From Dehalobacter sp. DCA (GTDB taxonomy: Bacteria; Bacillota; Desulfitobacteriia; Desulfitobacteriales; Syntrophobotulaceae), in NCBI RefSeq assembly GCF_000305775.1, contig NC_018866.1, positions 1,550,001 to 1,614,000 on the forward strand: a stretch of 64,000 nucleotides of DNA, read 5' to 3'. Position 1 is the stretch's first letter. Every line of letters starts with the position of its first letter. The notes under the pieces were generated by a model. It was not told the origin of the DNA. It saw nothing but the letters and a program-made list of their open reading frames with translations, and did no database searches. Position numbers and translations under genes: made by a program. Positions 1 to 64,000 of the stretch are shown one piece after another.

Positions 1-32
1 ATTGTCGTGAAAGGACCAATCGCATTACTCAT
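1..32 (-). CDS. fliE: Flagellar basal-body protein FliE, N-terminal fragment cut by the window edge
   Basis: Only the first ten codons are visible, reading M-S-N-A-I-G-P-F-T-T, with an ATG at the complement of 30-32. It begins 3 nt after the flgC stop and is preceded by the GGGG run of the flgC tail as a possible ribosome site. FliE joins the MS ring to the proximal rod. The call rests mostly on position, because fliE follows flgC in nearly all flagellar operons; ten residues cannot prove it. Confidence 0.55.
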   Translation of the reverse strand, partial: MSNAIGPFTT

Positions 33-35
33 TTT

Positions 36-518
36 TTACCCCTTTCCAATCCCGAGGGCTGTGGAAGCCATCGCTTTACTCGCGTTCAGGGCGGTTACAT
101 TCGCTTCATAAGACCTGTTAGCTGAGATCATATCAACCATTTCCTCTACAAGGGTCACATTAGGATAGCGCACATATCCGACAGGGATCCCATCTTCGGC
201 TGTTTTGGCCGCGTCCGGATTATTCGGATCGTATTCCAGCCTGAACTCATTGTTATCCTGAATAACAGCAGTGACCTGAACTCCTTCGCTTCTTAACTTG
301 GTGCGGGTATCCTTAAATATATCTGCAAAATCTGTTTCAGATGGGCGAGAAGAAAAGACGGCAACTTCGCGCTGATAAGGAATGGGGTTACCGGCCGCAG
401 TTGTTTGTCCTGTATTGGTTGTATTGATATTGGCAATATTATTGGATATCAGATCAAGCCTAAGTTTTTGGGCGGTAAGACCAGAGGCGCTGGTATTCAT
501 ACCGGTAAACAGACCCAT
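36..518 (-). CDS. flgC: Flagellar basal-body rod protein FlgC
   Basis: FlgC is a proximal rod subunit of the flagellar basal body, exported by the flagellar type III apparatus. The 160-residue product has the family N-terminus (GLFTGMNTSASGLTAQ, then LISNNIANINTT) and the C-terminal rod signature with NRSYEANVTALNASKAM. Length is a little above the usual 135-150. The gene lies 7 nt after cheB and 3 nt before a probable fliE, so translation is likely coupled. The usual upstream partner flgB is not present; cheB occupies its place. Family assignment is secure. Confidence 0.95.
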   Translation of the reverse strand: MGLFTGMNTSASGLTAQKLRLDLISNNIANINTTNTGQTTAAGNPIPYQREVAVFSSRPSETDFADIFKDTRTKLRSEGVQVTAVIQDNNEFRLEYDPNNPDAAKTAEDGIPVGYVRYPNVTLVEEMVDMISANRSYEANVTALNASKAMASTALGIGKG

Positions 519-525
519 GTTTTTA

Positions 526-1593
526 CTACCTCCTTTTCACACACTCTATCATTGTATTCCCGATATCAGGAAGCATTTCGATTCTGTCGGCCAATTTCGC
601 TTCAATAATGGAGCGGGGCATACCGTAGACAATGCAGGTCTTTTCAGATTCGGCAATTGCATAAGCCCCTTTGGCCTTCAAGGCTTTCATGCCTGCCAGA
701 CCATCGTTCCCCATCCCTGTCATCACGACACCCAGCACACCGGCTCCGGCTTCTTTCGCCAGAGACAGAAACATTACATCGACAGAGGGCTTGTAAAGTG
801 TGGCAATCGGCGATTCCGCGGTGACATTCGCGGTAAGCCCGCTGCTGTTTCTTGCCACCTGGAACTGTTTCCCGGCCTGTCCGATATAAACGGTACCTGC
901 TTTCAGCAGCTCGCCGTGCTCAACTTCCTTCACTGTAACCTCACAGATACTGTTCAGCCTGGAAGCCAGGGAGGAGGTAAATCCAGCCGGCATATGCTGG
1001 GCGACAATTACGGGGACCGGAAAATTTTTGGGCAGTTTGCTCAGAACATTCTGCAGGGCGCTTGGTCCGCCCGTCGAAGTACCAATTGCAACAACTTCTA
1101 TTTTGCGGCCAATTGGCTGTATTTGCTGTTTGACAAGCGTTGGCGCAGACCCCAGGCTTTTTTTGTTCAAACGGGTAGGATCTACCCCGGCGACACTCTT
1201 TATTTTCAAAACAATCTCTTCAGCCAGGGCCGAGAGATCATCTCCTTCTTTGCCCGAGGGTTTCGCGACAACATCAATAGCGCCAAGGTCAAAAGCTTTC
1301 ATCGTCATCTTAGTGCCGTCAGTTGTTACGGAACTTAACACAATGACCGGCGTCGGCTGCCAGCGCATAATCTCTTCCAGGGCTTCCAAGCCGTTCATCA
1401 CCGGCATCTCAACATCCATGGTCACGACATCCGGTTTTAGGGCCTGAAGCTTTAATATTCCTTCTTTCCCGTCCTGTGCAGTAGCCACTACTTGAATAGC
1501 CGGATCACTGCTCAGAATTTTTTTCAGGGACATCCTGATGAAAGGTGAATCATCAACAATCAGGAGCTTGACCGGCTTAAGCAATTTGTTCAT
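526..1593 (-). CDS. cheB: Chemotaxis protein-glutamate methylesterase/deamidase CheB
   Basis: CheB removes methyl groups from, and deamidates, chemoreceptor glutamyl side chains when its receiver domain is phosphorylated by CheA. The N-terminal receiver domain (about residues 8-125) shows the acidic pair D15/D16, phospho-acceptor D60 in VVTMDVEMP and K111. The C-terminal esterase domain (about 165-350) has the Ser-His-Asp triad as S173 in GTSTGG, H200 in AQHMPAGF and D297 in MTGMGNDG. At 355 residues it is full length. Its start overlaps the cheW stop by 17 nt, so the two are translationally coupled in a cheA-cheW-cheB-flgC unit. Confidence 0.97.
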   Translation of the reverse strand: MNKLLKPVKLLIVDDSPFIRMSLKKILSSDPAIQVVATAQDGKEGILKLQALKPDVVTMDVEMPVMNGLEALEEIMRWQPTPVIVLSSVTTDGTKMTMKAFDLGAIDVVAKPSGKEGDDLSALAEEIVLKIKSVAGVDPTRLNKKSLGSAPTLVKQQIQPIGRKIEVVAIGTSTGGPSALQNVLSKLPKNFPVPVIVAQHMPAGFTSSLASRLNSICEVTVKEVEHGELLKAGTVYIGQAGKQFQVARNSSGLTANVTAESPIATLYKPSVDVMFLSLAKEAGAGVLGVVMTGMGNDGLAGMKALKAKGAYAIAESEKTCIVYGMPRSIIEAKLADRIEMLPDIGNTMIECVKRR

Positions 1594-2023
1594 TCACGCC
1601 ATCTCCACCCATAAGTTGATCCAGCTTCAGGAGGATGAGCAGTCTTTCACCTATCTTGCCAACTCCGCGGATGTAATTTGAATCCATGCCAAGTGCAATC
1701 GGCGGGGGTGGTTCTATTGCTTCGCTGTCCAACCACAGCACTTCTGTCACGCTGTCAACCATAACGCCAAACACCCTGCTGTCGATTTGCAGAACAACGA
1801 TCCTGCTTAAATCGGTTTCTTCCCTAGGGGGCATACCGAAGCGGGACCTGAGATTAACAATCGGGATGACGTTCCCGCGCAGGTTGATGACACCCTCAAT
1901 ATAGCTGCGGGCCTTCGGCACCCTGGTAACAGGAGGGATCCGGATAATTTCCTGGACTTTCATAATATCGACTCCAAATTCCTCCGAACCTAACGAAAAA
2001 GTAACCATTTGTTCTTCAGCCAT
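1577..2023 (-). CDS. cheW: Chemotaxis coupling protein CheW
   Basis: CheW bridges chemoreceptors to the CheA kinase in the polar signalling array. The protein is a single CheW domain (VTFSLGSEEFGVDIMKVQEII near the start, then VINLRGNVIPIVNL and a VDSVTEVLWL segment), about 148 residues. I chose the ATG at the complement of 2021-2023 because an AAAGGTGG ribosome site sits 11 nt upstream; the longer GTG start at 2038 would lie inside that site. It follows cheA by about 20 nt and overlaps cheB. Confidence 0.95.
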   Translation of the reverse strand: MAEEQMVTFSLGSEEFGVDIMKVQEIIRIPPVTRVPKARSYIEGVINLRGNVIPIVNLRSRFGMPPREETDLSRIVVLQIDSRVFGVMVDSVTEVLWLDSEAIEPPPPIALGMDSNYIRGVGKIGERLLILLKLDQLMGGDGVNEQIA

Positions 2024-2043
2024 GTATTTGAGTACCACCTTTC

Positions 2044-4164
2044 TTAGCGCTTGATCAAAATATCCTGAAGAAGTGATCCGATGTCCAAAATCAATGTTAC
2101 TTTGCCATCTCCGAGAATCGTCGCCCCTGCAATCCCTGGCAAACCGTTCAGATAATCTCCTAGAGACTTGATGACAACCTCCTGCTGGCCCTGTAGTTCA
2201 TCGACAATAATTCCTACGGTTTTATCGCCCAAGCCAACCACAACGACATAAACTTCCTCATTTATGGTTTCACTTTCGGGCAAATCAAATTTCTGTTTCA
2301 AGGAAATCAACGGCAGGGTATTCCCTCTGAGCTGAACCATCGGCAGGCTTCCGACACTCTTGATATCACGCTTGTTGACAAGCAGCGTCTCAACAACAGA
2401 AGACAACGGCACTGCATAAGTCTCTTTACCTACTTCAACGAGCAGCGCCTGAATAATCGCCAGCGTCAGTGGCAGCCGGATTATCATCGACGTTCCAACG
2501 CCTTTGCTTGTCTTTATATCAATGATGCCGCCCAAATTCGTTATGGCTTTTTTCACAACGTCCATGCCAACCCCGCGCCCGGAAATATCCGTCACTTGAT
2601 CGGCCGTGCTGAATCCCGGCAGAAAAATGAGATTGGCTATATCGCTCTCGGATAGACCCTCCCTTTCACTGACGAGGCCCTTTTCCAAGGCTTTTTTGTA
2701 AATCTTGTCAATGTTAAGTCCGGAACCGTCATCCGAAACGATGATCGCAATATGGTTTCCTTCATGGTAGGCATCGAGCGTAATTGTTCCTACTCCAGGT
2801 TTCCCGACTGTGAGTCTTTCTTCCGGTGCTTCTATGCCGTGGTCAACCGAGTTGCGGATAATATGCGTCAACGGGTCACCGATCATTTCGATGACGGTCT
2901 TGTCCAGCTCTGTTTCTTCGCCGTGAATAACAAGTTCAATCCTTTTCCCGGTCTTCCGGCAGAAATCCCGGACGAGACGCGGATAACGGCTGAATACCGT
3001 GCCAATCGGCACCATACGCAGCCTCATGACACTTTCCTGAAGATCATTCATCAGACGCCCGAGGTAGACATTTGCTTCATTAAGGCTTGCAACAAGCGGA
3101 TCAGACTGGTTTTCCGTCTGCAGGTCCTGGCCGATCTTCACCAGTCTGGTTCTGGTAATTACCATTTCTCCAACAAGATTAATCAGATTATCCATTCTGG
3201 CTGTGTCCACACGGATCGTATGCACCTGATTAATATCTTTCTGGGGCTGTCCATTCGTGTTCTGCTCAGCAGGCTGATTCGCTTGTTTAGAACGGCCCAT
3301 TTGAACGGGTTCTTCAACGTTCTTCTCTGTCCGGACAGGATTTGCCTCTTCAGCCTGAACGGTTAACCCGATCTCCGGAGCATCTGTTTCCGGCAATGCG
3401 TAATTCGTGACTTGGGCGTCGTAAATTTCGGATACTTCAAGGATGTCCGCCCGAATGTCTTCCTGCGATTCATTGGTCACAAACAAAATATTGAACTCCA
3501 GCGCTTCACAAACTTCAAGCTCATCAATCGAGGGAATGATCTTCACGACATTGCCGAGCAGCTCAAGCCTTTGAATAACCATAACCGCCCTTACTGCCTT
3601 CATCATGGTATTCGGTTCAAGCACCACGTTAAGCCAATAAACTGACTTACTTGTAAATGCTGCTTCACTGACCGTCCCAGTTTCCTCCGGTGACAGGGCA
3701 AAGTCAATCCCGGGCTTTTCTTCCTGTTCTTCCACCTGATTTTTCCCGGCAAACGGCTTACTTTTTTGCGCCAGAGCTCCGGTCTCGGTGATGGTCCTCA
3801 TCTGAGAGGTCAGATCACCATAATCGACTGAAATATCTGAACGTTGCTCGACCTGCGCCAACATCATTTTTACTTTATCAGTTACCGCCAGCAGCACATC
3901 GATGATCTCGTTAGTGACCAGCATCTTTCCCTGTCTCAATTTATCGAGCAGGTCTTCTGCGGCATGTGTTAATTCAACGATCGGAGTAAATCCCATGGTT
4001 CCCGAGGCGCCTTTTAAGCTATGCGCACTTCTGAAAAGATCATTAACCAGTGAAATATTTTCACCGTCTCTTTCCAACTGCAAAAGACCAGAGCCAAGCT
4101 TTTCAACCTGCTCCTGTGAATCAAGCAAGTAGAACTCCAGAAAGTCATCGAGGTCTATTCCCAT
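2044..4164 (-). CDS. cheA: Chemotaxis histidine kinase CheA
   Basis: CheA autophosphorylates on a His in its Hpt domain and passes phosphate to CheY and CheB. Domains in order: Hpt (about 1-105, phospho-His at residue 48 in RSAHSLKGASG), a P2-like regulator-docking segment (about 175-265), dimerisation helices (from HTIRVDTARMDNLINLVGEM), the HATPase domain (N box HIIRNSVDHGIE, then DDGSG and GRGVGMDVVKK) and a C-terminal CheW-like domain. The start is uncertain: ATG at 4164 fits the Hpt boundary and has a GCGAG site, TTG at 4185 follows a strong GGGGGGAG, and ATG at 4209 gives 721 residues but lacks a clear site. First gene of the cheA-cheW-cheB-flgC-fliE unit. Confidence 0.95.
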   Translation of the reverse strand: MGIDLDDFLEFYLLDSQEQVEKLGSGLLQLERDGENISLVNDLFRSAHSLKGASGTMGFTPIVELTHAAEDLLDKLRQGKMLVTNEIIDVLLAVTDKVKMMLAQVEQRSDISVDYGDLTSQMRTITETGALAQKSKPFAGKNQVEEQEEKPGIDFALSPEETGTVSEAAFTSKSVYWLNVVLEPNTMMKAVRAVMVIQRLELLGNVVKIIPSIDELEVCEALEFNILFVTNESQEDIRADILEVSEIYDAQVTNYALPETDAPEIGLTVQAEEANPVRTEKNVEEPVQMGRSKQANQPAEQNTNGQPQKDINQVHTIRVDTARMDNLINLVGEMVITRTRLVKIGQDLQTENQSDPLVASLNEANVYLGRLMNDLQESVMRLRMVPIGTVFSRYPRLVRDFCRKTGKRIELVIHGEETELDKTVIEMIGDPLTHIIRNSVDHGIEAPEERLTVGKPGVGTITLDAYHEGNHIAIIVSDDGSGLNIDKIYKKALEKGLVSEREGLSESDIANLIFLPGFSTADQVTDISGRGVGMDVVKKAITNLGGIIDIKTSKGVGTSMIIRLPLTLAIIQALLVEVGKETYAVPLSSVVETLLVNKRDIKSVGSLPMVQLRGNTLPLISLKQKFDLPESETINEEVYVVVVGLGDKTVGIIVDELQGQQEVVIKSLGDYLNGLPGIAGATILGDGKVTLILDIGSLLQDILIKR

Positions 4165-4209
4165 ATTCTTCTCGCCTTGGCTCAATTTTCTCCCCCCCTT
4201 TGTCATCAT

Positions 4210-4453
4210 TGTTGTTCCGACAAGTTCTTCATATAATTGTTTAAAGAAAACTGAAAATTTTATAATTAACCTAAATTACAAAGTTCGCCGTTTCTTGTTA
4301 AAATCCTCCAAATAGTCTAGATAATATGCAATTTTTCTGCAGCATTGTCGAAATTTATAGTTCATTTTATTTTAAATTAAATCGTAAAATTTTCAACGCC
4401 TGAAATATAATAGTTAATAACTTACAAACAACTTACAAACATTGGGTTTTTCC
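4210..4453. other. AT-rich intergenic spacer upstream of cheA
   Basis: About 240 nt of AT-rich non-coding DNA. It should carry the promoter of the che unit (minus strand), but I find no convincing sigma-A pair or sigma-28 match. A TTTTCA hexamer and a TATATG hexamer on the minus strand near 4230-4260 are weak candidates only. No tRNA or structured RNA was recognised. Confidence 0.4.
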
Positions 4454-4480
4454 AAAAAAAAATCCCTTGCGCAGGATTTT
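4454..4480 (-). terminator. Rho-independent terminator after the fliD-fliS-FliT-like unit or shared spacer
   Basis: On the minus strand a perfect 7-bp stem AAAATCC/GGATTTT encloses a short loop and runs into a tract of at least seven T (plus-strand A run 4454-4462). It lies about 25 nt after the stop of the FliT-like gene at 4506, so it closes that transcript and separates it from cheA. Confidence 0.8.
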
Positions 4481-4505
4481 CTTTTGGGACTATTTTATTG
4501 GAGAA

Positions 4506-5069
4506 CTATTTCGATTTGTCAATAAACCTTGGTTCACGAGACACCGGGCTGCCATAGGCAAATTTCATTTTTTTTACCCCTCTGATACGGAAAAGCTCTA
4601 TTTTTACAGATTCTAATTCTGTCTGGATTTTAGGTATGATCTGCTGATCTATCTCCCGGATCTTATCCAAGGAGATTCTCAGCGCGTCATGAACCTCACA
4701 GAACTGACGATATTCAGCATCACTCAGATAAGACTTCAGCAGCTCATTGCGAAATTGCAAAACGCCGATGGCCTGACAAAGTTCATTTTTCAGCTGTGAT
4801 GTCTTATCAATATTCGATTTGAAGCCGACAAACGTCTGTGCCCTGGTTTCCGAAAACTTCTGAAGCAGCGCGTCAAATATTTCTTCCTGATCGGTAAGTA
4901 CAAGAGCGTCCGCTGTTTCCGGATGGGAAAGGGTTTTTTTATCCTGCTTGCTTGTCTGGTAATCATCCAACACTTTATTATATTCCGTTAAAACCGCCAG
5001 GTGCTGTTCACACTGCGGAAGAAGACGCTGATAGATTTCCAGTAAGGCTCTGATCGTTTTTTTCGGCAT
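4506..5069 (-). CDS. FliT-like coiled-coil flagellar protein, function unproven
   Basis: A 187-residue, charged, helix-rich protein with no signal peptide or membrane segment. Long heptad-like stretches (for example LTDQEEIFDALLQKF, and LRISLDKIREIDQQI) suggest coiled coil. Its start overlaps the fliS stop by one base, so it is coupled to fliS. In Firmicutes the third gene of a fliD-fliS-x unit is usually fliT, a small export chaperone; this protein is longer than typical FliT (about 110-120) and no diagnostic motif is visible. Chaperone function is inferred from position. Confidence 0.6.
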   Translation of the reverse strand: MPKKTIRALLEIYQRLLPQCEQHLAVLTEYNKVLDDYQTSKQDKKTLSHPETADALVLTDQEEIFDALLQKFSETRAQTFVGFKSNIDKTSQLKNELCQAIGVLQFRNELLKSYLSDAEYRQFCEVHDALRISLDKIREIDQQIIPKIQTELESVKIELFRIRGVKKMKFAYGSPVSREPRFIDKSK

Positions 5070-5479
5070 TATTTTGCCCCCAAACGGCTGATCCTAGCTG
5101 CTTCGATCCAGACATCCCTGAATGCTTCAAAAAAATCAAGCACGGGCGGCAGAAAGCTTGGATCCTTTTTGACATTCGCCTTGATCGTTTCCATGTAGTA
5201 AAACCGATAGAGCTCACGCAGATTCTGCGCGATTTCGCCGCCATTCTCCATATCCAGGGTCCTGTCCAACTCGCTGATAATATCCTGAACCCGCAGGAGA
5301 TTATTATGAATCTCTTCCAGCTTTTTTTCCTCAAAGGCTTTCTCCGTCTGATGCAAAAGCAGAATCACCTTCGAATAAAGCATTGTTATAAGCTTTTCGG
5401 GGGAGGAAGTCTCGACTGACGCCTGCTTGTACGCAGTCTGAGAATTTTGATAGGCATTTTGTTGTAACGCTGTATTCAT
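5069..5479 (-). CDS. fliS: Flagellin export chaperone FliS
   Basis: FliS binds the C-terminus of newly made flagellin in the cytoplasm and keeps it unfolded until secretion. The sequence has the family features: an N-terminal AYQNSQTAYKQASVETSSPEKLITMLY segment (split here as AYQNSQTAYKQ and SPEKLITMLY), a central LDRTLDMENGGEIAQNLRELY helix region and FYYMETIKAN near residue 95. The ATG at 5479 was chosen over a longer start at 5497 because AGGAGG lies 7 nt before it. Length about 136 residues, as expected. Lies between fliD and the FliT-like gene. Confidence 0.93.
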   Translation of the reverse strand: MNTALQQNAYQNSQTAYKQASVETSSPEKLITMLYSKVILLLHQTEKAFEEKKLEEIHNNLLRVQDIISELDRTLDMENGGEIAQNLRELYRFYYMETIKANVKKDPSFLPPVLDFFEAFRDVWIEAARISRLGAK

Positions 5480-5572
5480 TGCCCAGCCTCCTGACATAAA
5501 TTAAACCAGTATTAAGTAACCTGTATAAATGAACCTGCATATTTTGAGTCGTGCCTTGGTTTGATGATACTC

Positions 5573-7033
5573 TTAGCTTTTTGAGTCGGAGCTGGAACTG
5601 GAACTGCTCATCGAACTAAGCAGGGAGGTCATATAGGTGCTCTCCGAACTCAACGCTGAGAGTTGTGCTTCCAGCTTTGAATATTGGTTTGTAATCCTCT
5701 CCGTGTAGGCATCAATTTTTCCCTGAAAGTCTTTCATTCTGCTCTTCAGGTCACTAATCTGACTGGCATAACCATCTTCTGTCTGGTCAAGAGACCCGCC
5801 ATACTTCACCATCGGATCCAGATACTCTTCCAAAATGTTGGCCAGACCCTGGGCCTGCGTTGTTTCGGTTGTTTCTGTGACTGGGGTCACCCCGCCGGCT
5901 GCTGCGCCGAACAAATTGGCTACATCGTCAGCATCTTTTTTCAGCGCTTCTGCAAAGGCCTCCGTATCAAATTCCAGCAAAGCACTTTTGCCAAAATCAT
6001 TGGACGAAGTATCAATACCAACATCCGACAGAAGACTAAACTTACCGCCCATACTCCCCATCGAATCAGCCAAAAGGGTTCTGAGCCTGGTTTGAATACT
6101 CTGAACCGTCGGATCCCCAAATAAGACACCTTTCGTGTTAGCCTCTTCATCATAGGCTAAATCCGTTTCTATTAACGTTTGCAGGGAATTATACTGGTCC
6201 ACAAATGCCTGAACAGCATCCTGAGCATCTGTATAATCCGCCGCAACTGTTACATTGACCGTGGTTCCGACAGCTTCTTTATTCAGGTTCAGAGTGAGCC
6301 CGTCAATCGCCGTAGTAACAGTATTCGACGAACTGGTGATATTCGTGATCCCGTTGATGGTCAGCTGTGCATCCTGAGCCTGCTGAACTACATTCAGCGT
6401 TCCGGTAGCAGCCGGTTTGACCCCTAGAAAGTCAAGCACGGTTCCCGAAGTATCCGTAAAATCAGCAGCATATTCTGTTCCGGTTTTGGACGATACCAGT
6501 GCGAGCTGATAGCCTCCGTTGACTTTAATGACCGAAGCGTTCACGCCTGCTCCGGCATTATTGATGGAAGTGGCAATATCCTGAAGGCTTGCGCCGTCCG
6601 CTACAGAGATATCCGCCGTTGTACTCCCGACACTGATTTGAAATGTCCCCGCCGTAAGTCCGGCAAGCGACGTAGAGGCGCTTGCGACACTCTGGACAGC
6701 ACTAGCAGCCGTCTGTGCTTTGGCCAGCTGGATCACTTCAACCGCATAAACGCCCTTCAGCGTCGAAGAGCCACTGGAAGCTGTCAGGATGGTTTCATTG
6801 CTCGATACCGCAGAAGTCCCTGTCCAAGTTGAAGACTTTTTCAAATCAGCCAGGGTATTTTCCAGCGCTGACAACCGCGTATTGATATCCTGCCAGGCAT
6901 ATTTTTCTTCCTGAAGACTGCTCAGGCTGTTTTGCATCGTTGTCAGCGGTTTGCTGTAGTTGCTGATTAATGCTTCGGTGATCCCGCTGAAATCATATCC
7001 GGATATTCCGGAAAGTGATAAACTCGATGTCAT
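5573..7033 (-). CDS. fliD: Flagellar filament cap / hook-associated protein 2, FliD
   Basis: FliD forms the pentameric cap at the filament tip and guides flagellin polymerisation. The 486-residue product shows FliD N-terminal features (SGISGYDFSGITEALI, then a coiled region with ARL-type spacing around SRLSALENTLADL), central GGYQLALVSSKTGTEY, the repeat-like D2-D3 region and a C-terminal coiled coil ending in a Ser-rich tail. The last ten residues are almost all Ser. AAGGGGA lies 9 nt before the ATG. It follows flaG by about 17 nt and precedes fliS. Confidence 0.95.
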   Translation of the reverse strand: MTSSLSLSGISGYDFSGITEALISNYSKPLTTMQNSLSSLQEEKYAWQDINTRLSALENTLADLKKSSTWTGTSAVSSNETILTASSGSSTLKGVYAVEVIQLAKAQTAASAVQSVASASTSLAGLTAGTFQISVGSTTADISVADGASLQDIATSINNAGAGVNASVIKVNGGYQLALVSSKTGTEYAADFTDTSGTVLDFLGVKPAATGTLNVVQQAQDAQLTINGITNITSSSNTVTTAIDGLTLNLNKEAVGTTVNVTVAADYTDAQDAVQAFVDQYNSLQTLIETDLAYDEEANTKGVLFGDPTVQSIQTRLRTLLADSMGSMGGKFSLLSDVGIDTSSNDFGKSALLEFDTEAFAEALKKDADDVANLFGAAAGGVTPVTETTETTQAQGLANILEEYLDPMVKYGGSLDQTEDGYASQISDLKSRMKDFQGKIDAYTERITNQYSKLEAQLSALSSESTYMTSLLSSMSSSSSSSDSKS

Positions 7034-7050
7034 GATGGTATCCCCTTTCC

Positions 7051-7422
7051 CTAGGCTTTTTCATCCACCAGTAAGCCTACCGAATCCTGAACGGATTCAA
7101 GCATTTCGACAACTCTGGCCGGCGGGATTTCACTCAGGATCTCGCCGCTTTCCTGATCAATGATCTTAACGACAATCCTGTCGGATTTTTCGGCGACTTC
7201 AAATTGCAGCTTTTTATTAAAAAGCCCCATCAGCCGGTTCATTTTTTCCGCAGCCTGTTCGACTTGCTCCCTCGGAAGTTCTTCCCTGGCCGAAGCAGCA
7301 TTGTCTTTCTGATCGACTACCAGACGGGGTGCCTCATTTTTCCCCTGCTCAAGTTTCTGGCCAGGAAAAGTATCCTGCGGCATTACCGGATTCAGGTTAG
7401 TTGGCTGGACAGCGCTAACCAT
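7051..7422 (-). CDS. flaG: FlaG family protein
   Basis: FlaG-like proteins affect filament length; mechanism is not settled. The C-terminal half has the family core: LQFEVAEKSDRIVVKIIDQ, SGEILSEIPP and VVEMLESVQDSVGLLVDEKA. The N-terminal half is low-conservation linker. The ATG at 7422 (M-V-S-A-V) has GAGGAGG 8 nt upstream and replaces a longer start at 7461. About 123 residues, normal for the family. First gene of flaG-fliD-fliS-FliT-like, just downstream of the flagellins. Confidence 0.9.
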   Translation of the reverse strand: MVSAVQPTNLNPVMPQDTFPGQKLEQGKNEAPRLVVDQKDNAASAREELPREQVEQAAEKMNRLMGLFNKKLQFEVAEKSDRIVVKIIDQESGEILSEIPPARVVEMLESVQDSVGLLVDEKA

Positions 7423-7540
7423 CTTTAATTCCTCCTCATAATGGATTTTTCTAGTATGCAAAAACGAACAATATAGCTGTGCTTATGTTAAATCGCAAAT
7501 GATATTATATGCTTAGTTACGATGCGTTTTCTTTTGGAAG

Positions 7541-7572
7541 AAGAGCTGACCGAGATGACCCGGCCAGCTCTT
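7541..7572 (-). terminator. Hairpin terminator after the flagellin genes
   Basis: A strong stem AAGAGCTG.CCG / CGG.CAGCTCTT with an eight-base loop lies about 30 nt past the stop of the promoter-distal flagellin. Downstream on the minus strand is CTTCTTCC then TTTTC, a poor T tract, so it may attenuate and protect the 3' end rather than stop completely. Confidence 0.65.
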
Positions 7573-7603
7573 TATTTATGCCGGCTATTTAGAAAACGAA
7601 TCT

Positions 7604-8422
7604 TTAGGACAATAATTTAAGAACGTTCTGCGGAACCTGATTGGCCTGAGCCAGCATCGCAACACCAGCCTGGCTGATAATCTGATTCTTGGTGAAGTCC
7701 GACATTTCAGCAGCCATGTCGACGTCTTTAATGGTCGATCTGGCAGATGACAGGTTCTCAGAAGCAACACTCAAGTTGGCAATGGTATGCTCAAGTCTGT
7801 TCTGGTTCGCACCAAGTTTGGCACGTTCGTCGGAAACTGACTTGATTGCAGTATCGATGGTTGTAATCGCTGCTGCGGCACCAGTCTGCGTGGTCAACGT
7901 AATGGCACCCGTACCAACGCCCAATGAAGTGGCATTCATCTGGCCAAGTGTAACAGCCAGCGTCTGTCCATTGTTCGCGCCGATCTGGAACGTGAAGGAA
8001 TTGCTTGCAGTGTTCAGCAGGTTCTGTCCGTTGAACTGGGTCCTATTGGAAATATCCGTTATTTCTGTCTGCAGCTGAGTGATTTCAAGAGCGATTTCAG
8101 TACGGTCAGCGGACGTATTGGTATCGGTGGCTGCCTGAACAGCAAGGGTTCTCATTCTTTGGAGAATGCTGTGGGTTTCAGTTAAAGCACCTTCTGCGGT
8201 CTGAATCAGCGTAATGGCGCTTTCAGCGTTGTCAACAGCCTGGTTTAAGCCGTTGATCTGGCTGGTCATCTTTTCGCTGATGGCCAGACCTGCAGCATCG
8301 TCAGCTGCTTTGTTGATGCGGTAGCCGCTGGACAGTTTCTCCAAGGAACTCTGCATGGCTTTGTTGGTTGTGTTAAGGCTTCTTTGAGCACTCAGGCTCG
8401 ATAAATTGGTGTTGACTATCAT
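7604..8422 (-). CDS. fliC: Flagellin (promoter-distal copy)
   Basis: Major filament subunit. The 272-residue protein has the flagellin N-terminal D0/D1 block (MIVNTNLSSLSAQRSLN, SSGYRINKAADDAAGLAIS, then QTAEGALTE) and the C-terminal block ending in VLKLLS. It lacks large D2/D3 domains, giving the short flagellin type. The ATG at 8422 has GGAGGG 6-7 nt upstream. It is almost identical to the copy at 8520-9338 in the first 130 residues and differs mainly at residues 150-190 (SNNGQTLAVTLG here against NCGQTLNVALG). Exposed Ser/Thr in that region are potential O-glycan sites. Confidence 0.97.
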   Translation of the reverse strand: MIVNTNLSSLSAQRSLNTTNKAMQSSLEKLSSGYRINKAADDAAGLAISEKMTSQINGLNQAVDNAESAITLIQTAEGALTETHSILQRMRTLAVQAATDTNTSADRTEIALEITQLQTEITDISNRTQFNGQNLLNTASNSFTFQIGANNGQTLAVTLGQMNATSLGVGTGAITLTTQTGAAAAITTIDTAIKSVSDERAKLGANQNRLEHTIANLSVASENLSSARSTIKDVDMAAEMSDFTKNQIISQAGVAMLAQANQVPQNVLKLLS

Positions 8423-8428
8423 TGTTTT

Positions 8429-8462
8429 CCCTCCATGAATTATGATTTCTCGCATCCTTGCG
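8429..8462 (-). promoter_or_regulatory. CsrA-type leader of the promoter-distal flagellin
   Basis: In the mRNA sense the leader reads CGCA-AGGA-TGCG (8451-8462), a 4-bp stem presenting GGA in the loop, followed about 17 nt later by ATGGAGGG, the ribosome site itself (8429-8436). Two GGA sites, one in a small hairpin and one on the Shine-Dalgarno, match the known hag leader recognised by CsrA in Bacillus subtilis. csrA and fliW are present at 30957-31669. CsrA binding here is inferred from this pattern. Confidence 0.7.
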
Positions 8463-8519
8463 ATTTCCATTATTTTGTTTTTAGCTAAAACTCAGAGAAA
8501 TTCGTCTCATACATTAGAA

Positions 8520-9338
8520 TTAGGATAGAAGCTTCAGAACATTCTGCGGAACCTGATTGGCCTGAGCCAGCATCGCAACACCAGCCTGGCTGATAATCTG
8601 ATTCTTGGTGAATTCAGACATTTCAGCAGCCATGTCGACATCTTTAATCGTCGATCTGGCGGATGACAGGTTCTCAGAAGCAACATTCAGGTTGGCAATG
8701 GTGTGCTCAAGTCTATTCTGGTTAGCACCAAGTTTGGCACGTTCGTCGGAAACCGACTTAATTGCAGTATCGATGGTTGTAATCGCTGCCGCGGCACCGG
8801 TCTGCGAACTCAGGTCGATGGAAGTACCGCCAACGCCTAACGAAGTCGCATTCATCTGGCCAAGAGCAACATTCAATGTCTGACCGCAGTTGGCACCGAT
8901 CTGGAACGTGAAGGAATTGTTTGCAGTGTTCAGCAGATTCTGTCCGTTGAACTGGGTTCTATTGGAGATATCCGTTATTTCTGTCTGCAGCTGAGTGATT
9001 TCAAGAGTAATTTCAGTACGGTCAGCGGACGTATTGGTATCGGTGGCTGCCTGAACAGCAAGGGTTCTCATTCTTTGGAGAATGCTGTGGGTTTCAGTTA
9101 AAGCACCTTCTGCGGTCTGAATCAGTGTAATGGCGCTTTCAGCGTTGTCAACAGCCTGGTTTAAGCCGTTGATCTGGCTGGTCATCTTTTCGCTGATGGC
9201 CAGACCTGCAGCATCGTCAGCTGCTTTGTTGATGCGGTAGCCGCTAGACAGTTTCTCCAAGGAACTCTGCATGGCTTTGTTGGTTGTGTTAAGGCTTCTT
9301 TGAGCACTCAGGCTCGATAAATTGGTGTTGACTATCAT
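8520..9338 (-). CDS. fliC: Flagellin (promoter-proximal copy)
   Basis: A second 272-residue flagellin with the same D0/D1 ends as its neighbour. Variation is concentrated in the middle, residues about 140-190, including a Cys (GANCGQTLNV) that the other copy lacks; Cys in flagellin is unusual. The ATG at 9338 has GGAGGG upstream. It is first in the flagellin transcript, behind a sigma-28-like promoter and a structured leader. The high DNA identity in both ends suggests recent duplication or ongoing gene conversion. Confidence 0.97.
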   Translation of the reverse strand: MIVNTNLSSLSAQRSLNTTNKAMQSSLEKLSSGYRINKAADDAAGLAISEKMTSQINGLNQAVDNAESAITLIQTAEGALTETHSILQRMRTLAVQAATDTNTSADRTEITLEITQLQTEITDISNRTQFNGQNLLNTANNSFTFQIGANCGQTLNVALGQMNATSLGVGGTSIDLSSQTGAAAAITTIDTAIKSVSDERAKLGANQNRLEHTIANLNVASENLSSARSTIKDVDMAAEMSEFTKNQIISQAGVAMLAQANQVPQNVLKLLS

Positions 9339-9345
9339 TGTTTTT

Positions 9346-9379
9346 CCCTCCATGAAATTTGATATCTCGCATCCATGCG
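9346..9379 (-). promoter_or_regulatory. CsrA-type leader of the promoter-proximal flagellin
   Basis: The mRNA-sense hairpin CGCA-TGGA-TGCG lies at 9368-9379 and the ribosome site ATGGAGGG at 9346-9353. The stem is identical to that of the other flagellin leader while one loop base differs, so the GGA loop and stem are preserved through change. This supports a functional CsrA site. Confidence 0.7.
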
Positions 9380-9392
9380 ATTTTCATTGTTT

Positions 9393-9419
9393 CAGGTTTC
9401 CGCCGGCAAGGGAAACCTG
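9393..9419 (-). repeat. Perfect 9-bp hairpin at the start of the flagellin leader
   Basis: CAGGTTTCC and GGAAACCTG are exact inverted repeats separated by nine bases. In the minus-strand transcript predicted from the sigma-28-like promoter this hairpin falls within the first 35 nt. There is no T tract, so it is not a terminator; a 5' mRNA-stabilising stem is the likely role. Confidence 0.6.
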
Positions 9420-9430
9420 CTCTTACTACT

Positions 9431-9458
9431 ATTTTCGTACATTTGAAAATATTCTTTA
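9431..9458 (-). promoter_or_regulatory. Sigma-28-like flagellin promoter
   Basis: On the minus strand TAAA (complement of 9455-9458) is followed after 15 nt by TACGAAAA. The spacing equals the sigma-28/SigD consensus TAAA-N15-GCCGATAW, and the -10 keeps the CGA core but is otherwise divergent. It sits about 95 nt before the first flagellin start, and flgM is present nearby. Confidence 0.5.
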
Positions 9459-9577
9459 GGACCAATATCAGCATATACATATGGTTAGATCTTTTTTCCT
9501 TTAAATTACTCTTATTTTCTCTCTTTTTCATTAAATATTTTGTTCAGAGTATTTTTTTATCAACTTTGTTTATATGC

Positions 9578-9603
9578 AAAAAGCCCGAGAAATTCCCCGG
9601 GCT
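9578..9603 (-). terminator. Terminator of the fibronectin-III protein gene
   Basis: Minus-strand stem AGCCCG/CGGGCT with a loop of about ten bases leads into TTTTTGC. It lies 18 nt after the stop at 9621 and isolates that gene from the flagellin promoter. Confidence 0.8.
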
Positions 9604-9620
9604 CTCTCCTATCGCATTTT

Positions 9621-10658
9621 TTAATACTGCTTAACTTCAAAACTTGAAATCGCCTCAAAAACAATATACTCATTTTGACTCTGGTATGGTCCTAAGTTGT
9701 AATCCTTATTAAAAATAAAATAGGCCTCACCCGATCCAGCTGCTCTTTCGTCATACCAGTCAATGAAGTCGTTTACCTCCGTCATGGATAAATCGTATTC
9801 TTTGACATTTCCATTTGTCATTGTGATGACAAGTATTGCATTTCCTGTAACTACTGATGCAATGGGAGTAACTGATACTTCATTTGAGTTTAAACTTTCT
9901 CCTTCTGCATTTATTGCAGATACTACATAATAATATGTTGTATCGTTAGTAACTGAAGAATCAGTATAATCAGATGCTGTGATATTATTAGCAATTGTAT
10001 TATAGGGTCCTCCAGCAATAGTAGCTCTTTTTACATTATAACCGGTTGCATCTGTAATGGCTGTCCAAGTTAGGTCTATTTGAGAATCACCTGCGGTAAC
10101 ACTTAAGTCAGATGGTGTGTTTGGTGTAACTGCGATAGTGTTATCATACGATTTAATTTCTGCATTATTATCTATCTCAATCGCGTCAAAATCAAAGTAT
10201 GAACTTGCGCCTATAGCAGTACTCGTAATAATACAGTAATGTTCTTGATCAGATAATGTTAAATTCTCGTATACTAATGTTCTCGGCTGAACTCCTGATC
10301 CAAAAGAAACGTTTGTTATAACTCCATCAATATTTACATCAGCTGTTACTAGGTTTTCATGCTTACTAAAGATTAATCTTATTTTATCACCAGTAAAATT
10401 AAATTGTATACTCGAACCAATAGCTGTCGCGTAGGTAGAACTACCACCAGAGTAATGGGTTTGAGATGCTATAGTCCAACCTGATGGTAAATATGAGAAA
10501 CTCGGATTTGTATTTTCTATTCTTTGCCATCCTTCCTCAGCCGCAAATGTTAATTGATCCCCTACCATTGCCGCATAAGCAAATACACTACTTACCATCA
10601 GAATTAATACTGTAAAGATAATTAAATAACTTTTTCTTAATTTAAACATTTTTACCAC
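9621..10658 (-). CDS. Secreted protein with a fibronectin type III domain
   Basis: A 345-residue protein with a Sec-type signal (K/R start, hydrophobic LIIFTVLILMVSSVFAYA, likely cut after AYA). Residues about 40-165 look like a beta-sandwich, possibly carbohydrate-binding (SGWTIASQTHYSGGSSTYAT, FDFDAIEI). Residues about 178-265 are a fibronectin III repeat (PSDLSVTAGDSQIDLTW, ATGYNVKRAT, YYYVVSAINAEGES). The tail is unassigned. The start is GTG or an ATG three codons later, behind GAGGAG. Base composition is more AT-rich than neighbours and it abuts IS debris, suggesting acquisition. A surface or filament-associated role is possible but unproven. Confidence 0.7.
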   Translation of the reverse strand: MVKMFKLRKSYLIIFTVLILMVSSVFAYAAMVGDQLTFAAEEGWQRIENTNPSFSYLPSGWTIASQTHYSGGSSTYATAIGSSIQFNFTGDKIRLIFSKHENLVTADVNIDGVITNVSFGSGVQPRTLVYENLTLSDQEHYCIITSTAIGASSYFDFDAIEIDNNAEIKSYDNTIAVTPNTPSDLSVTAGDSQIDLTWTAITDATGYNVKRATIAGGPYNTIANNITASDYTDSSVTNDTTYYYVVSAINAEGESLNSNEVSVTPIASVVTGNAILVITMTNGNVKEYDLSMTEVNDFIDWYDERAAGSGEAYFIFNKDYNLGPYQSQNEYIVFEAISSFEVKQY

Positions 10659-10755
10659 TTTTCTCCTCTAAATGTATTTTTTTATAATTTTAATATATTC
10701 TGTCTAAATTAGCAATTGTTACTTGCAGTATTTTACATACCCCTTAAATGAAAAT

Positions 10756-10790
10756 CTAACTTCCGTTTTGAGCGTCTAATCAGAAGTTAG
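10756..10790. repeat. Inverted repeat near the left end of the IS30 remnant
   Basis: CTAACTTC and GAAGTTAG are exact 8-bp inverted repeats. Just to the right are TATTGCAG and a near copy GTGTTGCAG. The region 10756-10886 probably contains the left terminal repeat of the IS30-type element, but I cannot fix the true boundary. Confidence 0.4.
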
Positions 10791-10886
10791 TATTGCAGAA
10801 AGCAGAATTTAGTGTTGCAGCCGGATTTTGTTTTGTTAAGATTAACTGGATATCTGTCCTGATCATGTCAGGAGATGTAGTTAATT

Positions 10887-11783
10887 ATGAAACACAAGAA
10901 GGCTAATAAAGGAAAACGCTTAACACTAGAGGATAGACACTATATAGAAGACGCGCTGAACCAAAAATTCACGCTCAAGGTGATCGCTGATCGTTTAGAA
11001 AAAGATCCTACCACTATTTCTAAAGAAGTTCGGAGAAACAGGATAAAAAGCAGACGAAACAAACAGACTGATGTCATCAGCTGCAGCAAGCGCAGAGAAT
11101 GCATAAAGAAGCATATATGCAGCGATTCCTGCAATCATTTATGCAAGAGATGCCCCACTTTGAACTGTTTAAGAATTTGCTCCAGTTTTGCTCCTGTAAA
11201 GTGTCAGACTCTCTTACGCTTTCCGCATGTGTGCAACGGATGTGAGCGTACAATCGTATGCCGCGCAGAAAAGCAGCAATATTACCGTGCTAAAGTAGCA
11301 GATGCAAATTACCAAGACTTGCTGAAATCATCAAGGGAAGGTCTCGATATCACGCCTAATGAGCTGTCAAAGCTTGACGACATGATTTCTCCGCTTGTCC
11401 TTAAAGGACAGTCGCTTGCGCATATATTTGCCAATCACCGTAAGGAAATCCCCTGTTTACAGAGGACTCTGTACAACTACTTTGACATGAATGTTTTCAC
11501 AGCAAGAAACATCGACCTTCCGAGGAAGGTAAGGTACAAGCCATACAAGAAGGCTCTTCTTCAAATGAAGTGAGTACAGACTCACAGACTCGGACGAACT
11601 TATGATGACTTCAAGGCTTTTATTGAATCTAATCCAGAAACTTCGGTCATAGAAATGGATACGCTTTATGGAAGGAAAAGCGGCAAGGTTCTGCTTACGT
11701 TTTTCTTTAGAAACTCTTCTTTAATGACTGCTTTTCTAATGGATTCATGTACTCAGGAATGCGTAAAGAAGGTAGTAGACTGA
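10887..11783 (+). pseudogene. IS30-family transposase, broken by an in-frame stop and 3' truncation
   Basis: The first 228 codons carry the IS30 helix-turn-helix start (LTLEDRHYIEDALNQKFTLKVIADRL, split as LTLEDRHYIEDAL and IADRLEKDPTTISKEVRRN) and a Cys-rich region typical of one IS30 subgroup. A TGA at 11571-11573 stops it, but the same frame then continues as HRLGRTYDDFKAFIE and SVIEMDTLYGRKSGKVLL, the start of the DDE domain with its first Asp. The frame ends at 11781-11783 where another element's DNA begins. The remaining catalytic D and E are lost, so it is inactive. Confidence 0.85.
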
Positions 11784-11907
11784 AATCTATTGCCGCATCC
11801 AGCTTCCGAAGGAAGTGTCCTTTAGGTACAAGGTCTTCCATTAATACGCACAGCATCCGGTTTTGTCTGTTTTTTTGCTCTGTCATCATCAACTCACCCT
11901 TTTTCAT
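11782..11907 (-). pseudogene. N-terminal fragment of an IS1182/IS5-like transposase
   Basis: On the minus strand MTEQKNRQNRMLCVLMEDLVPKGHFLRKLDAAIDFS matches (in two parts: NRMLCVLMEDLVPKGHF and LRKLDAAIDFS) the start of IS1182-type transposases. After DFS the reading frame runs into antisense IS30 DNA, giving a meaningless tail, so the junction is near 11780. AAAGGGTGAG precedes the ATG pair. Only about 36 codons remain. Confidence 0.65.
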
Positions 11908-12031
11908 TATACCATTTTGGCGGGTGATATTTCTTAGTTAACAAGACCCTTGGGGGAAGTTAAAAATTCGTCGTTTTAGAATTTGAGTACACTAGTATAG
12001 TAAATTAAAAAATAGTCAAATTTTAAATTGA

Positions 12032-12383
12032 GTTTATCCTACACCGTTTGTCAACAGACCCGAAGGTGCCGATTCTTGAGCAGTTTCTTGGCAATAGACC
12101 GCCTTCTTAGTCAGCGTTCAGCCGGTTTTTCAAGCACGACTTATCTTGGCTTAATAGGAGTCTTGGACGCCTTCAAGCTTTTTGCAGCACCCCTTAAACT
12201 ACCTTTAGTGAAGGGGATATTGTCGCTTTGGATGATACATCTTTATGGAATAAAATGCCATTTATTTGTTGGCTTTTCGATAATGCTGGAAAAAAGCATC
12301 TTTGGTGCATGAATCCGGTCTCAACCCTTTTAATCCGTTCAAACGGCTTGGTCACTCCGCTTTTATGGCGTATCTGGAACTAG
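12032..12383 (+). pseudogene. Degenerate DDE transposase fragment (IS4/IS701-like)
   Basis: The frame 12216-12383 encodes VALDDTSLWNKMPFICWLF, then KKHLWCMNPVSTLLIR and LVTPLLWRIWN, a DDE transposase block whose ALDDTS carries the first catalytic Asp. Upstream, frame 12032-12109 (FILHRLSTDPKVPILEQFLG) is a related piece ending in a stop. At least one frameshift separates them. The 94-codon open frame at 12028-12312 crosses both and is not a real gene. Confidence 0.6.
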
Positions 12384-12435
12384 GATAAATCTGTTTCTGT
12401 AAATGGGAAACGGACAAAACTGTTATTATACTAAA

Positions 12436-14133
12436 CTAATGATTCTTCTCTATGACCATCCAATCCGTCCCATCATTTCCATCAATCCGCTTAGCACCAA
12501 ATTTCCTGCAAAATTCTTTTTCCATTTTAACTATGTCCAGCCCTGTTAATTTACTCCGTATGCAGACTGCAAGTTTCCCGCCGGGTTTTAGGCGCGCGTA
12601 TAGAGTTTCCAGATAATTCATTGGCGAAGGCCGTTTTTTGAAGTCGTCCTCTATAACGATGTAATCAAATAGTTGCCCCTCAAATACCCTATTGATGTCA
12701 TCAAGAGAATCCATCCGTTCAAATCTGTCCGAAAAACTTTTCAGGTCTGGAGCAAAGGTGTTGTCGTCCGTGACATTGTAAAGGGTGACGTTAGTATTTT
12801 TTACATTCTGTTTCAGAAGTTCACGAATATGCAGCGAGTTTTCTCCCATTCCACAGTTAATACCCAGGATGTCGGTATGATCCACATTGCAGGGGTCAAG
12901 TGCCTGCATAAGGGCATAGCAGTAACAGTAGCCTGTTCCCCAGGGATCTATACCAAAAATACGCCTGTAATCAAATCGACCTATTGTATAGACATCACTT
13001 TTAGCCTTGCTTTTTGCAATATCATCATTTATTGTCACGCTTCCAAAATGATGAACATATGAATCTTTGCAAAGCAGGTTTCTATATCCGTTCCGTCTCA
13101 GCAACATCGTTGAACTATCATCACCAAAAGCAACACCACGTTCTTGATATATATAACCATATCCCAAAAACGAATAAGCGTAGAGGTTTATGCTTGAAAA
13201 TATACATACTGGCGGAGTCAGCCGGACTCGTTGTTCCCATCTGAACGGATCGCTGATATTATTTTTCTCTGCAAAATTATTCAGTTCTTCTATACCCTGG
13301 TATTCGGCTGGAATTGACTGCAAATTGGATATATTGGGAGCTACCGACGCAGCCATGCCAATTTTTTCGTCTGATTTTATACAGGTCAGCAGATTTTCAA
13401 TGGAACGTGAGGTAATAATAACATCATTGGAAACAAATAAAAAATATTTTCCTTCAATAACACGACCTAGAACGCTTAACGTTTTCACATTATTTTTAAA
13501 ATCAATCTGTTTTGTCGGATACAGGCTTTCAAAATATTCCTGTGTCCCATCACTGGAACCATGATTAAAAAGGATTAACTCAAACTTTAGACCTTCGGGT
13601 ATATTTTGCAGAAGGCTGTTCAGGCACTGTATGGTCGTATCAAGGTGATTATATGCCGGTACGACAATGGACAGCTCATATTTATATTCGCCGTTTTTTT
13701 CCGACTGTTCTGCATATGGCAGTGGACAGAGCTTCGGCATGTCCGATTTAAAGTAATCAAGTATTTTTTCTTTATCAGGATAGATAACACCGTAGAAGTA
13801 AATGTCAACGTACAATTCACAGATGATTGGATATAATTCAAATTCAATCTTTTCAGCGGCTCTGTTGCGGTCATTTTTATACAATTTACAGATACGTTCC
13901 AGTGAATATTCCGCATTTTCCTTGAAAAGTTGCGCTGTCAGCGCTGGTTCTTCTTCTGCCAATACATTGAGCGGTTCCTCCAGTGCAGAAAGCATTACCC
14001 TCATCTGTGATGTATAACTTTCAAAGCCGCCGCCGCCATTCCGACATAGATCCATGACATAGTCCGACGCTTCAGAAAGTGTCTGAACAGCTTCAAGGAC
14101 TTGCACGCACAAATCGATATTATTAACCATCAT
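12436..14133 (-). CDS. GT2 glycosyltransferase fused to a methyltransferase-like domain
   Basis: A 565-residue protein. Residues about 150-390 are a family 2 glycosyltransferase (SIVVPAYNHLDTTIQCLNSLL, then HGSSDGT in place of the usual DNGSSDGT, and VSNDVIIT at the DxD position, which lacks the first Asp). Residues about 430-560 resemble a SAM-dependent methyltransferase (ILGINCGMGENSLHIREL as motif I, then LKPGGKLAVCIRS). The N-terminal 140 residues are helical and unassigned. Last gene of the CDP-sugar island, bordering the IS remnants. Transfer of a filament sugar and its O-methylation are inferred. Confidence 0.75.
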   Translation of the reverse strand: MMVNNIDLCVQVLEAVQTLSEASDYVMDLCRNGGGGFESYTSQMRVMLSALEEPLNVLAEEEPALTAQLFKENAEYSLERICKLYKNDRNRAAEKIEFELYPIICELYVDIYFYGVIYPDKEKILDYFKSDMPKLCPLPYAEQSEKNGEYKYELSIVVPAYNHLDTTIQCLNSLLQNIPEGLKFELILFNHGSSDGTQEYFESLYPTKQIDFKNNVKTLSVLGRVIEGKYFLFVSNDVIITSRSIENLLTCIKSDEKIGMAASVAPNISNLQSIPAEYQGIEELNNFAEKNNISDPFRWEQRVRLTPPVCIFSSINLYAYSFLGYGYIYQERGVAFGDDSSTMLLRRNGYRNLLCKDSYVHHFGSVTINDDIAKSKAKSDVYTIGRFDYRRIFGIDPWGTGYCYCYALMQALDPCNVDHTDILGINCGMGENSLHIRELLKQNVKNTNVTLYNVTDDNTFAPDLKSFSDRFERMDSLDDINRVFEGQLFDYIVIEDDFKKRPSPMNYLETLYARLKPGGKLAVCIRSKLTGLDIVKMEKEFCRKFGAKRIDGNDGTDWMVIEKNH

Positions 14134-14210
14134 GTACTCCTAACTATCCTGGCATAATACAGCAAAGCCAAGACTCTCCTTGATAACGACATAATTTGAT
14201 TTACACAAGC

Positions 14211-15173
14211 TCAACGAAGGCTGTCAATATGCCGTATAAAACTTTTTTCAACCTCTATGTCGCAGTTGTCCAGGATATCCGTCAACTGCTCCATTGTTGA
14301 GCAACTGACAAGTGCTATCCCGTCAACGTCATTTGATGTGATATACCCGTTTACTACAGCCGTCGGTGAACAATGATGCTCTCTACAGTACTGGGTAATA
14401 CCTTCCAGAATCTTTAGATTGTTCTCTGTCGCAATCCTTTGTTTCAGAAAACCATCCAGCTTGTCAAGACCAACAGCCGCCGCCTTTTGAAAAAAGCCTT
14501 TGGCCTGAGAAGTGAAAGCCATCCCAACAAGATCATTCTTTTTAATATAATCATAAGTTTTCTGGTCCATATGCGTTGTTGTTAGGTCGTTCCACATCTC
14601 GTCTGTATAGGCCGCAATCGACCACCAAGTCTGGATCATGGTAAGCAGCTTGTATCCCTGCCTTTCAGCATATGTGTTGGCAGATGCAATTCTTTGCGCA
14701 CTCCAGTTGCATACCCCGATGGCCTTGACATCTCCGATTTCAGCAATAAGCTGAAGGGTTTCCATGATCTCCTCTACTGGACGTTCAGGCTCATCGCGGT
14801 GCAGCAAATAGATATCGATCTTTTCTCTCCTCAGCGCATCCTGGCTGCTTTTGAACTCGCAGCACAGGTTGTCTCTGCTGAGATTGATAAAAAACTTTCT
14901 TCCCTCGTTTCTGACGCCACCTTTAGTGGAAATGTATACTTTATCACGCGTTCCTCTGGAATCCATCCATTTTCCAATTGTTTTTTCACTGGCTCCACGA
15001 CCGTTTTCAACCCATTCATAATAGTTTTTTGCCGTATCAATGACATTTCCTCCGCCAGCAATAAATAGATCAAGCATTTCGAAAGATGTTCTCTCATCAA
15101 CAAGCGTTCCGAATCTGCCGGTCCCCAAGCCAATTTTGGACATTCGCATGCCATATTTGTCAAGATATTTCAT
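14211..15173 (-). CDS. Aldo/keto reductase
   Basis: A 320-residue (alpha/beta)8 oxidoreductase that reduces a carbonyl with NAD(P)H. The catalytic tetrad is visible: D46-Y51 in VIDTAKNYYEW (approximate numbers), K in ISTKGG and H in LLHRDEPERP. The C-terminal PTAVVNGYITSNDVDGIALVSCST fits the cofactor site. It overlaps the FkbM gene upstream by 14 nt. In this island a keto-sugar reduction or epimer-setting step is the likely job; the substrate is not shown by the sequence. Confidence 0.88.
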   Translation of the reverse strand: MKYLDKYGMRMSKIGLGTGRFGTLVDERTSFEMLDLFIAGGGNVIDTAKNYYEWVENGRGASEKTIGKWMDSRGTRDKVYISTKGGVRNEGRKFFINLSRDNLCCEFKSSQDALRREKIDIYLLHRDEPERPVEEIMETLQLIAEIGDVKAIGVCNWSAQRIASANTYAERQGYKLLTMIQTWWSIAAYTDEMWNDLTTTHMDQKTYDYIKKNDLVGMAFTSQAKGFFQKAAAVGLDKLDGFLKQRIATENNLKILEGITQYCREHHCSPTAVVNGYITSNDVDGIALVSCSTMEQLTDILDNCDIEVEKSFIRHIDSLR

Positions 15174-16320
15174 TTAAAACCATCCTCACCTTTCTGCTAG
15201 GCGGCACCGCATACAAAATGGTCTCCTGAATATTCATATAGCTTCTGATAAACAATGAATAAAACGGATATTTTTCTTTTATCTTCAACGGGATTTCCCA
15301 AAAATCCCGCTCTTTGTGATAAATCGCAACGGCCAGTACAGGTTGATAGGCCTTGATCATGCTTTCAGCTCCGTTTAAGACATTTTGCTCATACCCTTCC
15401 ACATCAATTTTAATCAATGTCGGGATTTTTTTCGAAAGCAAATAATCCAGCGGCAGGCAATTGACACTTGATTCTCCATCAGCAACCACAACTAAGTTCT
15501 CATTAGCATAATTTCGGATGTTTACGATACCGATGCTGTCACTTGCAGCAACAGGAAGAATCGCAATTCGGTCGTCACCGTATTCTTTCTTCTTTTTTTC
15601 CAAAATCTTTACATACGCTGTGTCCGGTTCGATTGCGAGATATTCTCTGAATTTTGCATGATTTCTGCTTATAAAGATATCCATGACCTCGCCTTTGAAC
15701 GCTCCGCAGTCAACGAAAACTTCGTTATCTTTCCGCTCATATACGTCATAAGCAAAATACTGTTCCCTTATTGGCAGAGACGGTATAGAAGCATCGTAAT
15801 CCTGTATCAAAAATTCCATCAATTTCAGGTAGGTATCCTTGGATAATTCATCACTGAGCAAACCGTGTACTCTTTCAATAGAGGACTTGTTTTTTCTCAA
15901 CAACAATAAGTCGGGTGAAATAATTAAATTTTGCCCGTTGAAAAACTTCCTGTCATACCTGATTTCGTAAACGTGTATGACATGGGCATAGCCCATACCT
16001 GTCAGCATTTCCTTAATTTGATCGAAAAGAATTCCTTTCTGAAACATGCAGACGACAACAAAGTATTGCTCGGAATTTTCCAGGGTCTTTGGTAGGCATA
16101 TCTTCGTTCCCATCATTTCAGCGCCCGCTTTGGCTTCGTTACAGTCGAAAAAGCAGACCGGTCTTATGTCAGCTTTCAGCATCAGTTCACAGAACAAGGC
16201 ACCGCAATAGCCTGCACCATAGATGATTACTGGTTGATTTCCATCCAGTGCACAAGCGCAACCATCTTTCTTTGTATCAAATTGCAAATTCTGCAGTAAC
16301 TGTTTTATAGTCACATTCAT
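15160..16320 (-). CDS. FkbM-family methyltransferase with N-terminal Rossmann-like domain
   Basis: A 386-residue protein. Residues about 30-110 form a nucleotide-binding-like fold (VIIYGAGYCGALFCELML). Residues about 200-380 are an FkbM SAM methyltransferase (VFVDCGAFKGEVMDIF as motif I, IEPDTAYVKIL, TLIKIDVEGYEQNVLNGAE, AVAIYHKERDFWEIP). FkbM enzymes usually O-methylate sugars or polyketides. The same two-domain layout occurs at 21480-22673. It is coupled to the aldo/keto reductase. Confidence 0.88.
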   Translation of the reverse strand: MNVTIKQLLQNLQFDTKKDGCACALDGNQPVIIYGAGYCGALFCELMLKADIRPVCFFDCNEAKAGAEMMGTKICLPKTLENSEQYFVVVCMFQKGILFDQIKEMLTGMGYAHVIHVYEIRYDRKFFNGQNLIISPDLLLLRKNKSSIERVHGLLSDELSKDTYLKLMEFLIQDYDASIPSLPIREQYFAYDVYERKDNEVFVDCGAFKGEVMDIFISRNHAKFREYLAIEPDTAYVKILEKKKKEYGDDRIAILPVAASDSIGIVNIRNYANENLVVVADGESSVNCLPLDYLLSKKIPTLIKIDVEGYEQNVLNGAESMIKAYQPVLAVAIYHKERDFWEIPLKIKEKYPFYSLFIRSYMNIQETILYAVPPSRKVRMVLNEIS

Positions 16321-16378
16321 TTTCTCTCACCGCTACCTAATCAACCTTTAAATAATTGTTTTAGCAGGGTATTCGTCT

Positions 16379-17665
16379 TTAAAGATCGTCTACCAGCTTT
16401 TCCGCAGCCCGATTTCCGCTCAGCAGGCTCTGATCTACCCATAGATAATCCCATTCTCCGAACCGACCGGCATATAAGATTCCCACAGAATCCAAATAGT
16501 CGCGCACGATTTTTCGGTTATGATAGATTTCCGGCGTGAACATCACATTAGCATATTTTTCAACTCGCACATCTTTAACCAAAATCTCATTCTCTTTGAA
16601 AAGACCCATCCACGCCATCTGTTCAATTGCTTTTTCGGCGATAACTTCCGGCAATTCCGTCAAGGGCTTCCTCTTTGAAAAATAGATCTCCGCTTGAATA
16701 GAACTGCAGCCTTCCGGTACGTTGTTCGGCGACTTGATACTCGGTGAATAGACCCTTGAGGGATATATCTCTTCATCATAAATATAAAACCACAAGGATG
16801 GTGAGACATTCTTTCTGTTAAATCCCAGCGAAACCATAATTCCAGATGTGTAATCCAGCCCTTCAGCAGACTTCCTCACTTCCCAGGGTACATTCTTCAT
16901 GATCGGGATCAGCTCCGTAAGCGGAATTGTCGAGATGAGCCTGTCATATGCCATTGGTTCATGATTCAAAAAGCTCAGTGTCTTGCTTTTCTGATCGATT
17001 TCGCAGACTTCCATCGAGAAGCGGATATCCGCGTCTTCGGCTAATGGTGCCAGGAATGCTTGAAAGCCGCCGAACTTCGGATAATGCATTTCCTTGGAAT
17101 AATGCACATTTGGCGTATCCTCAGACATTGCTCCGCGAAGCACCTCGTCAATGGATGGCTTATACATTCTATTTTCCGCCCATTTTGATTCCAGCTCACA
17201 GGATTCCACCGTCCAGTATTTTCTTGTGTATCTAGCTGGAAAATGATCGGTAAAATAGTCACCGTACTGGTTTCTCAGCCAGTCATCAAAGTTAAAAACT
17301 GACCTATCCCAGCGTCCGATAAAGCCTTTGATAATTTCTATCTTCTCCTCAACCTTTAGTGAAAAGAGATTGTTTTGGACAGGATTTCTTACCCAGATAC
17401 CATCATAATAGTTCAGTGCTTCGGGCATATGAACAAAATATTCCGTTTTATCTTCAAATAAGCCGTTGAAATACGAATTTTTGGAAAAAGCCAGATGAGC
17501 AAAGGTGTCAAAGGTAAATCCGTCAACCGTAAAGCTGCTGCAAAGGCCCCCATAATGGTTCTTCTTCTCAAAGACTGCCGCCTCTATTCCATTTCTCCTT
17601 AATGTATACGCCGCAGAAAGCCCCGAAACTCCGCTGCCCAGGACAGCGACTTTGACATCTCCCAT
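16379..17665 (-). CDS. FAD-dependent amine-oxidase-fold oxidoreductase (protoporphyrinogen oxidase/UGM-like)
   Basis: About 428 residues with an N-terminal FAD Rossmann motif (VAVLGSGVSGLSAAYTL, then FEKKNHYGGLCSS) and a C-terminal FAD-closing segment (ILYAGRFGEWDYLWVDQSLLSGNRAAEKL). The arrangement is like the UDP-galactopyranose mutase and protoporphyrinogen oxidase group found in surface glycan loci. The ATG at 17665 follows GGATGGAGG by 5 nt; the longer start at 17728 overlaps the upstream stop and has no clear site. A sugar redox or mutase role is inferred. Confidence 0.82.
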   Translation of the reverse strand: MGDVKVAVLGSGVSGLSAAYTLRRNGIEAAVFEKKNHYGGLCSSFTVDGFTFDTFAHLAFSKNSYFNGLFEDKTEYFVHMPEALNYYDGIWVRNPVQNNLFSLKVEEKIEIIKGFIGRWDRSVFNFDDWLRNQYGDYFTDHFPARYTRKYWTVESCELESKWAENRMYKPSIDEVLRGAMSEDTPNVHYSKEMHYPKFGGFQAFLAPLAEDADIRFSMEVCEIDQKSKTLSFLNHEPMAYDRLISTIPLTELIPIMKNVPWEVRKSAEGLDYTSGIMVSLGFNRKNVSPSLWFYIYDEEIYPSRVYSPSIKSPNNVPEGCSSIQAEIYFSKRKPLTELPEVIAEKAIEQMAWMGLFKENEILVKDVRVEKYANVMFTPEIYHNRKIVRDYLDSVGILYAGRFGEWDYLWVDQSLLSGNRAAEKLVDDL

Positions 17666-17724
17666 GATAACCTCCATCCTTGATTCGTATTGAACTACGC
17701 TGAAACTTAAATGAAATTTGTCAT

Positions 17725-19464
17725 TCACTCCTTATCCAAGAACGGCCACAAATCGTCGAATTCTGCAGCCTTTAGGGTGCCGTCCGGCATTACTCTGGAG
17801 GCTATTCTCGGTGCGATAATGCCAAATTCCTGCACCATAACCTCGCAGACCACCGGCCCGTCGTAAGTTAGGACTTCGTGTACCTTATCTGCGATCTCTT
17901 CTCTGTTAGAGATTCTTACGGCCTTGATACCGTAGGCGCAAGCGACAGCACAAAAATCAGGCATTTCTAAGCCGCTGTCAGGGCCAACGCCAAGGAAACG
18001 ATCGTTCATATAATTGTGCTGATTGTGCCGTATCAGCAGATAGCCATGATTGTTATAAACAAATAGTTTTATAGGAAGGTCATTATATTTCAGTGTAGCC
18101 AGTTCCTGGATATTCATATGCGCGGAACCATCCCCCGCCAGAGCAATGACTTTATCCGACATCGCCGCAGCCCCGATAGAAGCCGCCCAAAAGCCCATAC
18201 TGGAAAGCCCTCCAGAAATTATATAATTCTGTCCTCTTTTAATCTTCCATGTCTGAGATACAATATTGCACACGCTGCCCGTGTCCACAATAATGTTTGT
18301 ATTTTCGGGAACCTGCTCCGTCAGCAGTTCAGTAAAATGATAGCTGTTGATCGGATGTTCCTGACGGTATTCTTCCTGCACAACGGGATACTTTTTCTTG
18401 TTATTCAAACAGAATTCCAGCCACTCCATCCTGTCATCCATCATAACTTTCGCTTCAGCAGCCAGCATCTTCTCCAAAAAGCTTTTTACATCATAACAGA
18501 GTTTTATATCAACAGACACATCGTTTTTATCCAGCTCTTTCGTATCGATATCCACCATGATTTTTTTTGCTTCACCCGCAAGCCTCTCTGGATAATATCC
18601 GATCGTGGAAACCGCAAGCCTGCTGCCCAGGATAAAAAGTAAATCACAGTTCTGTATTGCAAAGTGTGAAGCTCTGTCACCATAACTTCCTGGTCTTCCG
18701 ACAAAGAGCGGATGATCAGATTCGATAACGTCAATGCCGCCGCGGGAGGTAACAACCGGAATTTGATATTTTGCAGAAAATGCCTTCAACATATCTGATG
18801 CGCCGGCGCTTCTTACGCCATATCCAGCCAGGATCAAGGGTTTTTTTGCAATCTTAATCATATTAACGATCTCAAAAATATCAAAATCTTCGCAAACCTG
18901 CTCGGGGACAATAAAGCCTTCCATTTCTAATTCGTCAGGAACCTGCCTGTTCTGAATATCGACGGGAACATCCAGCCATACCGGGCCTTTTCTCCCGTTC
19001 ATGGCCTCAAAATAGGCCCTTTCCATATGATAGCGGATATCCTTGGGGTCCATGACGGCAGCAAAGTATTTGACGATCGATGAAACCAGCGGCTCCAGGT
19101 TGAGACTTTGGGTACCTTTCTGGCGAATTCCGGTATCTATCTGATACTGCAAGATCCGGGAGTTAGCCTGTCCGGACAACACGAACATTGGACAGGAATC
19201 CACATAGGCACCAGCTACTCCCGTAATAGCATTGGTAGCTCCCGGTCCAATAGTAACGAGGCACGCGCCGGGTACTCCTCCGACTCTACCGTAACAGGCG
19301 GCTGCCATGGCAGCTGCCTGTTCATGATGGCAGCAAACAGCCTGAAGTCTTTCGTTGTTCTTGAGTGCGTCGGTCAGCCACATGGCGGAACTCCCTGATA
19401 CCATATAAACTGTTTTAAGTCCTTTTTTTTGCAAAAAATCAAAAATATATTCAGATACAGTCAT
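17725..19464 (-). CDS. ThDP-dependent enzyme of the acetolactate synthase family
   Basis: A 579-residue three-domain ThDP enzyme. The activating Glu is E48 in CHHEQAAA, the Pyr domain has TIGPGATNAITGVAGAY, and the PP domain has the ThDP/Mg motif GDGSAHMNIQEL ending at VYNNHGY. It is the size of an acetolactate synthase large subunit, but no small subunit or ilv gene is nearby. In sugar loci such enzymes (YerE of the yersiniose pathway is the known case) add a two-carbon unit from pyruvate to a keto sugar. That role is inferred from its place beside CDP-sugar genes. Confidence 0.85.
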   Translation of the reverse strand: MTVSEYIFDFLQKKGLKTVYMVSGSSAMWLTDALKNNERLQAVCCHHEQAAAMAAACYGRVGGVPGACLVTIGPGATNAITGVAGAYVDSCPMFVLSGQANSRILQYQIDTGIRQKGTQSLNLEPLVSSIVKYFAAVMDPKDIRYHMERAYFEAMNGRKGPVWLDVPVDIQNRQVPDELEMEGFIVPEQVCEDFDIFEIVNMIKIAKKPLILAGYGVRSAGASDMLKAFSAKYQIPVVTSRGGIDVIESDHPLFVGRPGSYGDRASHFAIQNCDLLFILGSRLAVSTIGYYPERLAGEAKKIMVDIDTKELDKNDVSVDIKLCYDVKSFLEKMLAAEAKVMMDDRMEWLEFCLNNKKKYPVVQEEYRQEHPINSYHFTELLTEQVPENTNIIVDTGSVCNIVSQTWKIKRGQNYIISGGLSSMGFWAASIGAAAMSDKVIALAGDGSAHMNIQELATLKYNDLPIKLFVYNNHGYLLIRHNQHNYMNDRFLGVGPDSGLEMPDFCAVACAYGIKAVRISNREEIADKVHEVLTYDGPVVCEVMVQEFGIIAPRIASRVMPDGTLKAAEFDDLWPFLDKE

Positions 19465-19509
19465 GGCCTTGTCCTCCAGCTATGATTGAGTTTATACAAT
19501 CGTGAACTG

Positions 19510-20511
19510 TCAATTTGATGAGAAGAACAACGAGATACCTTCATCCAAATCGACTCGTTGGCTCCATCCCAATTGTTCAATTTTCAAGGTCGACGGAACC
19601 ATATCCAAATAATTGCTTGGAACAGTTAATCCAGACGATTCCACAATAATGTCAAATGTCTTTCCCTTTGCGGCATGCTGAATTTTTTTAGCGAGATCTA
19701 ATATCGAAATTGTTGAACTCTTACTGCCTATATTATAGACCTGTCCAATTTCTCCATGAAACATTACATGAACCATAGCTTCTACTGCGTCATAGATGTA
19801 GGTAAAATTTCTTAATTGCTGCCCGTTCGAATGAATGATGATGTCACGATTATTATTTGCACAGGATATAAATTCAGCGACAGTATTGTCCTGATGCATT
19901 TCTGATCCATATAAATGAAACGGACGAACAATTTTTATCGGCAATTGATATTCTTTGAGATATAACGCACCGAAAAATTCAGTATTCAGTTTACTAATCG
20001 CATACACATTATTAATATTTCCATAATCTATAAACCCAATATCACTCTCAGACAATACTGCATTTGAGCTTTTTCCATATACACTTGCGCTGCTAATCAA
20101 CAACACCCCTTTGGCATTAGTTCGAACTGCAAATTCAAGTAAATTTTTTGTGCCGTTAACATTGACCTCCATTACCTGCATCGGGTCTTCTTGACACCTT
20201 TTTGTGTCACATATTCCGGCAGCGTGGATGATATAATCCGCTTTGTTTTCTAATGAAAATTCTTTAGTAATATCTTGAAAGATCAATTCTAAATATTTGG
20301 ATTCTCCAAGGGTCTGACGAGCTTTATCCAAATTATGCACAACCGCAGTTATCTTTGAAGATGTAAATCCATTCGCAATGAAAAATTTCTTAAGAAATTT
20401 TACGATATTCCGACCAATGAATCCATCCGCCCCGGTAACAAGAAATACATCTCCGTCCTTAAGGCAATCATTAATTATAGTGTTCGTATACTTCTTTAGC
20501 TGATTATCCAT
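19510..20511 (-). CDS. NAD-dependent epimerase/dehydratase (extended SDR)
   Basis: A 333-residue nucleotide-sugar SDR with the NAD motif VTGADGFIGRNIV near residue 25, the catalytic Ser region (LISSASVYG) and Tyr-x3-Lys as YAISK. The tail follows sugar-epimerase patterns (FTYIYDAVEAM, VYNIGSKSSTISILDLA). GAAGGG precedes the ATG. It overlaps the upstream FkbM gene by 8 nt. It probably epimerises, reduces or dehydrates the CDP-sugar; the exact reaction is not evident. Confidence 0.87.
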   Translation of the reverse strand: MDNQLKKYTNTIINDCLKDGDVFLVTGADGFIGRNIVKFLKKFFIANGFTSSKITAVVHNLDKARQTLGESKYLELIFQDITKEFSLENKADYIIHAAGICDTKRCQEDPMQVMEVNVNGTKNLLEFAVRTNAKGVLLISSASVYGKSSNAVLSESDIGFIDYGNINNVYAISKLNTEFFGALYLKEYQLPIKIVRPFHLYGSEMHQDNTVAEFISCANNNRDIIIHSNGQQLRNFTYIYDAVEAMVHVMFHGEIGQVYNIGSKSSTISILDLAKKIQHAAKGKTFDIIVESSGLTVPSNYLDMVPSTLKIEQLGWSQRVDLDEGISLFFSSN

Positions 20512-21454
20512 TAGTAAAACCCTTCAATTTCGACACTGTTTCAGCCAGTTTCTCCTGCGGTATAAACAAATAATTCATTTCTTCAGTATCTTCATTAACC
20601 TCCATCAAGATGCGTTTCTTTCCATTTCTGTTTAACGCAATACAGACATAATCCAAACTTGCGAGAAGTAAAATAATATCGTTTGGGTGGTAATCAAATG
20701 CCGAGGACCATTTCCGCAACATTTCGGTAAATATGACTGGTCTGCTTTTTTTAATCGTTCCCAAACCGCCACGGAAAACAAAAAACTCAGCACCTTCCAC
20801 ATCACATTTTATGAAGTCAACATGATCAATTTTTTGTTCAGTACAAAAATCGTCTAACCGACGGATTTTGCATTCTATTTGTTGAGATTCATCATTGATA
20901 TATTTCAGGTCTCTCATGGAGCTGGTTTCTGTACATTTATTATTAAAATAAAAAATGGCCTGTTTATTTTCATCGGACAATCCAATGTTATAGATTCTTT
21001 CTGTGCTTAAACTGTTCAGCTGCAAATTCTTTTTTAAATATAAAAACGTGTAAAAGATCGGTTCAAATGAGAATACCTGAACATCTGGATGGTGTTTGGC
21101 TATACAAACGGAATACCATCCGATATTTGCTCCAATGTCAAATACTACAGCATTTTCTGGGATAAGTTCGTACAGATTATCTTCCAATTCCGCTTCAACA
21201 GTATTTGTCGCAAGAATATTGGACACAACCGAAATGCAGGCGCCTTGTTCTGCACAGAGTTTGATTTGTTCTTTTTCATATTCGATTGTAAAGACAATAT
21301 TTGTTCCATCAAGCTCTATCTTGGAAATACACGATTCCTTTATTAAATCTGAAAGGTCATATAGAACGTCCAATACTGGCATTATCAATTTATTAGCTTC
21401 GAATCGGGTAATCTCAGCCTTTTTATATGCATTTTGTACTTCCCTTAGTCGCAT
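20504..21454 (-). CDS. FkbM-family methyltransferase (single domain)
   Basis: About 316 residues. Residues about 100-290 are an FkbM methyltransferase (AVVFDIGANIGWYSVCIAK as motif I, FSFEPIFYTFLYLKKNL, VDFIKCDVEGAEFFVFRGG, IFTEMLRKW). Unlike the other two FkbM proteins here it lacks the N-terminal Rossmann-like domain. I took the ATG at 21454 because GGAGG lies 9 nt upstream; an open start at 21499 overlaps the previous gene. Likely sugar O-methylation; substrate unknown. AT-richer than its neighbours. Confidence 0.86.
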   Translation of the reverse strand: MRLREVQNAYKKAEITRFEANKLIMPVLDVLYDLSDLIKESCISKIELDGTNIVFTIEYEKEQIKLCAEQGACISVVSNILATNTVEAELEDNLYELIPENAVVFDIGANIGWYSVCIAKHHPDVQVFSFEPIFYTFLYLKKNLQLNSLSTERIYNIGLSDENKQAIFYFNNKCTETSSMRDLKYINDESQQIECKIRRLDDFCTEQKIDHVDFIKCDVEGAEFFVFRGGLGTIKKSRPVIFTEMLRKWSSAFDYHPNDIILLLASLDYVCIALNRNGKKRILMEVNEDTEEMNYLFIPQEKLAETVSKLKGFTNG

Positions 21455-21479
21455 TTGACACTTCCTCCATTGAACTTTA

Positions 21480-22673
21480 TTAGTTAGCATAATACACAAA
21501 CGAAATATGATTCATATAAGACCGCAGATATAGTGTATAATCGTCCCTATACTGTTTTATGATTAAAGGGATCTCCCAAAAGTCCCATGTTTTGTGATAG
21601 CCGGCCACTGCGAGGCGGGGCTTGTACCTGCATATCGTCTGTTCTGCACCTTTCAGGGCTTCAATCTCCGAACCCTCGATGTTCATTTTGATATAGGTCG
21701 CCTGGACCCCGCCAAGAGTTTCATCAATCGTAACCGTCCTGATGCGTTCCTTTCCGATATCCGCTACAAAACTGCCGGGGCCATTCAGCGAATAGAGGTT
21801 TACACCCCTGTCATGACTGTAAACACCGGCTTTAATAAGATTGATTTTTTTTCGGATATCCTCCGGCATTCCGGCCACATAATCTTCCAGCCGTTTAAAG
21901 TTGCTCCCGTCCGGTTCGAAGCCGTAGTAGCCTTGAAACGTATTATCGTTCTCTCCGAGGAACGTCTGCAGACTAATCCCGTTGAAAGCCCCGCAGTCCA
22001 CAAAAACCTCATCCGGGCGCTTTTTTAAAAAGTCATCTTCAAAATACTGCTTTTCCTGGGTCATCGTCGGAATGGCAAGTGAATCATCCAGCATTCTGAA
22101 TTCAAGGATCTTCAGGAATACTTCCCGGGAGAGGTCGTCCGCAAGCATCTGATAGACTTTCTCGATATCGCCCCTGTGACTGCTCATCTGGTAGACATCC
22201 GAGCACGAAGGCAGGTTATACCTATCTCCATCAAACAACGCGTGGCATCTTCTGAAAAACGTATAGTCTATCAAGTGACGGCACCCGAATTCCCGCAGTT
22301 TTTGATGTACTCCCGTGTGCCCGCCGGTACGCAAGGCTTCATCAAAGCTTTTGCAGTACCTTTTTCCGTCCGTATTGATGGTAACGATAACCAGCGTGTT
22401 ATCTCCTGCCCTGCGAATAATATCCTGCGGCGCGATAACTTCAAGCCCTTCAACAAAACTGCCCCATTTGGCATCGCTCCCGTCGGCAAAATACTTTGGC
22501 TCAATTCCGATATCCCGTAAAACATACAAGAAGGCAATCCCGGCACTGCCTGCACCGTAGAGGACAATACCGTTCGTAAACCGTCCAAGATCGGATTTCA
22601 TTTTTTTAATAGAAATCTCAATGTTTTTTTGCTTTTGGTCAAATTCGTAAAAAAGTTCCTGAACTGATTTCAT
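21480..22673 (-). CDS. FkbM-family methyltransferase with N-terminal Rossmann-like domain
   Basis: About 397 residues. The N-terminal domain has IVLYGAGSAGIAFLYVL and a following acidic residue pattern (YFADGSDAKWG), like the PglD-type or NAD-type fold. The C-terminal FkbM domain shows VFVDCGAFNGISLQTFL, YGFEPDGSNFKRL, YIKMNIEGSEIEALKGAE and AGYHKTWDFWEIP. It is a clear paralogue of the protein at 15160-16320. The start ATG at 22673 lies behind AAGGTGAGG. It lies between the transketolase pair and another FkbM gene. Confidence 0.87.
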   Translation of the reverse strand: MKSVQELFYEFDQKQKNIEISIKKMKSDLGRFTNGIVLYGAGSAGIAFLYVLRDIGIEPKYFADGSDAKWGSFVEGLEVIAPQDIIRRAGDNTLVIVTINTDGKRYCKSFDEALRTGGHTGVHQKLREFGCRHLIDYTFFRRCHALFDGDRYNLPSCSDVYQMSSHRGDIEKVYQMLADDLSREVFLKILEFRMLDDSLAIPTMTQEKQYFEDDFLKKRPDEVFVDCGAFNGISLQTFLGENDNTFQGYYGFEPDGSNFKRLEDYVAGMPEDIRKKINLIKAGVYSHDRGVNLYSLNGPGSFVADIGKERIRTVTIDETLGGVQATYIKMNIEGSEIEALKGAEQTICRYKPRLAVAGYHKTWDFWEIPLIIKQYRDDYTLYLRSYMNHISFVYYAN

Positions 22674-22695
22674 TGTCCTCACCTTAACGTTTGTT

Positions 22696-23625
22696 CTATC
22701 TTTGACTTAGTGTTTCTTCGATGCCGGCAGCAACACCTACAGGGGAAATCCCGTACAGTTCATTCAGATATTCCCTTGATCCGGTCACCGGAGCAAAATC
22801 ATCGGGAAAACCAAAAGGCCTTAATTTCACGCTGAAGCTGCCCATATGCCGCGCCAGCACTTCGGATACCGCACTGCCCAATCCGCCGATCATACTGTGT
22901 TCCTCAAGCGTAAACATCGCCTTGTATTTCCCGACGCAATTTAATATGAGCTCTTCGTCAAGAGGTTTTATGGTATGCATACTGTAGAGCGCCATGGATA
23001 TTCCTTTATGTTCGAGCAGCTCACAGGCCTTGACGGCATCCTTGACCATCGTTCCCGTGGCAAACAGTACCGCGTCGCCGCCGTCCCTCATTTTTAGTGC
23101 CTTACCGATCCGGAAATCGATTTCCTTGTTGTGCACAATGGGATCTACACTGCGTCCTATCCGGATATAAAGAGGCTTGTCAAAGTGCTCGGAAGCAAGC
23201 ATGGCTGCCCGCATCTCCACCGGATCAGCAGGGCAGATAATATTCATATTGGGCAGCACCCGCAGCATCGCGATGTCAAAGGGCGCATGATGGGTCGGCC
23301 CCGCGTTCCCGTACGCCAAACCTCCGCCGACACCTACCATGACAACGGGATTCTCCTGAAAACATACGTCCAGCACAATCTGTTCCATTGCCCGCAGGGT
23401 CATAAACGATGCAACATTGTAGATATAGGGTTTTAGCCCCATGGCCGCGAGCCCGGCACCAAATCCGACAAAATTTTGTTCTGCAATACCAACGTTAACA
23501 AAGCGGTCCCGAAACTCCTTCTCAAAATCTTCAAACACGGAAAAACCCGTGTCGCCAATCACACAGACGATTTTAGGATTTTCTCGAGCCATCTTGGTCA
23601 GGGTGTTGATATAGGTGATTCTCAT
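22696..23625 (-). CDS. Transketolase C-terminal subunit (split transketolase)
   Basis: A 309-residue half-transketolase holding the Pyr domain and C-terminal domain. The activating Glu lies in VNVGIAEQNFVGFGAGLAA; GNAGPTHHAPFDIAMLR and RIGRSVDP follow. It overlaps the N-terminal half by 4 nt, so the subunits are coupled. Split transketolases transfer a two-carbon ketol unit between sugars; in sugar-nucleotide loci such pairs can instead build branched sugars. No other pentose-phosphate gene is near. Confidence 0.9.
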   Translation of the reverse strand: MRITYINTLTKMARENPKIVCVIGDTGFSVFEDFEKEFRDRFVNVGIAEQNFVGFGAGLAAMGLKPYIYNVASFMTLRAMEQIVLDVCFQENPVVMVGVGGGLAYGNAGPTHHAPFDIAMLRVLPNMNIICPADPVEMRAAMLASEHFDKPLYIRIGRSVDPIVHNKEIDFRIGKALKMRDGGDAVLFATGTMVKDAVKACELLEHKGISMALYSMHTIKPLDEELILNCVGKYKAMFTLEEHSMIGGLGSAVSEVLARHMGSFSVKLRPFGFPDDFAPVTGSREYLNELYGISPVGVAAGIEETLSQR

Positions 23626-24452
23626 CTGCTCAACTCCTTCAACGCAATCACAAGCTGTTCGTCACTCGGGGATTTAAAGTGCCATTCGAGACGGTTTTCC
23701 ATAAAAGACACACCTTTCCCCTTCACGGTATTCGCAATGATAACAGTGGGCTTGGACTGGTTGCGTCCGCAGGCGGTCATCAATGCCCGGTAAATCTGAT
23801 CGTAGTCGTGGCCGTTTATCTCAAGCGCATTGCATTCAAAAAAGGCAAATTTGGCTTTGATGTCACCCATATCCATGACTTCAACGTCGCTTCCATAGGA
23901 CTGAAGGCGATTTCTGTCTATAATGAGTACCAGATTCGAGAGATGGAATTTCGCTGCAAACATAGCAGTTTCCCAAACGGAACCCTCGTTGCACTCCCCA
24001 TCACCCATCAGGACATAGACATTGCCCGGCAGCCCCTGCAGCCTTTTGGCGTAAGCCATTCCGGCACCGACACTTGGTCCGTGCCCGAGCGAACCGGCTG
24101 ACATCTCGACACCGGGCGTAACATAACGGCGGGTGTGGCCGGCATAGTTTTCCCCATTTTGCGTGTGTTTTTCCAGATCCTCCATCGGAATGATCCCCAT
24201 ATGAGCCAGCACGGTATAGTAAGACGCCGCAATATGACCCTTGCTGAGGATAAAGACGTTTCGTCCCGGATCGTCCAGATTGTCTTTGGTGAGATTCAGG
24301 ATACGTTTGTATAAGACAGACATAATATCAATAGACGAATAGCCTCCGCCAATATGAGAATCCCTGGTACGGTTTGTTATCCTGGCAACGTCCATACGGA
24401 CCTGCCGGGCAAATTCAGCAACATCGTCAGTTTCAATTCTAGTAAAACTCAT
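23622..24452 (-). CDS. Transketolase N-terminal subunit (split transketolase)
   Basis: A 276-residue half-transketolase with the ThDP PP domain: SKGHIAASYYTVLA, GSLGHGPSVGAGMAYAKRL and the cofactor motif GDGECNEGSVWE ending at DRN. The ATG at 24452 has AGAAGG 8 nt upstream. The open frame extends further upstream into the rfbG tail and that extension is not credible. It pairs with the C-terminal half downstream and lies 34 nt after rfbG. Confidence 0.9.
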   Translation of the reverse strand: MSFTRIETDDVAEFARQVRMDVARITNRTRDSHIGGGYSSIDIMSVLYKRILNLTKDNLDDPGRNVFILSKGHIAASYYTVLAHMGIIPMEDLEKHTQNGENYAGHTRRYVTPGVEMSAGSLGHGPSVGAGMAYAKRLQGLPGNVYVLMGDGECNEGSVWETAMFAAKFHLSNLVLIIDRNRLQSYGSDVEVMDMGDIKAKFAFFECNALEINGHDYDQIYRALMTACGRNQSKPTVIIANTVKGKGVSFMENRLEWHFKSPSDEQLVIALKELSR

Positions 24453-24486
24453 TGAATTAACCTTCTTTCCAGTGTTCAGCCAGTCA

Positions 24487-25572
24487 TTAGAAGTAGATAT
24501 GATAAAATCGATGGATCTGTTCAAGGCAGAGTTCACGTTCTTCTCTGCCGGAAAGCTGACCTTTGAAAAATCCCACAATTTCACGGAGCATATCGTCACA
24601 GCTGAGCTCAGGTTCCCAATCAAGCTTTGCCAGTGATTTCGTTATGTCCAGACCCAGCGTCTTTGACTCTATCACCTGCGAAGCGGCTTCACCGATAAAA
24701 TATTCTGCGGGTCCTTCATAAAAGCCTTGCATTTTGCGTACGACCCACAGGACCTCTCTGATTCCATCCTTGGTGGGACCGATGTTCCATTGGCTTGAAT
24801 AGTCCCCGGGATTAGAATACAGCAGGCGTCCGACAGACAAGTATCCGTTCAGCGCGTCTAGCATGGACTGCCAGGGCCGCGTCTGGCGAGGATTGCGAAG
24901 CTCGACAGGTTTTCGCGCCGCAATCGATCTTAATATGGACGGGATCAGCCGTGACTGCACGTGGTCACCGCCGGCCAGCACGTTGCTGGCCCGAACAGTG
25001 GCAACACCCACCATCCTCTCCCCGGTCTGAAGATAGGATCGCTTGTACGTCTCAGCAATATACTCCATACATGTTTTGCTACTGGAATAAGGGTCAACCC
25101 CGCCGAGTGGATCGGTCTCCGCGTACACAGCACCGTCGCCTTTGTTCTCATACACTTTGTCGGTCGTAATGACAACAACGCTTTTAACACTGTCGCAGGC
25201 GCGGATAGCCTCAAACAAGTTCACTGTGCCCATAACATTGGTTTCATAGGCATTGCGCGGATCGTCATAACAGTCCTGGACAATGGCTTGGGCTGCGAGG
25301 TGGATCACAATTTCCGGCCTGAAAAAACAAAGTGCCTCCTTCAGGTGCTCAGCGTTCCTTATGTCACCCGTCACACTGTCTGTCATTTTGCCGCCCTTGA
25401 TTTTCTCAAACAGGCATTCATCCTCGGGAGCAAGCGCATATCCTCTGGTCTCTGCGCCCAGCGCATACAGGATTGCAGTAAGCCAGGCACCCTTGAAGCC
25501 TGTATGACCGGTTAAGAACACCCGCCTTCCCAGGTAAAATCTTTTATTGGTCAGACTCGCTTTTTTATCCAT
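24487..25572 (-). CDS. rfbG: CDP-glucose 4,6-dehydratase
   Basis: RfbG converts CDP-glucose to CDP-4-keto-6-deoxyglucose, the branch point for CDP-deoxysugars. Diagnostic features are FLTGHTGFKGAWLTAIL (NAD fold with the family HTGFKG), VIHLAAQAIVQDCYDDP, ITTDKVYEN and the catalytic PYSSSK. The ATG at 25572 gives 361 residues, the normal size, behind AAGGGTGG. It lies directly with rfbF and an SDR, as in O-antigen CDP-sugar loci. Confidence 0.94.
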   Translation of the reverse strand: MDKKASLTNKRFYLGRRVFLTGHTGFKGAWLTAILYALGAETRGYALAPEDECLFEKIKGGKMTDSVTGDIRNAEHLKEALCFFRPEIVIHLAAQAIVQDCYDDPRNAYETNVMGTVNLFEAIRACDSVKSVVVITTDKVYENKGDGAVYAETDPLGGVDPYSSSKTCMEYIAETYKRSYLQTGERMVGVATVRASNVLAGGDHVQSRLIPSILRSIAARKPVELRNPRQTRPWQSMLDALNGYLSVGRLLYSNPGDYSSQWNIGPTKDGIREVLWVVRKMQGFYEGPAEYFIGEAASQVIESKTLGLDITKSLAKLDWEPELSCDDMLREIVGFFKGQLSGREERELCLEQIHRFYHIYF

Positions 25573-25630
25573 ATGCCACTGTCCACCCTTACGTTCCATG
25601 TTTTAGGTTTTGACAAGGTATCAGACTTAT

Positions 25631-26674
25631 TTAACATTTATTAATACGGAGATCATCGTCGACCATCCCGTCCGCGATACGCTTTTTCAGGCACTTCAGA
25701 CGAGTACACTTATAGCCTGTGAAAGTCTCTTTATCAAAGCCGACTAGCTCGTAGAACCTTATCAGTTCTTCAGCGCCTTTCGTAATATCCCACTCAGGTT
25801 TGTAATAATCCTTCAGCACTGTAAGGATCTTATCTGACGAAACACGATAGCTGCGGGGGTCGGTATGTTCTCCCGTGAAGATCAGCTCCGTTCCCGGTAC
25901 GCATCCCTGAGCCGCTTTAGCCAACTGGCTTACGGTAAAATTATTGTTGGCAGTACCGACATTGAAAGCCTCATTTTTAATAAGTTCCGAGGGTGCTTCC
26001 ACGCAGGCTATAAAAGCAGCCGTGATATCGCGGATATGAGTCATCGGGCGCCAGGGTGTGCCGTCGCTCATAATCTGGATAAGTTTATTCGTAAACGCAA
26101 AAGCTACAAACTGGTTAAAAACAATATCAATCCGCAGGTTCGGACTTGCCCCATAGGCAGTGGCTGGACGAAGATAAACAATCACAAAATCATCTGAACA
26201 CATTTTTCTCAGTTCGCATTCGCTTTGCCATTTTGTTTTGGCATAGGCTGTGATCGGGTTTTTCTCTCCTTCTTCATCCACCTCTTTTGAAGAAGATGAG
26301 ATCCCGTAAATGCTCTGAGATGAGGTATAGATAAAACGTCCTACTCCTGCCTTCTTGGCACATTCCGCTAAGCGGATCGTCGCTTTGAAATTGATCTCCT
26401 CCGTGAGATCGGGGCTGAGATCTCCCAACGGATCGTTGGAAAGTCCCGCCAGATGCAATATGCAGTCGACACCTTTCAGATCTTCTTCGGTTACTTCGCG
26501 TATATCCTTTTTAATTTGCTTCACAAGCTTCTGGGGTGCAGGGACCAAATAACAGTCATCATAATAACCTATGTCATAACCGATCACGTCATAGCCGGCA
26601 TCCGTCAGGATAGGTACCAGTGTAGAACCGATATAGCCCAGATTTCCAGTCACTAAAAGCGTTTTCTTTTCCAT
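25631..26674 (-). CDS. NAD-dependent epimerase/dehydratase (extended SDR)
   Basis: A 347-residue SDR with LVTGNLGYIGSTLVPIL at the start, YTSSQSIYG and the catalytic YAKTK. TPWRPMTHIRDI and the NVGTANNNFTVSQLA segment match the nucleotide-sugar epimerase group. It lies between rfbF and rfbG, so its substrate is probably a CDP-sugar. It could be a 3- or 5-epimerase or a reductase. Confidence 0.87.
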   Translation of the reverse strand: MEKKTLLVTGNLGYIGSTLVPILTDAGYDVIGYDIGYYDDCYLVPAPQKLVKQIKKDIREVTEEDLKGVDCILHLAGLSNDPLGDLSPDLTEEINFKATIRLAECAKKAGVGRFIYTSSQSIYGISSSSKEVDEEGEKNPITAYAKTKWQSECELRKMCSDDFVIVYLRPATAYGASPNLRIDIVFNQFVAFAFTNKLIQIMSDGTPWRPMTHIRDITAAFIACVEAPSELIKNEAFNVGTANNNFTVSQLAKAAQGCVPGTELIFTGEHTDPRSYRVSSDKILTVLKDYYKPEWDITKGAEELIRFYELVGFDKETFTGYKCTRLKCLKKRIADGMVDDDLRINKC

Positions 26675-26725
26675 ATTTAACGTCTCCTCAAATCTTTATA
26701 CCTGATATACCTAACGCCAGCATTG

Positions 26726-27499
26726 TTACCACTTAATCCAAGGCGCAGTTCCTTTCTCAACCAGCATGTCCAGATGAATCTTATCACGCAGCGTATCCAT
26801 ACACTGCCAGAAACCTTGATATTTATAGGCCATGAGCTCATTGTCCCGAGCAAGATTTTCGAGAGGGTCCCGTTCCAAAACGCTACTGTCCCCTTCCAGG
26901 TAGTCAAAGATTTGCGGCTCCATCACCATATATCCTGCATTAATCCAGCCGCCGTCTTCCTTGTTCTTCTCTGCAAAATTGGTAATAGCCTGACTATCAT
27001 CAATTTCCAGAACACCAAATCGTCCGCCGGGCTGTATAGCAGTCATTGTGGCAATTTTACGGGATGCTTTGTGAAAGTCCACAAGCTCGCTGATATTGAT
27101 ATCAGAAACACCGTCACCGTAAGTCAGCATAAAAGTTTCCTCTCCGACATACTTTTGTACACGTTGAAGCCGTCCGCCCGTCTCGGTTTTTAAGCCTGTA
27201 TCCACAAGTGTCACTTTCCAGGGTTCTGCCACATTGCTGTTGACGATCATCTCATTGTTATTTTTAAAATCAAAAGTAATATCGGACCGATGCAGATAAT
27301 AATCGGCAAAATACTCCTTAATTTTGTATCCCTTGTAACCACAGCATATAATAAATTCGTCATAACCATAGTAGGAATAGGACTTCATGATATGCCAAAG
27401 GATCGGTGCATCACCTATTTCGATCATTGGTTTCGGCTTCAAATGACTTTCTTCACTAATCCTCGTCCCAAATCCTCCTGCCAGAATCACTACTTTCAT
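26726..27499 (-). CDS. rfbF: Glucose-1-phosphate cytidylyltransferase
   Basis: RfbF makes CDP-glucose from CTP and glucose-1-phosphate. The 257-residue protein has the cytidylyltransferase start VILAGGFGTRISEESHLKPKPM, the Mg-binding YGDGVSDI and FGVLEIDD, and WINAGYMVMEP. Length and motifs equal the RfbF/AscA family. A strong GGAGGGG precedes the ATG. Together with rfbG it commits the island to a CDP-linked 6-deoxy sugar. Confidence 0.95.
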   Translation of the reverse strand: MKVVILAGGFGTRISEESHLKPKPMIEIGDAPILWHIMKSYSYYGYDEFIICCGYKGYKIKEYFADYYLHRSDITFDFKNNNEMIVNSNVAEPWKVTLVDTGLKTETGGRLQRVQKYVGEETFMLTYGDGVSDINISELVDFHKASRKIATMTAIQPGGRFGVLEIDDSQAITNFAEKNKEDGGWINAGYMVMEPQIFDYLEGDSSVLERDPLENLARDNELMAYKYQGFWQCMDTLRDKIHLDMLVEKGTAPWIKW

Positions 27500-27559
27500 G
27501 CTTACCCCTCCTGTTACTGTTCATTCGTTCATTTGTTCATCAGCATTTTGGTCATTAAT

Positions 27560-29638
27560 TTATATATTCATAGCAGCTATACTGTTCTTCAATTCAGTAA
27601 TTTCCGGATCATTCGGAATAATTTCCTCATAGCCCTGAATAATTTCTCTGGCTTCTTTGAACATCCCGTTCTGGATAAACTGCTTCAGATTGGCTTTCAC
27701 AATCTGCGCATATTCCTGCATTTCGGCGCTGACACTAGGCTTCGCCTGATCGTCCATTTTCTTTGTCAGCCTGTTCAAAAGCACTTCTATTCCTTTTTTC
27801 ATATCAGGATACTCGAGAAGTGCTTTTTTCAAATACCTTACATATTGGGCCCGATCGGTAGTTTCAACAAAACGGGCTTTATCAAGGTAGTAGAAGAATA
27901 TTTCTTCCTTATCGGCCAGAAGATAGGGTTTGTCATCTTCAAATATTTCCAGTCTGTAGATTCTCCTGATATAACCGATACCGTCTTTGATATACCTATC
28001 CAGCACCTGATCGTACTTTTCCTGATCAAGATGTTCCGTTTGAAGCATGATCCTCCGCAATATTTTGTGAACCCTTTGTTCTTCAAGGGTGGAATCTTTG
28101 TCCTGACTCTGCAGATAGGTATCACACAACACAGCAAAATCTGGATATTTTTCATTCAGATATCTGAAGAACAATTCCAGCTCCTGCTCCTGAATTTCAA
28201 GATTTATGCTGTGTAAAGAGATCTTCCTTTTCATGATGAAATAGAACACATCTCCAAAGTAAAACCCAAGCTCATTAAGCGGTAGTTTGCTGATCTCATC
28301 CAGTAGCTGATTTACATTTTCCTGATCCCAGAGCCTGATTCTATTTAATAAACCATACTCCGTATCCTCGTTTTGGAAAAGTTCGGCTGCTTCTTTCCTT
28401 CTATCGTCATTCTCACTCAGTAATAAAGACTCTAAAGCCAGGCAAAAACTTTTTTCCAGGTCTCTCTTGGCAAATGCTTTTATTTTATTGTAAAAACCTT
28501 TAATCCCTTTATATTTTTCGAGGCTCAAATATAGCGCAATTTGATGAGGAACAGCTTTTTCGACCAATTCAATGGATTCGATCTTCTCCAGTACTTCCAG
28601 CGCATCAGCTTTCTGATTCATTTCCTTGTACATAACGCCTAAGTCATAGTATACTTCTTCTGTTTTGGAGATCGAATTCGCCAAAATTCTTGGGTCTTTT
28701 CCGAGATACTGTTCATAGTTCTCAGCGTAATATAAAAACTTCTGGTAACTTGCAATGGCTTCCTGGTATTTCTTTAACATCCCCTGAGCTTTAGCGAGAC
28801 AAAACCATAAGTCAATGGCCCATTCCCTGTATTCTAGGCCTTCCTGAGCTATTTCTACAGTCTTCTTGTACTCACCATTATCGTTGTATAAAATAGCCAG
28901 GGTGCCATACACATAGAAATACTCTACTGGATCCAAGTTCTTTCTTTTGGCAGTCTCGTAAGCTCTGATTGCGGGCTCCAGGGCGTCCTTATGATTTTTA
29001 AATGTGGCAATCGTATTGGAAAGATAAAATAATAAGCCAATATTCTCCGGGTCCTTCTCGATGGCTTGCAGTAGGATGGGCTCGTAAAGCTTAAACTTCC
29101 GCTTTTTAAGTTCCGGATCATCGGCAGGATAGCCATAATGAAGCAGCACGGTATCAATGACTGCCAGGGGCGGGTTGAAGATAGGCTCTTCGTGAATAAC
29201 GCCACGAAAGCCAAATTCGGCGGTCTTGCGAAATAGCCGTGTTACGACGCCGGTGCCAATTTTGCTTGGTTCATTAAAATGATAAATATTGTTAATTTTG
29301 ATTGCTGCTGCGTTAATATTTTTAGATGCCTTTGTTGTCAAAAATTGAACAATCGGCTTATGATCCACCAGCTCTTCATCGGCATCCACAAACATAAACC
29401 AGTCTCCCTGGGCATACTGCACCGTTATATTCCTCATTTTTGAATAGTCATTTTCCCAGGGATGGAAATATATTTTATCCGTGTATTTTCTGGCGATTTC
29501 CACTGTCTGATCCATTGAGCCCGTATCCACAATGATAAGTTCTGAAGATACTGCGTTTAAAAGTGGCTTAAGGCTTTCCAAACATCTTTCCAGATTTTTC
29601 TCTTCATTTTTTACCATCATACCGATGCTTAATTTCAA
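27560..29638 (-). CDS. Family 2 glycosyltransferase with long TPR/helical repeat tail
   Basis: A 692-residue protein. Residues 1-190 are a GT-A glycosyltransferase (SIGMMVKNEEKNLERCLESL, IIVDTGSMDQTVEIA, DxD as FVDADEELV, then GVIHEEPIF). Residues about 190-690 are TPR-like helices (for example YEPILLQAIEKDPENIGLLFYL, given here as pieces LLQAIEKDPENIG and AILYNDNGEYKKTVEIA). The start codon is TTG behind GGAAG. GT-TPR proteins beside flagellin genes often act directly on flagellin; that is inferred here. Confidence 0.87.
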   Translation of the reverse strand: MKLSIGMMVKNEEKNLERCLESLKPLLNAVSSELIIVDTGSMDQTVEIARKYTDKIYFHPWENDYSKMRNITVQYAQGDWFMFVDADEELVDHKPIVQFLTTKASKNINAAAIKINNIYHFNEPSKIGTGVVTRLFRKTAEFGFRGVIHEEPIFNPPLAVIDTVLLHYGYPADDPELKKRKFKLYEPILLQAIEKDPENIGLLFYLSNTIATFKNHKDALEPAIRAYETAKRKNLDPVEYFYVYGTLAILYNDNGEYKKTVEIAQEGLEYREWAIDLWFCLAKAQGMLKKYQEAIASYQKFLYYAENYEQYLGKDPRILANSISKTEEVYYDLGVMYKEMNQKADALEVLEKIESIELVEKAVPHQIALYLSLEKYKGIKGFYNKIKAFAKRDLEKSFCLALESLLLSENDDRRKEAAELFQNEDTEYGLLNRIRLWDQENVNQLLDEISKLPLNELGFYFGDVFYFIMKRKISLHSINLEIQEQELELFFRYLNEKYPDFAVLCDTYLQSQDKDSTLEEQRVHKILRRIMLQTEHLDQEKYDQVLDRYIKDGIGYIRRIYRLEIFEDDKPYLLADKEEIFFYYLDKARFVETTDRAQYVRYLKKALLEYPDMKKGIEVLLNRLTKKMDDQAKPSVSAEMQEYAQIVKANLKQFIQNGMFKEAREIIQGYEEIIPNDPEITELKNSIAAMNI

Positions 29639-29789
29639 AGCGTCCCACTTCCTTCAGTAAATGTCAGTTATCATGACTCTCAATTATTTTTTCACTAGTT
29701 CCTGCCGCATGATATATTAGAATTAGGGTTGACATGGTATTAAATATATTATCGGCTAAGATGCTGTCTTTCTGGAGAAGAAATTTTTC

Positions 29790-30854
29790 TCATTTCAGCT
29801 CTTTCATCCGGGTTGATGCTGATTCATAGCCATCTGCTGCAGCTCTGGTATAGTATTCTTTGGCCTTGGTCATGTCGCCTGTTGTTTCATAGTACACGCC
29901 CAGATTATATGCTGCCAGGAAACTTCCTGTCCCTGTCGTTGTGCTGTACTTATCCGTCTCTCCCAATTGAAGACAGGTTTGATACTCCCGTTCAATTTCT
30001 GGAAAGAGGTGAATATATTTGTCCACATCAGAAAAAACAAGTTCCATGTAGAAAAGAGCGCATACAAAATGAAAGTCCGGATAATCAGCAAACTGTGCTC
30101 TCTCTTTTTCAATCATGCCAAGTCCTTTAAGTAGTTTCCCGGTGGCAAGAATATTGTAAAGATAGTCAATCACAACAAGATCTCTATAGCCTGCGTTTCG
30201 ACCCAGAAATTGATAGCACTTTTCGAAATAGTCGTTTGCCGTCTGATATTGACCGGATAATTTGTATTGTTTAGCCGTCTGGTATAGAAGATAAGGGTCA
30301 CTAGGATGATTGTCCAATTCGAGTAGCAATAAACGTAAATTTCGGCCCGTTTTGTCCGTTTCGTAGTAGCCGTCATGATTCACTTCGATTTCCGTATTGA
30401 CCCGTGGAAGGTTTGATATAATTTGCTCATGAACTCTGCCTTCAAAATAGATTCCTTTCGGAATCAACCTGGAAACCCAAGTGCTGGAAGTTCTTATTTC
30501 ATGATCCTGCCTAATCTTACTGACCACTTTGATTCTGCCGATGGCCTCAGGCTGCTCCATAAAGCGCTGAATACGCTCTTTCGTTCCCTGTGTAAGAACT
30601 TCATCAGCATCGAGGATTAGATTCCAATCCCCTGCCGCGTAACTCAGCGCAAAATTTCGGGCCTTGGCAAAGTCATCCTCCCAAACATAATCGCATACTT
30701 TAGCACCATAAGCGTGAGCAATTTTTTTCGTATCATCCGTGGAACCCGTATCCGCAACAATCATTTCATCAACAAGATGCTTAACACTGTCCAAACATCT
30801 GGCTAAGACCTTCTCTTCATTTTTAACAATCATGACCAATGATAGCTTTCTCAT
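29790..30854 (-). CDS. Family 2 glycosyltransferase with TPR tail
   Basis: A 354-residue relative of the preceding gene product. The GT domain has SLVMIVKNEEKVLARCLDSV, IVADTGSTDDTKKIA and DxD as LILDADEVL. TPR-type helices start at about residue 200 (LYQTAKQYKLSGQYQTANDYFEK, split as LYQTAKQYK and SGQYQTANDYF) and end with YNLGVYYETTGDMTKAKEYYTRA. It is the first gene of the island after the csrA terminator. Likely peptide or filament glycosylation. Confidence 0.87.
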   Translation of the reverse strand: MRKLSLVMIVKNEEKVLARCLDSVKHLVDEMIVADTGSTDDTKKIAHAYGAKVCDYVWEDDFAKARNFALSYAAGDWNLILDADEVLTQGTKERIQRFMEQPEAIGRIKVVSKIRQDHEIRTSSTWVSRLIPKGIYFEGRVHEQIISNLPRVNTEIEVNHDGYYETDKTGRNLRLLLLELDNHPSDPYLLYQTAKQYKLSGQYQTANDYFEKCYQFLGRNAGYRDLVVIDYLYNILATGKLLKGLGMIEKERAQFADYPDFHFVCALFYMELVFSDVDKYIHLFPEIEREYQTCLQLGETDKYSTTTGTGSFLAAYNLGVYYETTGDMTKAKEYYTRAAADGYESASTRMKELK

Positions 30855-30911
30855 CTTGCTCTCTTAACTCCAAAAATTTATCTTTTAACGAAGTAACCAC
30901 AATTTTTATTA

Positions 30912-30945
30912 AAAATCAAACTCTCCAAAATTAAGAGAGTTTTTA
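30912..30945 (-). terminator. Bidirectional-looking terminator after csrA
   Basis: Exact 8-bp stem AAACTCTC/GAGAGTTT at 30918-30942. On the minus strand it is followed by GATTTTTAAT; on the plus strand by TTAT. It lies about 15 nt beyond the csrA stop and separates the late flagellar operon from the glycosylation island. Confidence 0.8.
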
Positions 30946-30956
30946 TCGTATGCTCT

Positions 30957-31217
30957 TTATTCTTTATTCCCGGGCAAATTCCCCTTAAGCATCTGTTTCA
31001 GCTGGTCGGATAATTCCGCTTCCGGAAGTTTGGATGCAGCGGAAGCCTTCATATTTTGATTCTGCACTTCTTCATAGACTTCGCTGCGCAGAATCTTAAT
31101 ATCTTTGGGGGCTTCAATGCCAATCCTGACCTGATCTCCAACTACCGCAACCACCACAATCTCAATATTGTCGCCGATCATGATTCTTTCATTGATTTTC
31201 CGTGATAAAACCAGCAT
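30957..31217 (-). CDS. csrA: Carbon storage/translational regulator CsrA
   Basis: CsrA dimer binds GGA-containing RNA hairpins and blocks ribosome access. The 86-residue sequence begins MLVLSRKINERIMIGDNIEI and continues VRIGIEAPKDIKILRSEVYEE, including the RNA-contacting R44-type residue. It has a C-terminal tail longer than E. coli CsrA. Its ATG overlaps the fliW stop by one base. Likely target in this window: the two flagellin leaders. Confidence 0.96.
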   Translation of the reverse strand: MLVLSRKINERIMIGDNIEIVVVAVVGDQVRIGIEAPKDIKILRSEVYEEVQNQNMKASAASKLPEAELSDQLKQMLKGNLPGNKE

Positions 31218-31669
31218 CAGTCCACAGCTCCTTCTTGATCGTTTTTTGTTCCGATAGAATCCTGCTGTGTTGGAAACAGTGGCTGCCTGGAAGAATGAAT
31301 CTCATCACTTAGGATTAATTGAACCCCTTTATGGGTCCTCGCATTCAAAATCAGAGGAGCACGCAGGTTGACGGTCGACTGGGTCAGATCATTGGCGTGT
31401 ACGGTAATGATATTCCAAACATCCACGTTATCGGCAACTGCAATGTCCAAAATCTCTGTTTCGCGCGAACTCAAGTCCACCTGAGGCAAATATTCCGGAA
31501 AAAAGAGCTGTGACCGGATCAGAAAAAAAGCAATTTCCCGGTTGGCGACGGCATCCATCCTAGCCAGGAAAGTATCCTCTTCAATATTCAGAGAAAATTC
31601 TTTTAACTCTTCAAATCCGGGTATTCCATCAGGAAAAAAGATAACTGATTCAATTCCTTTGCCATCCAT
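31217..31669 (-). CDS. fliW: Flagellar assembly factor FliW
   Basis: FliW binds CsrA and, alternately, flagellin, so that free flagellin releases CsrA to shut its own translation. The 150-residue protein has the family FPDGIPGFEELKEFSL near the start, then FFLIRSQLFFPEYLPQV and VNLRAPLILNARTHKGVQLI. AAGGAGG lies ahead of the ATG. Upstream is a decaying hexamer array. Coupled to csrA. Confidence 0.95.
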   Translation of the reverse strand: MDGKGIESVIFFPDGIPGFEELKEFSLNIEEDTFLARMDAVANREIAFFLIRSQLFFPEYLPQVDLSSRETEILDIAVADNVDVWNIITVHANDLTQSTVNLRAPLILNARTHKGVQLILSDEIHSSRQPLFPTQQDSIGTKNDQEGAVD

Positions 31670-31698
31670 TGTTTATTCTTCCTCCTTGGTCTGTCTCA

Positions 31699-31764
31699 TT
31701 CCTATTCCTATTCCTATTCCTATTCCTATTCTTATTCTCATACTCATTTTCATCTTCATTCTCA
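31699..31764. repeat. Hexanucleotide array of 11 units between the DUF6470 gene and fliW
   Basis: Plus strand shows five exact TTCCTA units (31699-31728) then six decayed units of the form TTCTTA, TTCTCA, TACTCA, TTTTCA, TCTTCA, TTCTCA up to 31764. In mRNA sense each hexamer opens with a stop codon (TGA, TAA or TAG), and the first is the true stop of the upstream gene. The array is pure purine apart from T and lies 30 nt before fliW. Confidence 0.9.
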
Positions 31765-32322
31765 TTGTTTAATATCAATGGCTTGTCCTACCGCTTTGAT
31801 TTCGAGGTAGGCTTGCTGCTCAATAAAAGAACGAACAGACGGATACTTGAAGCCGTCTATCGATACCTCGCCCAAATCGGTGGAATAGTGAACATCACCC
31901 TGCTGAAGATTAGAATGAACTTCAGCTGGGGTATACTGAATCTCAATGGGTGCAAGTGAAGCAATCGTGACCTCGTTCTCGGGCGGGACCATCGCTTGAA
32001 ATACCACTTGTCCAATCGGCACATTATTTTCAATCTCGCCTATTTGACGCCCCATTTGAACGATCGTTTCCAGGTCCTGTTGGAATTCAGCATCGGCATT
32101 CGCTTTAAGGCTTTGGTGCATAAACCAGATCCCTCCAAACCCCATCGATTCGCGCATTGAGCTGGAGTCAATTTCGAGGTTCGGTTGTGATGTTCGAACC
32201 TGAACATTCGGATTAATTTGATCAATCTGTAAATTAGGCTGCTTTTTATTCAGTTCATAACTGGCATCATTAATATTCAAGCCGATTCTGGCAAACTGCT
32301 GATTAAACTGCAGGCTAATCAT
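31762..32322 (-). CDS. yviE: DUF6470 family protein (YviE-like)
   Basis: About 186 residues, soluble, with no known activity. It starts ISLQFNQQFARIGLNIN and carries repeated polar segments (KKQPNLQIDQINPNVQVRTSQPNLEID, given as PNLQIDQINPNVQV and SQPNLEID), then VPIGQVVFQAMVP and VSIDGFKYPSVRSFI. A gene of this type lies between flgL and fliW in Bacillus (yviE), as here. The ATG at 32322 follows GGAGG by 7 nt. Function in flagellar assembly is inferred from position only. Confidence 0.85.
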   Translation of the reverse strand: MISLQFNQQFARIGLNINDASYELNKKQPNLQIDQINPNVQVRTSQPNLEIDSSSMRESMGFGGIWFMHQSLKANADAEFQQDLETIVQMGRQIGEIENNVPIGQVVFQAMVPPENEVTIASLAPIEIQYTPAEVHSNLQQGDVHYSTDLGEVSIDGFKYPSVRSFIEQQAYLEIKAVGQAIDIKQ

Positions 32323-32400
32323 ACCGGCACCTCCGGGCAATCACTATCTGTGGAAAGAAGAAAACAAATCTAATTTAAGATAACATTGTTGAAAATGACT

Positions 32401-33291
32401 TTATCGGAGAAAATCAACCAAAGAAGGCTGGATAATTTGGGCGCCGACCGACAACGCCGCCCGGTACGTATTCATGGTGGAGTTATAATCCACGATCGCT
32501 GCTGCCAGGTCCGTATCCCGAAGATTGGACAGGTTCGTCTGTGCATTGATGATACTGGTCTCAAGGTTGTTATTGATTGTTTCTACCCTGCTGATCTTCG
32601 CTCCGAGTTCTGCCCGGCCATCGATAAACGAGCTTAATAGCGAATCAAGATCCGAGATGGAATTGCCGACTGCGGTGTAATCACCATTATTCAGTGCCGT
32701 TGAAAAATTATTCAGCGCTGTAAAAAAATCGCTGACCCCGGTCGCAGAATTGACGCCAAAAAGCTGCTGGCCATTAATCGAAATATCAAAACTGACATTG
32801 GCGCCCAGTTCGACGGACAGCGATTCGGTATTACCTGTCCAAAGGCCCGTTCCCGGCCAGGGGGCTGTGTCCGTATTTGTTCCGCTGAAAATATAACGTG
32901 AACCGACTTGGCTGTTGGCCATGACGCCGAGTTGTTCAATAATCTGATCAGCTTCCTTCTTAATTTCACCCAGATCTTCTGGGGAATTGGTCTGGTTGGA
33001 CCCCTGGACCGCAAGCCCTCTTAACCGCTGCAGCATCGAAGTCATGTTGGCAGTCACCGATTCAACACTGGACATATAGTCAAGTGCCTGGCTGGCATTG
33101 TCCTTCCATTGCTCCATCGATGTAATATTCGTCTTCAGCCCTAGAATAGCCGTAATTTTGGATGGATCATCCGAGGGTTTCGATATTGCTTCGCCTGTGG
33201 AAATGTTGTTCTGGAGATCAATCATTTTATTGCTGGATTTTTGCAGATTTGACAAAAGGTTGCTGCTGAGAATATTATTCGTTATGCGCAT
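32401..33291 (-). CDS. flgL: Flagellar hook-associated protein 3, FlgL
   Basis: FlgL joins hook to filament. The 296-residue protein has the flagellin-like N-terminus (MRITNNILSSNLLSNLQ, QNNISTGEAISKPSDDPS) and C-terminus (LRDTDLAAAIVDYNSTMNTYRAALSVGA). It lies 12 nt after flgK. Middle region has a typical IFSGTNTDTAPW segment of FlgL. Confidence 0.95.
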   Translation of the reverse strand: MRITNNILSSNLLSNLQKSSNKMIDLQNNISTGEAISKPSDDPSKITAILGLKTNITSMEQWKDNASQALDYMSSVESVTANMTSMLQRLRGLAVQGSNQTNSPEDLGEIKKEADQIIEQLGVMANSQVGSRYIFSGTNTDTAPWPGTGLWTGNTESLSVELGANVSFDISINGQQLFGVNSATGVSDFFTALNNFSTALNNGDYTAVGNSISDLDSLLSSFIDGRAELGAKISRVETINNNLETSIINAQTNLSNLRDTDLAAAIVDYNSTMNTYRAALSVGAQIIQPSLVDFLR

Positions 33292-33303
33292 CGCTTATTC
33301 CTC

Positions 33304-34830
33304 CTATTTCGTGACACCCATGCCCAGAAGTGATTCCAACATGGTATCCAGCACCGTCACAATTCTGGCTGCCGAACTGTACCCTTTCTGAAATCTAATC
33401 ATATCAATCATCTCTTCATCCAAAGAAACCCCTGACAGTGCTTCTCTGGAATTGCTGAGCTGTGTGGCAAGTACATTTTGGCCTTCAGCCATTCTGGTGC
33501 TTTGTTCCACATCAGAACCAAGTTCTGCCGTTAATCCTTCATAGTAGTCCAAGATTGAACTGGTTCCCAGCGCAGTAACACTGGCCGGCACGGAAGCATA
33601 GGTCGTCAGACTGTTCCAGCCTGATGACAGTGACGAGATGGCCAGGGCAATACTGCTGTCACCAGACGAAACTCCAGTAGCATCCGCAATTCCAGACGCA
33701 ATGAGATTGACGTCATCCTGAATGTCTTGATTCACAATAATATTTGCGGCCGTTATCGGACTGGTTAAATCCGAGCTGGTAAAGAAGTCCAGTCCCGTAT
33801 CTGTCGTGAGTCCTTGACCTGACTGGTGAAGCGCATTGACTGAATCGGCAATAACCGTAACCAGTGTATTCAAATTGCCCCTAAATTCGCTCAGATACGT
33901 ATCCCGCATTTCGATGTCGGCCTGAAGAAAACCCATGCCGCTCCCGAGATCAACCTCAGCGGCAGTTTTTGTCCCGTCCGCGGAAGCTTCCCACCATACC
34001 TCGCTAAAACCCGTGGCTGCATCTGTCGGAACCGGGTTCTCCTGTAGGTGATATGCCAAGCCGTTTGTGACGAGCACATTATCGGCAGCAGTGGAATTCC
34101 CGATTTTCACCGTATAATTCCCTACGGATCTATCCGTAAAATTGGGATCCAGGGATTCCTCCACGGTAACCGGCACAATTTTGGACAGCTCATCAACAAT
34201 TTGGTCTCTCTGGTCCTTTAAATCATTTGGGTTGTCCCCTCTGATCTCAGCATTCCGGATTTGATTATTCAGCAGCTGTATCTGATTGGAAAATGTATTA
34301 ATCTTCGTGATCGTTGTATCAACGCTGTTATTAAGGTCATTCTGCAAAGAAGTGATCTGCTGATCAATATTATGAAAAGTTTCCGTTAGCGATACTGCTT
34401 TTTCCCTGACAACGATACGAGAGGCACTTTCCTCCGGAAAATTAGCCAGATCACTCCAGGCATTCCAAAATTCCGACATATCGGAGCTAAGGCTGTAATT
34501 CGAAGTTTCATTAAAAAACTGCTCAGTCAGACTTAAGGTCGCTTCCTTTCCAGACCAATATTCGTACTGTGATGTTTCTCTGCGGTACTGCTGGTCGAGA
34601 TAAGCATCTCTCACCCTTGTGATATCCCTTAAAAAAGAACCCGTACCGATGCTCAAATCCTTGCTGTTAGCAGTAATCGTCAGCGGCGTTGTTGCCTGCA
34701 AATTGGCGACTTGTCTCGAATAGCCCGTAGTACTGGCATTGGAAATGTTTTGGCCGGTCGTATCGGTAGCTGCCTGCGATGTAATTAAAGCTCTATAGGC
34801 TGTTTCCAGCCCCATAAATGTTGAGTACAT
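33304..34830 (-). CDS. flgK: Flagellar hook-associated protein 1, FlgK
   Basis: FlgK caps the hook and joins it to FlgL. The 508-residue protein has the FlgK start (STFMGLETAYRALITSQAATDTTGQNISN in two parts: GLETAYRALIT and TGQNISNASTTGYSRQ), the VRDAYLDQQYRRETS motif and the C-terminal SGVSLDEEMIDMIRFQKGYSSAARI (as VSLDEEMIDMIRFQ and YSSAARIVT). Full length. Between flgN and flgL. Confidence 0.96.
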   Translation of the reverse strand: MYSTFMGLETAYRALITSQAATDTTGQNISNASTTGYSRQVANLQATTPLTITANSKDLSIGTGSFLRDITRVRDAYLDQQYRRETSQYEYWSGKEATLSLTEQFFNETSNYSLSSDMSEFWNAWSDLANFPEESASRIVVREKAVSLTETFHNIDQQITSLQNDLNNSVDTTITKINTFSNQIQLLNNQIRNAEIRGDNPNDLKDQRDQIVDELSKIVPVTVEESLDPNFTDRSVGNYTVKIGNSTAADNVLVTNGLAYHLQENPVPTDAATGFSEVWWEASADGTKTAAEVDLGSGMGFLQADIEMRDTYLSEFRGNLNTLVTVIADSVNALHQSGQGLTTDTGLDFFTSSDLTSPITAANIIVNQDIQDDVNLIASGIADATGVSSGDSSIALAISSLSSGWNSLTTYASVPASVTALGTSSILDYYEGLTAELGSDVEQSTRMAEGQNVLATQLSNSREALSGVSLDEEMIDMIRFQKGYSSAARIVTVLDTMLESLLGMGVTK

Positions 34831-34908
34831 ACCCGTTACTCCTTTTTTATCAAGTCCTTGAGCTTATTGCAGAAAAACCTGTCGTGTTTGAATCTTACGA
34901 ATTGAAAA

Positions 34909-35394
34909 TCAGATGCTCTTATTAATCAAATTATTTTGACTGAATTCATTTTTTACACCTTTATTTGAAGGATTTGAGTATGTTGTATGCTTTTGGCCCG
35001 TTAGAAGTCTCAATGTAAAATCGGCAATACTCAAAGCACTTTTAAGCAATTTGGCATTGATTTCATGTAAATTTTTAAGTTGGCTAATGGCTTTTTCGAA
35101 TTCCTGGCCAATCGGCTCAAAGCCCGGAGAATATTGGATCAGATCCGTTAAGGTAATATCCTCTGCTTTCTTGCCAACCTCTTTGCCAAAAAATTCTGCC
35201 CAGTAAAGTCTTTCCTCTTCCAACTGTCCGACTTCGAGCAGAATCTTTTCTTCCTGAGCGGTGATGCTTTCTATTTTCTCAATAACATTGTCCACGAGCG
35301 CTTTCTGCTTTTCCTGTTCTAATTCGACCAACTGCCGATAGAAAGCAATTTGCTGTTGTAGGTTATTTTCCAGACCTGCTACATATTCTGCCAC
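34909..35394 (-). CDS. flgN: FlgN-like export chaperone
   Basis: A 161-residue, helical protein with a coiled-coil N-terminus (LENNLQQQIAFYRQLVELEQEKQKALV in part) and a polar tail, as in the FlgN family that chaperones FlgK and FlgL. The start codon is GTG directly after the flgM TAA, with GGAGGG inside the flgM tail, so translation is coupled. The position between flgM and flgK is the standard one. Confidence 0.85.
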   Translation of the reverse strand: MAEYVAGLENNLQQQIAFYRQLVELEQEKQKALVDNVIEKIESITAQEEKILLEVGQLEEERLYWAEFFGKEVGKKAEDITLTDLIQYSPGFEPIGQEFEKAISQLKNLHEINAKLLKSALSIADFTLRLLTGQKHTTYSNPSNKGVKNEFSQNNLINKSI

Positions 35395-35679
35395 TTATTT
35401 TCCCTCCATCCCGCTTGGAGAAAGAATTCCTTCTGCAATAGAAGCTGCATCAAGGTTAAATTCACCATTGGCAATTTGTTCCGAGATTGCTCTGACCCTA
35501 TCATCTCTGATGTCCGGCATCTCCTTCATCTTTTGCAGCAGCTTTTGAAAAACCTGCGCATTTTCAGATACAGCCAACTGATCCTTTTCTGAAACCGTAT
35601 TGACCTTACTCGTCTGCGATACCCGAGTCGCAGCCTGGACACTACCGACGGGGGAAATCGAGGTACCATCTATTTTCAT
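35395..35679 (-). CDS. flgM: Anti-sigma-28 factor FlgM
   Basis: FlgM holds sigma-28 inactive until it is exported through the finished hook. The 94-residue product (ATG at 35679, GGTG 6 nt upstream) begins MKIDGTSISPVGSVQ and ends with the sigma-binding helices (DDRVRAISEQIANGEFNLDAASIAEGIL in parts: RVRAISEQIANGEFNLD and AASIAEGIL). A longer open frame to 35820 is rejected because family length is about 90. First gene of the flgMNKL-yviE-fliW-csrA unit. Confidence 0.92.
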   Translation of the reverse strand: MKIDGTSISPVGSVQAATRVSQTSKVNTVSEKDQLAVSENAQVFQKLLQKMKEMPDIRDDRVRAISEQIANGEFNLDAASIAEGILSPSGMEGK

Positions 35680-35729
35680 CACATTCACCAACCTGACTGT
35701 TTTATCTTTTTTAGTTTTATACAGTTTTC

Positions 35730-35756
35730 TTATCGTCCAGCAGCCCAGTAATCTGA
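35730..35756 (-). promoter_or_regulatory. Possible sigma-28-type promoter before flgM
   Basis: Minus strand GACGATAA (complement of 35730-35737) is one mismatch from the sigma-28 -10 GCCGATAA. The -35 position 15 nt upstream reads TCAG, a poor match to TAAA. flgM is often under its own sigma-28 control. About 50 nt before the flgM start. Treat as tentative. Confidence 0.35.
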
Positions 35757-35859
35757 ACAACCTCCATGACTGATTAAGGTTAATTACCTCTTTACAACTC
35801 TTAATATCTCCTAATATCACGCTATTATGCCATTTATAAAGTTTGGAATAATCTTTCTC

Positions 35860-35889
35860 GTGTCATTATCCGGCAGAATGCTGTATAAT
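35860..35889 (+). promoter_or_regulatory. Probable sigma-A promoter for motAB
   Basis: TATAAT at 35884-35889 is an exact -10; GTGTCA at 35860-35865 is a 4-of-6 match to the -35 with an 18-nt spacer. It leaves about 135 nt of leader before motA. The rest of the 350-nt flgM/motA divergent spacer holds no other feature I can support. Confidence 0.45.
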
Positions 35890-36029
35890 ATTGGTTGGCT
35901 TGATAAAAAACGATCAAAAAACCTAATGTTTTCGGTTAAGAATTACGTTATTAATAGTGTATAGACGTATATGAAGAATTATCTGCAAAGCAGTTATTAA
36001 TGAAGATTACACAGGAGGAACATCGGTCA

Positions 36030-36830
36030 ATGGATATAACTACCATCTTGGGGCTTGTCCTGGGATTTTTCGGTATCTTATTCGGTTTTGTCTTAGAAGG
36101 TGGACATCTTGGTTCTTTGTTTGCTGTATCTCCCATATTTATTGTTGTTTTCGGCACACTGGGCGCTACGGTAATCGGTATCCCTTTAGACGAGCTTAAG
36201 AAATTGCCCAAATGGTTAAAAATTGCTTTCATGAATCAATCCTTCGGTGTGGAGAAAGCCTATTTCACCCTGGTGCATTTTTCCGAGAAAGCCCGTCAGG
36301 AAGGACTTTTAAGCCTTGAGCAGGAATTGGAAACCGTCGATGACAAATTCACCAAACAGGGCATGCAGCTGGTTATTGACGGTACAGACCCGGAAATCAC
36401 CAGAAGCATCCTGGAATCAAATATTGCTGTTTTGGAAAACAGACATAAGGTTGGGATCACCTTTTTCGAGTCCGCAGGCGGCTACAGCCCGACTTTGGGG
36501 ATTATCGGAACAGTCATGGGTCTAGTTCACGTTCTTGGCAATCTGACGGACCCCGACAGTCTTTCCGGTTCGATTGCCGCAGCCTTTATTGCCACCCTCT
36601 ACGGTGTTTGTCTGGCTAACCTGGTCTATCTGCCGATCGCAGCCAAGCTGAAAATAAAAAAACCAATGGAAGTGCAGACCATGGAAATGATTCTTGATGG
36701 GATTATTTCGATTCAATCCGGGGAGAACCCCGCGATCCTGAAAGAAAAACTCAAAACTCACCTCGGTTATATGCCCGAAAAAGAAACCAAATTTGAAGGT
36801 GCATTTGAAGCCAGTGAAGTGAATTATTAA
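36030..36830 (+). CDS. motA: Flagellar motor stator protein MotA
   Basis: MotA and MotB form the ion-driven stator. The 266-residue protein has four membrane segments (from about 4-25, 35-55, 150-172 and 180-200), the first as TTILGLVLGFFGILFGFVLEGG in part (ILGLVLGFFGILF). The cytoplasmic loop has REGLLSLEQELE and EAVDDKF-type torque residues (ETVDDKFTKQGMQLVIDG in part). AGGAGG lies 11 nt before ATG 36030. It is followed by motB after 38 nt. Confidence 0.94.
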   Translation: MDITTILGLVLGFFGILFGFVLEGGHLGSLFAVSPIFIVVFGTLGATVIGIPLDELKKLPKWLKIAFMNQSFGVEKAYFTLVHFSEKARQEGLLSLEQELETVDDKFTKQGMQLVIDGTDPEITRSILESNIAVLENRHKVGITFFESAGGYSPTLGIIGTVMGLVHVLGNLTDPDSLSGSIAAAFIATLYGVCLANLVYLPIAAKLKIKKPMEVQTMEMILDGIISIQSGENPAILKEKLKTHLGYMPEKETKFEGAFEASEVNY

Positions 36831-36868
36831 TAAAGTACTAAAAGCATTAGAACAGAAGCGGTGATAAA

Positions 36869-37744
36869 ATGAGAAGGCATAAAACACAAGATGGCCACCC
36901 CCCTGGTCAGGAACGGTGGCTTGTCACCTACTCGGACCTCATTACGCTATTAATGATTTTTTTTATTGTGATGTATTCAATGAGTCAGGTTGACGCCAAC
37001 AAATTTAGGGCAATGGCCCAATCCCTGAGCATAACGCTTGGCGGTGCGGCACCTTCTGCGGTTAACCTGTCGGAAACACAGGCCGGGGATTCTTTCATTG
37101 AAAGCGGGAGTACTGAAGGTTCAACTTCGACAGGCCAGGACGACCAGCAAGGAGTAGAGCAGGAGATCACCCCTTCAGAAGGAACTGGTCAAGGAGATAC
37201 GGATTATCAGGAAAGCCTTACAATAGAGGGGATCAAAGCCAAATTGGACCAGTTTGCGAAAGAAAATGGAATTGAAAATAAACTCGTATCATCCATTGAG
37301 GAACGAGGCCTGGTCATCAGTATTCAGGACACCTTGCTATTTAACAGCGGCTCGGCAGAAATATCAACGAATTCGCGGGCCATCCTGAAAAAAATCAGCA
37401 CGGTCCTGTCCGCCTCACCGAATTATATAAAAGTGGAAGGACACACCTGCAACCTGCCAATCCATACCGCAGAATTTCGAAGCAATTGGGAACTGTCCGT
37501 ACTCAGGGCGACCAATGTCGTCCATATTCTTGTCGATGACGGTGAGATCGATCCCCTTCGGCTGTCAGCAGCAGGGTACGGTGAATACCGCCCGATTGCC
37601 GATAACAGCACAGAACAGGGAAGAATCACCAACCGCAGAGTCGACCTGATTATCCTGCGTTCCAAGTATGATCTGCTCGAACCGGGCAGCAGCAGTAACA
37701 ATACGGCCACAGGTGCCGACAGCAACGGAAACAGCAGCAACTAG
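36869..37744 (+). CDS. motB: Flagellar motor stator protein MotB
   Basis: MotB anchors the stator to peptidoglycan and carries the ion-path Asp. The 291-residue protein has the single membrane segment with the Asp in WLVTYSDLITLLMIFFIVMYSMS (WLVTYSDLITLLMIFF), a Ser/Thr/Gln-rich linker (about 60-105) and a C-terminal OmpA peptidoglycan-binding domain (LFNSGSAEISTNSRAIL, VEGHTCNLPI, NRRVDLIIL). The usual GHTD-type residue is Cys-Asn here (GHTCN). Last gene of motAB. Confidence 0.94.
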   Translation: MRRHKTQDGHPPGQERWLVTYSDLITLLMIFFIVMYSMSQVDANKFRAMAQSLSITLGGAAPSAVNLSETQAGDSFIESGSTEGSTSTGQDDQQGVEQEITPSEGTGQGDTDYQESLTIEGIKAKLDQFAKENGIENKLVSSIEERGLVISIQDTLLFNSGSAEISTNSRAILKKISTVLSASPNYIKVEGHTCNLPIHTAEFRSNWELSVLRATNVVHILVDDGEIDPLRLSAAGYGEYRPIADNSTEQGRITNRRVDLIILRSKYDLLEPGSSSNNTATGADSNGNSSN

Positions 37745-37787
37745 CAGTTACAGGACTCCGAATCGATCTACTAGCACACTTACCGCT

Positions 37788-38831
37788 TTAGTAAGCCAGG
37801 CTTTTGATGGCTCTATAGATAATATTGCACGTCATTTCCAGTTTCTCTTCGTTGACTGCGGATATTTTGTCTTCCGGCGTATGATTGTTCACCAGCCACT
37901 CCTTGCCCAGAATGGTTACCGCAGGGATGCCGGTGCCTGTAAAGGATATTTCATCGCTGTGATGGCTGCCGCCAGAAACATGCTCAAGGACCGCCCCATT
38001 TACCCTACCGGCTTCTTTCATGGTCTCAATCAAAGTCTGAGAGCCTTCACTGGCTGACCAGAGAATATACTCGCCCACGGCCCCACTGGCAACTGTATCA
38101 GCGTTAATCACAGCTATGATTTCGGAGAGCGGGATCAAAGGGTTCTGTACAAAATATTTGGAGCCCAGAAAGCCCATTTCCTCAGCACTCCAAAAAGCCA
38201 CTGCAATATTGATTTTAGGCGCAAAACCGTCCTGTGCCTCCTTCACCAGCTGACGCATGACTTGAAGAATGCAGCCTACACCAGAAGCATTGTCATTCGC
38301 CCCCGGATAGACTTCCCCGTTATAAATACCGAGATGGTCAAAATGGGCAGAGAGGATAAGTGTCTGTTCCGGGTTATTCCCGGTAATACCAGCTAAGATA
38401 TTGGCCGCCGGGACCCGAAGTGTGTCCGTTTCATCAGGTCGAAAGAGCGCTCTGCCGTCAATCATCTTTTCTTTCATCGAAGGAATTGAAAAGAGCTGCC
38501 AGTAGTTGTCCGCGCTAAAAGACTCCAGCAGCAAGGCCTTGAATTGTCCTTCCAGGTAAACAAGCGCTTTGGTCTCTCCCGCAGTTCCCGCCCGGCGGCC
38601 TTCGAGATTGGCATGAGACAAGTACTGGACATCTTCGATGGCTTTTCTGGAAATCGCCTTGGTTGAAGGCACCCAAACAGTACCTTCGCCTGAAGCAAAT
38701 TCAATACTGGAAGACGGAATTCCCAGAAGGCTTCCGAGTTTCTGCCCCCAGGCCCCAGGCAGGACCGTCCAGGGGATAACAAATGCCGCCATTCCGGCTG
38801 CAATTTTTAGAAAAGTCCGGCGTGATTTCAT
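37788..38831 (-). CDS. Tat-exported M28-family metallopeptidase
   Basis: A 347-residue zinc aminopeptidase-like protein. The N-terminus SRRTFLK followed by a hydrophobic stretch fits a twin-arginine signal. The M28 metal ligands are recognisable: LSAHFDHLG (H, D), ANDNASGVGC (D), AFWSAEEMGFLGS (E, E), NADTVASG (D) and NHTPEDKI (H). A protease-associated region lies before them. It lies antisense between motB and a YaaR gene; its role in motility is not evident. Confidence 0.88.
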   Translation of the reverse strand: MKSRRTFLKIAAGMAAFVIPWTVLPGAWGQKLGSLLGIPSSSIEFASGEGTVWVPSTKAISRKAIEDVQYLSHANLEGRRAGTAGETKALVYLEGQFKALLLESFSADNYWQLFSIPSMKEKMIDGRALFRPDETDTLRVPAANILAGITGNNPEQTLILSAHFDHLGIYNGEVYPGANDNASGVGCILQVMRQLVKEAQDGFAPKINIAVAFWSAEEMGFLGSKYFVQNPLIPLSEIIAVINADTVASGAVGEYILWSASEGSQTLIETMKEAGRVNGAVLEHVSGGSHHSDEISFTGTGIPAVTILGKEWLVNNHTPEDKISAVNEEKLEMTCNIIYRAIKSLAY

Positions 38832-38861
38832 ATTTTATAATCCTTTCACGGAGGGAGTAAC

Positions 38862-39302
38862 ATGTCACTAAAAATCAACAGTTCCACCCAAAAAAATAAC
38901 TTTGGGATTGACCTTCATCAAACTTCAGAAAAAAAGGAAAGCAGCTTCAGCAATATTTTATCACATTCCCGTCAACTTCAAAGCCAGGAAATGCAACTTT
39001 TTCTGGAACGTCTTGAAAAGCAGGGGCAAAAGCTCTCCGAGAACATATCTTTGGAAAATCTGACGGAATTTAAAACCATGGTCAAAAGTTTTCTTCAGTC
39101 AACCTTTGGAAAAAGCAGAAATATGCAGGAGGAAACCTTTTGGGATTACCGAGGCCAGCCGAAAGTCATGGCCAGGGTAACGAAGATCAACAAGGCACTG
39201 GAAGAATTGGGTGAACAAGTACTCTCTTCTCAGTCTGAACCTTTAAAAATCCTGGAAAAAATCCATGAAATTAAAGGACTTATTATCGATCTATTCACCT
39301 GA
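38862..39302 (+). CDS. YaaR family (DUF327) protein
   Basis: A 146-residue charged helical protein with the DUF327 pattern: SFSNILSHSRQLQSQEMQLFLERLEKQGQKL (as LQSQEMQLFLERLEKQGQKL) in the first half and TKINKALEELGEQVLSSQ near the end. Function unknown; relatives occur near flagellar and sporulation genes in Firmicutes. GGAGGG lies ahead of the ATG. It precedes cheR by 80 nt, with no terminator between. Confidence 0.82.
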   Translation: MSLKINSSTQKNNFGIDLHQTSEKKESSFSNILSHSRQLQSQEMQLFLERLEKQGQKLSENISLENLTEFKTMVKSFLQSTFGKSRNMQEETFWDYRGQPKVMARVTKINKALEELGEQVLSSQSEPLKILEKIHEIKGLIIDLFT

Positions 39303-39381
39303 TATTAAAAACGAGTTGGTCTTTACAATATTTTGAAAAGTATTTAAAAACGTTGTACCAGCGAAAGGAGTAATAAAAAGA

Positions 39382-40176
39382 ATGATGAACAGCACTGGCA
39401 TGATTACGGATTATCCTAGATTCGTTAAATCTTTCCAAAATGTCAGCGGTCTTGACTTGAACTATTATAAAGAAAACCAGATGAAAAGGCGAATCCTGAA
39501 CTTCATGAGCACCAGGGGGTACCAGGAAGATTATACGGACTTCCTGAAAGATCTCAGTCTTAAACCTGACCTCTACGATGCGTTTTTTAAACATCTGACC
39601 ATCAATGTCACGCAGTTTTTCCGCGATGTCAAGCAATGGGATGTCTTTAGGGAAAAAATTATCCCCGACCTGTTAAAGACCAGATCTTCCTTAAAAATAT
39701 GGAGCGCGGGCTGCTCAGCAGGCCAGGAAGCGTGCACCATGGCGATCGTCATGGCAGAATATTTTCCTGGAATAAACTTCAGTATCCTAGGAACAGATAT
39801 TGACATCAACGTCTTAAAACAGGCCCAGTCGGGTATTTATGACGAGCGTGATTTTGCCAGCACTCCCCCCCATCTTCTCGATAAGTACTTCAACAAGTCT
39901 GAAAAGAAGTTCCAAATCAAAAACACGCTGACCAGGAATCTGACTTTCAAGGCGCAGAACCTGCTTACCGACAAGTTTGACCGTGGCTTTGATCTGATTG
40001 CCTGCCGCAATGTCGTCATCTATTTTACCGATGAAGCGAAGGATGTGCTGTACAAAAAATTTGCAGACTCCTTGAACCCGAAAGGGATACTTTTCACAGG
40101 CTGTACAGAGCATTTATTCGGCCAAAGCCAGCACGGCCTTAAATCCGTTTCCTCGTTCTTTTATCAGAAATTATAA
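39382..40176 (+). CDS. cheR: Chemoreceptor methyltransferase CheR
   Basis: CheR methylates receptor glutamates using SAM and opposes CheB. The 264-residue protein has an N-terminal helical domain (YYKENQMKRRILNFM) and the methyltransferase domain with LTINVTQFFRDVKQWD, IWSAGCSAGQEACTMAIVM (SAM motif I), ILGTDIDINVLKQAQSGIY and LIACRNVVIYFT. AAAGGAG precedes the start. Full length. Confidence 0.96.
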   Translation: MMNSTGMITDYPRFVKSFQNVSGLDLNYYKENQMKRRILNFMSTRGYQEDYTDFLKDLSLKPDLYDAFFKHLTINVTQFFRDVKQWDVFREKIIPDLLKTRSSLKIWSAGCSAGQEACTMAIVMAEYFPGINFSILGTDIDINVLKQAQSGIYDERDFASTPPHLLDKYFNKSEKKFQIKNTLTRNLTFKAQNLLTDKFDRGFDLIACRNVVIYFTDEAKDVLYKKFADSLNPKGILFTGCTEHLFGQSQHGLKSVSSFFYQKL

Positions 40177-40232
40177 AAAAGCTGCTCCCCTCTAAAATCT
40201 TACTAAACCTTAAACGAGAGCACAAACCGAAT

Positions 40233-40275
40233 AAGATGCTGCTAATAGTTTACAAACTCTTGGCAGCATCTTTTT
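40233..40275 (+). terminator. Terminator after cheR
   Basis: Stem AAGATGCTGC/GCAGCATCTT (40233-40242 with 40263-40272) over a 20-base loop, then TTTT. It lies 57 nt after cheR and 5 nt before the end of the convergent rfbB, and should also help separate the converging transcripts. Confidence 0.85.
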
Positions 40276-40279
40276 GAAT

Positions 40280-41287
40280 TCATCCCAGCGGGTTTATGCT
40301 GTCAGGTTTATCCCACCAGGCTCGGTTGTCCCGATACCATTGAATCGTATCCCGAATTCCCTCGTTAAGATGATACCGGCATTGCCAATCCAGCTTCGTT
40401 TTCAGCTTCGTGCTATCCAGCGCGTATCTCCAGTCGTGTCCGGGCCTGTCAGCAACCTGAACCAGCGCATCCGCCGGTTTACCCAGCATGTTCAGTATGG
40501 TCCGGGCCATCTCTAGGTTCGATGTTTCCTCCCCGCTCCCAATATTATACACCTCTCCTGGTTCCCCGTCCGAAAGTATCTCCGCAAGCGCCGCACAATG
40601 GTCCAGTACGTGGATCCATTCACGTTTATGGGACCCATCCCCATAGACAGTCAGCGGCATATCCTGTAAAACCTGAATGATACTATGCGGAATAAATTTT
40701 TCTTTATCCTGATTGGGTCCATAGTTATTGCAGCACCGGGTCACGATCACCGGAAAGCCGTAAGTTCTAGCAAAAGCCCTGGCCATTAAATCAGCAGCTG
40801 CTTTGGATGCCGAATATGGGCTGTTTGGACGAATCATGGAATGCTCCGAAAACTGTTCTGCCTCATTATCAAGACTTCCGTATACTTCATCGGTGGAAAC
40901 CTGAATAAAGCGTTTTCCCGTAAAGCCGTTCTTCTCCCAATGTTCCTTGAAACAATGAAGCAGCGTTAAAGTCCCCATCAAATTGCTTCGGCCGAAAACC
41001 AGAGGATCGGTAATACTTCTGTCCACATGCGATTCGGCAGCAAAATTAATCACATCATCGGGGTCACATTCCTGAATAATGCGTTTGACCTCTTTCGCAG
41101 TACTGATATCCCCTTGCGTAAAATAATACCTTGGATGAGCTGCCAGGTCTTGAAGATTTTCCACCTTTCCTGCGTAAGTCAGTTTATCAAAATTAATGAC
41201 GATAACATCCTGATTGCGCTGCAAAATATATTTAATAAAATTGCTTCCGATAAAGCCTGCGCCACCGGTAACCATAAGAACTCTCAT
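40280..41287 (-). CDS. rfbB: dTDP-glucose 4,6-dehydratase
   Basis: RfbB converts dTDP-glucose to dTDP-4-keto-6-deoxyglucose. The 335-residue SDR shows VTGGAGFIGSNFIKYIL, LTYAGKVENL, INFAAESHVDRSI, VSTDEVYGSL and the catalytic PYSASKAAAD (Tyr-x3-Lys). All match the RmlB family. It forms a minus-strand pair with rfbA. Confidence 0.95.
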   Translation of the reverse strand: MRVLMVTGGAGFIGSNFIKYILQRNQDVIVINFDKLTYAGKVENLQDLAAHPRYYFTQGDISTAKEVKRIIQECDPDDVINFAAESHVDRSITDPLVFGRSNLMGTLTLLHCFKEHWEKNGFTGKRFIQVSTDEVYGSLDNEAEQFSEHSMIRPNSPYSASKAAADLMARAFARTYGFPVIVTRCCNNYGPNQDKEKFIPHSIIQVLQDMPLTVYGDGSHKREWIHVLDHCAALAEILSDGEPGEVYNIGSGEETSNLEMARTILNMLGKPADALVQVADRPGHDWRYALDSTKLKTKLDWQCRYHLNEGIRDTIQWYRDNRAWWDKPDSINPLG

Positions 41288-41333
41288 ATTCTACACCTCA
41301 AATTATATTTTTTCGGCCAACTCAACTGGCAAA

Positions 41334-42359
41334 CTAGAGATCGATCTGACAGTGGTCCCCAAGAAAAAAAGTACTGACTAAAGAGCTTTTTTCGGGGCTA
41401 CCTTGAATGGAAACCTGGTTTCCGATTAAGCTTCCGCTGATTTTCTTGGAGACATTGGCAAGTTGCGTATCCTCTAGGATAATACAATTTTCGATCTCAC
41501 ATTCTGTAATCCGGGTTCTCCTGCCCACTGTCGTATACGGTCCGATAAAGCTGTCCGTAATGACAGCATCATCGTCCAGATGAACTGGCCCCTGAATAAT
41601 ACTGTTTCGAATGGTCACATTGTTTCCCATTTGGATTTTTTCGGCCAGCGCTGCATCAAACATCAAGCGATTTGCTTCAAGAATGTCGTCTAATTTTCCG
41701 GTATCCTTCCACCATCCCCGGACCAGATCGCAAGTGACCCTGGCCCCGTTTTCCAATTGATTTTGGATTGCATCGGTAATCTCAAGTTCTCCCCGGCGGG
41801 ACGGTTTGATTCTGTCAATCGCTGCAAAAATGCTGTGGTCAAAGGCATAGACCCCTGTGATGATCAAGTTGCTGATATACTTCTCAGGCTTTTCGTAAAG
41901 CGCTGTTACAAATCCGTCTTTCACCACCGCAACCCCGAATTGGGAAGGATTGCTGACCGTATGAAGCAATACGCTGGTGTTGGCCTTTTGCTGGTAGAAA
42001 TTTTGAATGAAGCTATCCAGCTCCATATTGAAGATGTTGTCTCCAAGGATCATCACAAAATCATCGCGGCCAAGAAAGTCGGCCGCAGTCCGAACAGCAT
42101 GGGCAAGCCCCAGGGATTTATGCTGACGAATATAGGTGATTGCCGTGCCCCACGCTTCTCCGCTGCCGACCGTTTTTTTTACTTGTTCCTGCGTATCCCC
42201 AACGATAATCCCAATATCATGGATACCTGCCCTGGCTATCTTTTCAATAAGATAGATCAGTACTGGTTTGTTGACCAAGGGAAGAAGCTGTTTCGCCTTG
42301 GAATAGGTCAGCGGTCTGAGCCTTGTTCCGGTTCCTCCGCTTAAAATCAGAGCTTTCAA
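41334..42359 (-). CDS. rfbA: Glucose-1-phosphate thymidylyltransferase, long form
   Basis: RfbA makes dTDP-glucose from dTTP and glucose-1-phosphate. Motifs: LILSGGTGTRLRPLTYSKAKQLLP, VMILGDNIFNM, EKPEKYISN and RGWWKDTGKLDDILEAN. At 341 residues it is the long, StrD-like type with a C-terminal left-handed-beta-helix region (NNVTIRNSIIQGPVHLDDDAVITDSFIGPYTTVG in parts). It differs from the short RmlA and matches the antibiotic-sugar type. Confidence 0.92.
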   Translation of the reverse strand: MKALILSGGTGTRLRPLTYSKAKQLLPLVNKPVLIYLIEKIARAGIHDIGIIVGDTQEQVKKTVGSGEAWGTAITYIRQHKSLGLAHAVRTAADFLGRDDFVMILGDNIFNMELDSFIQNFYQQKANTSVLLHTVSNPSQFGVAVVKDGFVTALYEKPEKYISNLIITGVYAFDHSIFAAIDRIKPSRRGELEITDAIQNQLENGARVTCDLVRGWWKDTGKLDDILEANRLMFDAALAEKIQMGNNVTIRNSIIQGPVHLDDDAVITDSFIGPYTTVGRRTRITECEIENCIILEDTQLANVSKKISGSLIGNQVSIQGSPEKSSLVSTFFLGDHCQIDL

Positions 42360-42423
42360 ATTATTCTCCTGCCTTTAACCGGTAAGATTTTCTATAAAGA
42401 GAGGGTTGTCTTTCTAATATAAT

Positions 42424-42442
42424 ATTGCGCAAGAACCGCAAT
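42424..42442. repeat. Inverted repeat in the rfbA/glycosyltransferase divergent spacer
   Basis: ATTGCG and CGCAAT separated by seven bases, in the 190-nt spacer between divergent genes. It could be an operator; a TATTAG-type -10 for rfbA overlaps its left edge on the minus strand. Evidence is short and weak. Confidence 0.35.
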
Positions 42443-42548
42443 GGTGTAACCACGGACAACTCCTCCCATATAATAAAGTGATAGTGCCCTATCAGAACCT
42501 AAAGGGATGATCAAGTAAAAAGACAATTAAGTGGAGGGAGATATAGGA

Positions 42549-43460
42549 ATGGTAGCGCCGCTCCTAAGCTATGTAACCTTTAACCGCCTGGGCCAGACAA
42601 TCAGGAGCCTTTCAAGTGTCCTTGAAACGCCGGAAAACTTTGAATTAGCAATTGTTGATAATAATTCCACAGACGGGACCTGGAAATATATCCAAAGTCT
42701 GAAGGATAGACGGATCAAATTCAAAACAAGGCTCCCTGTCAATCTAGGACAGGTCTACGCCTCAAATCTAAATCTGTCCAAGAGAAGAGATGATCAATAT
42801 TTTATCGCTGTCGATCAGGATGTTGTGATTGAAAGCAAAAATTGGCTGACCTACATCCTAAGGGTGTTTAAAAATACTCCGAATATCGGTTTACTCAGTA
42901 TTCATGCCGGGTTTCCGCCCCCAAATATGCCTCCGACTACCCCGGTCATCAAAAATGATTTGGTTTATCTGGAATTGACCAAGAACAGGTCTGATTATTC
43001 GCAGGATTATATGCCCGGTAGCATCCTGGCCTTGAGCCCTGATCTTATCTCTAAAATTGGCTTTTGGAGTGAAGAAAATAATTTTGGCAGCAGAGAGCTG
43101 TTTCTAAGGGCTAATCATTTTACAGCGTTTAAAACAGGAATTCTGATGAACGTGAACATTTCTATCCCGCAACAAATAATTTGCGGCAAATGCCCCGGTC
43201 AGTCCTTCTGCCGTCTGTCAAAAAACGGAGAGACAAAAACCGGAGAAACCTGCTATACCATCTACGAGAAATTAAACCATAATAAATTATTTCGAGAACA
43301 ATACCGCTGGAAATTTGACGAAACAGTTAAGGATCTGCAGAGCGGTGCCCGTTCCCCATACTGCACTTCATTATTCAGCTGTAACTCCACTGCAGAGGAA
43401 AGCTACAACCTTGACTGGGCAACTGAAAACTTTCAATTCTATGCATCCAAAGCCAACTGA
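42549..43460 (+). CDS. Glycosyltransferase (GT2-like) with C-terminal Cys cluster
   Basis: A 303-residue protein starting LLSYVTFNRLGQTIRSLSSVL, then the GT2 motif IVDNNSTDGTWKYIQSL and DxD as AVDQDVVIE. A C-terminal Cys set CGKCPGQSFC, then C at the GETCYTI segment and a terminal C pair, is unusual for GT2. ATG 42549 has GGAGGGAG 8 nt upstream. Its paralogue is at 45363-46538. First gene of the plus-strand dTDP-sugar part. Confidence 0.82.
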   Translation: MVAPLLSYVTFNRLGQTIRSLSSVLETPENFELAIVDNNSTDGTWKYIQSLKDRRIKFKTRLPVNLGQVYASNLNLSKRRDDQYFIAVDQDVVIESKNWLTYILRVFKNTPNIGLLSIHAGFPPPNMPPTTPVIKNDLVYLELTKNRSDYSQDYMPGSILALSPDLISKIGFWSEENNFGSRELFLRANHFTAFKTGILMNVNISIPQQIICGKCPGQSFCRLSKNGETKTGETCYTIYEKLNHNKLFREQYRWKFDETVKDLQSGARSPYCTSLFSCNSTAEESYNLDWATENFQFYASKAN

Positions 43461-43482
43461 ATATTTGCCAGGGGAGAAAAAA

Positions 43483-44622
43483 ATGTTAAACAATGATGGT
43501 TTTTCTGAACCGGTCTATGTTACCGAACCTTTGCTTCCAGACTTGGCGGAGACTTGCAGCATGCTCGAAATAATATGGCAAAGCAGGCAGCTTAGTAATA
43601 ACGGGAAGATGGTCCAAGAACTAGAAAGAAAACTGTCTGCTTTCCTGGGCGCCCGATATTTATCGGTTTTTGCAAATGGCACGAATGCCTTGCAAATTGC
43701 GTGCAAGACCCTGGATCTGTCCGGGGAAGTTATCACAACACCGTTTACCTTTGCCGCTACGGCCAACGCGCTGGCCTGGAATCATCTTACGCCGGTCTTC
43801 TGCGACATTGAAGAAGCCACGTTCAATATTGACGCCGACCGTATCGAGTCCCTGATTACGGATAAAACCACTGCCATCCTGCCGGTACACGTTTTCGGCC
43901 ATCCGTGCGAGGTCGAAAAGATTGACCGGATTGCGGCAAGGCACAACCTGAAAGTACTTTATGACGGCGCCCACGCTTTTGGTGTGAAAATAAAGGGTAA
44001 ACCGGTCGGCGCCTATGGAGATATCACCATGTTCAGCTTTCATGCCACCAAAATCTTTCACACCGTCGAAGGCGGCGCACTTATCTTTCGAGATCAGGAC
44101 CTCCAGCAGAAAGCCAAGTGTTTGAGAAATTTTGGTCTAAAAGAAGACTATAGTGTGGACGAACCCGGTATAAACGGCAAACTGAACGAATTGCAAGCCG
44201 CTATCGGCATTTTGCTCTTAAAAGAAGTAGAAGCTGAAATAGCCCAAAGAAAATATCTTACCAACCAGTACCGGCAAGTGCTGGCTGATGTCCCAGGCAT
44301 AACCGTCTCCCAGGAGGCTGAAGAAATTACAGCCAATTATCCGTATTTTGTTATCCGGGTTGATCCGGCCGCGTACGGTATCTCCCGGGACGAGCTCTAT
44401 AGCCGATTGTCAAGCTTCAATATTTTTTGCCGAAAATATTTTTACCCGCTCTGCAGCAATTTCAAGTGTTTTAAGGGTCTTCCTTCATCCTCCCCAGACA
44501 ATCTAGCCACAGCCAACAAAGTCGCGAAAAGTGTTCTGGCTCTGCCGCTTCACGGAAGAATGTCAGCGTCCGACGTTCAAAAAATAGGCGGTATCATCAG
44601 GGAAATTAAAATTAAAAATTAA
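43483..44622 (+). CDS. DegT/DnrJ/EryC1/StrS-family sugar aminotransferase
   Basis: PLP enzyme that aminates a keto sugar-nucleotide. The 379-residue protein has VYVTEPLLPDLAE, FANGTNALQIACKTLDL, TTPFTFAATANAL, YDGAHAFGV and the PLP Lys in SFHATKIFHTVEGG. The ATG 43483 lies behind AGGGGAG; the open frame upstream overlaps the previous gene. Given rfbA/rfbB and the acyltransferase it probably makes dTDP-4-amino-4,6-dideoxyhexose (VioA-like); 3-amination is the alternative. Confidence 0.9.
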   Translation: MLNNDGFSEPVYVTEPLLPDLAETCSMLEIIWQSRQLSNNGKMVQELERKLSAFLGARYLSVFANGTNALQIACKTLDLSGEVITTPFTFAATANALAWNHLTPVFCDIEEATFNIDADRIESLITDKTTAILPVHVFGHPCEVEKIDRIAARHNLKVLYDGAHAFGVKIKGKPVGAYGDITMFSFHATKIFHTVEGGALIFRDQDLQQKAKCLRNFGLKEDYSVDEPGINGKLNELQAAIGILLLKEVEAEIAQRKYLTNQYRQVLADVPGITVSQEAEEITANYPYFVIRVDPAAYGISRDELYSRLSSFNIFCRKYFYPLCSNFKCFKGLPSSSPDNLATANKVAKSVLALPLHGRMSASDVQKIGGIIREIKIKN

Positions 44623-44673
44623 AAATTAAAAAGGAAATCAACAAAATTTTCAATTGAATTGGGCGTGTGATCA

Positions 44674-45366
44674 TTGGCCATAAAAGATCTCATCATTTTT
44701 GGAGCCGGCGGCTTTGGCCGGGAAGCTACCGAGCTCGTCGAAGATATCAATACAGAAAAAAAGCAGTGGAACCTGTTGGGCTATATCGACCAAACTCCAG
44801 CCAAACAAGGAAAGGTTATCAATAACTATCCTGTTCTGGGCAACCTGGACTGGCTCGAAAAAAACACAGGTCACCCTCTCTGGATTGTATGTGCGGTAGC
44901 CAGACCGACGGATAAATACCGTCTGATCGCCAGCCTGTCCTGTTTCCAGCTATATTTTGCCAACCTGATTCATCCCGCTGCCCGAATAAGCCGCTCCGTT
45001 CAATTGGGCTGTGGCAATATCATCTGCTGGAACAGTTTTCTGTCGACGGATGTCAGGATAGGCAGTCACGTAGCCTTAAATCCAGGCTGCAGGATTGGCC
45101 ACGATACGGCTGTCCGGGATTACTCCTCTTTATACTGGGACGTCACCCTGGCCGGAAACGTGCAAATCCAAGAAGGTTGTGAAATCGGTTCCAAAACTGT
45201 GGTGATTCCCGAAAAAGAGATTGGCAGGTGGAGCATCATCGGGGCTGGCGCTACCGTCACCCACGATATCCCGGAATACTGCACGGCCGTCGGCGTCCCT
45301 GCCCGACCGATTAAACATTTTAAAAATTTGGTTGAGACCCATTCCCCTAAAGGACTGATGATATGA
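44674..45366 (+). CDS. Left-handed beta-helix acyltransferase (PglD/VioB-like)
   Basis: A 230-residue protein. The N-terminal fold has LIIFGAGGFGREATELVEDIN, the PglD-type substrate domain. The C-terminal hexapeptide repeats (about 105-200) include INPGCRIGHDT-type turns (ALNPGCRIGHDTAVRDY) and IIGAGATVTHDIP. Such enzymes N-acylate an amino sugar on its nucleotide. The start is TTG with no clear ribosome site, after an A/T tandem (ATTAAAA-type) at 44605-44633. It overlaps the next gene by 4 nt. Confidence 0.88.
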   Translation: MAIKDLIIFGAGGFGREATELVEDINTEKKQWNLLGYIDQTPAKQGKVINNYPVLGNLDWLEKNTGHPLWIVCAVARPTDKYRLIASLSCFQLYFANLIHPAARISRSVQLGCGNIICWNSFLSTDVRIGSHVALNPGCRIGHDTAVRDYSSLYWDVTLAGNVQIQEGCEIGSKTVVIPEKEIGRWSIIGAGATVTHDIPEYCTAVGVPARPIKHFKNLVETHSPKGLMI

Positions 45367-46538
45367 AGGAACTTTCTTCTATTTTGATCAAAACTGCGAT
45401 ACAGCTTGTTCTTGAAGCCATTAATCAGGCCCAGGCCTCTGCCCTGCCAAAGCGCGTCAGCCCCTTCCCTGTTCAGGTAGCCGCTGACACCCCTGCTGCG
45501 GAAATTTCTCTACAAGCGGTTCCAAAAAACATTGACTGGGAAGAATTAGACGACGACGCCATCCTTCAACAGATTCTATATCCTGGGATCCTGGAAGAAA
45601 TCATCGAACCTTCTGTACAGAACCCGACAGACAGCACCTCCCCTCCTCCTTTTATCAGCTATGTTACCTTCAACCGTCTCGGGCTTACCATGCAGAACCT
45701 AAACAAGATTTTGGATTCAGACGAAGATTTTGAAATGCATATCATCGACTGCAACTCCAAAGATGATACCTGGAATTATATCAAAAGCCTTCAGGACAAA
45801 AGAATTAAATCCAAAACACGCTTTAAGGTTAACCGGGGGCCGATCTATGTCCTGAACTACAACCTCAGAAAAAGAAAACCCAACCAGTATTTCTTCACGA
45901 TTGACAGCGATGTCTATATCAAGACCAAAAACTGGCTGACCAGGTATATGGAAATATTTGAAGCTTTTCCGGAAGTCGGTCTCTTAGGAACCATGCGAGA
46001 TAACCCTTATCCGAGATTTCTCCCTCCCGTCATTCCTCAGGTCAATAATGATCTGTCCTATCTTCAGCTGAGAAATGCCGGCATTGATGTAATCATGGAT
46101 TTTATTCCGGGATGTCTTCAGGGGTTACGGCCCGAGCTCATTGACCGGATCGGTTATTGGAATGAGGAATGCGGGTATGGCGATGCTGAATTATCACCAA
46201 GGATTGTGCATTATACACCTTTCAAAGTCGGCTTTGTCACGACCGTGGAAATTGATATGACCCAGTTCATCGGCTGTGACAAGTGTCAGGCCCAAAACCT
46301 CTGCACGCTGAACAGAAGCATAAAAACCTGCTTTATGCTGGCCAAGCAGGCCAACAGTAACGAAAGCTTTGCCAAAAAGGCCAAATGGAAATACCTCGAA
46401 GTATTTCAAGAGCTAGCCGATGGAAAAAGAACAGCCTATTGCGCCTCACTTTTGGACCCTGCATCCCGGGAAGGGAATTTGTACCATGATGCCTGGGCAC
46501 TCGAGAATTTTGAATATTATTTGAGAAGATCGAACTGA
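45363..46538 (+). CDS. Glycosyltransferase (GT2-like) with N-terminal extension and Cys cluster
   Basis: A 391-residue paralogue of the 42549 gene product. Residues 1-95 are an extra helical/Pro-rich region (QASALPKRVSPFPVQV). Then SYVTFNRLGLTMQNLNKIL, IIDCNSKDDTWNYIKSL, DxD as TIDSDVYIK, and NWLTRYMEIF. The C-terminal Cys set is CDKCQAQNLC...C, matching its paralogue. Start overlaps the acyltransferase stop by 4 nt. Likely adds a dTDP-sugar to filament protein or glycan; acceptor unknown. Confidence 0.82.
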   Translation: MKELSSILIKTAIQLVLEAINQAQASALPKRVSPFPVQVAADTPAAEISLQAVPKNIDWEELDDDAILQQILYPGILEEIIEPSVQNPTDSTSPPPFISYVTFNRLGLTMQNLNKILDSDEDFEMHIIDCNSKDDTWNYIKSLQDKRIKSKTRFKVNRGPIYVLNYNLRKRKPNQYFFTIDSDVYIKTKNWLTRYMEIFEAFPEVGLLGTMRDNPYPRFLPPVIPQVNNDLSYLQLRNAGIDVIMDFIPGCLQGLRPELIDRIGYWNEECGYGDAELSPRIVHYTPFKVGFVTTVEIDMTQFIGCDKCQAQNLCTLNRSIKTCFMLAKQANSNESFAKKAKWKYLEVFQELADGKRTAYCASLLDPASREGNLYHDAWALENFEYYLRRSN

Positions 46539-46602
46539 TCTTTACAAAACATGAACGAAGATGCTATACTTCTTTTCTAGACACAATCCGGTTGATCAGG
46601 AT

Positions 46603-46628
46603 TTTTCAGATTTCAATTAAAATATAAT
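46603..46628 (+). promoter_or_regulatory. Likely sigma-A -10 for the riboswitch transcript
   Basis: An exact TATAAT at 46623-46628 lies 12 nt before the aptamer. The -35 is poor: TTTTCA at 46603-46608 gives a short spacer of 14 nt. The -10 fits the expected transcript start well. Confidence 0.45.
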
Positions 46629-46640
46629 ATGGTTCTTAAT

Positions 46641-46790
46641 GTGTTGGGGCAAACTTCACGAAAGTGAAGGACGCTAAAGTCATGGGTCTAAATCAGGGAA
46701 TTTGAAAATGCATGCAATACAAAATGAATGGAATCCAAATGCATTTCCAGGATATTCTGACAGGATTGCCAGACTACAAGGATTTTGAAC
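46641..46790 (+). ncRNA. Cyclic-di-GMP-I (GEMM-I) riboswitch aptamer
   Basis: The core GGGGCAAAC, a perfect stem CTTCAC-GAAA-GTGAAG with GNRA loop, then GGACGCTAAAG and GGGTCTAA is the diagnostic GEMM-I pattern. A long P3 arm (about 46690-46765) follows and closes at GATTGCCAGACTAC, like the family GCCAGGUUACC end. The conserved GGG before CAAAC keeps the G that selects c-di-GMP in the known structure. It lies before the terminator and permease gene. Strong match by eye, not by covariance search. Confidence 0.88.
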
Positions 46791-46800
46791 TTCTCAGGGG

Positions 46801-46835
46801 AGAGCAGTTCCTTTTATGGATCTGCTCTTTTTTAT
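46801..46835 (+). terminator. Riboswitch expression-platform terminator
   Basis: AGAGCAG/CTGCTCT stem (46801-46807 with 46820-46827) and then TTTTTTATT. It lies 15-20 nt after the aptamer and 75 nt before the permease, so ligand binding can favour or oppose its formation. The sign of control cannot be read from the sequence. Confidence 0.82.
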
Positions 46836-46909
46836 TTCAACTATTTTGTATATTCTAACCGGTTAGGCCAATAAAAATTGACCACACTAATGATGGAGGT
46901 GTACGATTC

Positions 46910-48184
46910 ATGACCTTGATTCTGACCCTTGTTATTTTTGTAGCTACGTATGCACTGATCGTAACGGAGAAAATCCCGCGGGCTGTCGCCGCGGCCCTCG
47001 GTGCCTGTCTCCTGATTCTTTTAGGTATATTCCCGCAGGAGACTGCTGTGGAACACATCGACTGGAATACGCTGGGCTTACTTATCGGCATGATGATCAT
47101 TGTCGATCTGACCAGACGTTCCGGTGTCTTCAGCTTTCTGGCTATTTGGGTCGCTAAGAAAGTCAAAGGCAATCCAATCAGACTGCTGATCTCTTTGGCT
47201 ATACTGACTGCCATTTTATCGGCTTTTCTGGATAACGTGACGACTGTTTTGCTGGTCGTTCCGGTTTCCATTGTGATTGCTGAAACCTTGAAATTAAACC
47301 CAATACCTTTTCTGATTACCCAGATTCTAGCCAGCAACATCGGGGGAACCGCGACCCTGATCGGTGATCCTCCGAATATCATGATTGCCGGACCGGCAGA
47401 GCTTACTTTTATGGATTTCATGGTGAACCTGGCACCTGTGACGATTGTGATCTTGGCTGTTACCCTATTGGGCTTTTATTTTCTTTATCGCCAAAAGCTA
47501 AAGACCGATAAGGAATCCATCGCCCTGCTGCTGTCGCAAAATGAATACGACTATATTAAAGACTGGGCCCAGCTCAAAAGAAGCCTGGCCGTGCTCGCTC
47601 TGACCATTGTCGGTTTTATGCTGCACGCCGTCATCCATGTTGAGACCGCTACGATTGCGCTGGCCGGAGGCATGCTGCTCATGGTGCTGAGCCGTGAGGA
47701 ACCGGAAGAGGTATTTCTGGCGATTGAATGGCCGACGATCTTCTTCTTTACCGGATTATTCGTTTTAGTCGGAGGATTGGTCGAAGTCGGCGTCCTGGAC
47801 AAGGTTGCTGAATGGAGCCTTGGGCTTACCGGCGGTGTGCCGGTCGTCATGGCGATGCTGATTGTCTGGCTTTCCGCTATTTTTTCAGCTTTCGTCGATA
47901 ATATTCCGTTCGTGGCCACCATGATTCCGTTGATTCAAAAAATCGGGGTCCTCGGCGGGCTGACCCCAGAACAGCTCCAGCCGCTCTGGTGGTCTCTGGC
48001 TCTGGGCGCCTGCCTGGGCGGAAACGGCACCATTGTCGGTGCCTCGGCCAACGTCATTGTCTCAGGGATTGCCGAAAAAAACGGCTATACGATCAGCTAC
48101 AAAAAATACTTCCTGATCGCATTTCCGTTCATGCTTCTATCCATTGTGATCGCCTCGGCGTATATTTTGCTGCGGTACTATTAG
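46910..48184 (+). CDS. ArsB/NhaD/SLC13-type ion permease
   Basis: A 424-residue integral membrane protein of the ion transporter superfamily. About 11-12 helices are visible, in two repeats with signature GLLIGMMIIVDLTRRSGVF, SAFLDNVTTVLLVVPVSI, NIGGTATLIGDPPNIMIA, and the second set SAFVDNIPFVATMIPLI and GGNGTIVGASANVI. Such proteins move oxyanions, dicarboxylates or Na+/H+; the ion cannot be told. It lies behind a c-di-GMP riboswitch. Its stop overlaps the convergent hydrogenase stop by 4 nt. Confidence 0.88.
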   Translation: MTLILTLVIFVATYALIVTEKIPRAVAAALGACLLILLGIFPQETAVEHIDWNTLGLLIGMMIIVDLTRRSGVFSFLAIWVAKKVKGNPIRLLISLAILTAILSAFLDNVTTVLLVVPVSIVIAETLKLNPIPFLITQILASNIGGTATLIGDPPNIMIAGPAELTFMDFMVNLAPVTIVILAVTLLGFYFLYRQKLKTDKESIALLLSQNEYDYIKDWAQLKRSLAVLALTIVGFMLHAVIHVETATIALAGGMLLMVLSREEPEEVFLAIEWPTIFFFTGLFVLVGGLVEVGVLDKVAEWSLGLTGGVPVVMAMLIVWLSAIFSAFVDNIPFVATMIPLIQKIGVLGGLTPEQLQPLWWSLALGACLGGNGTIVGASANVIVSGIAEKNGYTISYKKYFLIAFPFMLLSIVIASAYILLRYY

Positions 48185-49965
48185 ATTCTTTCTCTCTCTT
48201 CAAAATGAGTATGAAGCAATCTATGGGCAGTGTCACTGAAAGGCTGGCCCAGATATTCCTGATAAAGTTTCTGGATTTCTGAATTCTCATGAGATTTTCT
48301 GATCTTTTTATTTTTATCTTCCTGATAGATCGCTTCCTGACGCTTGCGGACAATTTCAAAATTGCCGTGATGGTAGGGCTGCCCACCTCCGGCAACACAG
48401 CCTCCGGGACAAGCCATAATTTCAATGGCTTCATATTGATTCTTACCGTCCCTGATTTCCTCGAGCAGGGTCCGGGCGTTTCCGAGCCCGCTGGCAATGC
48501 CAATCCGTAGCATCTTGTCGCCGATTTGAACTGTGGCCTTTCGCAAACCTCCATCTCCCCGGAGCTGCTCGAACTCAACTTTCTGTAATTCTTCACCGGT
48601 CAGCCACTCATAAGCTGTCCGGAGCGCAGCTTCGATAACCCCGCCGCTGGTTCCGAAGATCACTGAGGCTCCTGTGGTTTCACCCAATGATTTGTCATAT
48701 TCACTCGAAGGCAGATTGCTAAAATCCAGACCGGCTTCCTTGATCATTAGGCCAAGTTCCCGGGTCGTGACGACAATATCGACGTTATTATGCTCATCCT
48801 TAGTTAGTTCCGGACGCTTGGCTTCGGCTTTCTTGGCAATACAGGGCATGACGGAGACCACTACAATATTGTCCGGGTCAATGCCATTCTTCTCGGCATA
48901 ATAAGTTTTAACGATTGTACCGAACATAATATGCGGTGACTTGCAGGTGGAAGGCACTTCCAACAATTCAGGGAACTGATGCTCAATAAATTTGACCCAG
49001 GCCGGACAGCAGCTCGTAAGTATCGGAAGTGTTTTATTGTTCTGCAGACGGTAGATCAGTTCTGAGGCTTCTTCCATAATTGTCAAGTCCGCTCCAAAAT
49101 CCGTATCGAAAACTGCGTTAAATCCGATACGCTTTAAGGCGGTTACAAGCTGGCCGGTTGCAATCGTCCCCGGTTCCATATCAAATATTTCTCCGATGGC
49201 TACGCGGATAGCCGGAGCAGTTTGGACAATCACATATTTATCCGGATTATTTAAAGCTTCCCATACTTTATCGGTATGATTAATTTCCGTAAGCGCTGCT
49301 GTAGGGCATACCTGAACACATTGCCCGCAGTAAGTACAAGAAGACTCTACCATCGGAATATTAAAGGCAGGGCCAACAAAGGCTTCAAATCCGCGGCCGA
49401 TCCCTGACAGGATACCGCAGGTTTGGACCTTATTGCACATCGTTTCACAACGCCGGCAGTAAATGCACTTGTTGGCGTCTTTGACGATCGCCTCACTGGA
49501 TACGTCCTTCGGATAATTCATCCGTTCACCTTCCCAGCGGATATGCCGAACCCCTAATTCTGCAGCTAAGGCCTGAAGCTCACATTCTCCGTTTTTGGGA
49601 CAGGTAAAGCATTCATTGGGATGATTCGATAACAGGAGTTCAACCGCCATTCTTCTGGCTGTAATTGCTGTAAGCGTATGCGTAAGTACTTCCATTCCAT
49701 CCGTAATGGTGGTTACGCACGCCGGGACAAGTTTATCCCGGTTTGTCTTCTCATCGATTAGCTCAACCATGCAGACCCTGCAGGAAGCCGTCTGATTGAC
49801 CATTTTGATATCATGCAAATCCAGATGACATAAAGTTGGAATCCGAACTCTTGCTTTATGGGCGGCTTCCAAAATGGTGATGCCTTCAGGGACCCGTAGA
49901 TATTGATGATTAATTTTAAAATCAATCATTTTTTTAGCAGGATGCGTTTGTTGAACGTGGGTCAT
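48181..49965 (-). CDS. hndD: [FeFe]-hydrogenase catalytic subunit, HndD/HydA type
   Basis: Catalytic subunit of the NAD(P)-linked, probably electron-bifurcating hydrogenase. The 594-residue protein has N-terminal 2Fe-2S ligands (C46, C62, C65, C83), a His-Cys3 cluster (HPNECFTCPKNGEC, about 115-128), two 4Fe-4S sites (CIYCRRCETMC and CTYCGQCVQVCP) and the H-cluster motifs TSCCPAW (C319, C320), MPCIAKK (C375) and MACPGGCVAGGGQP (C519, C523). All key ligands are present. Last gene of hndABCD. Confidence 0.96.
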   Translation of the reverse strand: MTHVQQTHPAKKMIDFKINHQYLRVPEGITILEAAHKARVRIPTLCHLDLHDIKMVNQTASCRVCMVELIDEKTNRDKLVPACVTTITDGMEVLTHTLTAITARRMAVELLLSNHPNECFTCPKNGECELQALAAELGVRHIRWEGERMNYPKDVSSEAIVKDANKCIYCRRCETMCNKVQTCGILSGIGRGFEAFVGPAFNIPMVESSCTYCGQCVQVCPTAALTEINHTDKVWEALNNPDKYVIVQTAPAIRVAIGEIFDMEPGTIATGQLVTALKRIGFNAVFDTDFGADLTIMEEASELIYRLQNNKTLPILTSCCPAWVKFIEHQFPELLEVPSTCKSPHIMFGTIVKTYYAEKNGIDPDNIVVVSVMPCIAKKAEAKRPELTKDEHNNVDIVVTTRELGLMIKEAGLDFSNLPSSEYDKSLGETTGASVIFGTSGGVIEAALRTAYEWLTGEELQKVEFEQLRGDGGLRKATVQIGDKMLRIGIASGLGNARTLLEEIRDGKNQYEAIEIMACPGGCVAGGGQPYHHGNFEIVRKRQEAIYQEDKNKKIRKSHENSEIQKLYQEYLGQPFSDTAHRLLHTHFEERERI

Positions 49966-49976
49966 GGTTAGCCTCC

Positions 49977-51320
49977 TTATGATTTCAGACCAATTTTATT
50001 CTTTGCTTGATAATGGCCTTCCCCCCGAGGATGGTCGATGTCTTTTATCAGGGCCAGGTATTCGTCCCAAAAATATTTCATGGTACTGATGACCGGGCTG
50101 GGCGCAGTCTGACCAAGCCCGCAGAGCGAACTACCTTTAACCATGTAAGCGAGCTGTTTGATGGCATCTAAATCCGCCATCGTTCCTTTGCGGCGGGTAA
50201 TTAGATTCAGCTTTTCATATAACCGCTTGGTACCGATCCGGCAGGGGGTGCAGCGGCCACAGGATTCATCCATCGTAAACTCCAGGTAAAACTTGGCAAT
50301 ATTGACCATATTATCGGTTTCATCCATGATGATCATGCCCCCTGATCCCATCATGGACCCGATACTGAGCAGGTTATCATAGTCTAAAGGAATGTCCAGG
50401 TGTTTCTCCGGGATCACGCCTCCGGACGGTCCACCCGTTTGAACGGCTTTGAATTTGTGGCCGTTGGGGATACCTCCGCCAATTTGAAAGATAATTTCTC
50501 GTAAGGTTGTTCCCATGGGGACTTCGACCAGGCCAACATTTTTGACTTTACCGACCAGCGCAAAAACCTTGGTTCCTTTACTTTTCTCTGTGCCAATGGA
50601 AGCGAACCAACTGCTCCCTTTGAGGATAATCGGAGAAATATTGGCAAACGTCTCCACATTGTTTACACAGGTCGGACAGCCCCAATATCCTTCTTCCGCA
50701 GGATAAGGCGGTTTAAAATTTGGTTCACCGCGTTTTCCTTCACAGGAGTTAATGAGCGCTGTTTCTTCCCCACAGACAAAAGCCCCGGCTCCATATTTCA
50801 ACTGGATATCAAAGGAAAAAGACGTGTTGAAAATATTTTCGCCCAGGAAGCCCAATTCTCGGGCCTCCCGCAAAGCAATTTGCAGCCTAGAAATTGCCAA
50901 CGGGTATTCGGCCCGAATGTAAATGAATCCGGTGGCGGCGCCAATCGCATAGCCACCGATCACCATGGCCTCTAAAACGGAATGAGGATCGCCCTCCAGG
51001 ATGCTCCGGTCCATGAAAGCCCCGGGGTCACCTTCGTCTGCATTGCAAATAATATATTTGTCCTTGTTTTCTTGATTCTTTGTAATTTCCCATTTGAGAC
51101 CTGTGGAGAATCCTCCTCCGCCGCGGCCTCGCAGCCCGGATTTTTTTATTTCGTCTATGACCTGATCCTGGGACATTGTTGTCAGCACTCTTCCCATGGC
51201 CTCATAGCCTCCGACCGCAATATAATCCAAGATATTTTCTGGGTTAATCAGACCGCAATTGCGCAGGGCAATCCGGTACTGTTTCAGATTCTTTGCTGTT
51301 TCTGACATCATAGCCTCCAA
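49977..51320 (-). CDS. hndC: NADH-binding flavoprotein subunit of the hydrogenase, HndC/NuoF type
   Basis: NuoF-like subunit that takes electrons to or from NAD(H) through FMN. The 447-residue protein has GLRGRGGGGFSTGLKW and ADEGDPGAFMDRS (FMN), YGAGAFVCGEETALINS (NADH side) and the 4Fe-4S site SCGRCTPCRIGTKR with a later Cys in SLCGLGQTAPSP. It lacks the N-terminal thioredoxin-fold and the C-terminal 2x4Fe-4S extension of longer HydB; a separate small gene supplies the former. About 12 nt before hndD. Confidence 0.93.
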   Translation of the reverse strand: MEAMMSETAKNLKQYRIALRNCGLINPENILDYIAVGGYEAMGRVLTTMSQDQVIDEIKKSGLRGRGGGGFSTGLKWEITKNQENKDKYIICNADEGDPGAFMDRSILEGDPHSVLEAMVIGGYAIGAATGFIYIRAEYPLAISRLQIALREARELGFLGENIFNTSFSFDIQLKYGAGAFVCGEETALINSCEGKRGEPNFKPPYPAEEGYWGCPTCVNNVETFANISPIILKGSSWFASIGTEKSKGTKVFALVGKVKNVGLVEVPMGTTLREIIFQIGGGIPNGHKFKAVQTGGPSGGVIPEKHLDIPLDYDNLLSIGSMMGSGGMIIMDETDNMVNIAKFYLEFTMDESCGRCTPCRIGTKRLYEKLNLITRRKGTMADLDAIKQLAYMVKGSSLCGLGQTAPSPVISTMKYFWDEYLALIKDIDHPRGEGHYQAKNKIGLKS

Positions 51321-51354
51321 ATAAATTTACGTACTTTGTAATCTGCGCCCGCTT

Positions 51355-51747
51355 CTACACCCGATCAAAGTTTATTTCCAAAGAGAGACTTTCAACTGCT
51401 TTGCCGTTTTTAATATGCTGCTCAATAATTTCCCGGACCTTGTCTTTGGTTACATTGCCATAGAGAACCGGTTGTTCGCCCGGTTTATTTACCTGAACAG
51501 TTGGTTCCGAGTGACAGCAGCCAATGCAGCCAACTGGAACAACTTTGGCATTGGATATGTTCTGGGCAGTGATCTCATCCAAAAAAGTATTGTAGGTCTC
51601 CCTTGAACCTGATGAGATGCCGCAGGTGCCCATCCCCACAAGAATTTTGATTTGTCCTTCCAGCTTTTGGACGCCTTGTTCTATATTTATATTTTTTTGG
51701 TATTCTTCTTTAATTCTTTTTAAGTCCTCCAACGAACCAACCTTCAT
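51355..51747 (-). CDS. hndB: Thioredoxin-fold 2Fe-2S ferredoxin subunit, HndB type
   Basis: A 130-residue stand-alone 2Fe-2S subunit. The ligands are C in VGMGTCGISSGSRETY and C in VGCIGCCHSEP. In HydB/HndC of other anaerobes this fold is the N-terminus of the flavoprotein; here it is split off. It overlaps hndA by 4 nt. An extra CC pair is present. Confidence 0.88.
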   Translation of the reverse strand: MKVGSLEDLKRIKEEYQKNINIEQGVQKLEGQIKILVGMGTCGISSGSRETYNTFLDEITAQNISNAKVVPVGCIGCCHSEPTVQVNKPGEQPVLYGNVTKDKVREIIEQHIKNGKAVESLSLEINFDRV

Positions 51748-52271
51748 ACCAGTATCTCCTTCCGGCGGTATGATTCGAGGATGGTATCCAGGTCCTCTTC
51801 TCTCACCCGGCCAAATACTTTGTCATTGATCATCATAACAGGAGCCATGCCGCAAGTGCCGATGCAACGAACGTCTTTCAGACCGAAAAGACCGTCAGGT
51901 GTAATTTCATTGGATTCAATGCCAAGCTTTTCTTTCAGTCTTTCCATAATTTTATCCGCCCCTTTGACAAAGCAAGCAGTCCCCATACAGACACTGATCG
52001 TATGTTTTCCCCTTGGCTTGGTTGTAAAGTAGGAATAAAAGCTGACGACTCCGAATACTTCCGCTCCCGGAATTCCTAATTTCCGGGCAATAAAAAGTTG
52101 TACATCCCTCGGTAAATAGCCGAAAATATTCTGGGCCTTATGTAAGATTTCAATCAGAGCGCTTTTCGTTGTTGGTAAACTGTTAATAAAAGCTTCCAGT
52201 TCCTCGAATTTTTCTCTGGGCAGATTTTCATTGGTTGGTTCCATAACATCGATTGCCTGTGGCTTAGTCAT
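51744..52271 (-). CDS. hndA: 2Fe-2S subunit of the hydrogenase, HndA/NuoE type
   Basis: NuoE-like subunit that carries electrons between flavoprotein and partners. The 175-residue protein has the NuoE helices and 2Fe-2S ligands: C in SVCMGTACFVKGAD (two) and C in VRCIGTCGMAPVMMIND (two). First gene of the hnd operon; no strong ribosome site was seen for the ATG at 52271, and an internal ATG nine codons later is possible. Confidence 0.92.
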   Translation of the reverse strand: MTKPQAIDVMEPTNENLPREKFEELEAFINSLPTTKSALIEILHKAQNIFGYLPRDVQLFIARKLGIPGAEVFGVVSFYSYFTTKPRGKHTISVCMGTACFVKGADKIMERLKEKLGIESNEITPDGLFGLKDVRCIGTCGMAPVMMINDKVFGRVREEDLDTILESYRRKEILV

Positions 52272-52348
52272 AGCAGGTACACGATCCTTTCCGATAACAG
52301 CAATGATTTTTCTGATTGTTTCAAGACGTGGTTATTTTCAGGGCAAAG

Positions 52349-52366
52349 AACTATTCAGTAATAGTT
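52349..52366. promoter_or_regulatory. Inverted repeat upstream of hndA
   Basis: AACTATT and AATAGTT separated by CAGT, about 80 nt before the hndA start. Its size suits a dimeric regulator. It does not match the Rex consensus TTGTGAA-N6-TTCACAA closely, so the regulator is unassigned. Confidence 0.4.
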
Positions 52367-52404
52367 TGGAAAAATAGCATAGATTTATTCAGGCAAGAGC
52401 GCGG

Positions 52405-52445
52405 GCATAAAATAATGCAATGAACTTCTGCATGTTCATTGCATT
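52405..52445 (-). terminator. Terminator after the prepilin peptidase gene
   Basis: An exact stem ATGCAATGAAC/GTTCATTGCAT with eight-base loop. On the minus strand it leads into TTATTTTAT. It lies 110 nt past the peptidase stop and just before the hnd promoter region, so it separates the two units. Confidence 0.65.
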
Positions 52446-52555
52446 TCTGGTCAGCCATTATCTTGTTTTCTTCATTACTCATATCGTCATTCTCAAATTA
52501 TTTACATTATTATAGAACGTATTACTCATACTATCCGTATTCCGTCTATTTCCCA

Positions 52556-53317
52556 TTATACTGACACAGCGGATAGAAAGATCTGCTCTCCAAAGATCAT
52601 TGCGGTAAATATTCCGAGGGACAAAAACGGTCCGAAAGGGATCTTTGATTTCGGGGATCTTTTTTTGACTGTGATCAGTAACAGCGCAGTAAGACCTGCA
52701 TACAACGAACCAAGGAATAACGCCAACAGCACCGGCGGGCCCATAAAAAGCCCTGCTGCGGCCATCAGCTTGATATCTCCTCCGCCTAGGCCATCGGGGA
52801 AAAACAAGCTCAGAAGAAAAAGCGGTACGGAAGCCGCAAAAAATCCAATGACCCAAGTATACCACGCAGCTCCAAAATACACGCTCTGATAGATGCCGTG
52901 CAAAACACTTAAGCCCAACAGAAAAACGACCAGCTTATTCGGAATCACCCTTTTCTGCCAGTCAATAAACGACACGACAATCAGCACAGACAAAAGCATC
53001 GCCAGAAAAACACTTTCCAGGCTCAGTCCATAGGTGAACCAGACAATCAGGTACAAGATCCCGTTCAGCAGCTCGACCGCAGGATAGACCGGGGAGATTG
53101 GCCCCCGACAGTTTTTGCAGCGCCCCCGCAGAAAGAGATAGCTGAAAACAGGGATGTTCAGATACCACGAAATCAGCGTATCACAGTTCGGGCAGTAGGA
53201 TCTCCCGCCAACAACGCTTTTCCCTATCGGAATCCGGTAAATGCACACATTCAGGAAACTGCCGATGACTAAACCATACAGCAGCACAATGAAAGAAATG
53301 ATAATATTTTCGATCAA
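52556..53317 (-). CDS. Type IV prepilin leader peptidase (A24 family)
   Basis: A 253-residue membrane peptidase that cleaves and often N-methylates type IV prepilins. The N-terminal cytoplasmic loop has the zinc Cys pairs YCPNCDT and RCKNCRG. Catalytic Asp residues lie in SFIDWQKRVIPN and DGLGGGDIKLMAA. Seven to eight helices are visible. No pilin genes are in the window. Confidence 0.9.
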   Translation of the reverse strand: MIENIIISFIVLLYGLVIGSFLNVCIYRIPIGKSVVGGRSYCPNCDTLISWYLNIPVFSYLFLRGRCKNCRGPISPVYPAVELLNGILYLIVWFTYGLSLESVFLAMLLSVLIVVSFIDWQKRVIPNKLVVFLLGLSVLHGIYQSVYFGAAWYTWVIGFFAASVPLFLLSLFFPDGLGGGDIKLMAAAGLFMGPPVLLALFLGSLYAGLTALLLITVKKRSPKSKIPFGPFLSLGIFTAMIFGEQIFLSAVSV

Positions 53318-53356
53318 GACGGTACCACCTTTTTAATGCTGGAATTAATTAAAGGC

Positions 53357-53623
53357 CTAATGCGGATAAACAATCTCAGCCACAGTCCAGAAGATAATCA
53401 GCGATCCTACGAGTATTGGCAGAAACACCAGGATCGCCCTTTCCTTTTTCCCAATGATTGCCGCAATTCCGGCAATAAAGCCTGCTAATCCCAATGCAGC
53501 TACTGCAAACGTCGGAAAAGGCAGTGCGCCCATCATTTTCAGCACGATCAATACAATAAAAGTAATACTCAGTCCAGCCGACCATCGGCCGGAACGGGAT
53601 TGGGGCCATAACTTTGCCTTCAT
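53357..53623 (-). CDS. Small two-helix membrane protein, family unknown
   Basis: An 88-residue protein with Arg/Ser start (KLWPQSRSGRWSAGL) and two to three hydrophobic helices (SITFIVLIVLKMMGA, FAVAALGLAGFIAGIAAII, ILVFLPILVGSLIIFWTV), with a KKER loop between them. It resembles its neighbour at 53872 in the KSKSGR start and the KKER loop. GGAAGGG precedes ATG 53623. Function unknown. Confidence 0.6.
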   Translation of the reverse strand: MKAKLWPQSRSGRWSAGLSITFIVLIVLKMMGALPFPTFAVAALGLAGFIAGIAAIIGKKERAILVFLPILVGSLIIFWTVAEIVYPH

Positions 53624-53686
53624 ATGATCATCCCTTCCTGTCACTTAATACCTTCAACCTTATTATTGTATATGCTCAAAAATTAT

Positions 53687-53865
53687 TTTGATCGTTTCTA
53701 ATCATTGATAATAAGCTGTGCAGCAGAAGAAACAGAATCGTACAAAATCCCAGAATGATGGGTATCCTGACGAGAATCGTGTTGTCTTTATGTTTACGTA
53801 CCGCTCTTATTCCTTTTTTTCTTTTATCATTTAGTTGTTTAACTATAGAACTTAACTTTTAAAAG
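53687..53865 (-). pseudogene. Decayed third copy of the small membrane protein family
   Basis: The minus strand reads IRAVRKHKDNTILVRIPIILGFCTILFLLLH in a frame with no start codon and a stop upstream. It resembles the C-terminal helix pair of the neighbours (compare LKAVIRKKERSVLVFLVILIG). The loss of the N-terminus suggests a remnant. Low confidence. Confidence 0.4.
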
Positions 53866-53871
53866 AGATGT

Positions 53872-54192
53872 TTAGTTAAAAAACACGTTCACAGCGACGC
53901 CGCAAAAACTCAGGATATAATACACGCCGATCAGAATCACCAGAAAAACCAGAACCGACCGCTCTTTCTTCCTGATAACAGCTTTCAGTCCAATAATGGC
54001 CGCTGCAATGCCTGCGGCAAAGATCAGAACGGTAATGACAACCTGCAGGGGATTATGCGAGATCAGTTCTAAGCCGGAGTACCCTTCCTTGTATGGAAGT
54101 ACGGAACCCACGACAAACAAAATCCAGCTGACAATCACCAGGATGAAGGATTTTCTGCCGGACTTGCTTTTGGGTAAAATCGTGATTCTCAT
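53872..54192 (-). CDS. Small three-helix membrane protein, family unknown
   Basis: A 106-residue paralogue of the 53357 product. It starts ITILPKSKSGRKSFILVIVSW, has helices at about 17-35, 52-72 and 82-102 and the loop GLKAVIRKKERSVLVFL. GGGG lies 8 nt before ATG 54192. It lies after a perfect 14-bp palindrome at 54265-54296. Function unknown; the gene pair with a remnant points to local duplication. Confidence 0.6.
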   Translation of the reverse strand: MRITILPKSKSGRKSFILVIVSWILFVVGSVLPYKEGYSGLELISHNPLQVVITVLIFAAGIAAAIIGLKAVIRKKERSVLVFLVILIGVYYILSFCGVAVNVFFN

Positions 54193-54264
54193 GACATTCA
54201 CCCCTTTTTATAAAGAAAACTTGGCTGGTGCCAAGTCTTTGGCGGCTGCTTAGTTGCACTTAGA

Positions 54265-54296
54265 TATATCAGAAAGTAATTATACTTTCTGATATA
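54265..54296. repeat. Perfect 14-bp inverted repeat downstream of guaA
   Basis: TATATCAGAAAGTA and TACTTTCTGATATA with a 4-base spacer. It lies 70 nt upstream of the small membrane gene and 90 nt beyond guaA. There is no clear T tract on the minus strand, so it is either an AT-rich operator or a weak terminator. Confidence 0.6.
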
Positions 54297-54385
54297 CCCA
54301 TAAAACCGACCTTGTTAGCGGTTAGAGTTGGCGGCTTCAATATTAATATACCATGGCTTACTGATATCGCCTATAGGCTTTCCGT

Positions 54386-55927
54386 TTATTCCCACTCAAT
54401 CGTTCCGGGGGGTTTAGAGGTAATGTCATAAACCACGCGGTTCACACCGTGGACTTCATTGACGATCCTGTTGGAGATGACTTCGAGCAGTTCGTACGGC
54501 AGCTTTGCCCAGTCGGCCGTCATCGCATCGTCACTCGTGACCGCCCTTAAGACGATGGGATAACCGTACGTGCGTCCATCTCCCATCACGCCGACACTGC
54601 GGATAGAGGGCAACACCGCAAAGTATTGCCATACCTCCATGTGGAGTCCGGCTTTAATAATCTCTTCCCTGACAATTGCATCCGCTTCTCTTAAATAATC
54701 CAGCTTTTCCGGCGTGATTTCGCCGATGATACGGATTGCAAGCCCCGGGCCTGGGAATGGCTGGCGCCAGACAATCTCTTCCGGCAAGCCAAGTTCCAGT
54801 CCGACTTCCCGGACTTCATCCTTAAAAAGCATCCGTAAAGGTTCGATCAGTTCAAACTGCATATCTTCAGGCAGCCCGCCAACATTGTGGTGCGTTTTAA
54901 TGGTTTCAGCTGTTTCGGTGCCGCTTTCTACAATATCCGGATAAAGCGTACCCTGTACCAGAAAATCAATCTGGCCTAACTTACGGGCTTCATCTTCGAA
55001 CAGCCTGATAAATTCATTGCCAATCCGTTTGCGTTTTTCTTCCGGTTCGGAAATTCCTTTCACCTTAGCCATAAAACGTTCCGAAGCATCGACGAAATCC
55101 AGATTCAGGTGAAACCTTCCAATAAACGTATCCTTGACCTGCTCCGATTCATTCTTGCGCATAAATCCATGATCGACATAAATACAGGTTAGCTGATCCC
55201 CGATCGCTCTATGAACAAGTACTGCGGCGACAGAAGAATCGACCCCGCCGCTTAACGCGCATAAGACCTTTTTATCTCCGACTCTCTTCCTGATCTCCTG
55301 TACCTGGGATTCAATAAAGGATTCCATGGTCCAGTTGCCCTGGCAGCTGCATACCCTGTATAGAAAGTTTTCAAGCATTGCCTGTCCTTCCGGGGTATGT
55401 TTGACTTCGGGATGAAATTGGACGCCGTAAAAGTTCTTTTCCGGACAGTAGATTCCCGCAACCGATGTATTGGCGGTAAAGGCAGCCCGGATGAAACCGG
55501 CAGGCAGTTCCAGCACTGAGTCCCCATGACTCATCCAACACTGACGAGCACCTTTGAGTTCGTGCCAGACCCCTTCATTATATTCAATCGTGATCTCTGT
55601 TTTCCCATATTCATGGGCTTGCGGTCTCTCCACACGTCCGCCTAGCTGTACGGTCATCAGCTGCATGCCATAACAGATTCCGAGGATCGGTACCCCCAGT
55701 TCATAGATTGCCGGGTCAATGAAAGGCGCGCCCTCCTGATTGACACTAGCAGGACCTCCCGAGAAAATGATTCCTTTCGGGGCCATGTCTTTAATCTTCT
55801 CTACAGGGGTCTTATATGAAATCATCTCTGAATATACTTTTGCTTCTCTGACCCGACGCGCAATTAGCTGATTATACTGTCCACCAAAGTCAAGAACCAA
55901 CACCAGTTCACGTTCCATTTGCATCAT
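54386..55927 (-). CDS. guaA: GMP synthase (glutamine-hydrolysing)
   Basis: GuaA makes GMP from XMP. The 513-residue protein has the GATase triad C85 in GICYGMQ, H172 and E174 in VQFHPEV, the PPi loop [12 protein letters not shown] (226-232) and the C-terminal dimerisation end [10 protein letters not shown]. Start at the ATG pair before [13 protein letters not shown]. Follows hpt in a purine-salvage pair. Confidence 0.97.
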
Positions 55928-56013
55928 CCTTTCAACATTTCAACATTTCAGTACTGAGACTTATGATATGATTTTTCTTAACTGGCAGTAAAATGGAGCA
56001 ATCTCTTTTGATT

Positions 56014-56553
56014 TTATTTCTCATAAACCTCGGGCTTCAAAACGCCAATATACGTGAGGTTCCTGTACATTTCGTCATAATCAAGCCCATAGCCGACTGC
56101 AAACTCATTTGGTATCACAAAGCCATTGTAATCAGGCTGAATATCGACCTGTCTCCGCTCCGGCTTGTCCAGAAGCGTGACAATCTTCAGGCTTAAGGGT
56201 TGTCTCCTGAGAAGGTTTTCCTTCAAGTATTTCAGCGTAAGCCCTGTATCAACAATATCCTCAACAATCAGGACGTGTTTGTCTTCGACACTGGTTTCCA
56301 GATCCTTCAGTAGTCTGACGGCTCCTGAAGAACGGTTGGAGCTCCCATAGCTTGAAACGGCCATAAAATCATATCTCAACGGAATTCTGATTTGCCGGAT
56401 CAAATCTGCAAAAAAAGGCACAGCCCCTTTAAAAATACCAATGGTCAGAAGATCCTTGCCAAAATATTCGTTGGTAATCTGTTCACCCAGTTCAGCCACC
56501 CTTTTTTTTAGCTGTTCCTCGGTTATCAGCACCTTCGCAATCTTTCTTTCCAT
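56014..56553 (-). CDS. hpt: Hypoxanthine phosphoribosyltransferase
   Basis: Hpt salvages hypoxanthine and guanine with PRPP. The 179-residue protein has the PRPP motif [28 protein letters not shown] and the base-site [15 protein letters not shown] 56553 lies behind GGAG. About 90 nt before guaA. Confidence 0.95.
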
Positions 56554-56604
56554 TTCTACCACTCCATTAAGCTATTACCACTGAATTATATCACAAGTTG
56601 AACA

Positions 56605-56666
56605 GGATAAAAAAGAAGGCACTGCAAAAACTGCATTCGAACATCGTTTTTACAGTACCTTCTTTT
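56605..56666 (-). terminator. Long-stem terminator between the 56681 gene and hpt
   Basis: A long imperfect stem AAGAAGG-ACTG-AAAAAC against GTTTTT-CAGT-CCTTCTT, followed on the minus strand by TTCTTTTTTAT. It closes the gene at 56681-57346. Confidence 0.8.
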
Positions 56667-56680
56667 ATGAAGCCAGACAT

Positions 56681-57346
56681 TTACTCTGCCGTTTCAGGCG
56701 GCTGGATTGAAATCTTTCTTCCGATATCCTTAAATTCCAGGATCAGGGTCATCGGTTCTCCGGTTTCTTTGTTTTGCGCTCTCACTTCAACCTGCGTTAC
56801 AGTTTTGGTGCTTCTGGTGATATAGAGCGTGTACTCAAAACCGGTCCATAGGGTTTCCATCATCTGATTCTGTACACTTGGTTTTAGCGTGCATACCCAG
56901 CATTTCTTGCTGTTTAGTTCTTTCTCTCCTTTAAGCATCACCTCACCGATCTCTTTCAACTGCAGACTGGCTAAAGGGTTAAGCTCCACCAGAAAGACTT
57001 TTTGGGCAACTGATACATCGCTGAATTTTACCCACGCTTTGCTGAAAGGGTCCTTGTTGTAGAGAACATCACCCACCTTAATCATTTCAACTTTGCTTCC
57101 CGCCAGCTGACCCTGAATCTGAATGTTTTCACCGCTCTTATAGCCGGTAATCCTCGTCAGTAACCGCGTTTTACCATCCACTGTCTGCTGCTGCGTTAAA
57201 GCGTAAGAAAATGAATTGGCTTTGTTCAGGTTTTCCAGGCTCAGGATAACCAGCTGCTGCGGATCGGGCTGACGCATTATGGTAATCATTCCTCCAATGA
57301 CGAACAAAAAAATGATGATGGAACCAACAATGATTTTCTTTTTCAT
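56681..57346 (-). CDS. Membrane-anchored exported protein, LolA-like fold possible
   Basis: A 221-residue protein with an N-terminal hydrophobic anchor (IIVGSIIIFLFVIGGMITI) and a periplasm-side domain of beta-strands (SFSYALTQQQTVDG, MIKVGDVLYNK, CWVCTLKPS, YTLYITRSTKTVTQVEV). The pattern is like outer-membrane-lipoprotein carrier-fold domains found in Firmicutes surface lipoproteins, but there is no lipobox. Function unknown. Confidence 0.6.
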   Translation of the reverse strand: MKKKIIVGSIIIFLFVIGGMITIMRQPDPQQLVILSLENLNKANSFSYALTQQQTVDGKTRLLTRITGYKSGENIQIQGQLAGSKVEMIKVGDVLYNKDPFSKAWVKFSDVSVAQKVFLVELNPLASLQLKEIGEVMLKGEKELNSKKCWVCTLKPSVQNQMMETLWTGFEYTLYITRSTKTVTQVEVRAQNKETGEPMTLILEFKDIGRKISIQPPETAE

Positions 57347-57474
57347 GCCTTGCCCCCCTGGCGGAGTTCTTACTTAATATTATGACCGGCTAAATCAAGG
57401 TATTACTGGTAATTCCTGTTTGAGCTGAATTATCGATTATACGATTGCATATTGGCAAATCCGGAATCAATGGA

Positions 57475-57789
57475 TCAAATGCCGGGAGCCGCCATATCCA
57501 CACCGGAAATTTGATGTCGGTGGCCGTTGTCTACGGTCGTGTAGAAATCCCAATTATGCGCATGCCATCCATTCTTCAGCGGAATTGAAGCGCTCGAAAC
57601 AGCTTTGTAGTAATGCGTATGTCCATGCTCATACAAAACGAAATTTTCTGAATGATGAACATGACTATCACCAGTTGGAATAGCTATTCCCGAAATATCC
57701 AAGCATTGATGAGAATGCCCGTAATCGCAGGATGTATGCGTTGAACTTCCATGATTATGGTTTGGCGGGCTTTTCGCAGTCTGCACCAT
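57475..57789 (-). CDS. YmaF-like histidine-rich protein
   Basis: About 104 residues with repeated His motifs (NHNHG, YGHSHQ, DSHVHH, EHGHTHYY, WHAHNWD, NGHRHQI). The pattern matches the YmaF family of unknown function, which is His-rich and has GHRH-type ends. GAGGAGG lies ahead of the ATG 57789; the longer open frame lacks a site. Metal binding is likely but unproven. Confidence 0.75.
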   Translation of the reverse strand: MVQTAKSPPNHNHGSSTHTSCDYGHSHQCLDISGIAIPTGDSHVHHSENFVLYEHGHTHYYKAVSSASIPLKNGWHAHNWDFYTTVDNGHRHQISGVDMAAPGI

Positions 57790-57916
57790 AAAAGATAACC
57801 TCCTCTTTCGATAAAATATTTTCAGAGGAGATTTTCTGAGCATATCCTATTCTTCCATTTTCAACCAAATAAGTATTTAAGGCACCATCCCGCTTTTTAA
57901 TATGACTAAATTAGTA

Positions 57917-57963
57917 GGCCAAGTTCCTCTGCAAAGTTTTTTGCGAGGAAAGATTATTTGGCC
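57917..57963. repeat. Nested inverted repeats in a non-coding stretch
   Basis: An outer pair GGCCAA/TTGGCC encloses an inner, nearly perfect stem TTCCTC-GCAAA/TTTGC-GAGGAA. The 840-nt gap 57790-58630 holds this, a small frameshifted ORF and several terminators. Whether it is a structured RNA or a dead MITE end is unclear. Confidence 0.5.
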
Positions 57964-58149
57964 ATTCCTGACCTGTCCCCGAAAACAACGAAGATACCCA
58001 AAGACGTTCACCGAACTCTCTAAAAAGACTATCCATCTCGGGCAGTCTACTTAATTCTTAAGACAAACATTTTAAGTCTAAACTTGTATAACTAGCATAT
58101 ATACTACTACAAATATATTTAGAATAATAAATTTCTAAAGGTAAAGCAA

Positions 58150-58176
58150 CCAATTCTTCTTGAGAGGAGGAATTGG
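58150..58176 (+). promoter_or_regulatory. Ribosome-site-sequestering hairpin of the small toxin-like ORF
   Basis: CCAATTCTTC pairs with GAGGAATTGG over a 7-base loop TTGAGAG. AGGAGG, the ribosome site for the ORF at 58180, lies in and next to the stem. Such masking is typical of type I toxin mRNAs. Confidence 0.55.
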
Positions 58177-58179
58177 ACT

Positions 58180-58280
58180 ATGACAAAACTCTATCAGACA
58201 ATGATGATCATTTTTGGTCCTGTTCCCTTCTTGTAAGCCTGATCGCTTTGATTATCCAAATAATTAAACTATGTATTTAA
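58180..58280 (+). pseudogene. Frameshifted small hydrophobic protein, type I toxin-like
   Basis: With AGGAGG 9 nt upstream, MTKLYQTMMIIF reads in one frame to a TAA at 58234-58236. The hydrophobic remainder W-SCSLLVSLIALIIQIIKLCI lies in the -1 frame to a TAA at 58278-58280. A single extra T in the T5 run (58211-58215) would restore a 33-residue one-helix peptide of the Hol_Tox/TxpA kind. Could be a decayed toxin, a base-call error or phase variation. Confidence 0.5.
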
Positions 58281-58308
58281 TTAAAAACTTGCCTAGATCT
58301 AGCCTTAT

Positions 58309-58350
58309 GTGTAAAAAGTAGCCGCCTACAAATTGAACTACTTTTTACAC
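58309..58350. repeat. Perfect 13-bp hairpin downstream of the toxin-like ORF
   Basis: GTGTAAAAAGTAG and CTACTTTTTACAC, separated by 16 bases. It lies 30 nt after the ORF's end. The T run sits inside the stem. It could be part of an antisense RNA or toxin mRNA 3' structure. Confidence 0.6.
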
Positions 58351-58373
58351 CAAGCAATATGGTTGCTTTACCC

Positions 58374-58404
58374 ATCTATAAGGGAAATTCCTTATAGATT
58401 TTTT
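58374..58404 (+). terminator. Terminator of the toxin-like transcript
   Basis: ATCTATAAGG/CCTTATAGAT, exact 10-bp stem, six-base loop and TTTTTTG. Plus strand orientation. Confidence 0.82.
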
Positions 58405-58451
58405 GTTCACAATTTTATTTTATGAGATTGATTAACCATTTATGATAAGAC

Positions 58452-58503
58452 AAAAAAAAGAAAGAGGCTTCCCAAAAGTTCAAAGAACTAATGAGAAACC
58501 TCT
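58452..58503 (-). terminator. Terminator of groESL
   Basis: Minus strand AGAGGTTTC / GAAGCCTCT stem with a large loop then TTCTTTTTTTTG. It lies about 130 nt beyond the groEL stop. Confidence 0.7.
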
Positions 58504-58571
58504 AACCGAAGGATTTATTATAACCCCTATACCAGGAGATTATTTTTATCACCTTCACGCTACCCTCACGC

Positions 58572-58591
58572 TATCCCGTAGGGGATATTTT
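58572..58591 (+). terminator. Short plus-strand terminator facing groEL
   Basis: TATCCC-GTAG-GGGATA then TTTTTTTG on the plus strand. It would stop transcripts coming from the toxin-like region before they enter groEL antisense. Confidence 0.7.
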
Positions 58592-58630
58592 TTTGTCAGC
58601 GCATGATATATCAACGGGTTTGGTCTTTTC

Positions 58631-60265
<1,635 letters not shown>

Positions 60266-60338
60266 CTAAATGTTCCTCCTTTAATTCTATCAAAAAATAC
60301 TTTCGAATGTTATCTGATAAGTAATACTAGGCTGTTAC

Positions 60339-60623
60339 TTAACCAATGACTGCCTGAATATCGGCTTCTCTTAAAATCAAATATTCGTTTCCGTCATATT
60401 TAACTTCCGTGCCGGCATATTTAGAATAAATCACGCGGTCGCCGACGTTAACTTCCATTGGGATTCTTTCACCTTTTTCAACTTTCCCAGGACCTACGGC
60501 AATCACTTCGCCTTCCTGAGGCTTTTCTTTTGCGGTGTCGGGCATAATGATCCCGCTCTTAGTTCTTTCCTCAGACGGAACCGCTTTAATAATTACCCTG
60601 TCAGCCAACGGTTTGAGTTTCAT
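60339..60623 (-). CDS. groS: Co-chaperonin GroES
   Basis: 94-residue GroES with [36 protein letters not shown] (in parts: [15 protein letters not shown] and [15 protein letters not shown]), the mobile-loop region and [19 protein letters not shown]. First gene of groESL. Confidence 0.98.
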
Positions 60624-60674
60624 AAAATAATTTCCCTCCTTGAAACCTTTATATTTTTATATTTCGCTTTATTG

Positions 60675-60701
60675 TTAGCACTCAATCAAGATGAGTGCTA
60701 A
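60675..60701 (-). promoter_or_regulatory. CIRCE operator (HrcA site) before groES
   Basis: TTAGCACTC-N9-GAGTGCTAA, exact to consensus. It lies just after the -10, so HrcA would block transcription until heat shock. Confidence 0.98.
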
Positions 60702-60713
60702 TGCCTAGGTATA

Positions 60714-60742
60714 ATAATATGCAACGTCTGGTAGTATTGCAA
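60714..60742 (-). promoter_or_regulatory. Sigma-A promoter of groESL
   Basis: Minus strand TTGCAA (60737-60742), 17 nt, TATTAT (60714-60719), followed at once by CIRCE. Good match and spacing. Confidence 0.85.
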
Positions 60743-60885
60743 CCCCATCCACGCATAACCACGGACGATTAGAATTGATTATCACTTATTTTCTTCATCA
60801 ATCTTTAAATTGCTATAACGCTTAATAAATACGTTATATAGAATAACCGTAATTTTCCTTATTTATTCATTACTGTTAGCAGATT

Positions 60886-61221
60886 TTAATCAAGAAAATT
60901 TTCTCCGGTACGGATCCGGCGGAAGTCCTCAACAGCGGTCACCCAGATGACGCCGTCGCCAAGTTTACCGGTTAGGGCATTCTCCCTGATGATTTCCTGA
61001 ACGCTTTCACTTTCCGTATTATTGACAATAATTTCGAGTTTGACTTTGGGCAGCAGCCGGACGGATACTTCCGTTCCGCGGTAAACCTCGGTGATATTCC
61101 CTTTCTGCCTTCCCCAGCCAAGTACCTGAGATACGGTAATCCCGCTGATTCCCAAATTACTGAGCGCCTTTTCCACTTGGTCAAGTTTATTGCTGCGAAT
61201 TACTGCCTCAATCTTTTTCAT
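60886..61221 (-). CDS. PII-family nitrogen regulatory protein
   Basis: 111-residue PII protein that senses 2-oxoglutarate and ATP/ADP and binds partners through the T-loop. GWGRQKGNITEVYRG and LLPKVKLEIIV mark the T-loop and its end; GKLGDGVIWVTAVEDFRRIRTGE is the C-terminal set. The position of uridylylated Tyr51 in E. coli is Val here, as in many Firmicutes. No amtB or glnA is near; mobA is upstream by 18 nt. Confidence 0.92.
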   Translation of the reverse strand: MKKIEAVIRSNKLDQVEKALSNLGISGITVSQVLGWGRQKGNITEVYRGTEVSVRLLPKVKLEIIVNNTESESVQEIIRENALTGKLGDGVIWVTAVEDFRRIRTGENFLD

Positions 61222-61239
61222 TCCAACCTCCCCAAAGCA

Positions 61240-61857
61240 TTATTGGATTTTTTGTAAAATGAGTTCCCACTCCTGAGGCGTATTGACATTCAGGAAACTT
61301 TCCTCGATCATTTCCTTCAGCATGCTGCCTTCCATCTCCTCAGAAATATTCGCGATCTTATGCCTGCATTCATCAGCAATATCAAAGAGACGCAGTTTGT
61401 CCTCTTTAATCCGTTTCTCGACAACATTAAGCACATTTTTGTGGTAAAAGGCGTGCAGAGGATGTAGTCTGTCCCGAACATACGGGAAAACCAACTTATA
61501 ATCCTCAATCCGTTCATAAATATAGGCAATGGCTTCACTGTTTAAGAACGGCATATCACAGGCAGCCACGAAGACATAGTCATACTTAGCCACCGGAAGG
61601 ATGGAATACAGCCCGCCCATCGGCCCTTTACCTTTGATTTGGTCTGCAACCGCCTGATAACCGTATCCAGAATATTGTTCAGGCTCCCTGCAGCTGATCA
61701 GGACTTCACTACAGATACTGTCCAGCACTTCCAGATTTCTTTCCAGAAGCGGTTTTCCGCCTATCTCAAGGAATGCCTTGTTCTGGCCCATTCTTTTGCT
61801 TTCTCCTCCGGCAAATAGCACTCCTGTGATCTCCAGCTTTTTCTTTTCCACGCCCAT
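61240..61857 (-). CDS. mobA: Molybdenum cofactor guanylyltransferase
   Basis: MobA attaches GMP to molybdopterin for bis-MGD enzymes. The 205-residue protein has VLFAGGESKRMGQNKAFLEI (nucleotide loop), DQIKGKGPMGGLYS and VAACDMPFL. Full length. It suggests bis-MGD enzymes such as formate dehydrogenase elsewhere. Confidence 0.92.
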   Translation of the reverse strand: MGVEKKKLEITGVLFAGGESKRMGQNKAFLEIGGKPLLERNLEVLDSICSEVLISCREPEQYSGYGYQAVADQIKGKGPMGGLYSILPVAKYDYVFVAACDMPFLNSEAIAYIYERIEDYKLVFPYVRDRLHPLHAFYHKNVLNVVEKRIKEDKLRLFDIADECRHKIANISEEMEGSMLKEMIEESFLNVNTPQEWELILQKIQ

Positions 61858-62057
61858 CTACCTTCAAACATATTTAGACGTTACTATTTAGACATTCCCT
61901 GCGAAATACCTTCTAATACTTGTAAACCCTAAAATAATTATAATGGTATAACAGGTACTAAGTCTGTACTTAATAATCTACCATATTTTCAGTGGAAATT
62001 ACATAAATTATTTTCTCAATAAAGCTGGAAGATCTTAAAAATTAACTATTTTATGTC

Positions 62058-64000
62058 TTAGAAAAATAGATTCAAGTTTGATTCCTCAGACTTGGCAAGC
62101 ATTGTGGCAACGCCACCGATTTCTACGCCATCAATCAGTTCTTCCTTTTTGATTCCCATCACATCCATCGACATGGAGCAGGCTACGATCTTAATACCCA
62201 TTTTCATCGCATTATGCAGCAGTTCTTCCAAACTATCAACATTTTTCTTTTTCATGACGTACTTGATCATTCTAGCACCCATGCCACCCATATTCATATT
62301 GGAGATAGGCAGTTTTCTTGGTCCGCGGGGCATCATGATGCCAAAGGCTTTCTCCAGAGAATCCTTGCTTACCTTAGGTGCGTCATATTTCTTAAGAATA
62401 TTCAGCCCCCAGAATGTGAAGAACATCGTTACTTCTTTACCCATGGATGCCGCGCCGGTCGCAATGATAAATGAGGCAAGGGCCTTATCCATATTCTGCT
62501 CGAATACAATCAGCGTCGCGCCCTTGGGTTTTTCCTCCACCGCAACGTTTACGTTTACCTGCGGCTGGTCGGTAGGCTTCATGCTTCCTTTGCGCAGATA
62601 GGCTTTCAGATAATCCCCGTTTAATTCTGTTTTAAGCAGCGTATTGCCGGTCTTACTGCACCAGGCCTCAATATCCCTCGCAAAGCCGGGATCCGTAACC
62701 AAGATTTCCAGGACCTGGCCTTCTTCTAGGATTTTCATATTTTCAAATACCTGTTTGATCGGTCCGGGACACTGTAGACCACAGCAGTCGATCACTTTAT
62801 TCGCTCTGATTTTGGCTTCCGGGGATTCGGTAAAAGCTTTTCCGGTATCATCAACTTTTACCGCTCCTTTATCCTTCTTTTCAACCGCCCAGTAAACACT
62901 GGCATACGTCCGGAAACCTCCGTCAAGGTTGATCGGGTCATAACCATGCTGTTGAAGGATTCTAGCCGCAATATATCCCCTGAGGCCAATCTGGCACGTC
63001 AGGTAAACCGGCTTATCTTTCGGCAACTCCCCAAGCCTCTTTCTGAGCTCCGGAAGCGGGATATTGATTGACTCATTGATCTTGCCCAGTTCTACTTCTT
63101 CAGGCTGCCTGACGTCAACCAAAATATTTCCAGCAGCGACAATATTGTCGATTTCATGGTATTGAACAGTCTTGACCATATGATCCAGCAAATTGGCCGC
63201 AGCATACCCAATCATATTGACCGGGTCTTTCCCGGAGGAATATGGCGGTGCATAGGCCAGTTCCAGATCCTGCAGGTCATAAACCGTTAAATTGCCTTTG
63301 ATAGCCGTCGCGATCACATCAATTCTCTTTTCTGCACCCTTGCGCCCGACGGCCTGCGCACCAAGTATTTTGCCGTTTTCAGTAAAGACCATCTTCATAT
63401 CGAGCACTGTCGAACCCGGATAGTATCCGGCATGGGAATTCGGGTGAATATGAATGACCCTATACGGTATTCCCATTTTAGCTGCTGTTTTTTCATTGAT
63501 ACCTGTAGAAGCGGCCGTCAAATCAAATACTTTGGCAACTGAAGTTCCTAAAGTCCCGCGGTAAGGCTTACGGCTGCCATACAAATTATCGGCTAGAAGC
63601 CTACCCTGCCTGTTTGCCGGCCACGCCAGCGGTATATTTGTCGGAAGACCTGTAACATAGTTTTTGACTTCAATTGCATCACCGATTGCATAAATATTTT
63701 CATCACTGGTCTGCAGATATTCATTAACCCGGATAGCTCCTCTTTCGCCGATTTCCAGACCGGCCTGAACGGCGAGCATGCTTTCCGGACGAACGCCGAT
63801 AGCCATTACGATTAGATCTGCTTCAATCTCCTGGCTGCTCTGAAGATAGACCTTTGATCTTTCCAGCTTCACGACACTGTCCTTCAGAATCAGCCTGACA
63901 CCTTTTTCGCGGAGATGCGTGTGCAGAAGGCTCGCCATTTCATAATCCAGTGAGGGTTGCACCTGATCAGTGGCTTCAACCAGATAGACATCAAGGTTAC
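62058..64000 (-). CDS. CoA-disulfide reductase/rhodanese/TusA/DsrE fusion (5' end beyond the window)
   Basis: A multi-domain sulfur-transfer flavoprotein, 647 codons visible and open at the right edge. The reading frame continues upstream of the GTG at 63962 as NLDVYLVEATDQ, so the true start lies outside. In order: NADH/FAD domain and dimerisation domain (to about residue 255 of the visible part), rhodanese with active-site C in YLTCQIGLRGY, a TusA domain with CCGLQCPGPIKQ and a DsrE/F-like C-terminal domain (ASMGKEVTMFFTFWGLNIL). It likely handles polysulfide or CoA-persulfide. Confidence 0.9.
   Translation of the reverse strand, partial: NLDVYLVEATDQVQPSLDYEMASLLHTHLREKGVRLILKDSVVKLERSKVYLQSSQEIEADLIVMAIGVRPESMLAVQAGLEIGERGAIRVNEYLQTSDENIYAIGDAIEVKNYVTGLPTNIPLAWPANRQGRLLADNLYGSRKPYRGTLGTSVAKVFDLTAASTGINEKTAAKMGIPYRVIHIHPNSHAGYYPGSTVLDMKMVFTENGKILGAQAVGRKGAEKRIDVIATAIKGNLTVYDLQDLELAYAPPYSSGKDPVNMIGYAAANLLDHMVKTVQYHEIDNIVAAGNILVDVRQPEEVELGKINESINIPLPELRKRLGELPKDKPVYLTCQIGLRGYIAARILQQHGYDPINLDGGFRTYASVYWAVEKKDKGAVKVDDTGKAFTESPEAKIRANKVIDCCGLQCPGPIKQVFENMKILEEGQVLEILVTDPGFARDIEAWCSKTGNTLLKTELNGDYLKAYLRKGSMKPTDQPQVNVNVAVEEKPKGATLIVFEQNMDKALASFIIATGAASMGKEVTMFFTFWGLNILKKYDAPKVSKDSLEKAFGIMMPRGPRKLPISNMNMGGMGARMIKYVMKKKNVDSLEELLHNAMKMGIKIVACSMSMDVMGIKKEELIDGVEIGGVATMLAKSEESNLNLFF

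Follow-up and report, generated by a model that had tools for sequence, protein, structure and literature searches.

A paralogous pair of GT2-type glycosyltransferases with a conserved cysteine module in Dehalobacter sp. DCA, and their possible role in spore-surface glycosylation

The window analysed here is a stretch of 64,000 nucleotides from Dehalobacter sp. DCA (contig NC_018866.1, positions 1,550,001 to 1,614,000). It encodes two paralogous GT2-type glycosyltransferases, a short one (GT1) and a long one (GTL), together with genes for a dTDP-linked amino sugar (Table 1). We propose, as a reading that could equally prove right or wrong, that these genes form a cassette expressed in the mother cell whose product, an anthrose-like dTDP-4-acylamino-4,6-dideoxyhexose, is destined for spore-surface proteins, with GTL as the catalytic enzyme and GT1 as its partner. 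The parts of this reading that were computed are the sugar-pathway genes, the patterns of residues, the motif at the promoter, the co-occurrence and the purifying selection acting on GT1.

Table 1. Features of the glycosyltransferase cassette (positions within the window)
Feature	Position	Strand	Details
rmlB, dTDP-glucose 4,6-dehydratase	40280..41287	-	TIGR01181, 441.5 bits (cut-off 365.1)
rmlA (long form), glucose-1-phosphate thymidylyltransferase	41334..42359	-	TIGR01208, 401.2 bits (cut-off 320.25)
Sigma-K-type promoter	42449..42475	+	AC-N16-CATATAATA, with GGACAA (42454-42459) in the spacer; upstream of GT1
GT1, short GT2 paralogue	42549..43460	+	303 aa; Pfam PF00535
GT1 four-Cys module (C212/C215/C221/C235)	43182..43253	+	Further Cys272 at 43362-43364
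DegT-family sugar aminotransferase	43483..44622	+	PF01041, 334.3 bits
NeuD/VioB-family sugar acyltransferase	44674..45366	+	TIGR03570, 205.4 bits (cut-off 160.8); overlaps GTL start codon
GTL, long GT2 paralogue	45363..46538	+	391 aa; DSD and base Asp274 (46182-46184) intact
GTL N-terminal extension	45363..45644	+	Helix predicted at 2-27, linker of low confidence at 28-55, another short helix and a strand
GTL four-Cys module (C305/C308/C314/C323)	46275..46331	+	Further Cys360 at 46440-46442

Both enzymes scored above the Pfam GT2 (PF00535) cut-off of 23.3 bits (GT1, 51.5; GTL, 38.1) and were 42 % identical across 301 columns, in agreement with a preliminary description of the region that had called them a GT2-like pair sharing the string SYVTFNRLG, which is indeed common to both. 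GTL is longer at its N-terminus by approximately 94 residues relative to GT1, close to the 95 given in that description. Nothing was found to indicate that this extension, a predicted helix and a low-confidence linker, binds an export substrate as suggested there. An alternative GT1 start is possible at a GTG further upstream (42531). The predicted models of both proteins had a GT-A fold (pLDDT 90.4 for GT1 and 84.3 for GTL), with PDB GT-A chains matching the GT1 model at Z scores of up to 18.4 and Foldseek matching the GTL model to PDB entries with E values down to 2.9e-9. In the phylogenetic tree GT1 and GTL each formed one side of a branch (support 100/100 and 95/97). The tree left out the short copy of G021, whose reading frame is broken in the assembly and which was kept in set A1 and left out of A2, and the copies of G003 and G005 (near-identical strains), which were also left out of both sets. 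L006 and L007, which seem to duplicate contigs G009:C45 and G021:C5, and L011 (27 % identity over 112 residues) were likewise excluded. In G013 the short copy sits at a contig end, and no short copy was seen on the stretch of L010 examined.

RmlA and RmlB equivalogs of the dTDP-viosamine/DesI pathway were present, and the best TIGR model for the DegT aminotransferase was DesI (TIGR04427), at 332.8 bits below its cut-off of 650. Together with the NeuD-type acyltransferase, these enzymes would yield a dTDP-4-acylamino-4,6-dideoxyhexose, a sugar of the same chemical class as viosamine and anthrose; the profile matches support the pathway assigned to the cassette beforehand. The glycosyltransferase pair had also been said to bracket the amino-sugar genes, which is correct for the aminotransferase and acyltransferase genes lying between them and incorrect for rmlA and rmlB, which lie outside, divergently on the other strand.

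Sigma-K promoters have AC at -35, a spacer of 16-17 bases and CATAnnnTA, and the element upstream of GT1 fits this pattern. The available portion of PMC3789822 identifies AC at -35 with CATATAAT at -10 as a sigma-K promoter, gives AC and CATATAAT for the sigK P2 promoter of C. difficile, and places bclA1-3 of the same organism under sigma-K control. The exact form AC-N16-CATANNNTA occurred in nine of the 19 upstream regions looked at. A looser form, AC-N16..18-CATAnnAT[AG], which was chosen after inspection and tuned on the same sequences, occurred in all 17 of the regions that precede GT1, DegT-head or solo genes, and in 19 of 27 regions when surface-protein genes were included (dinucleotide shuffles, mean 0.165 of 27). 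Its absence from eight of the 10 surface-protein genes counts against a spore role, as does the genome-wide search with the strict form AC-N16-CATATNATA, which gave a weak excess of 12 matches versus five in the control; the genes downstream of these genome-wide matches were, by eye, not clearly enriched in spore genes. Among 298 predicted genes of 22 loci, 20 carried the looser motif (12 family members, one cassette-head DegT gene, two CBM96 genes and five others), a control that undercounts family matches because the gene caller skipped GT1 of the window under its overlap rule and placed some starts too far upstream (L043, L071). A crude sigma-D pattern detected no promoter of that type before the cassette and also missed the flagellin genes, and was hence uninformative. 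Judging by the promoter motif, the cassette would be under sigma-K control in the mother cell, with expression probably starting late in sporulation.

Within the family, CBM96-domain surface proteins were found in nine of the 10 genomes with the enzymes and in none of the 15 without them (Fisher, 4.9e-6, for genomes that are not independent), and the co-occurrence was concordant within three genera (G004; G010; G011/G012, without both). CBM96 proteins adjoin GTL in G002, G013 and G014 and lie about 5 kb away in G020. BclA_C domains were present on the CBM96 proteins of G006, G009, G013 and G014 and on one of those of G020; collagen repeats were seen in the CBM96 proteins of G006 and G020. The genome of the window itself has two CBM96 proteins, neither with a Pfam collagen match, and SpoIVA. 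A search for BclA_C found none in this genome, G003 or G005, which counts against a spore role; BclA_C was matched in six of the 10 enzyme-bearing versus three of the 15 other genomes (five versus one over the curated cut-off) and, failing in the window's own genome, was rejected as a universal partner. SpoIVA was rejected as a discriminating marker, being found in nine of 10 genomes with the enzymes (the exception being G005) versus 10 of 15 without. Spore formation in Dehalobacter was not seen according to the available portions of PMC3910700 and PMC4751268, again counting against a spore role. From the promoter and the linkage we infer the spore location and the acceptor: in the mother cell, GTL would transfer the sugar or an adjacent one to CBM96/BclA-type spore-surface proteins.

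The same CBM96 association could arise if the glycosyltransferases extended a vegetative or stress-induced envelope polysaccharide that the CBM96 proteins merely bind, given that CBM96 is named as a carbohydrate-binding module and that the nearest PDB GT2 folds include heparosan synthase, K4CP, TarS/TarP and RmlT (polysaccharide and wall-teichoic-acid transferases). We consider this improbable in view of the promoter type, the collagen/BclA_C domains on some linked proteins and the cassettes themselves, in which no flippase, polymerase or exporter gene was recognized by eye from rmlB to GTL. ABC-transporter-like genes were observed in the flanks of L040, L042 and L044.

Flagellin, the target suggested in the preliminary description, was not supported, because it does not track the enzymes (nine of 10 genomes with them versus 14 of 15 without), the promoter is of sporulation type and CBM96 does track them; flagellin was rejected as a co-occurring partner. 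If it were the acceptor, the cassette would make a viosamine-type sugar that both glycosyltransferases attach to flagellin as in Pseudomonas syringae, in which flagellin bears a modified viosamine made by a comparable pathway encoded in a viosamine island (PMC3927599, in the portion available). The proximity of the window's cassette to flgK/flgN/flgM/motAB/cheR-like genes, a few kb away as also in the close relative G003 and in G021, suits this idea and counts against a spore role, as do looser links in G217, where a motB-like gene is some 8 kb distant, and in G006, with flagellin about 15-20 kb distant; flagellar neighbours other than flagellin were annotated by eye. No flagellar gene was recognized in the fetched stretches of G002, G009, G013, G014, G020, L008, L009 or L010, however, and G014 has the enzymes yet no flagellin match. 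The window also has a separate large sugar island adjoining the flagellin genes and, unlike in P. syringae, the promoter and linkage point away from flagellin; this acceptor is rated quite unlikely. A literature search on Dehalobacter and flagellin glycosylation found no papers.

The four cysteines of the C-terminal module (CxxC-x5-C-x(8-13)-C) were present in 27 of the 28 members aligned, which came from 12 genomes (nine GT1, 13 GTL and six solo copies, including the four copies of the window's own genome), as was the fifth cysteine, and this conservation is far above chance. The sole exceptions were the L009 short copy, from which the loop is deleted, and, for the fifth cysteine, one of the solo copies of the window's genome. 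Conservation in homologues was the check set beforehand for the cysteine cluster, and that reading survives it. The CxxCxxxxxC string with a further cysteine is real, but it does not form the extreme tail, lying instead in an internal C-terminal module approximately 70-90 residues from the end. Nor does it resemble a zinc ribbon as had been suggested, as there is one CxxC followed by cysteines at x5 and x8-13, and two CxxC-type knuckles are absent. No Pfam model covers the region, and weak matches (E 0.026 to 4) were disregarded as not credible. SPASM domains have CX2CX5CX3C and a further cysteine on a radical-SAM protein; this identity was rejected on the third-to-fourth spacing of x8-13 and the lack of radical-SAM or SPASM matches in Pfam, and an SgtA-type TPR on the lack of a TPR match. 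The four cysteines most likely hold one structural zinc, which would clamp this module to the GT-A core. They would suit a [4Fe-4S] cluster as well as Zn(Cys)4, and the named hosts of the family are anaerobic clostridia-type bacteria; an Fe-S cluster or redox switch is nevertheless unlikely, since the Pfam matches included no Fe-S domain and one copy has lost the loop whole, as would be expected of a structural site.

The two paralogues differ in their catalytic residues. The DxD motif, DQD in GT1 and DSD in GTL of the window, was kept in all 13 GTL and lost in four of the nine GT1 copies. The Asp of SpsA at the GD(x)E column is the catalytic base, and in the profile alignment this column coincides with the Asp of SpsA GDARF. 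An aspartate occupies it in all 13 GTL (Asp274 in the window) and all six solo copies; it is missing in five of the nine GT1, the window having Ser181 (43089-43091). GT1, judged by its sequence, appears no longer to have the residue on which catalysis normally depends and, as it is under purifying selection (dN/dS 0.07-0.14), may therefore be a non-catalytic partner. It would be an old paralogue, without the base in the window and in several relatives, and most likely assists GTL as a partner that is non-catalytic or works by an altered mechanism, in a putative heteromer or as an acceptor holder. A less likely alternative is that GT1 is normally active, with another residue serving as base and Ser, His or Asn at this column being no loss, and that the two enzymes attach one sugar after the other. 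The DQD retained in the window, the strength of the purifying selection, the confident GT-A prediction, the invariant adjacent Glu176 and Glu183 and the base Asp kept in four of nine GT1 copies all suit an active enzyme; the alignment with SpsA, the Asp in every GTL and solo copy and the loss of DxD in four of nine GT1 copies argue against one.

SpsA, the GT2 enzyme of Bacillus subtilis spore coat polysaccharide (PDB 1h7l, 1qg8), was among the nearest solved relatives, with a GT-A fold, dTDP-bound structures, a profile match (E 2e-4), a Z score of 16.6 and a base Asp that aligns with Asp274 of GTL. The profile alignment stops at position 195, before the Cys module, and we know of no paralogue pair for SpsA. 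The GT2-type SgtA of Clostridioides difficile is an O-GlcNAc transferase that glycosylates peptides of BclA3, the collagen-like spore-surface acceptor encoded beside it (PMC7157674, in the available part); it differs from GT1 and GTL in using UDP-GlcNAc and in carrying a C-terminal TPR domain where they have the Cys module. SgtA-like GT2+TPR genes exist separately in the window's genome, where they adjoin a CBM96 gene and lie within 7 kb of a solo copy. By sugar class and acceptor type the cassette can also be compared with the anthrose of Bacillus anthracis BclA, a collagen-like spore protein that carries this 4-acylamino-4,6-dideoxyhexose (available text of PMC6947953), although anthrose bears a 2-O-methyl and a branched acyl group. 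The GT1/GTL family was not described in the available text of the matches listed for structural zinc in GT-A, CBM96, collagen-like spore proteins, SgtA or base-less glycosyltransferases. In the fullest version of the proposal, a catalytic and a base-less paralogue, both with the Cys4 metal module, would form an obligate complex and decorate CBM96/collagen-type spore nap proteins with an anthrose-like sugar, in a genus for which sporulation is not known; this version is doubtful.

If true, the spore-surface reading would add, beside SgtA, a second kind of spore-surface protein glycosyltransferase, with a Cys4 module not covered by Pfam and a paired pseudo-enzyme, and would extend anthrose-like spore sugars to strict anaerobes. 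Because the cassette has a mother-cell-type promoter and a first gene under selection, it would also make testable whether Dehalobacter-type organohalide respirers sporulate.

At 42549–46538 there were indeed two GT2 enzymes, as the preliminary description had held, and both the common start motif and the cysteines claimed for them were found. The proteins, P0001 and P0002, were 42 % identical, and the N-terminal extension claimed for the second was real, P0002 being approximately 94 residues longer at that end. The pair was also said to bracket amino-sugar genes; this held for the aminotransferase and acyltransferase genes, but rmlA and rmlB lie outside, to the left.

Features of the cassette and its relatives (L numbers, loci; G000, the window's own genome)
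Feature	Position	Remarks
P0001 (short paralogue, GT1)	42549-43460	303 aa
DegT aminotransferase	43483-44622	between P0001 and P0002
NeuD/VioB-type acyltransferase	44674-45366	between P0001 and P0002
P0002 (long paralogue, GTL)	45363-46538	391 aa
rmlA + rmlB		left of P0001, divergent
RF03167 candidate	46639-46782 (+)	upstream of transporter-like gene at 46910
Sugar-modification island	12436-30854 (-)	between flagellin genes and flgL-like gene
463-aa repeat protein	L039 6382-7773 (-)	G000 ~1,096,381-1,097,772
LKDIxKHPS repeats	L046 10145-10597 (-)	degenerate, tandem; within GTL extension
~150-aa protein	L048 13647-14096; L008 9969; L046 8797; L071 8899	immediately behind GTL
Gas-vesicle-like genes	L008 10628-15236; L009 4469-10145	right behind cassette

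The genome (3,069,953 bases, of which the window covers 1,550,001–1,614,000) encodes two full members of the family in addition to the window's pair, making four. The profile of a 27-row alignment picked up members in 10 of 73 genomes from the order, all within one family (E ≤ 1e-20), and in five of 398 genomes sampled evenly from the phylum (E ≤ 1e-15), including G220 with a partial GT-domain match only (64 bits). Scanning genome contigs with P0002 brought up six loci, including that of Candidatus Formimonas warabiya (L008). P0001 alone matched 13 of 25 genomes within the family at E ≤ 0.001, of which G004, G008 and G010 were rejected as members, their GT2 matches being only weak.

The arrangement CxxC-x5-C-x(8–13)-C was kept in 27 of 28 aligned rows from 12 genomes, the exception being a short copy in L009 from which the loop is absent; a fifth cysteine was likewise kept in 27 rows, the exception being a copy outside the cassettes (solo copy) in the window's genome. 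In the five members searched, the last 100 residues, approximately, had no credible Pfam match. GT-A enzymes were the nearest solved structures for both P0001 (predicted model with pLDDT 90.4 and pTM 0.90, values dropping around residues 221–230) and P0002 (84.3 and 0.79). The cysteine module probably holds a structural zinc.

On the 28-row tree, the nine short copies upstream of DegT (GT1) shared one side of a branch (support 100/100), the 13 long copies (GTL) shared one side of another (95/97) and the six solo copies required two changes. The GTL extension ranged from 27 to 151 residues. The base column was assigned through profile alignment to GDARF of SpsA, the Asp of which we take to be the SpsA catalytic base. 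DSD and GDAE were present in all GTL copies, and the base Asp in all six solo copies, four of which had Glu for the first Asp of DxD. Of the nine GT1 copies, four had lost DxD and five the base Asp, which is replaced by Ser in G000 and G006, by Asn in G009 and G014 and by His in G002. Against two close strains, dN/dS was 0.07 and 0.14 for the window's GT1, which is therefore not a decaying gene, and 0.24 and 0.31 for GTL, extension included. On balance we favour a non-catalytic or altered GT1.

Upstream of the window's GT1 stands AC-N16-CATATAATA, with GGACAA inside the spacer, and exact AC-N16-CATANNNTA occurred in nine of 19 inspected upstream regions, one of the nine from a near-identical strain. 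A looser motif picked after inspecting the sequences, AC-N16..18-CATAnnAT[AG], was present in all 17 regions upstream of GT1, cassette-head DegT or solo copies and in two of 10 upstream of surface-protein genes (shuffled regions, mean 0.165 of 27). Of the 298 genes predicted in 22 loci, 20 had this motif: family members accounted for 12, CBM96 genes for two and a cassette-head DegT for one, and among the remaining five, one (L102) lacked a Pfam match. GGACAA or TTGTCC was found in 20 of 27 regions (1.98 in shuffles). A search of five genomes for GGACAAN{6,9}CATATNATA yielded six matches, five of them at the cassette system (two in G020, one apiece in G000, G006 and G009, none in G217), against two for the reversed control; in four genomes TTGTCCN{8,13}CATANNATG gave seven, three at solo copies (control, one). 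Some of these half-sites form palindromes, such as GGGACAAACTGTCCC in L050; their presence upstream of rmlA, GT1 and CBM96 genes at several loci suggests a common regulator, possibly SpoIIID-like by comparison with the SpoIIID consensus. Strict AC-N16-CATATNATA matched 12 times across the window's genome (control, five), and the genes downstream of the other matches were not clearly spore genes, which either tells against a simple sigma-K claim or means that the search form was overly stringent. For C. difficile, CATATAAT and AC are described in the P2 promoter of sigK, and bclA1–3 are described as being under sigma-K control (PMC3789822).

A gene for a CBM96-domain surface protein adjoins GTL in G002, G013 and G014 and lies approximately 5 kb from it in G020; several of these proteins carry BclA_C or collagen repeats. 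Residues 1–189 of the G014 protein, used as query, had homologues (E ≤ 1e-8) in nine of 10 enzyme-bearing genomes versus none of 15 others (Fisher, 4.9e-6), the sole exception, G021, being a 77 % complete assembly. The contrast was seen inside the genus in three genera, and among SpoIVA-positive genomes it was eight of nine versus none of 10 (1.2e-4). SpoIVA itself was present in 9/10 versus 10/15 genomes, and BclA_C in 6/10 versus 3/15 (five versus one above the cut-off), with no match in G000. G000 has two CBM96 genes: that at 2,559,401 carries a TTGTCC...CATATGATG promoter, as at solo copies, and that at 1,092,825 lies approximately 4 kb from a solo copy, flanked by two GT2+TPR (SgtA-like) genes. 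The 463-aa protein, which carries SPTFGLAEIKTE-type repeats in tandem and has no Pfam match, is encoded divergently from a solo copy (L039) and is possibly a spore-surface protein.

Flagellin is an alternative acceptor. The cassette adjoins flagellar genes in G000, G003 and G021, a motB-like gene lies approximately 8 kb away in G217 and flagellin 15–20 kb away in G006; flagellin was found in nine of 10 enzyme-bearing and 14 of 15 other genomes. The large island in the window, containing by eye GT2s and methyltransferase-like and dehydratase-like genes, is a more plausible source of flagellin-glycosylating enzymes than the cassette. Among other neighbours, the c-di-GMP-I-GGC riboswitch candidate scored 42 bits, below the gathering threshold of 59 (E 1.1e-8, 391-base search), and is approximately 64 bases longer than the model. 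The ~150-aa protein found in four genomes has MKIYISASWK near its start, its L048 copy having no Pfam match, and the gas-vesicle-like genes (GvpA, GvpN, GvpF/L) were recognized by eye rather than by HMM.

Promoter type, gene linkage and co-occurrence favour spore-surface proteins over flagellin, and the acceptor of the cassette seems likelier than otherwise to be at the spore surface. Anthrose, described as the terminal sugar of B. anthracis BclA (PMC6947953), is of the same class as the predicted cassette sugar, 4-acylamino-4,6-dideoxyhexose, and SgtA is described as glycosylating C. difficile BclA3 peptides on Thr (PMC7157674). As spore formation is described as unseen in Dehalobacter (PMC3910700, PMC4751268), the claim is a prediction for this organism. 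Taken whole, we give roughly even chances to a spore-surface glycosylation cassette with a non-catalytic or altered GT1 and zinc-holding enzymes.
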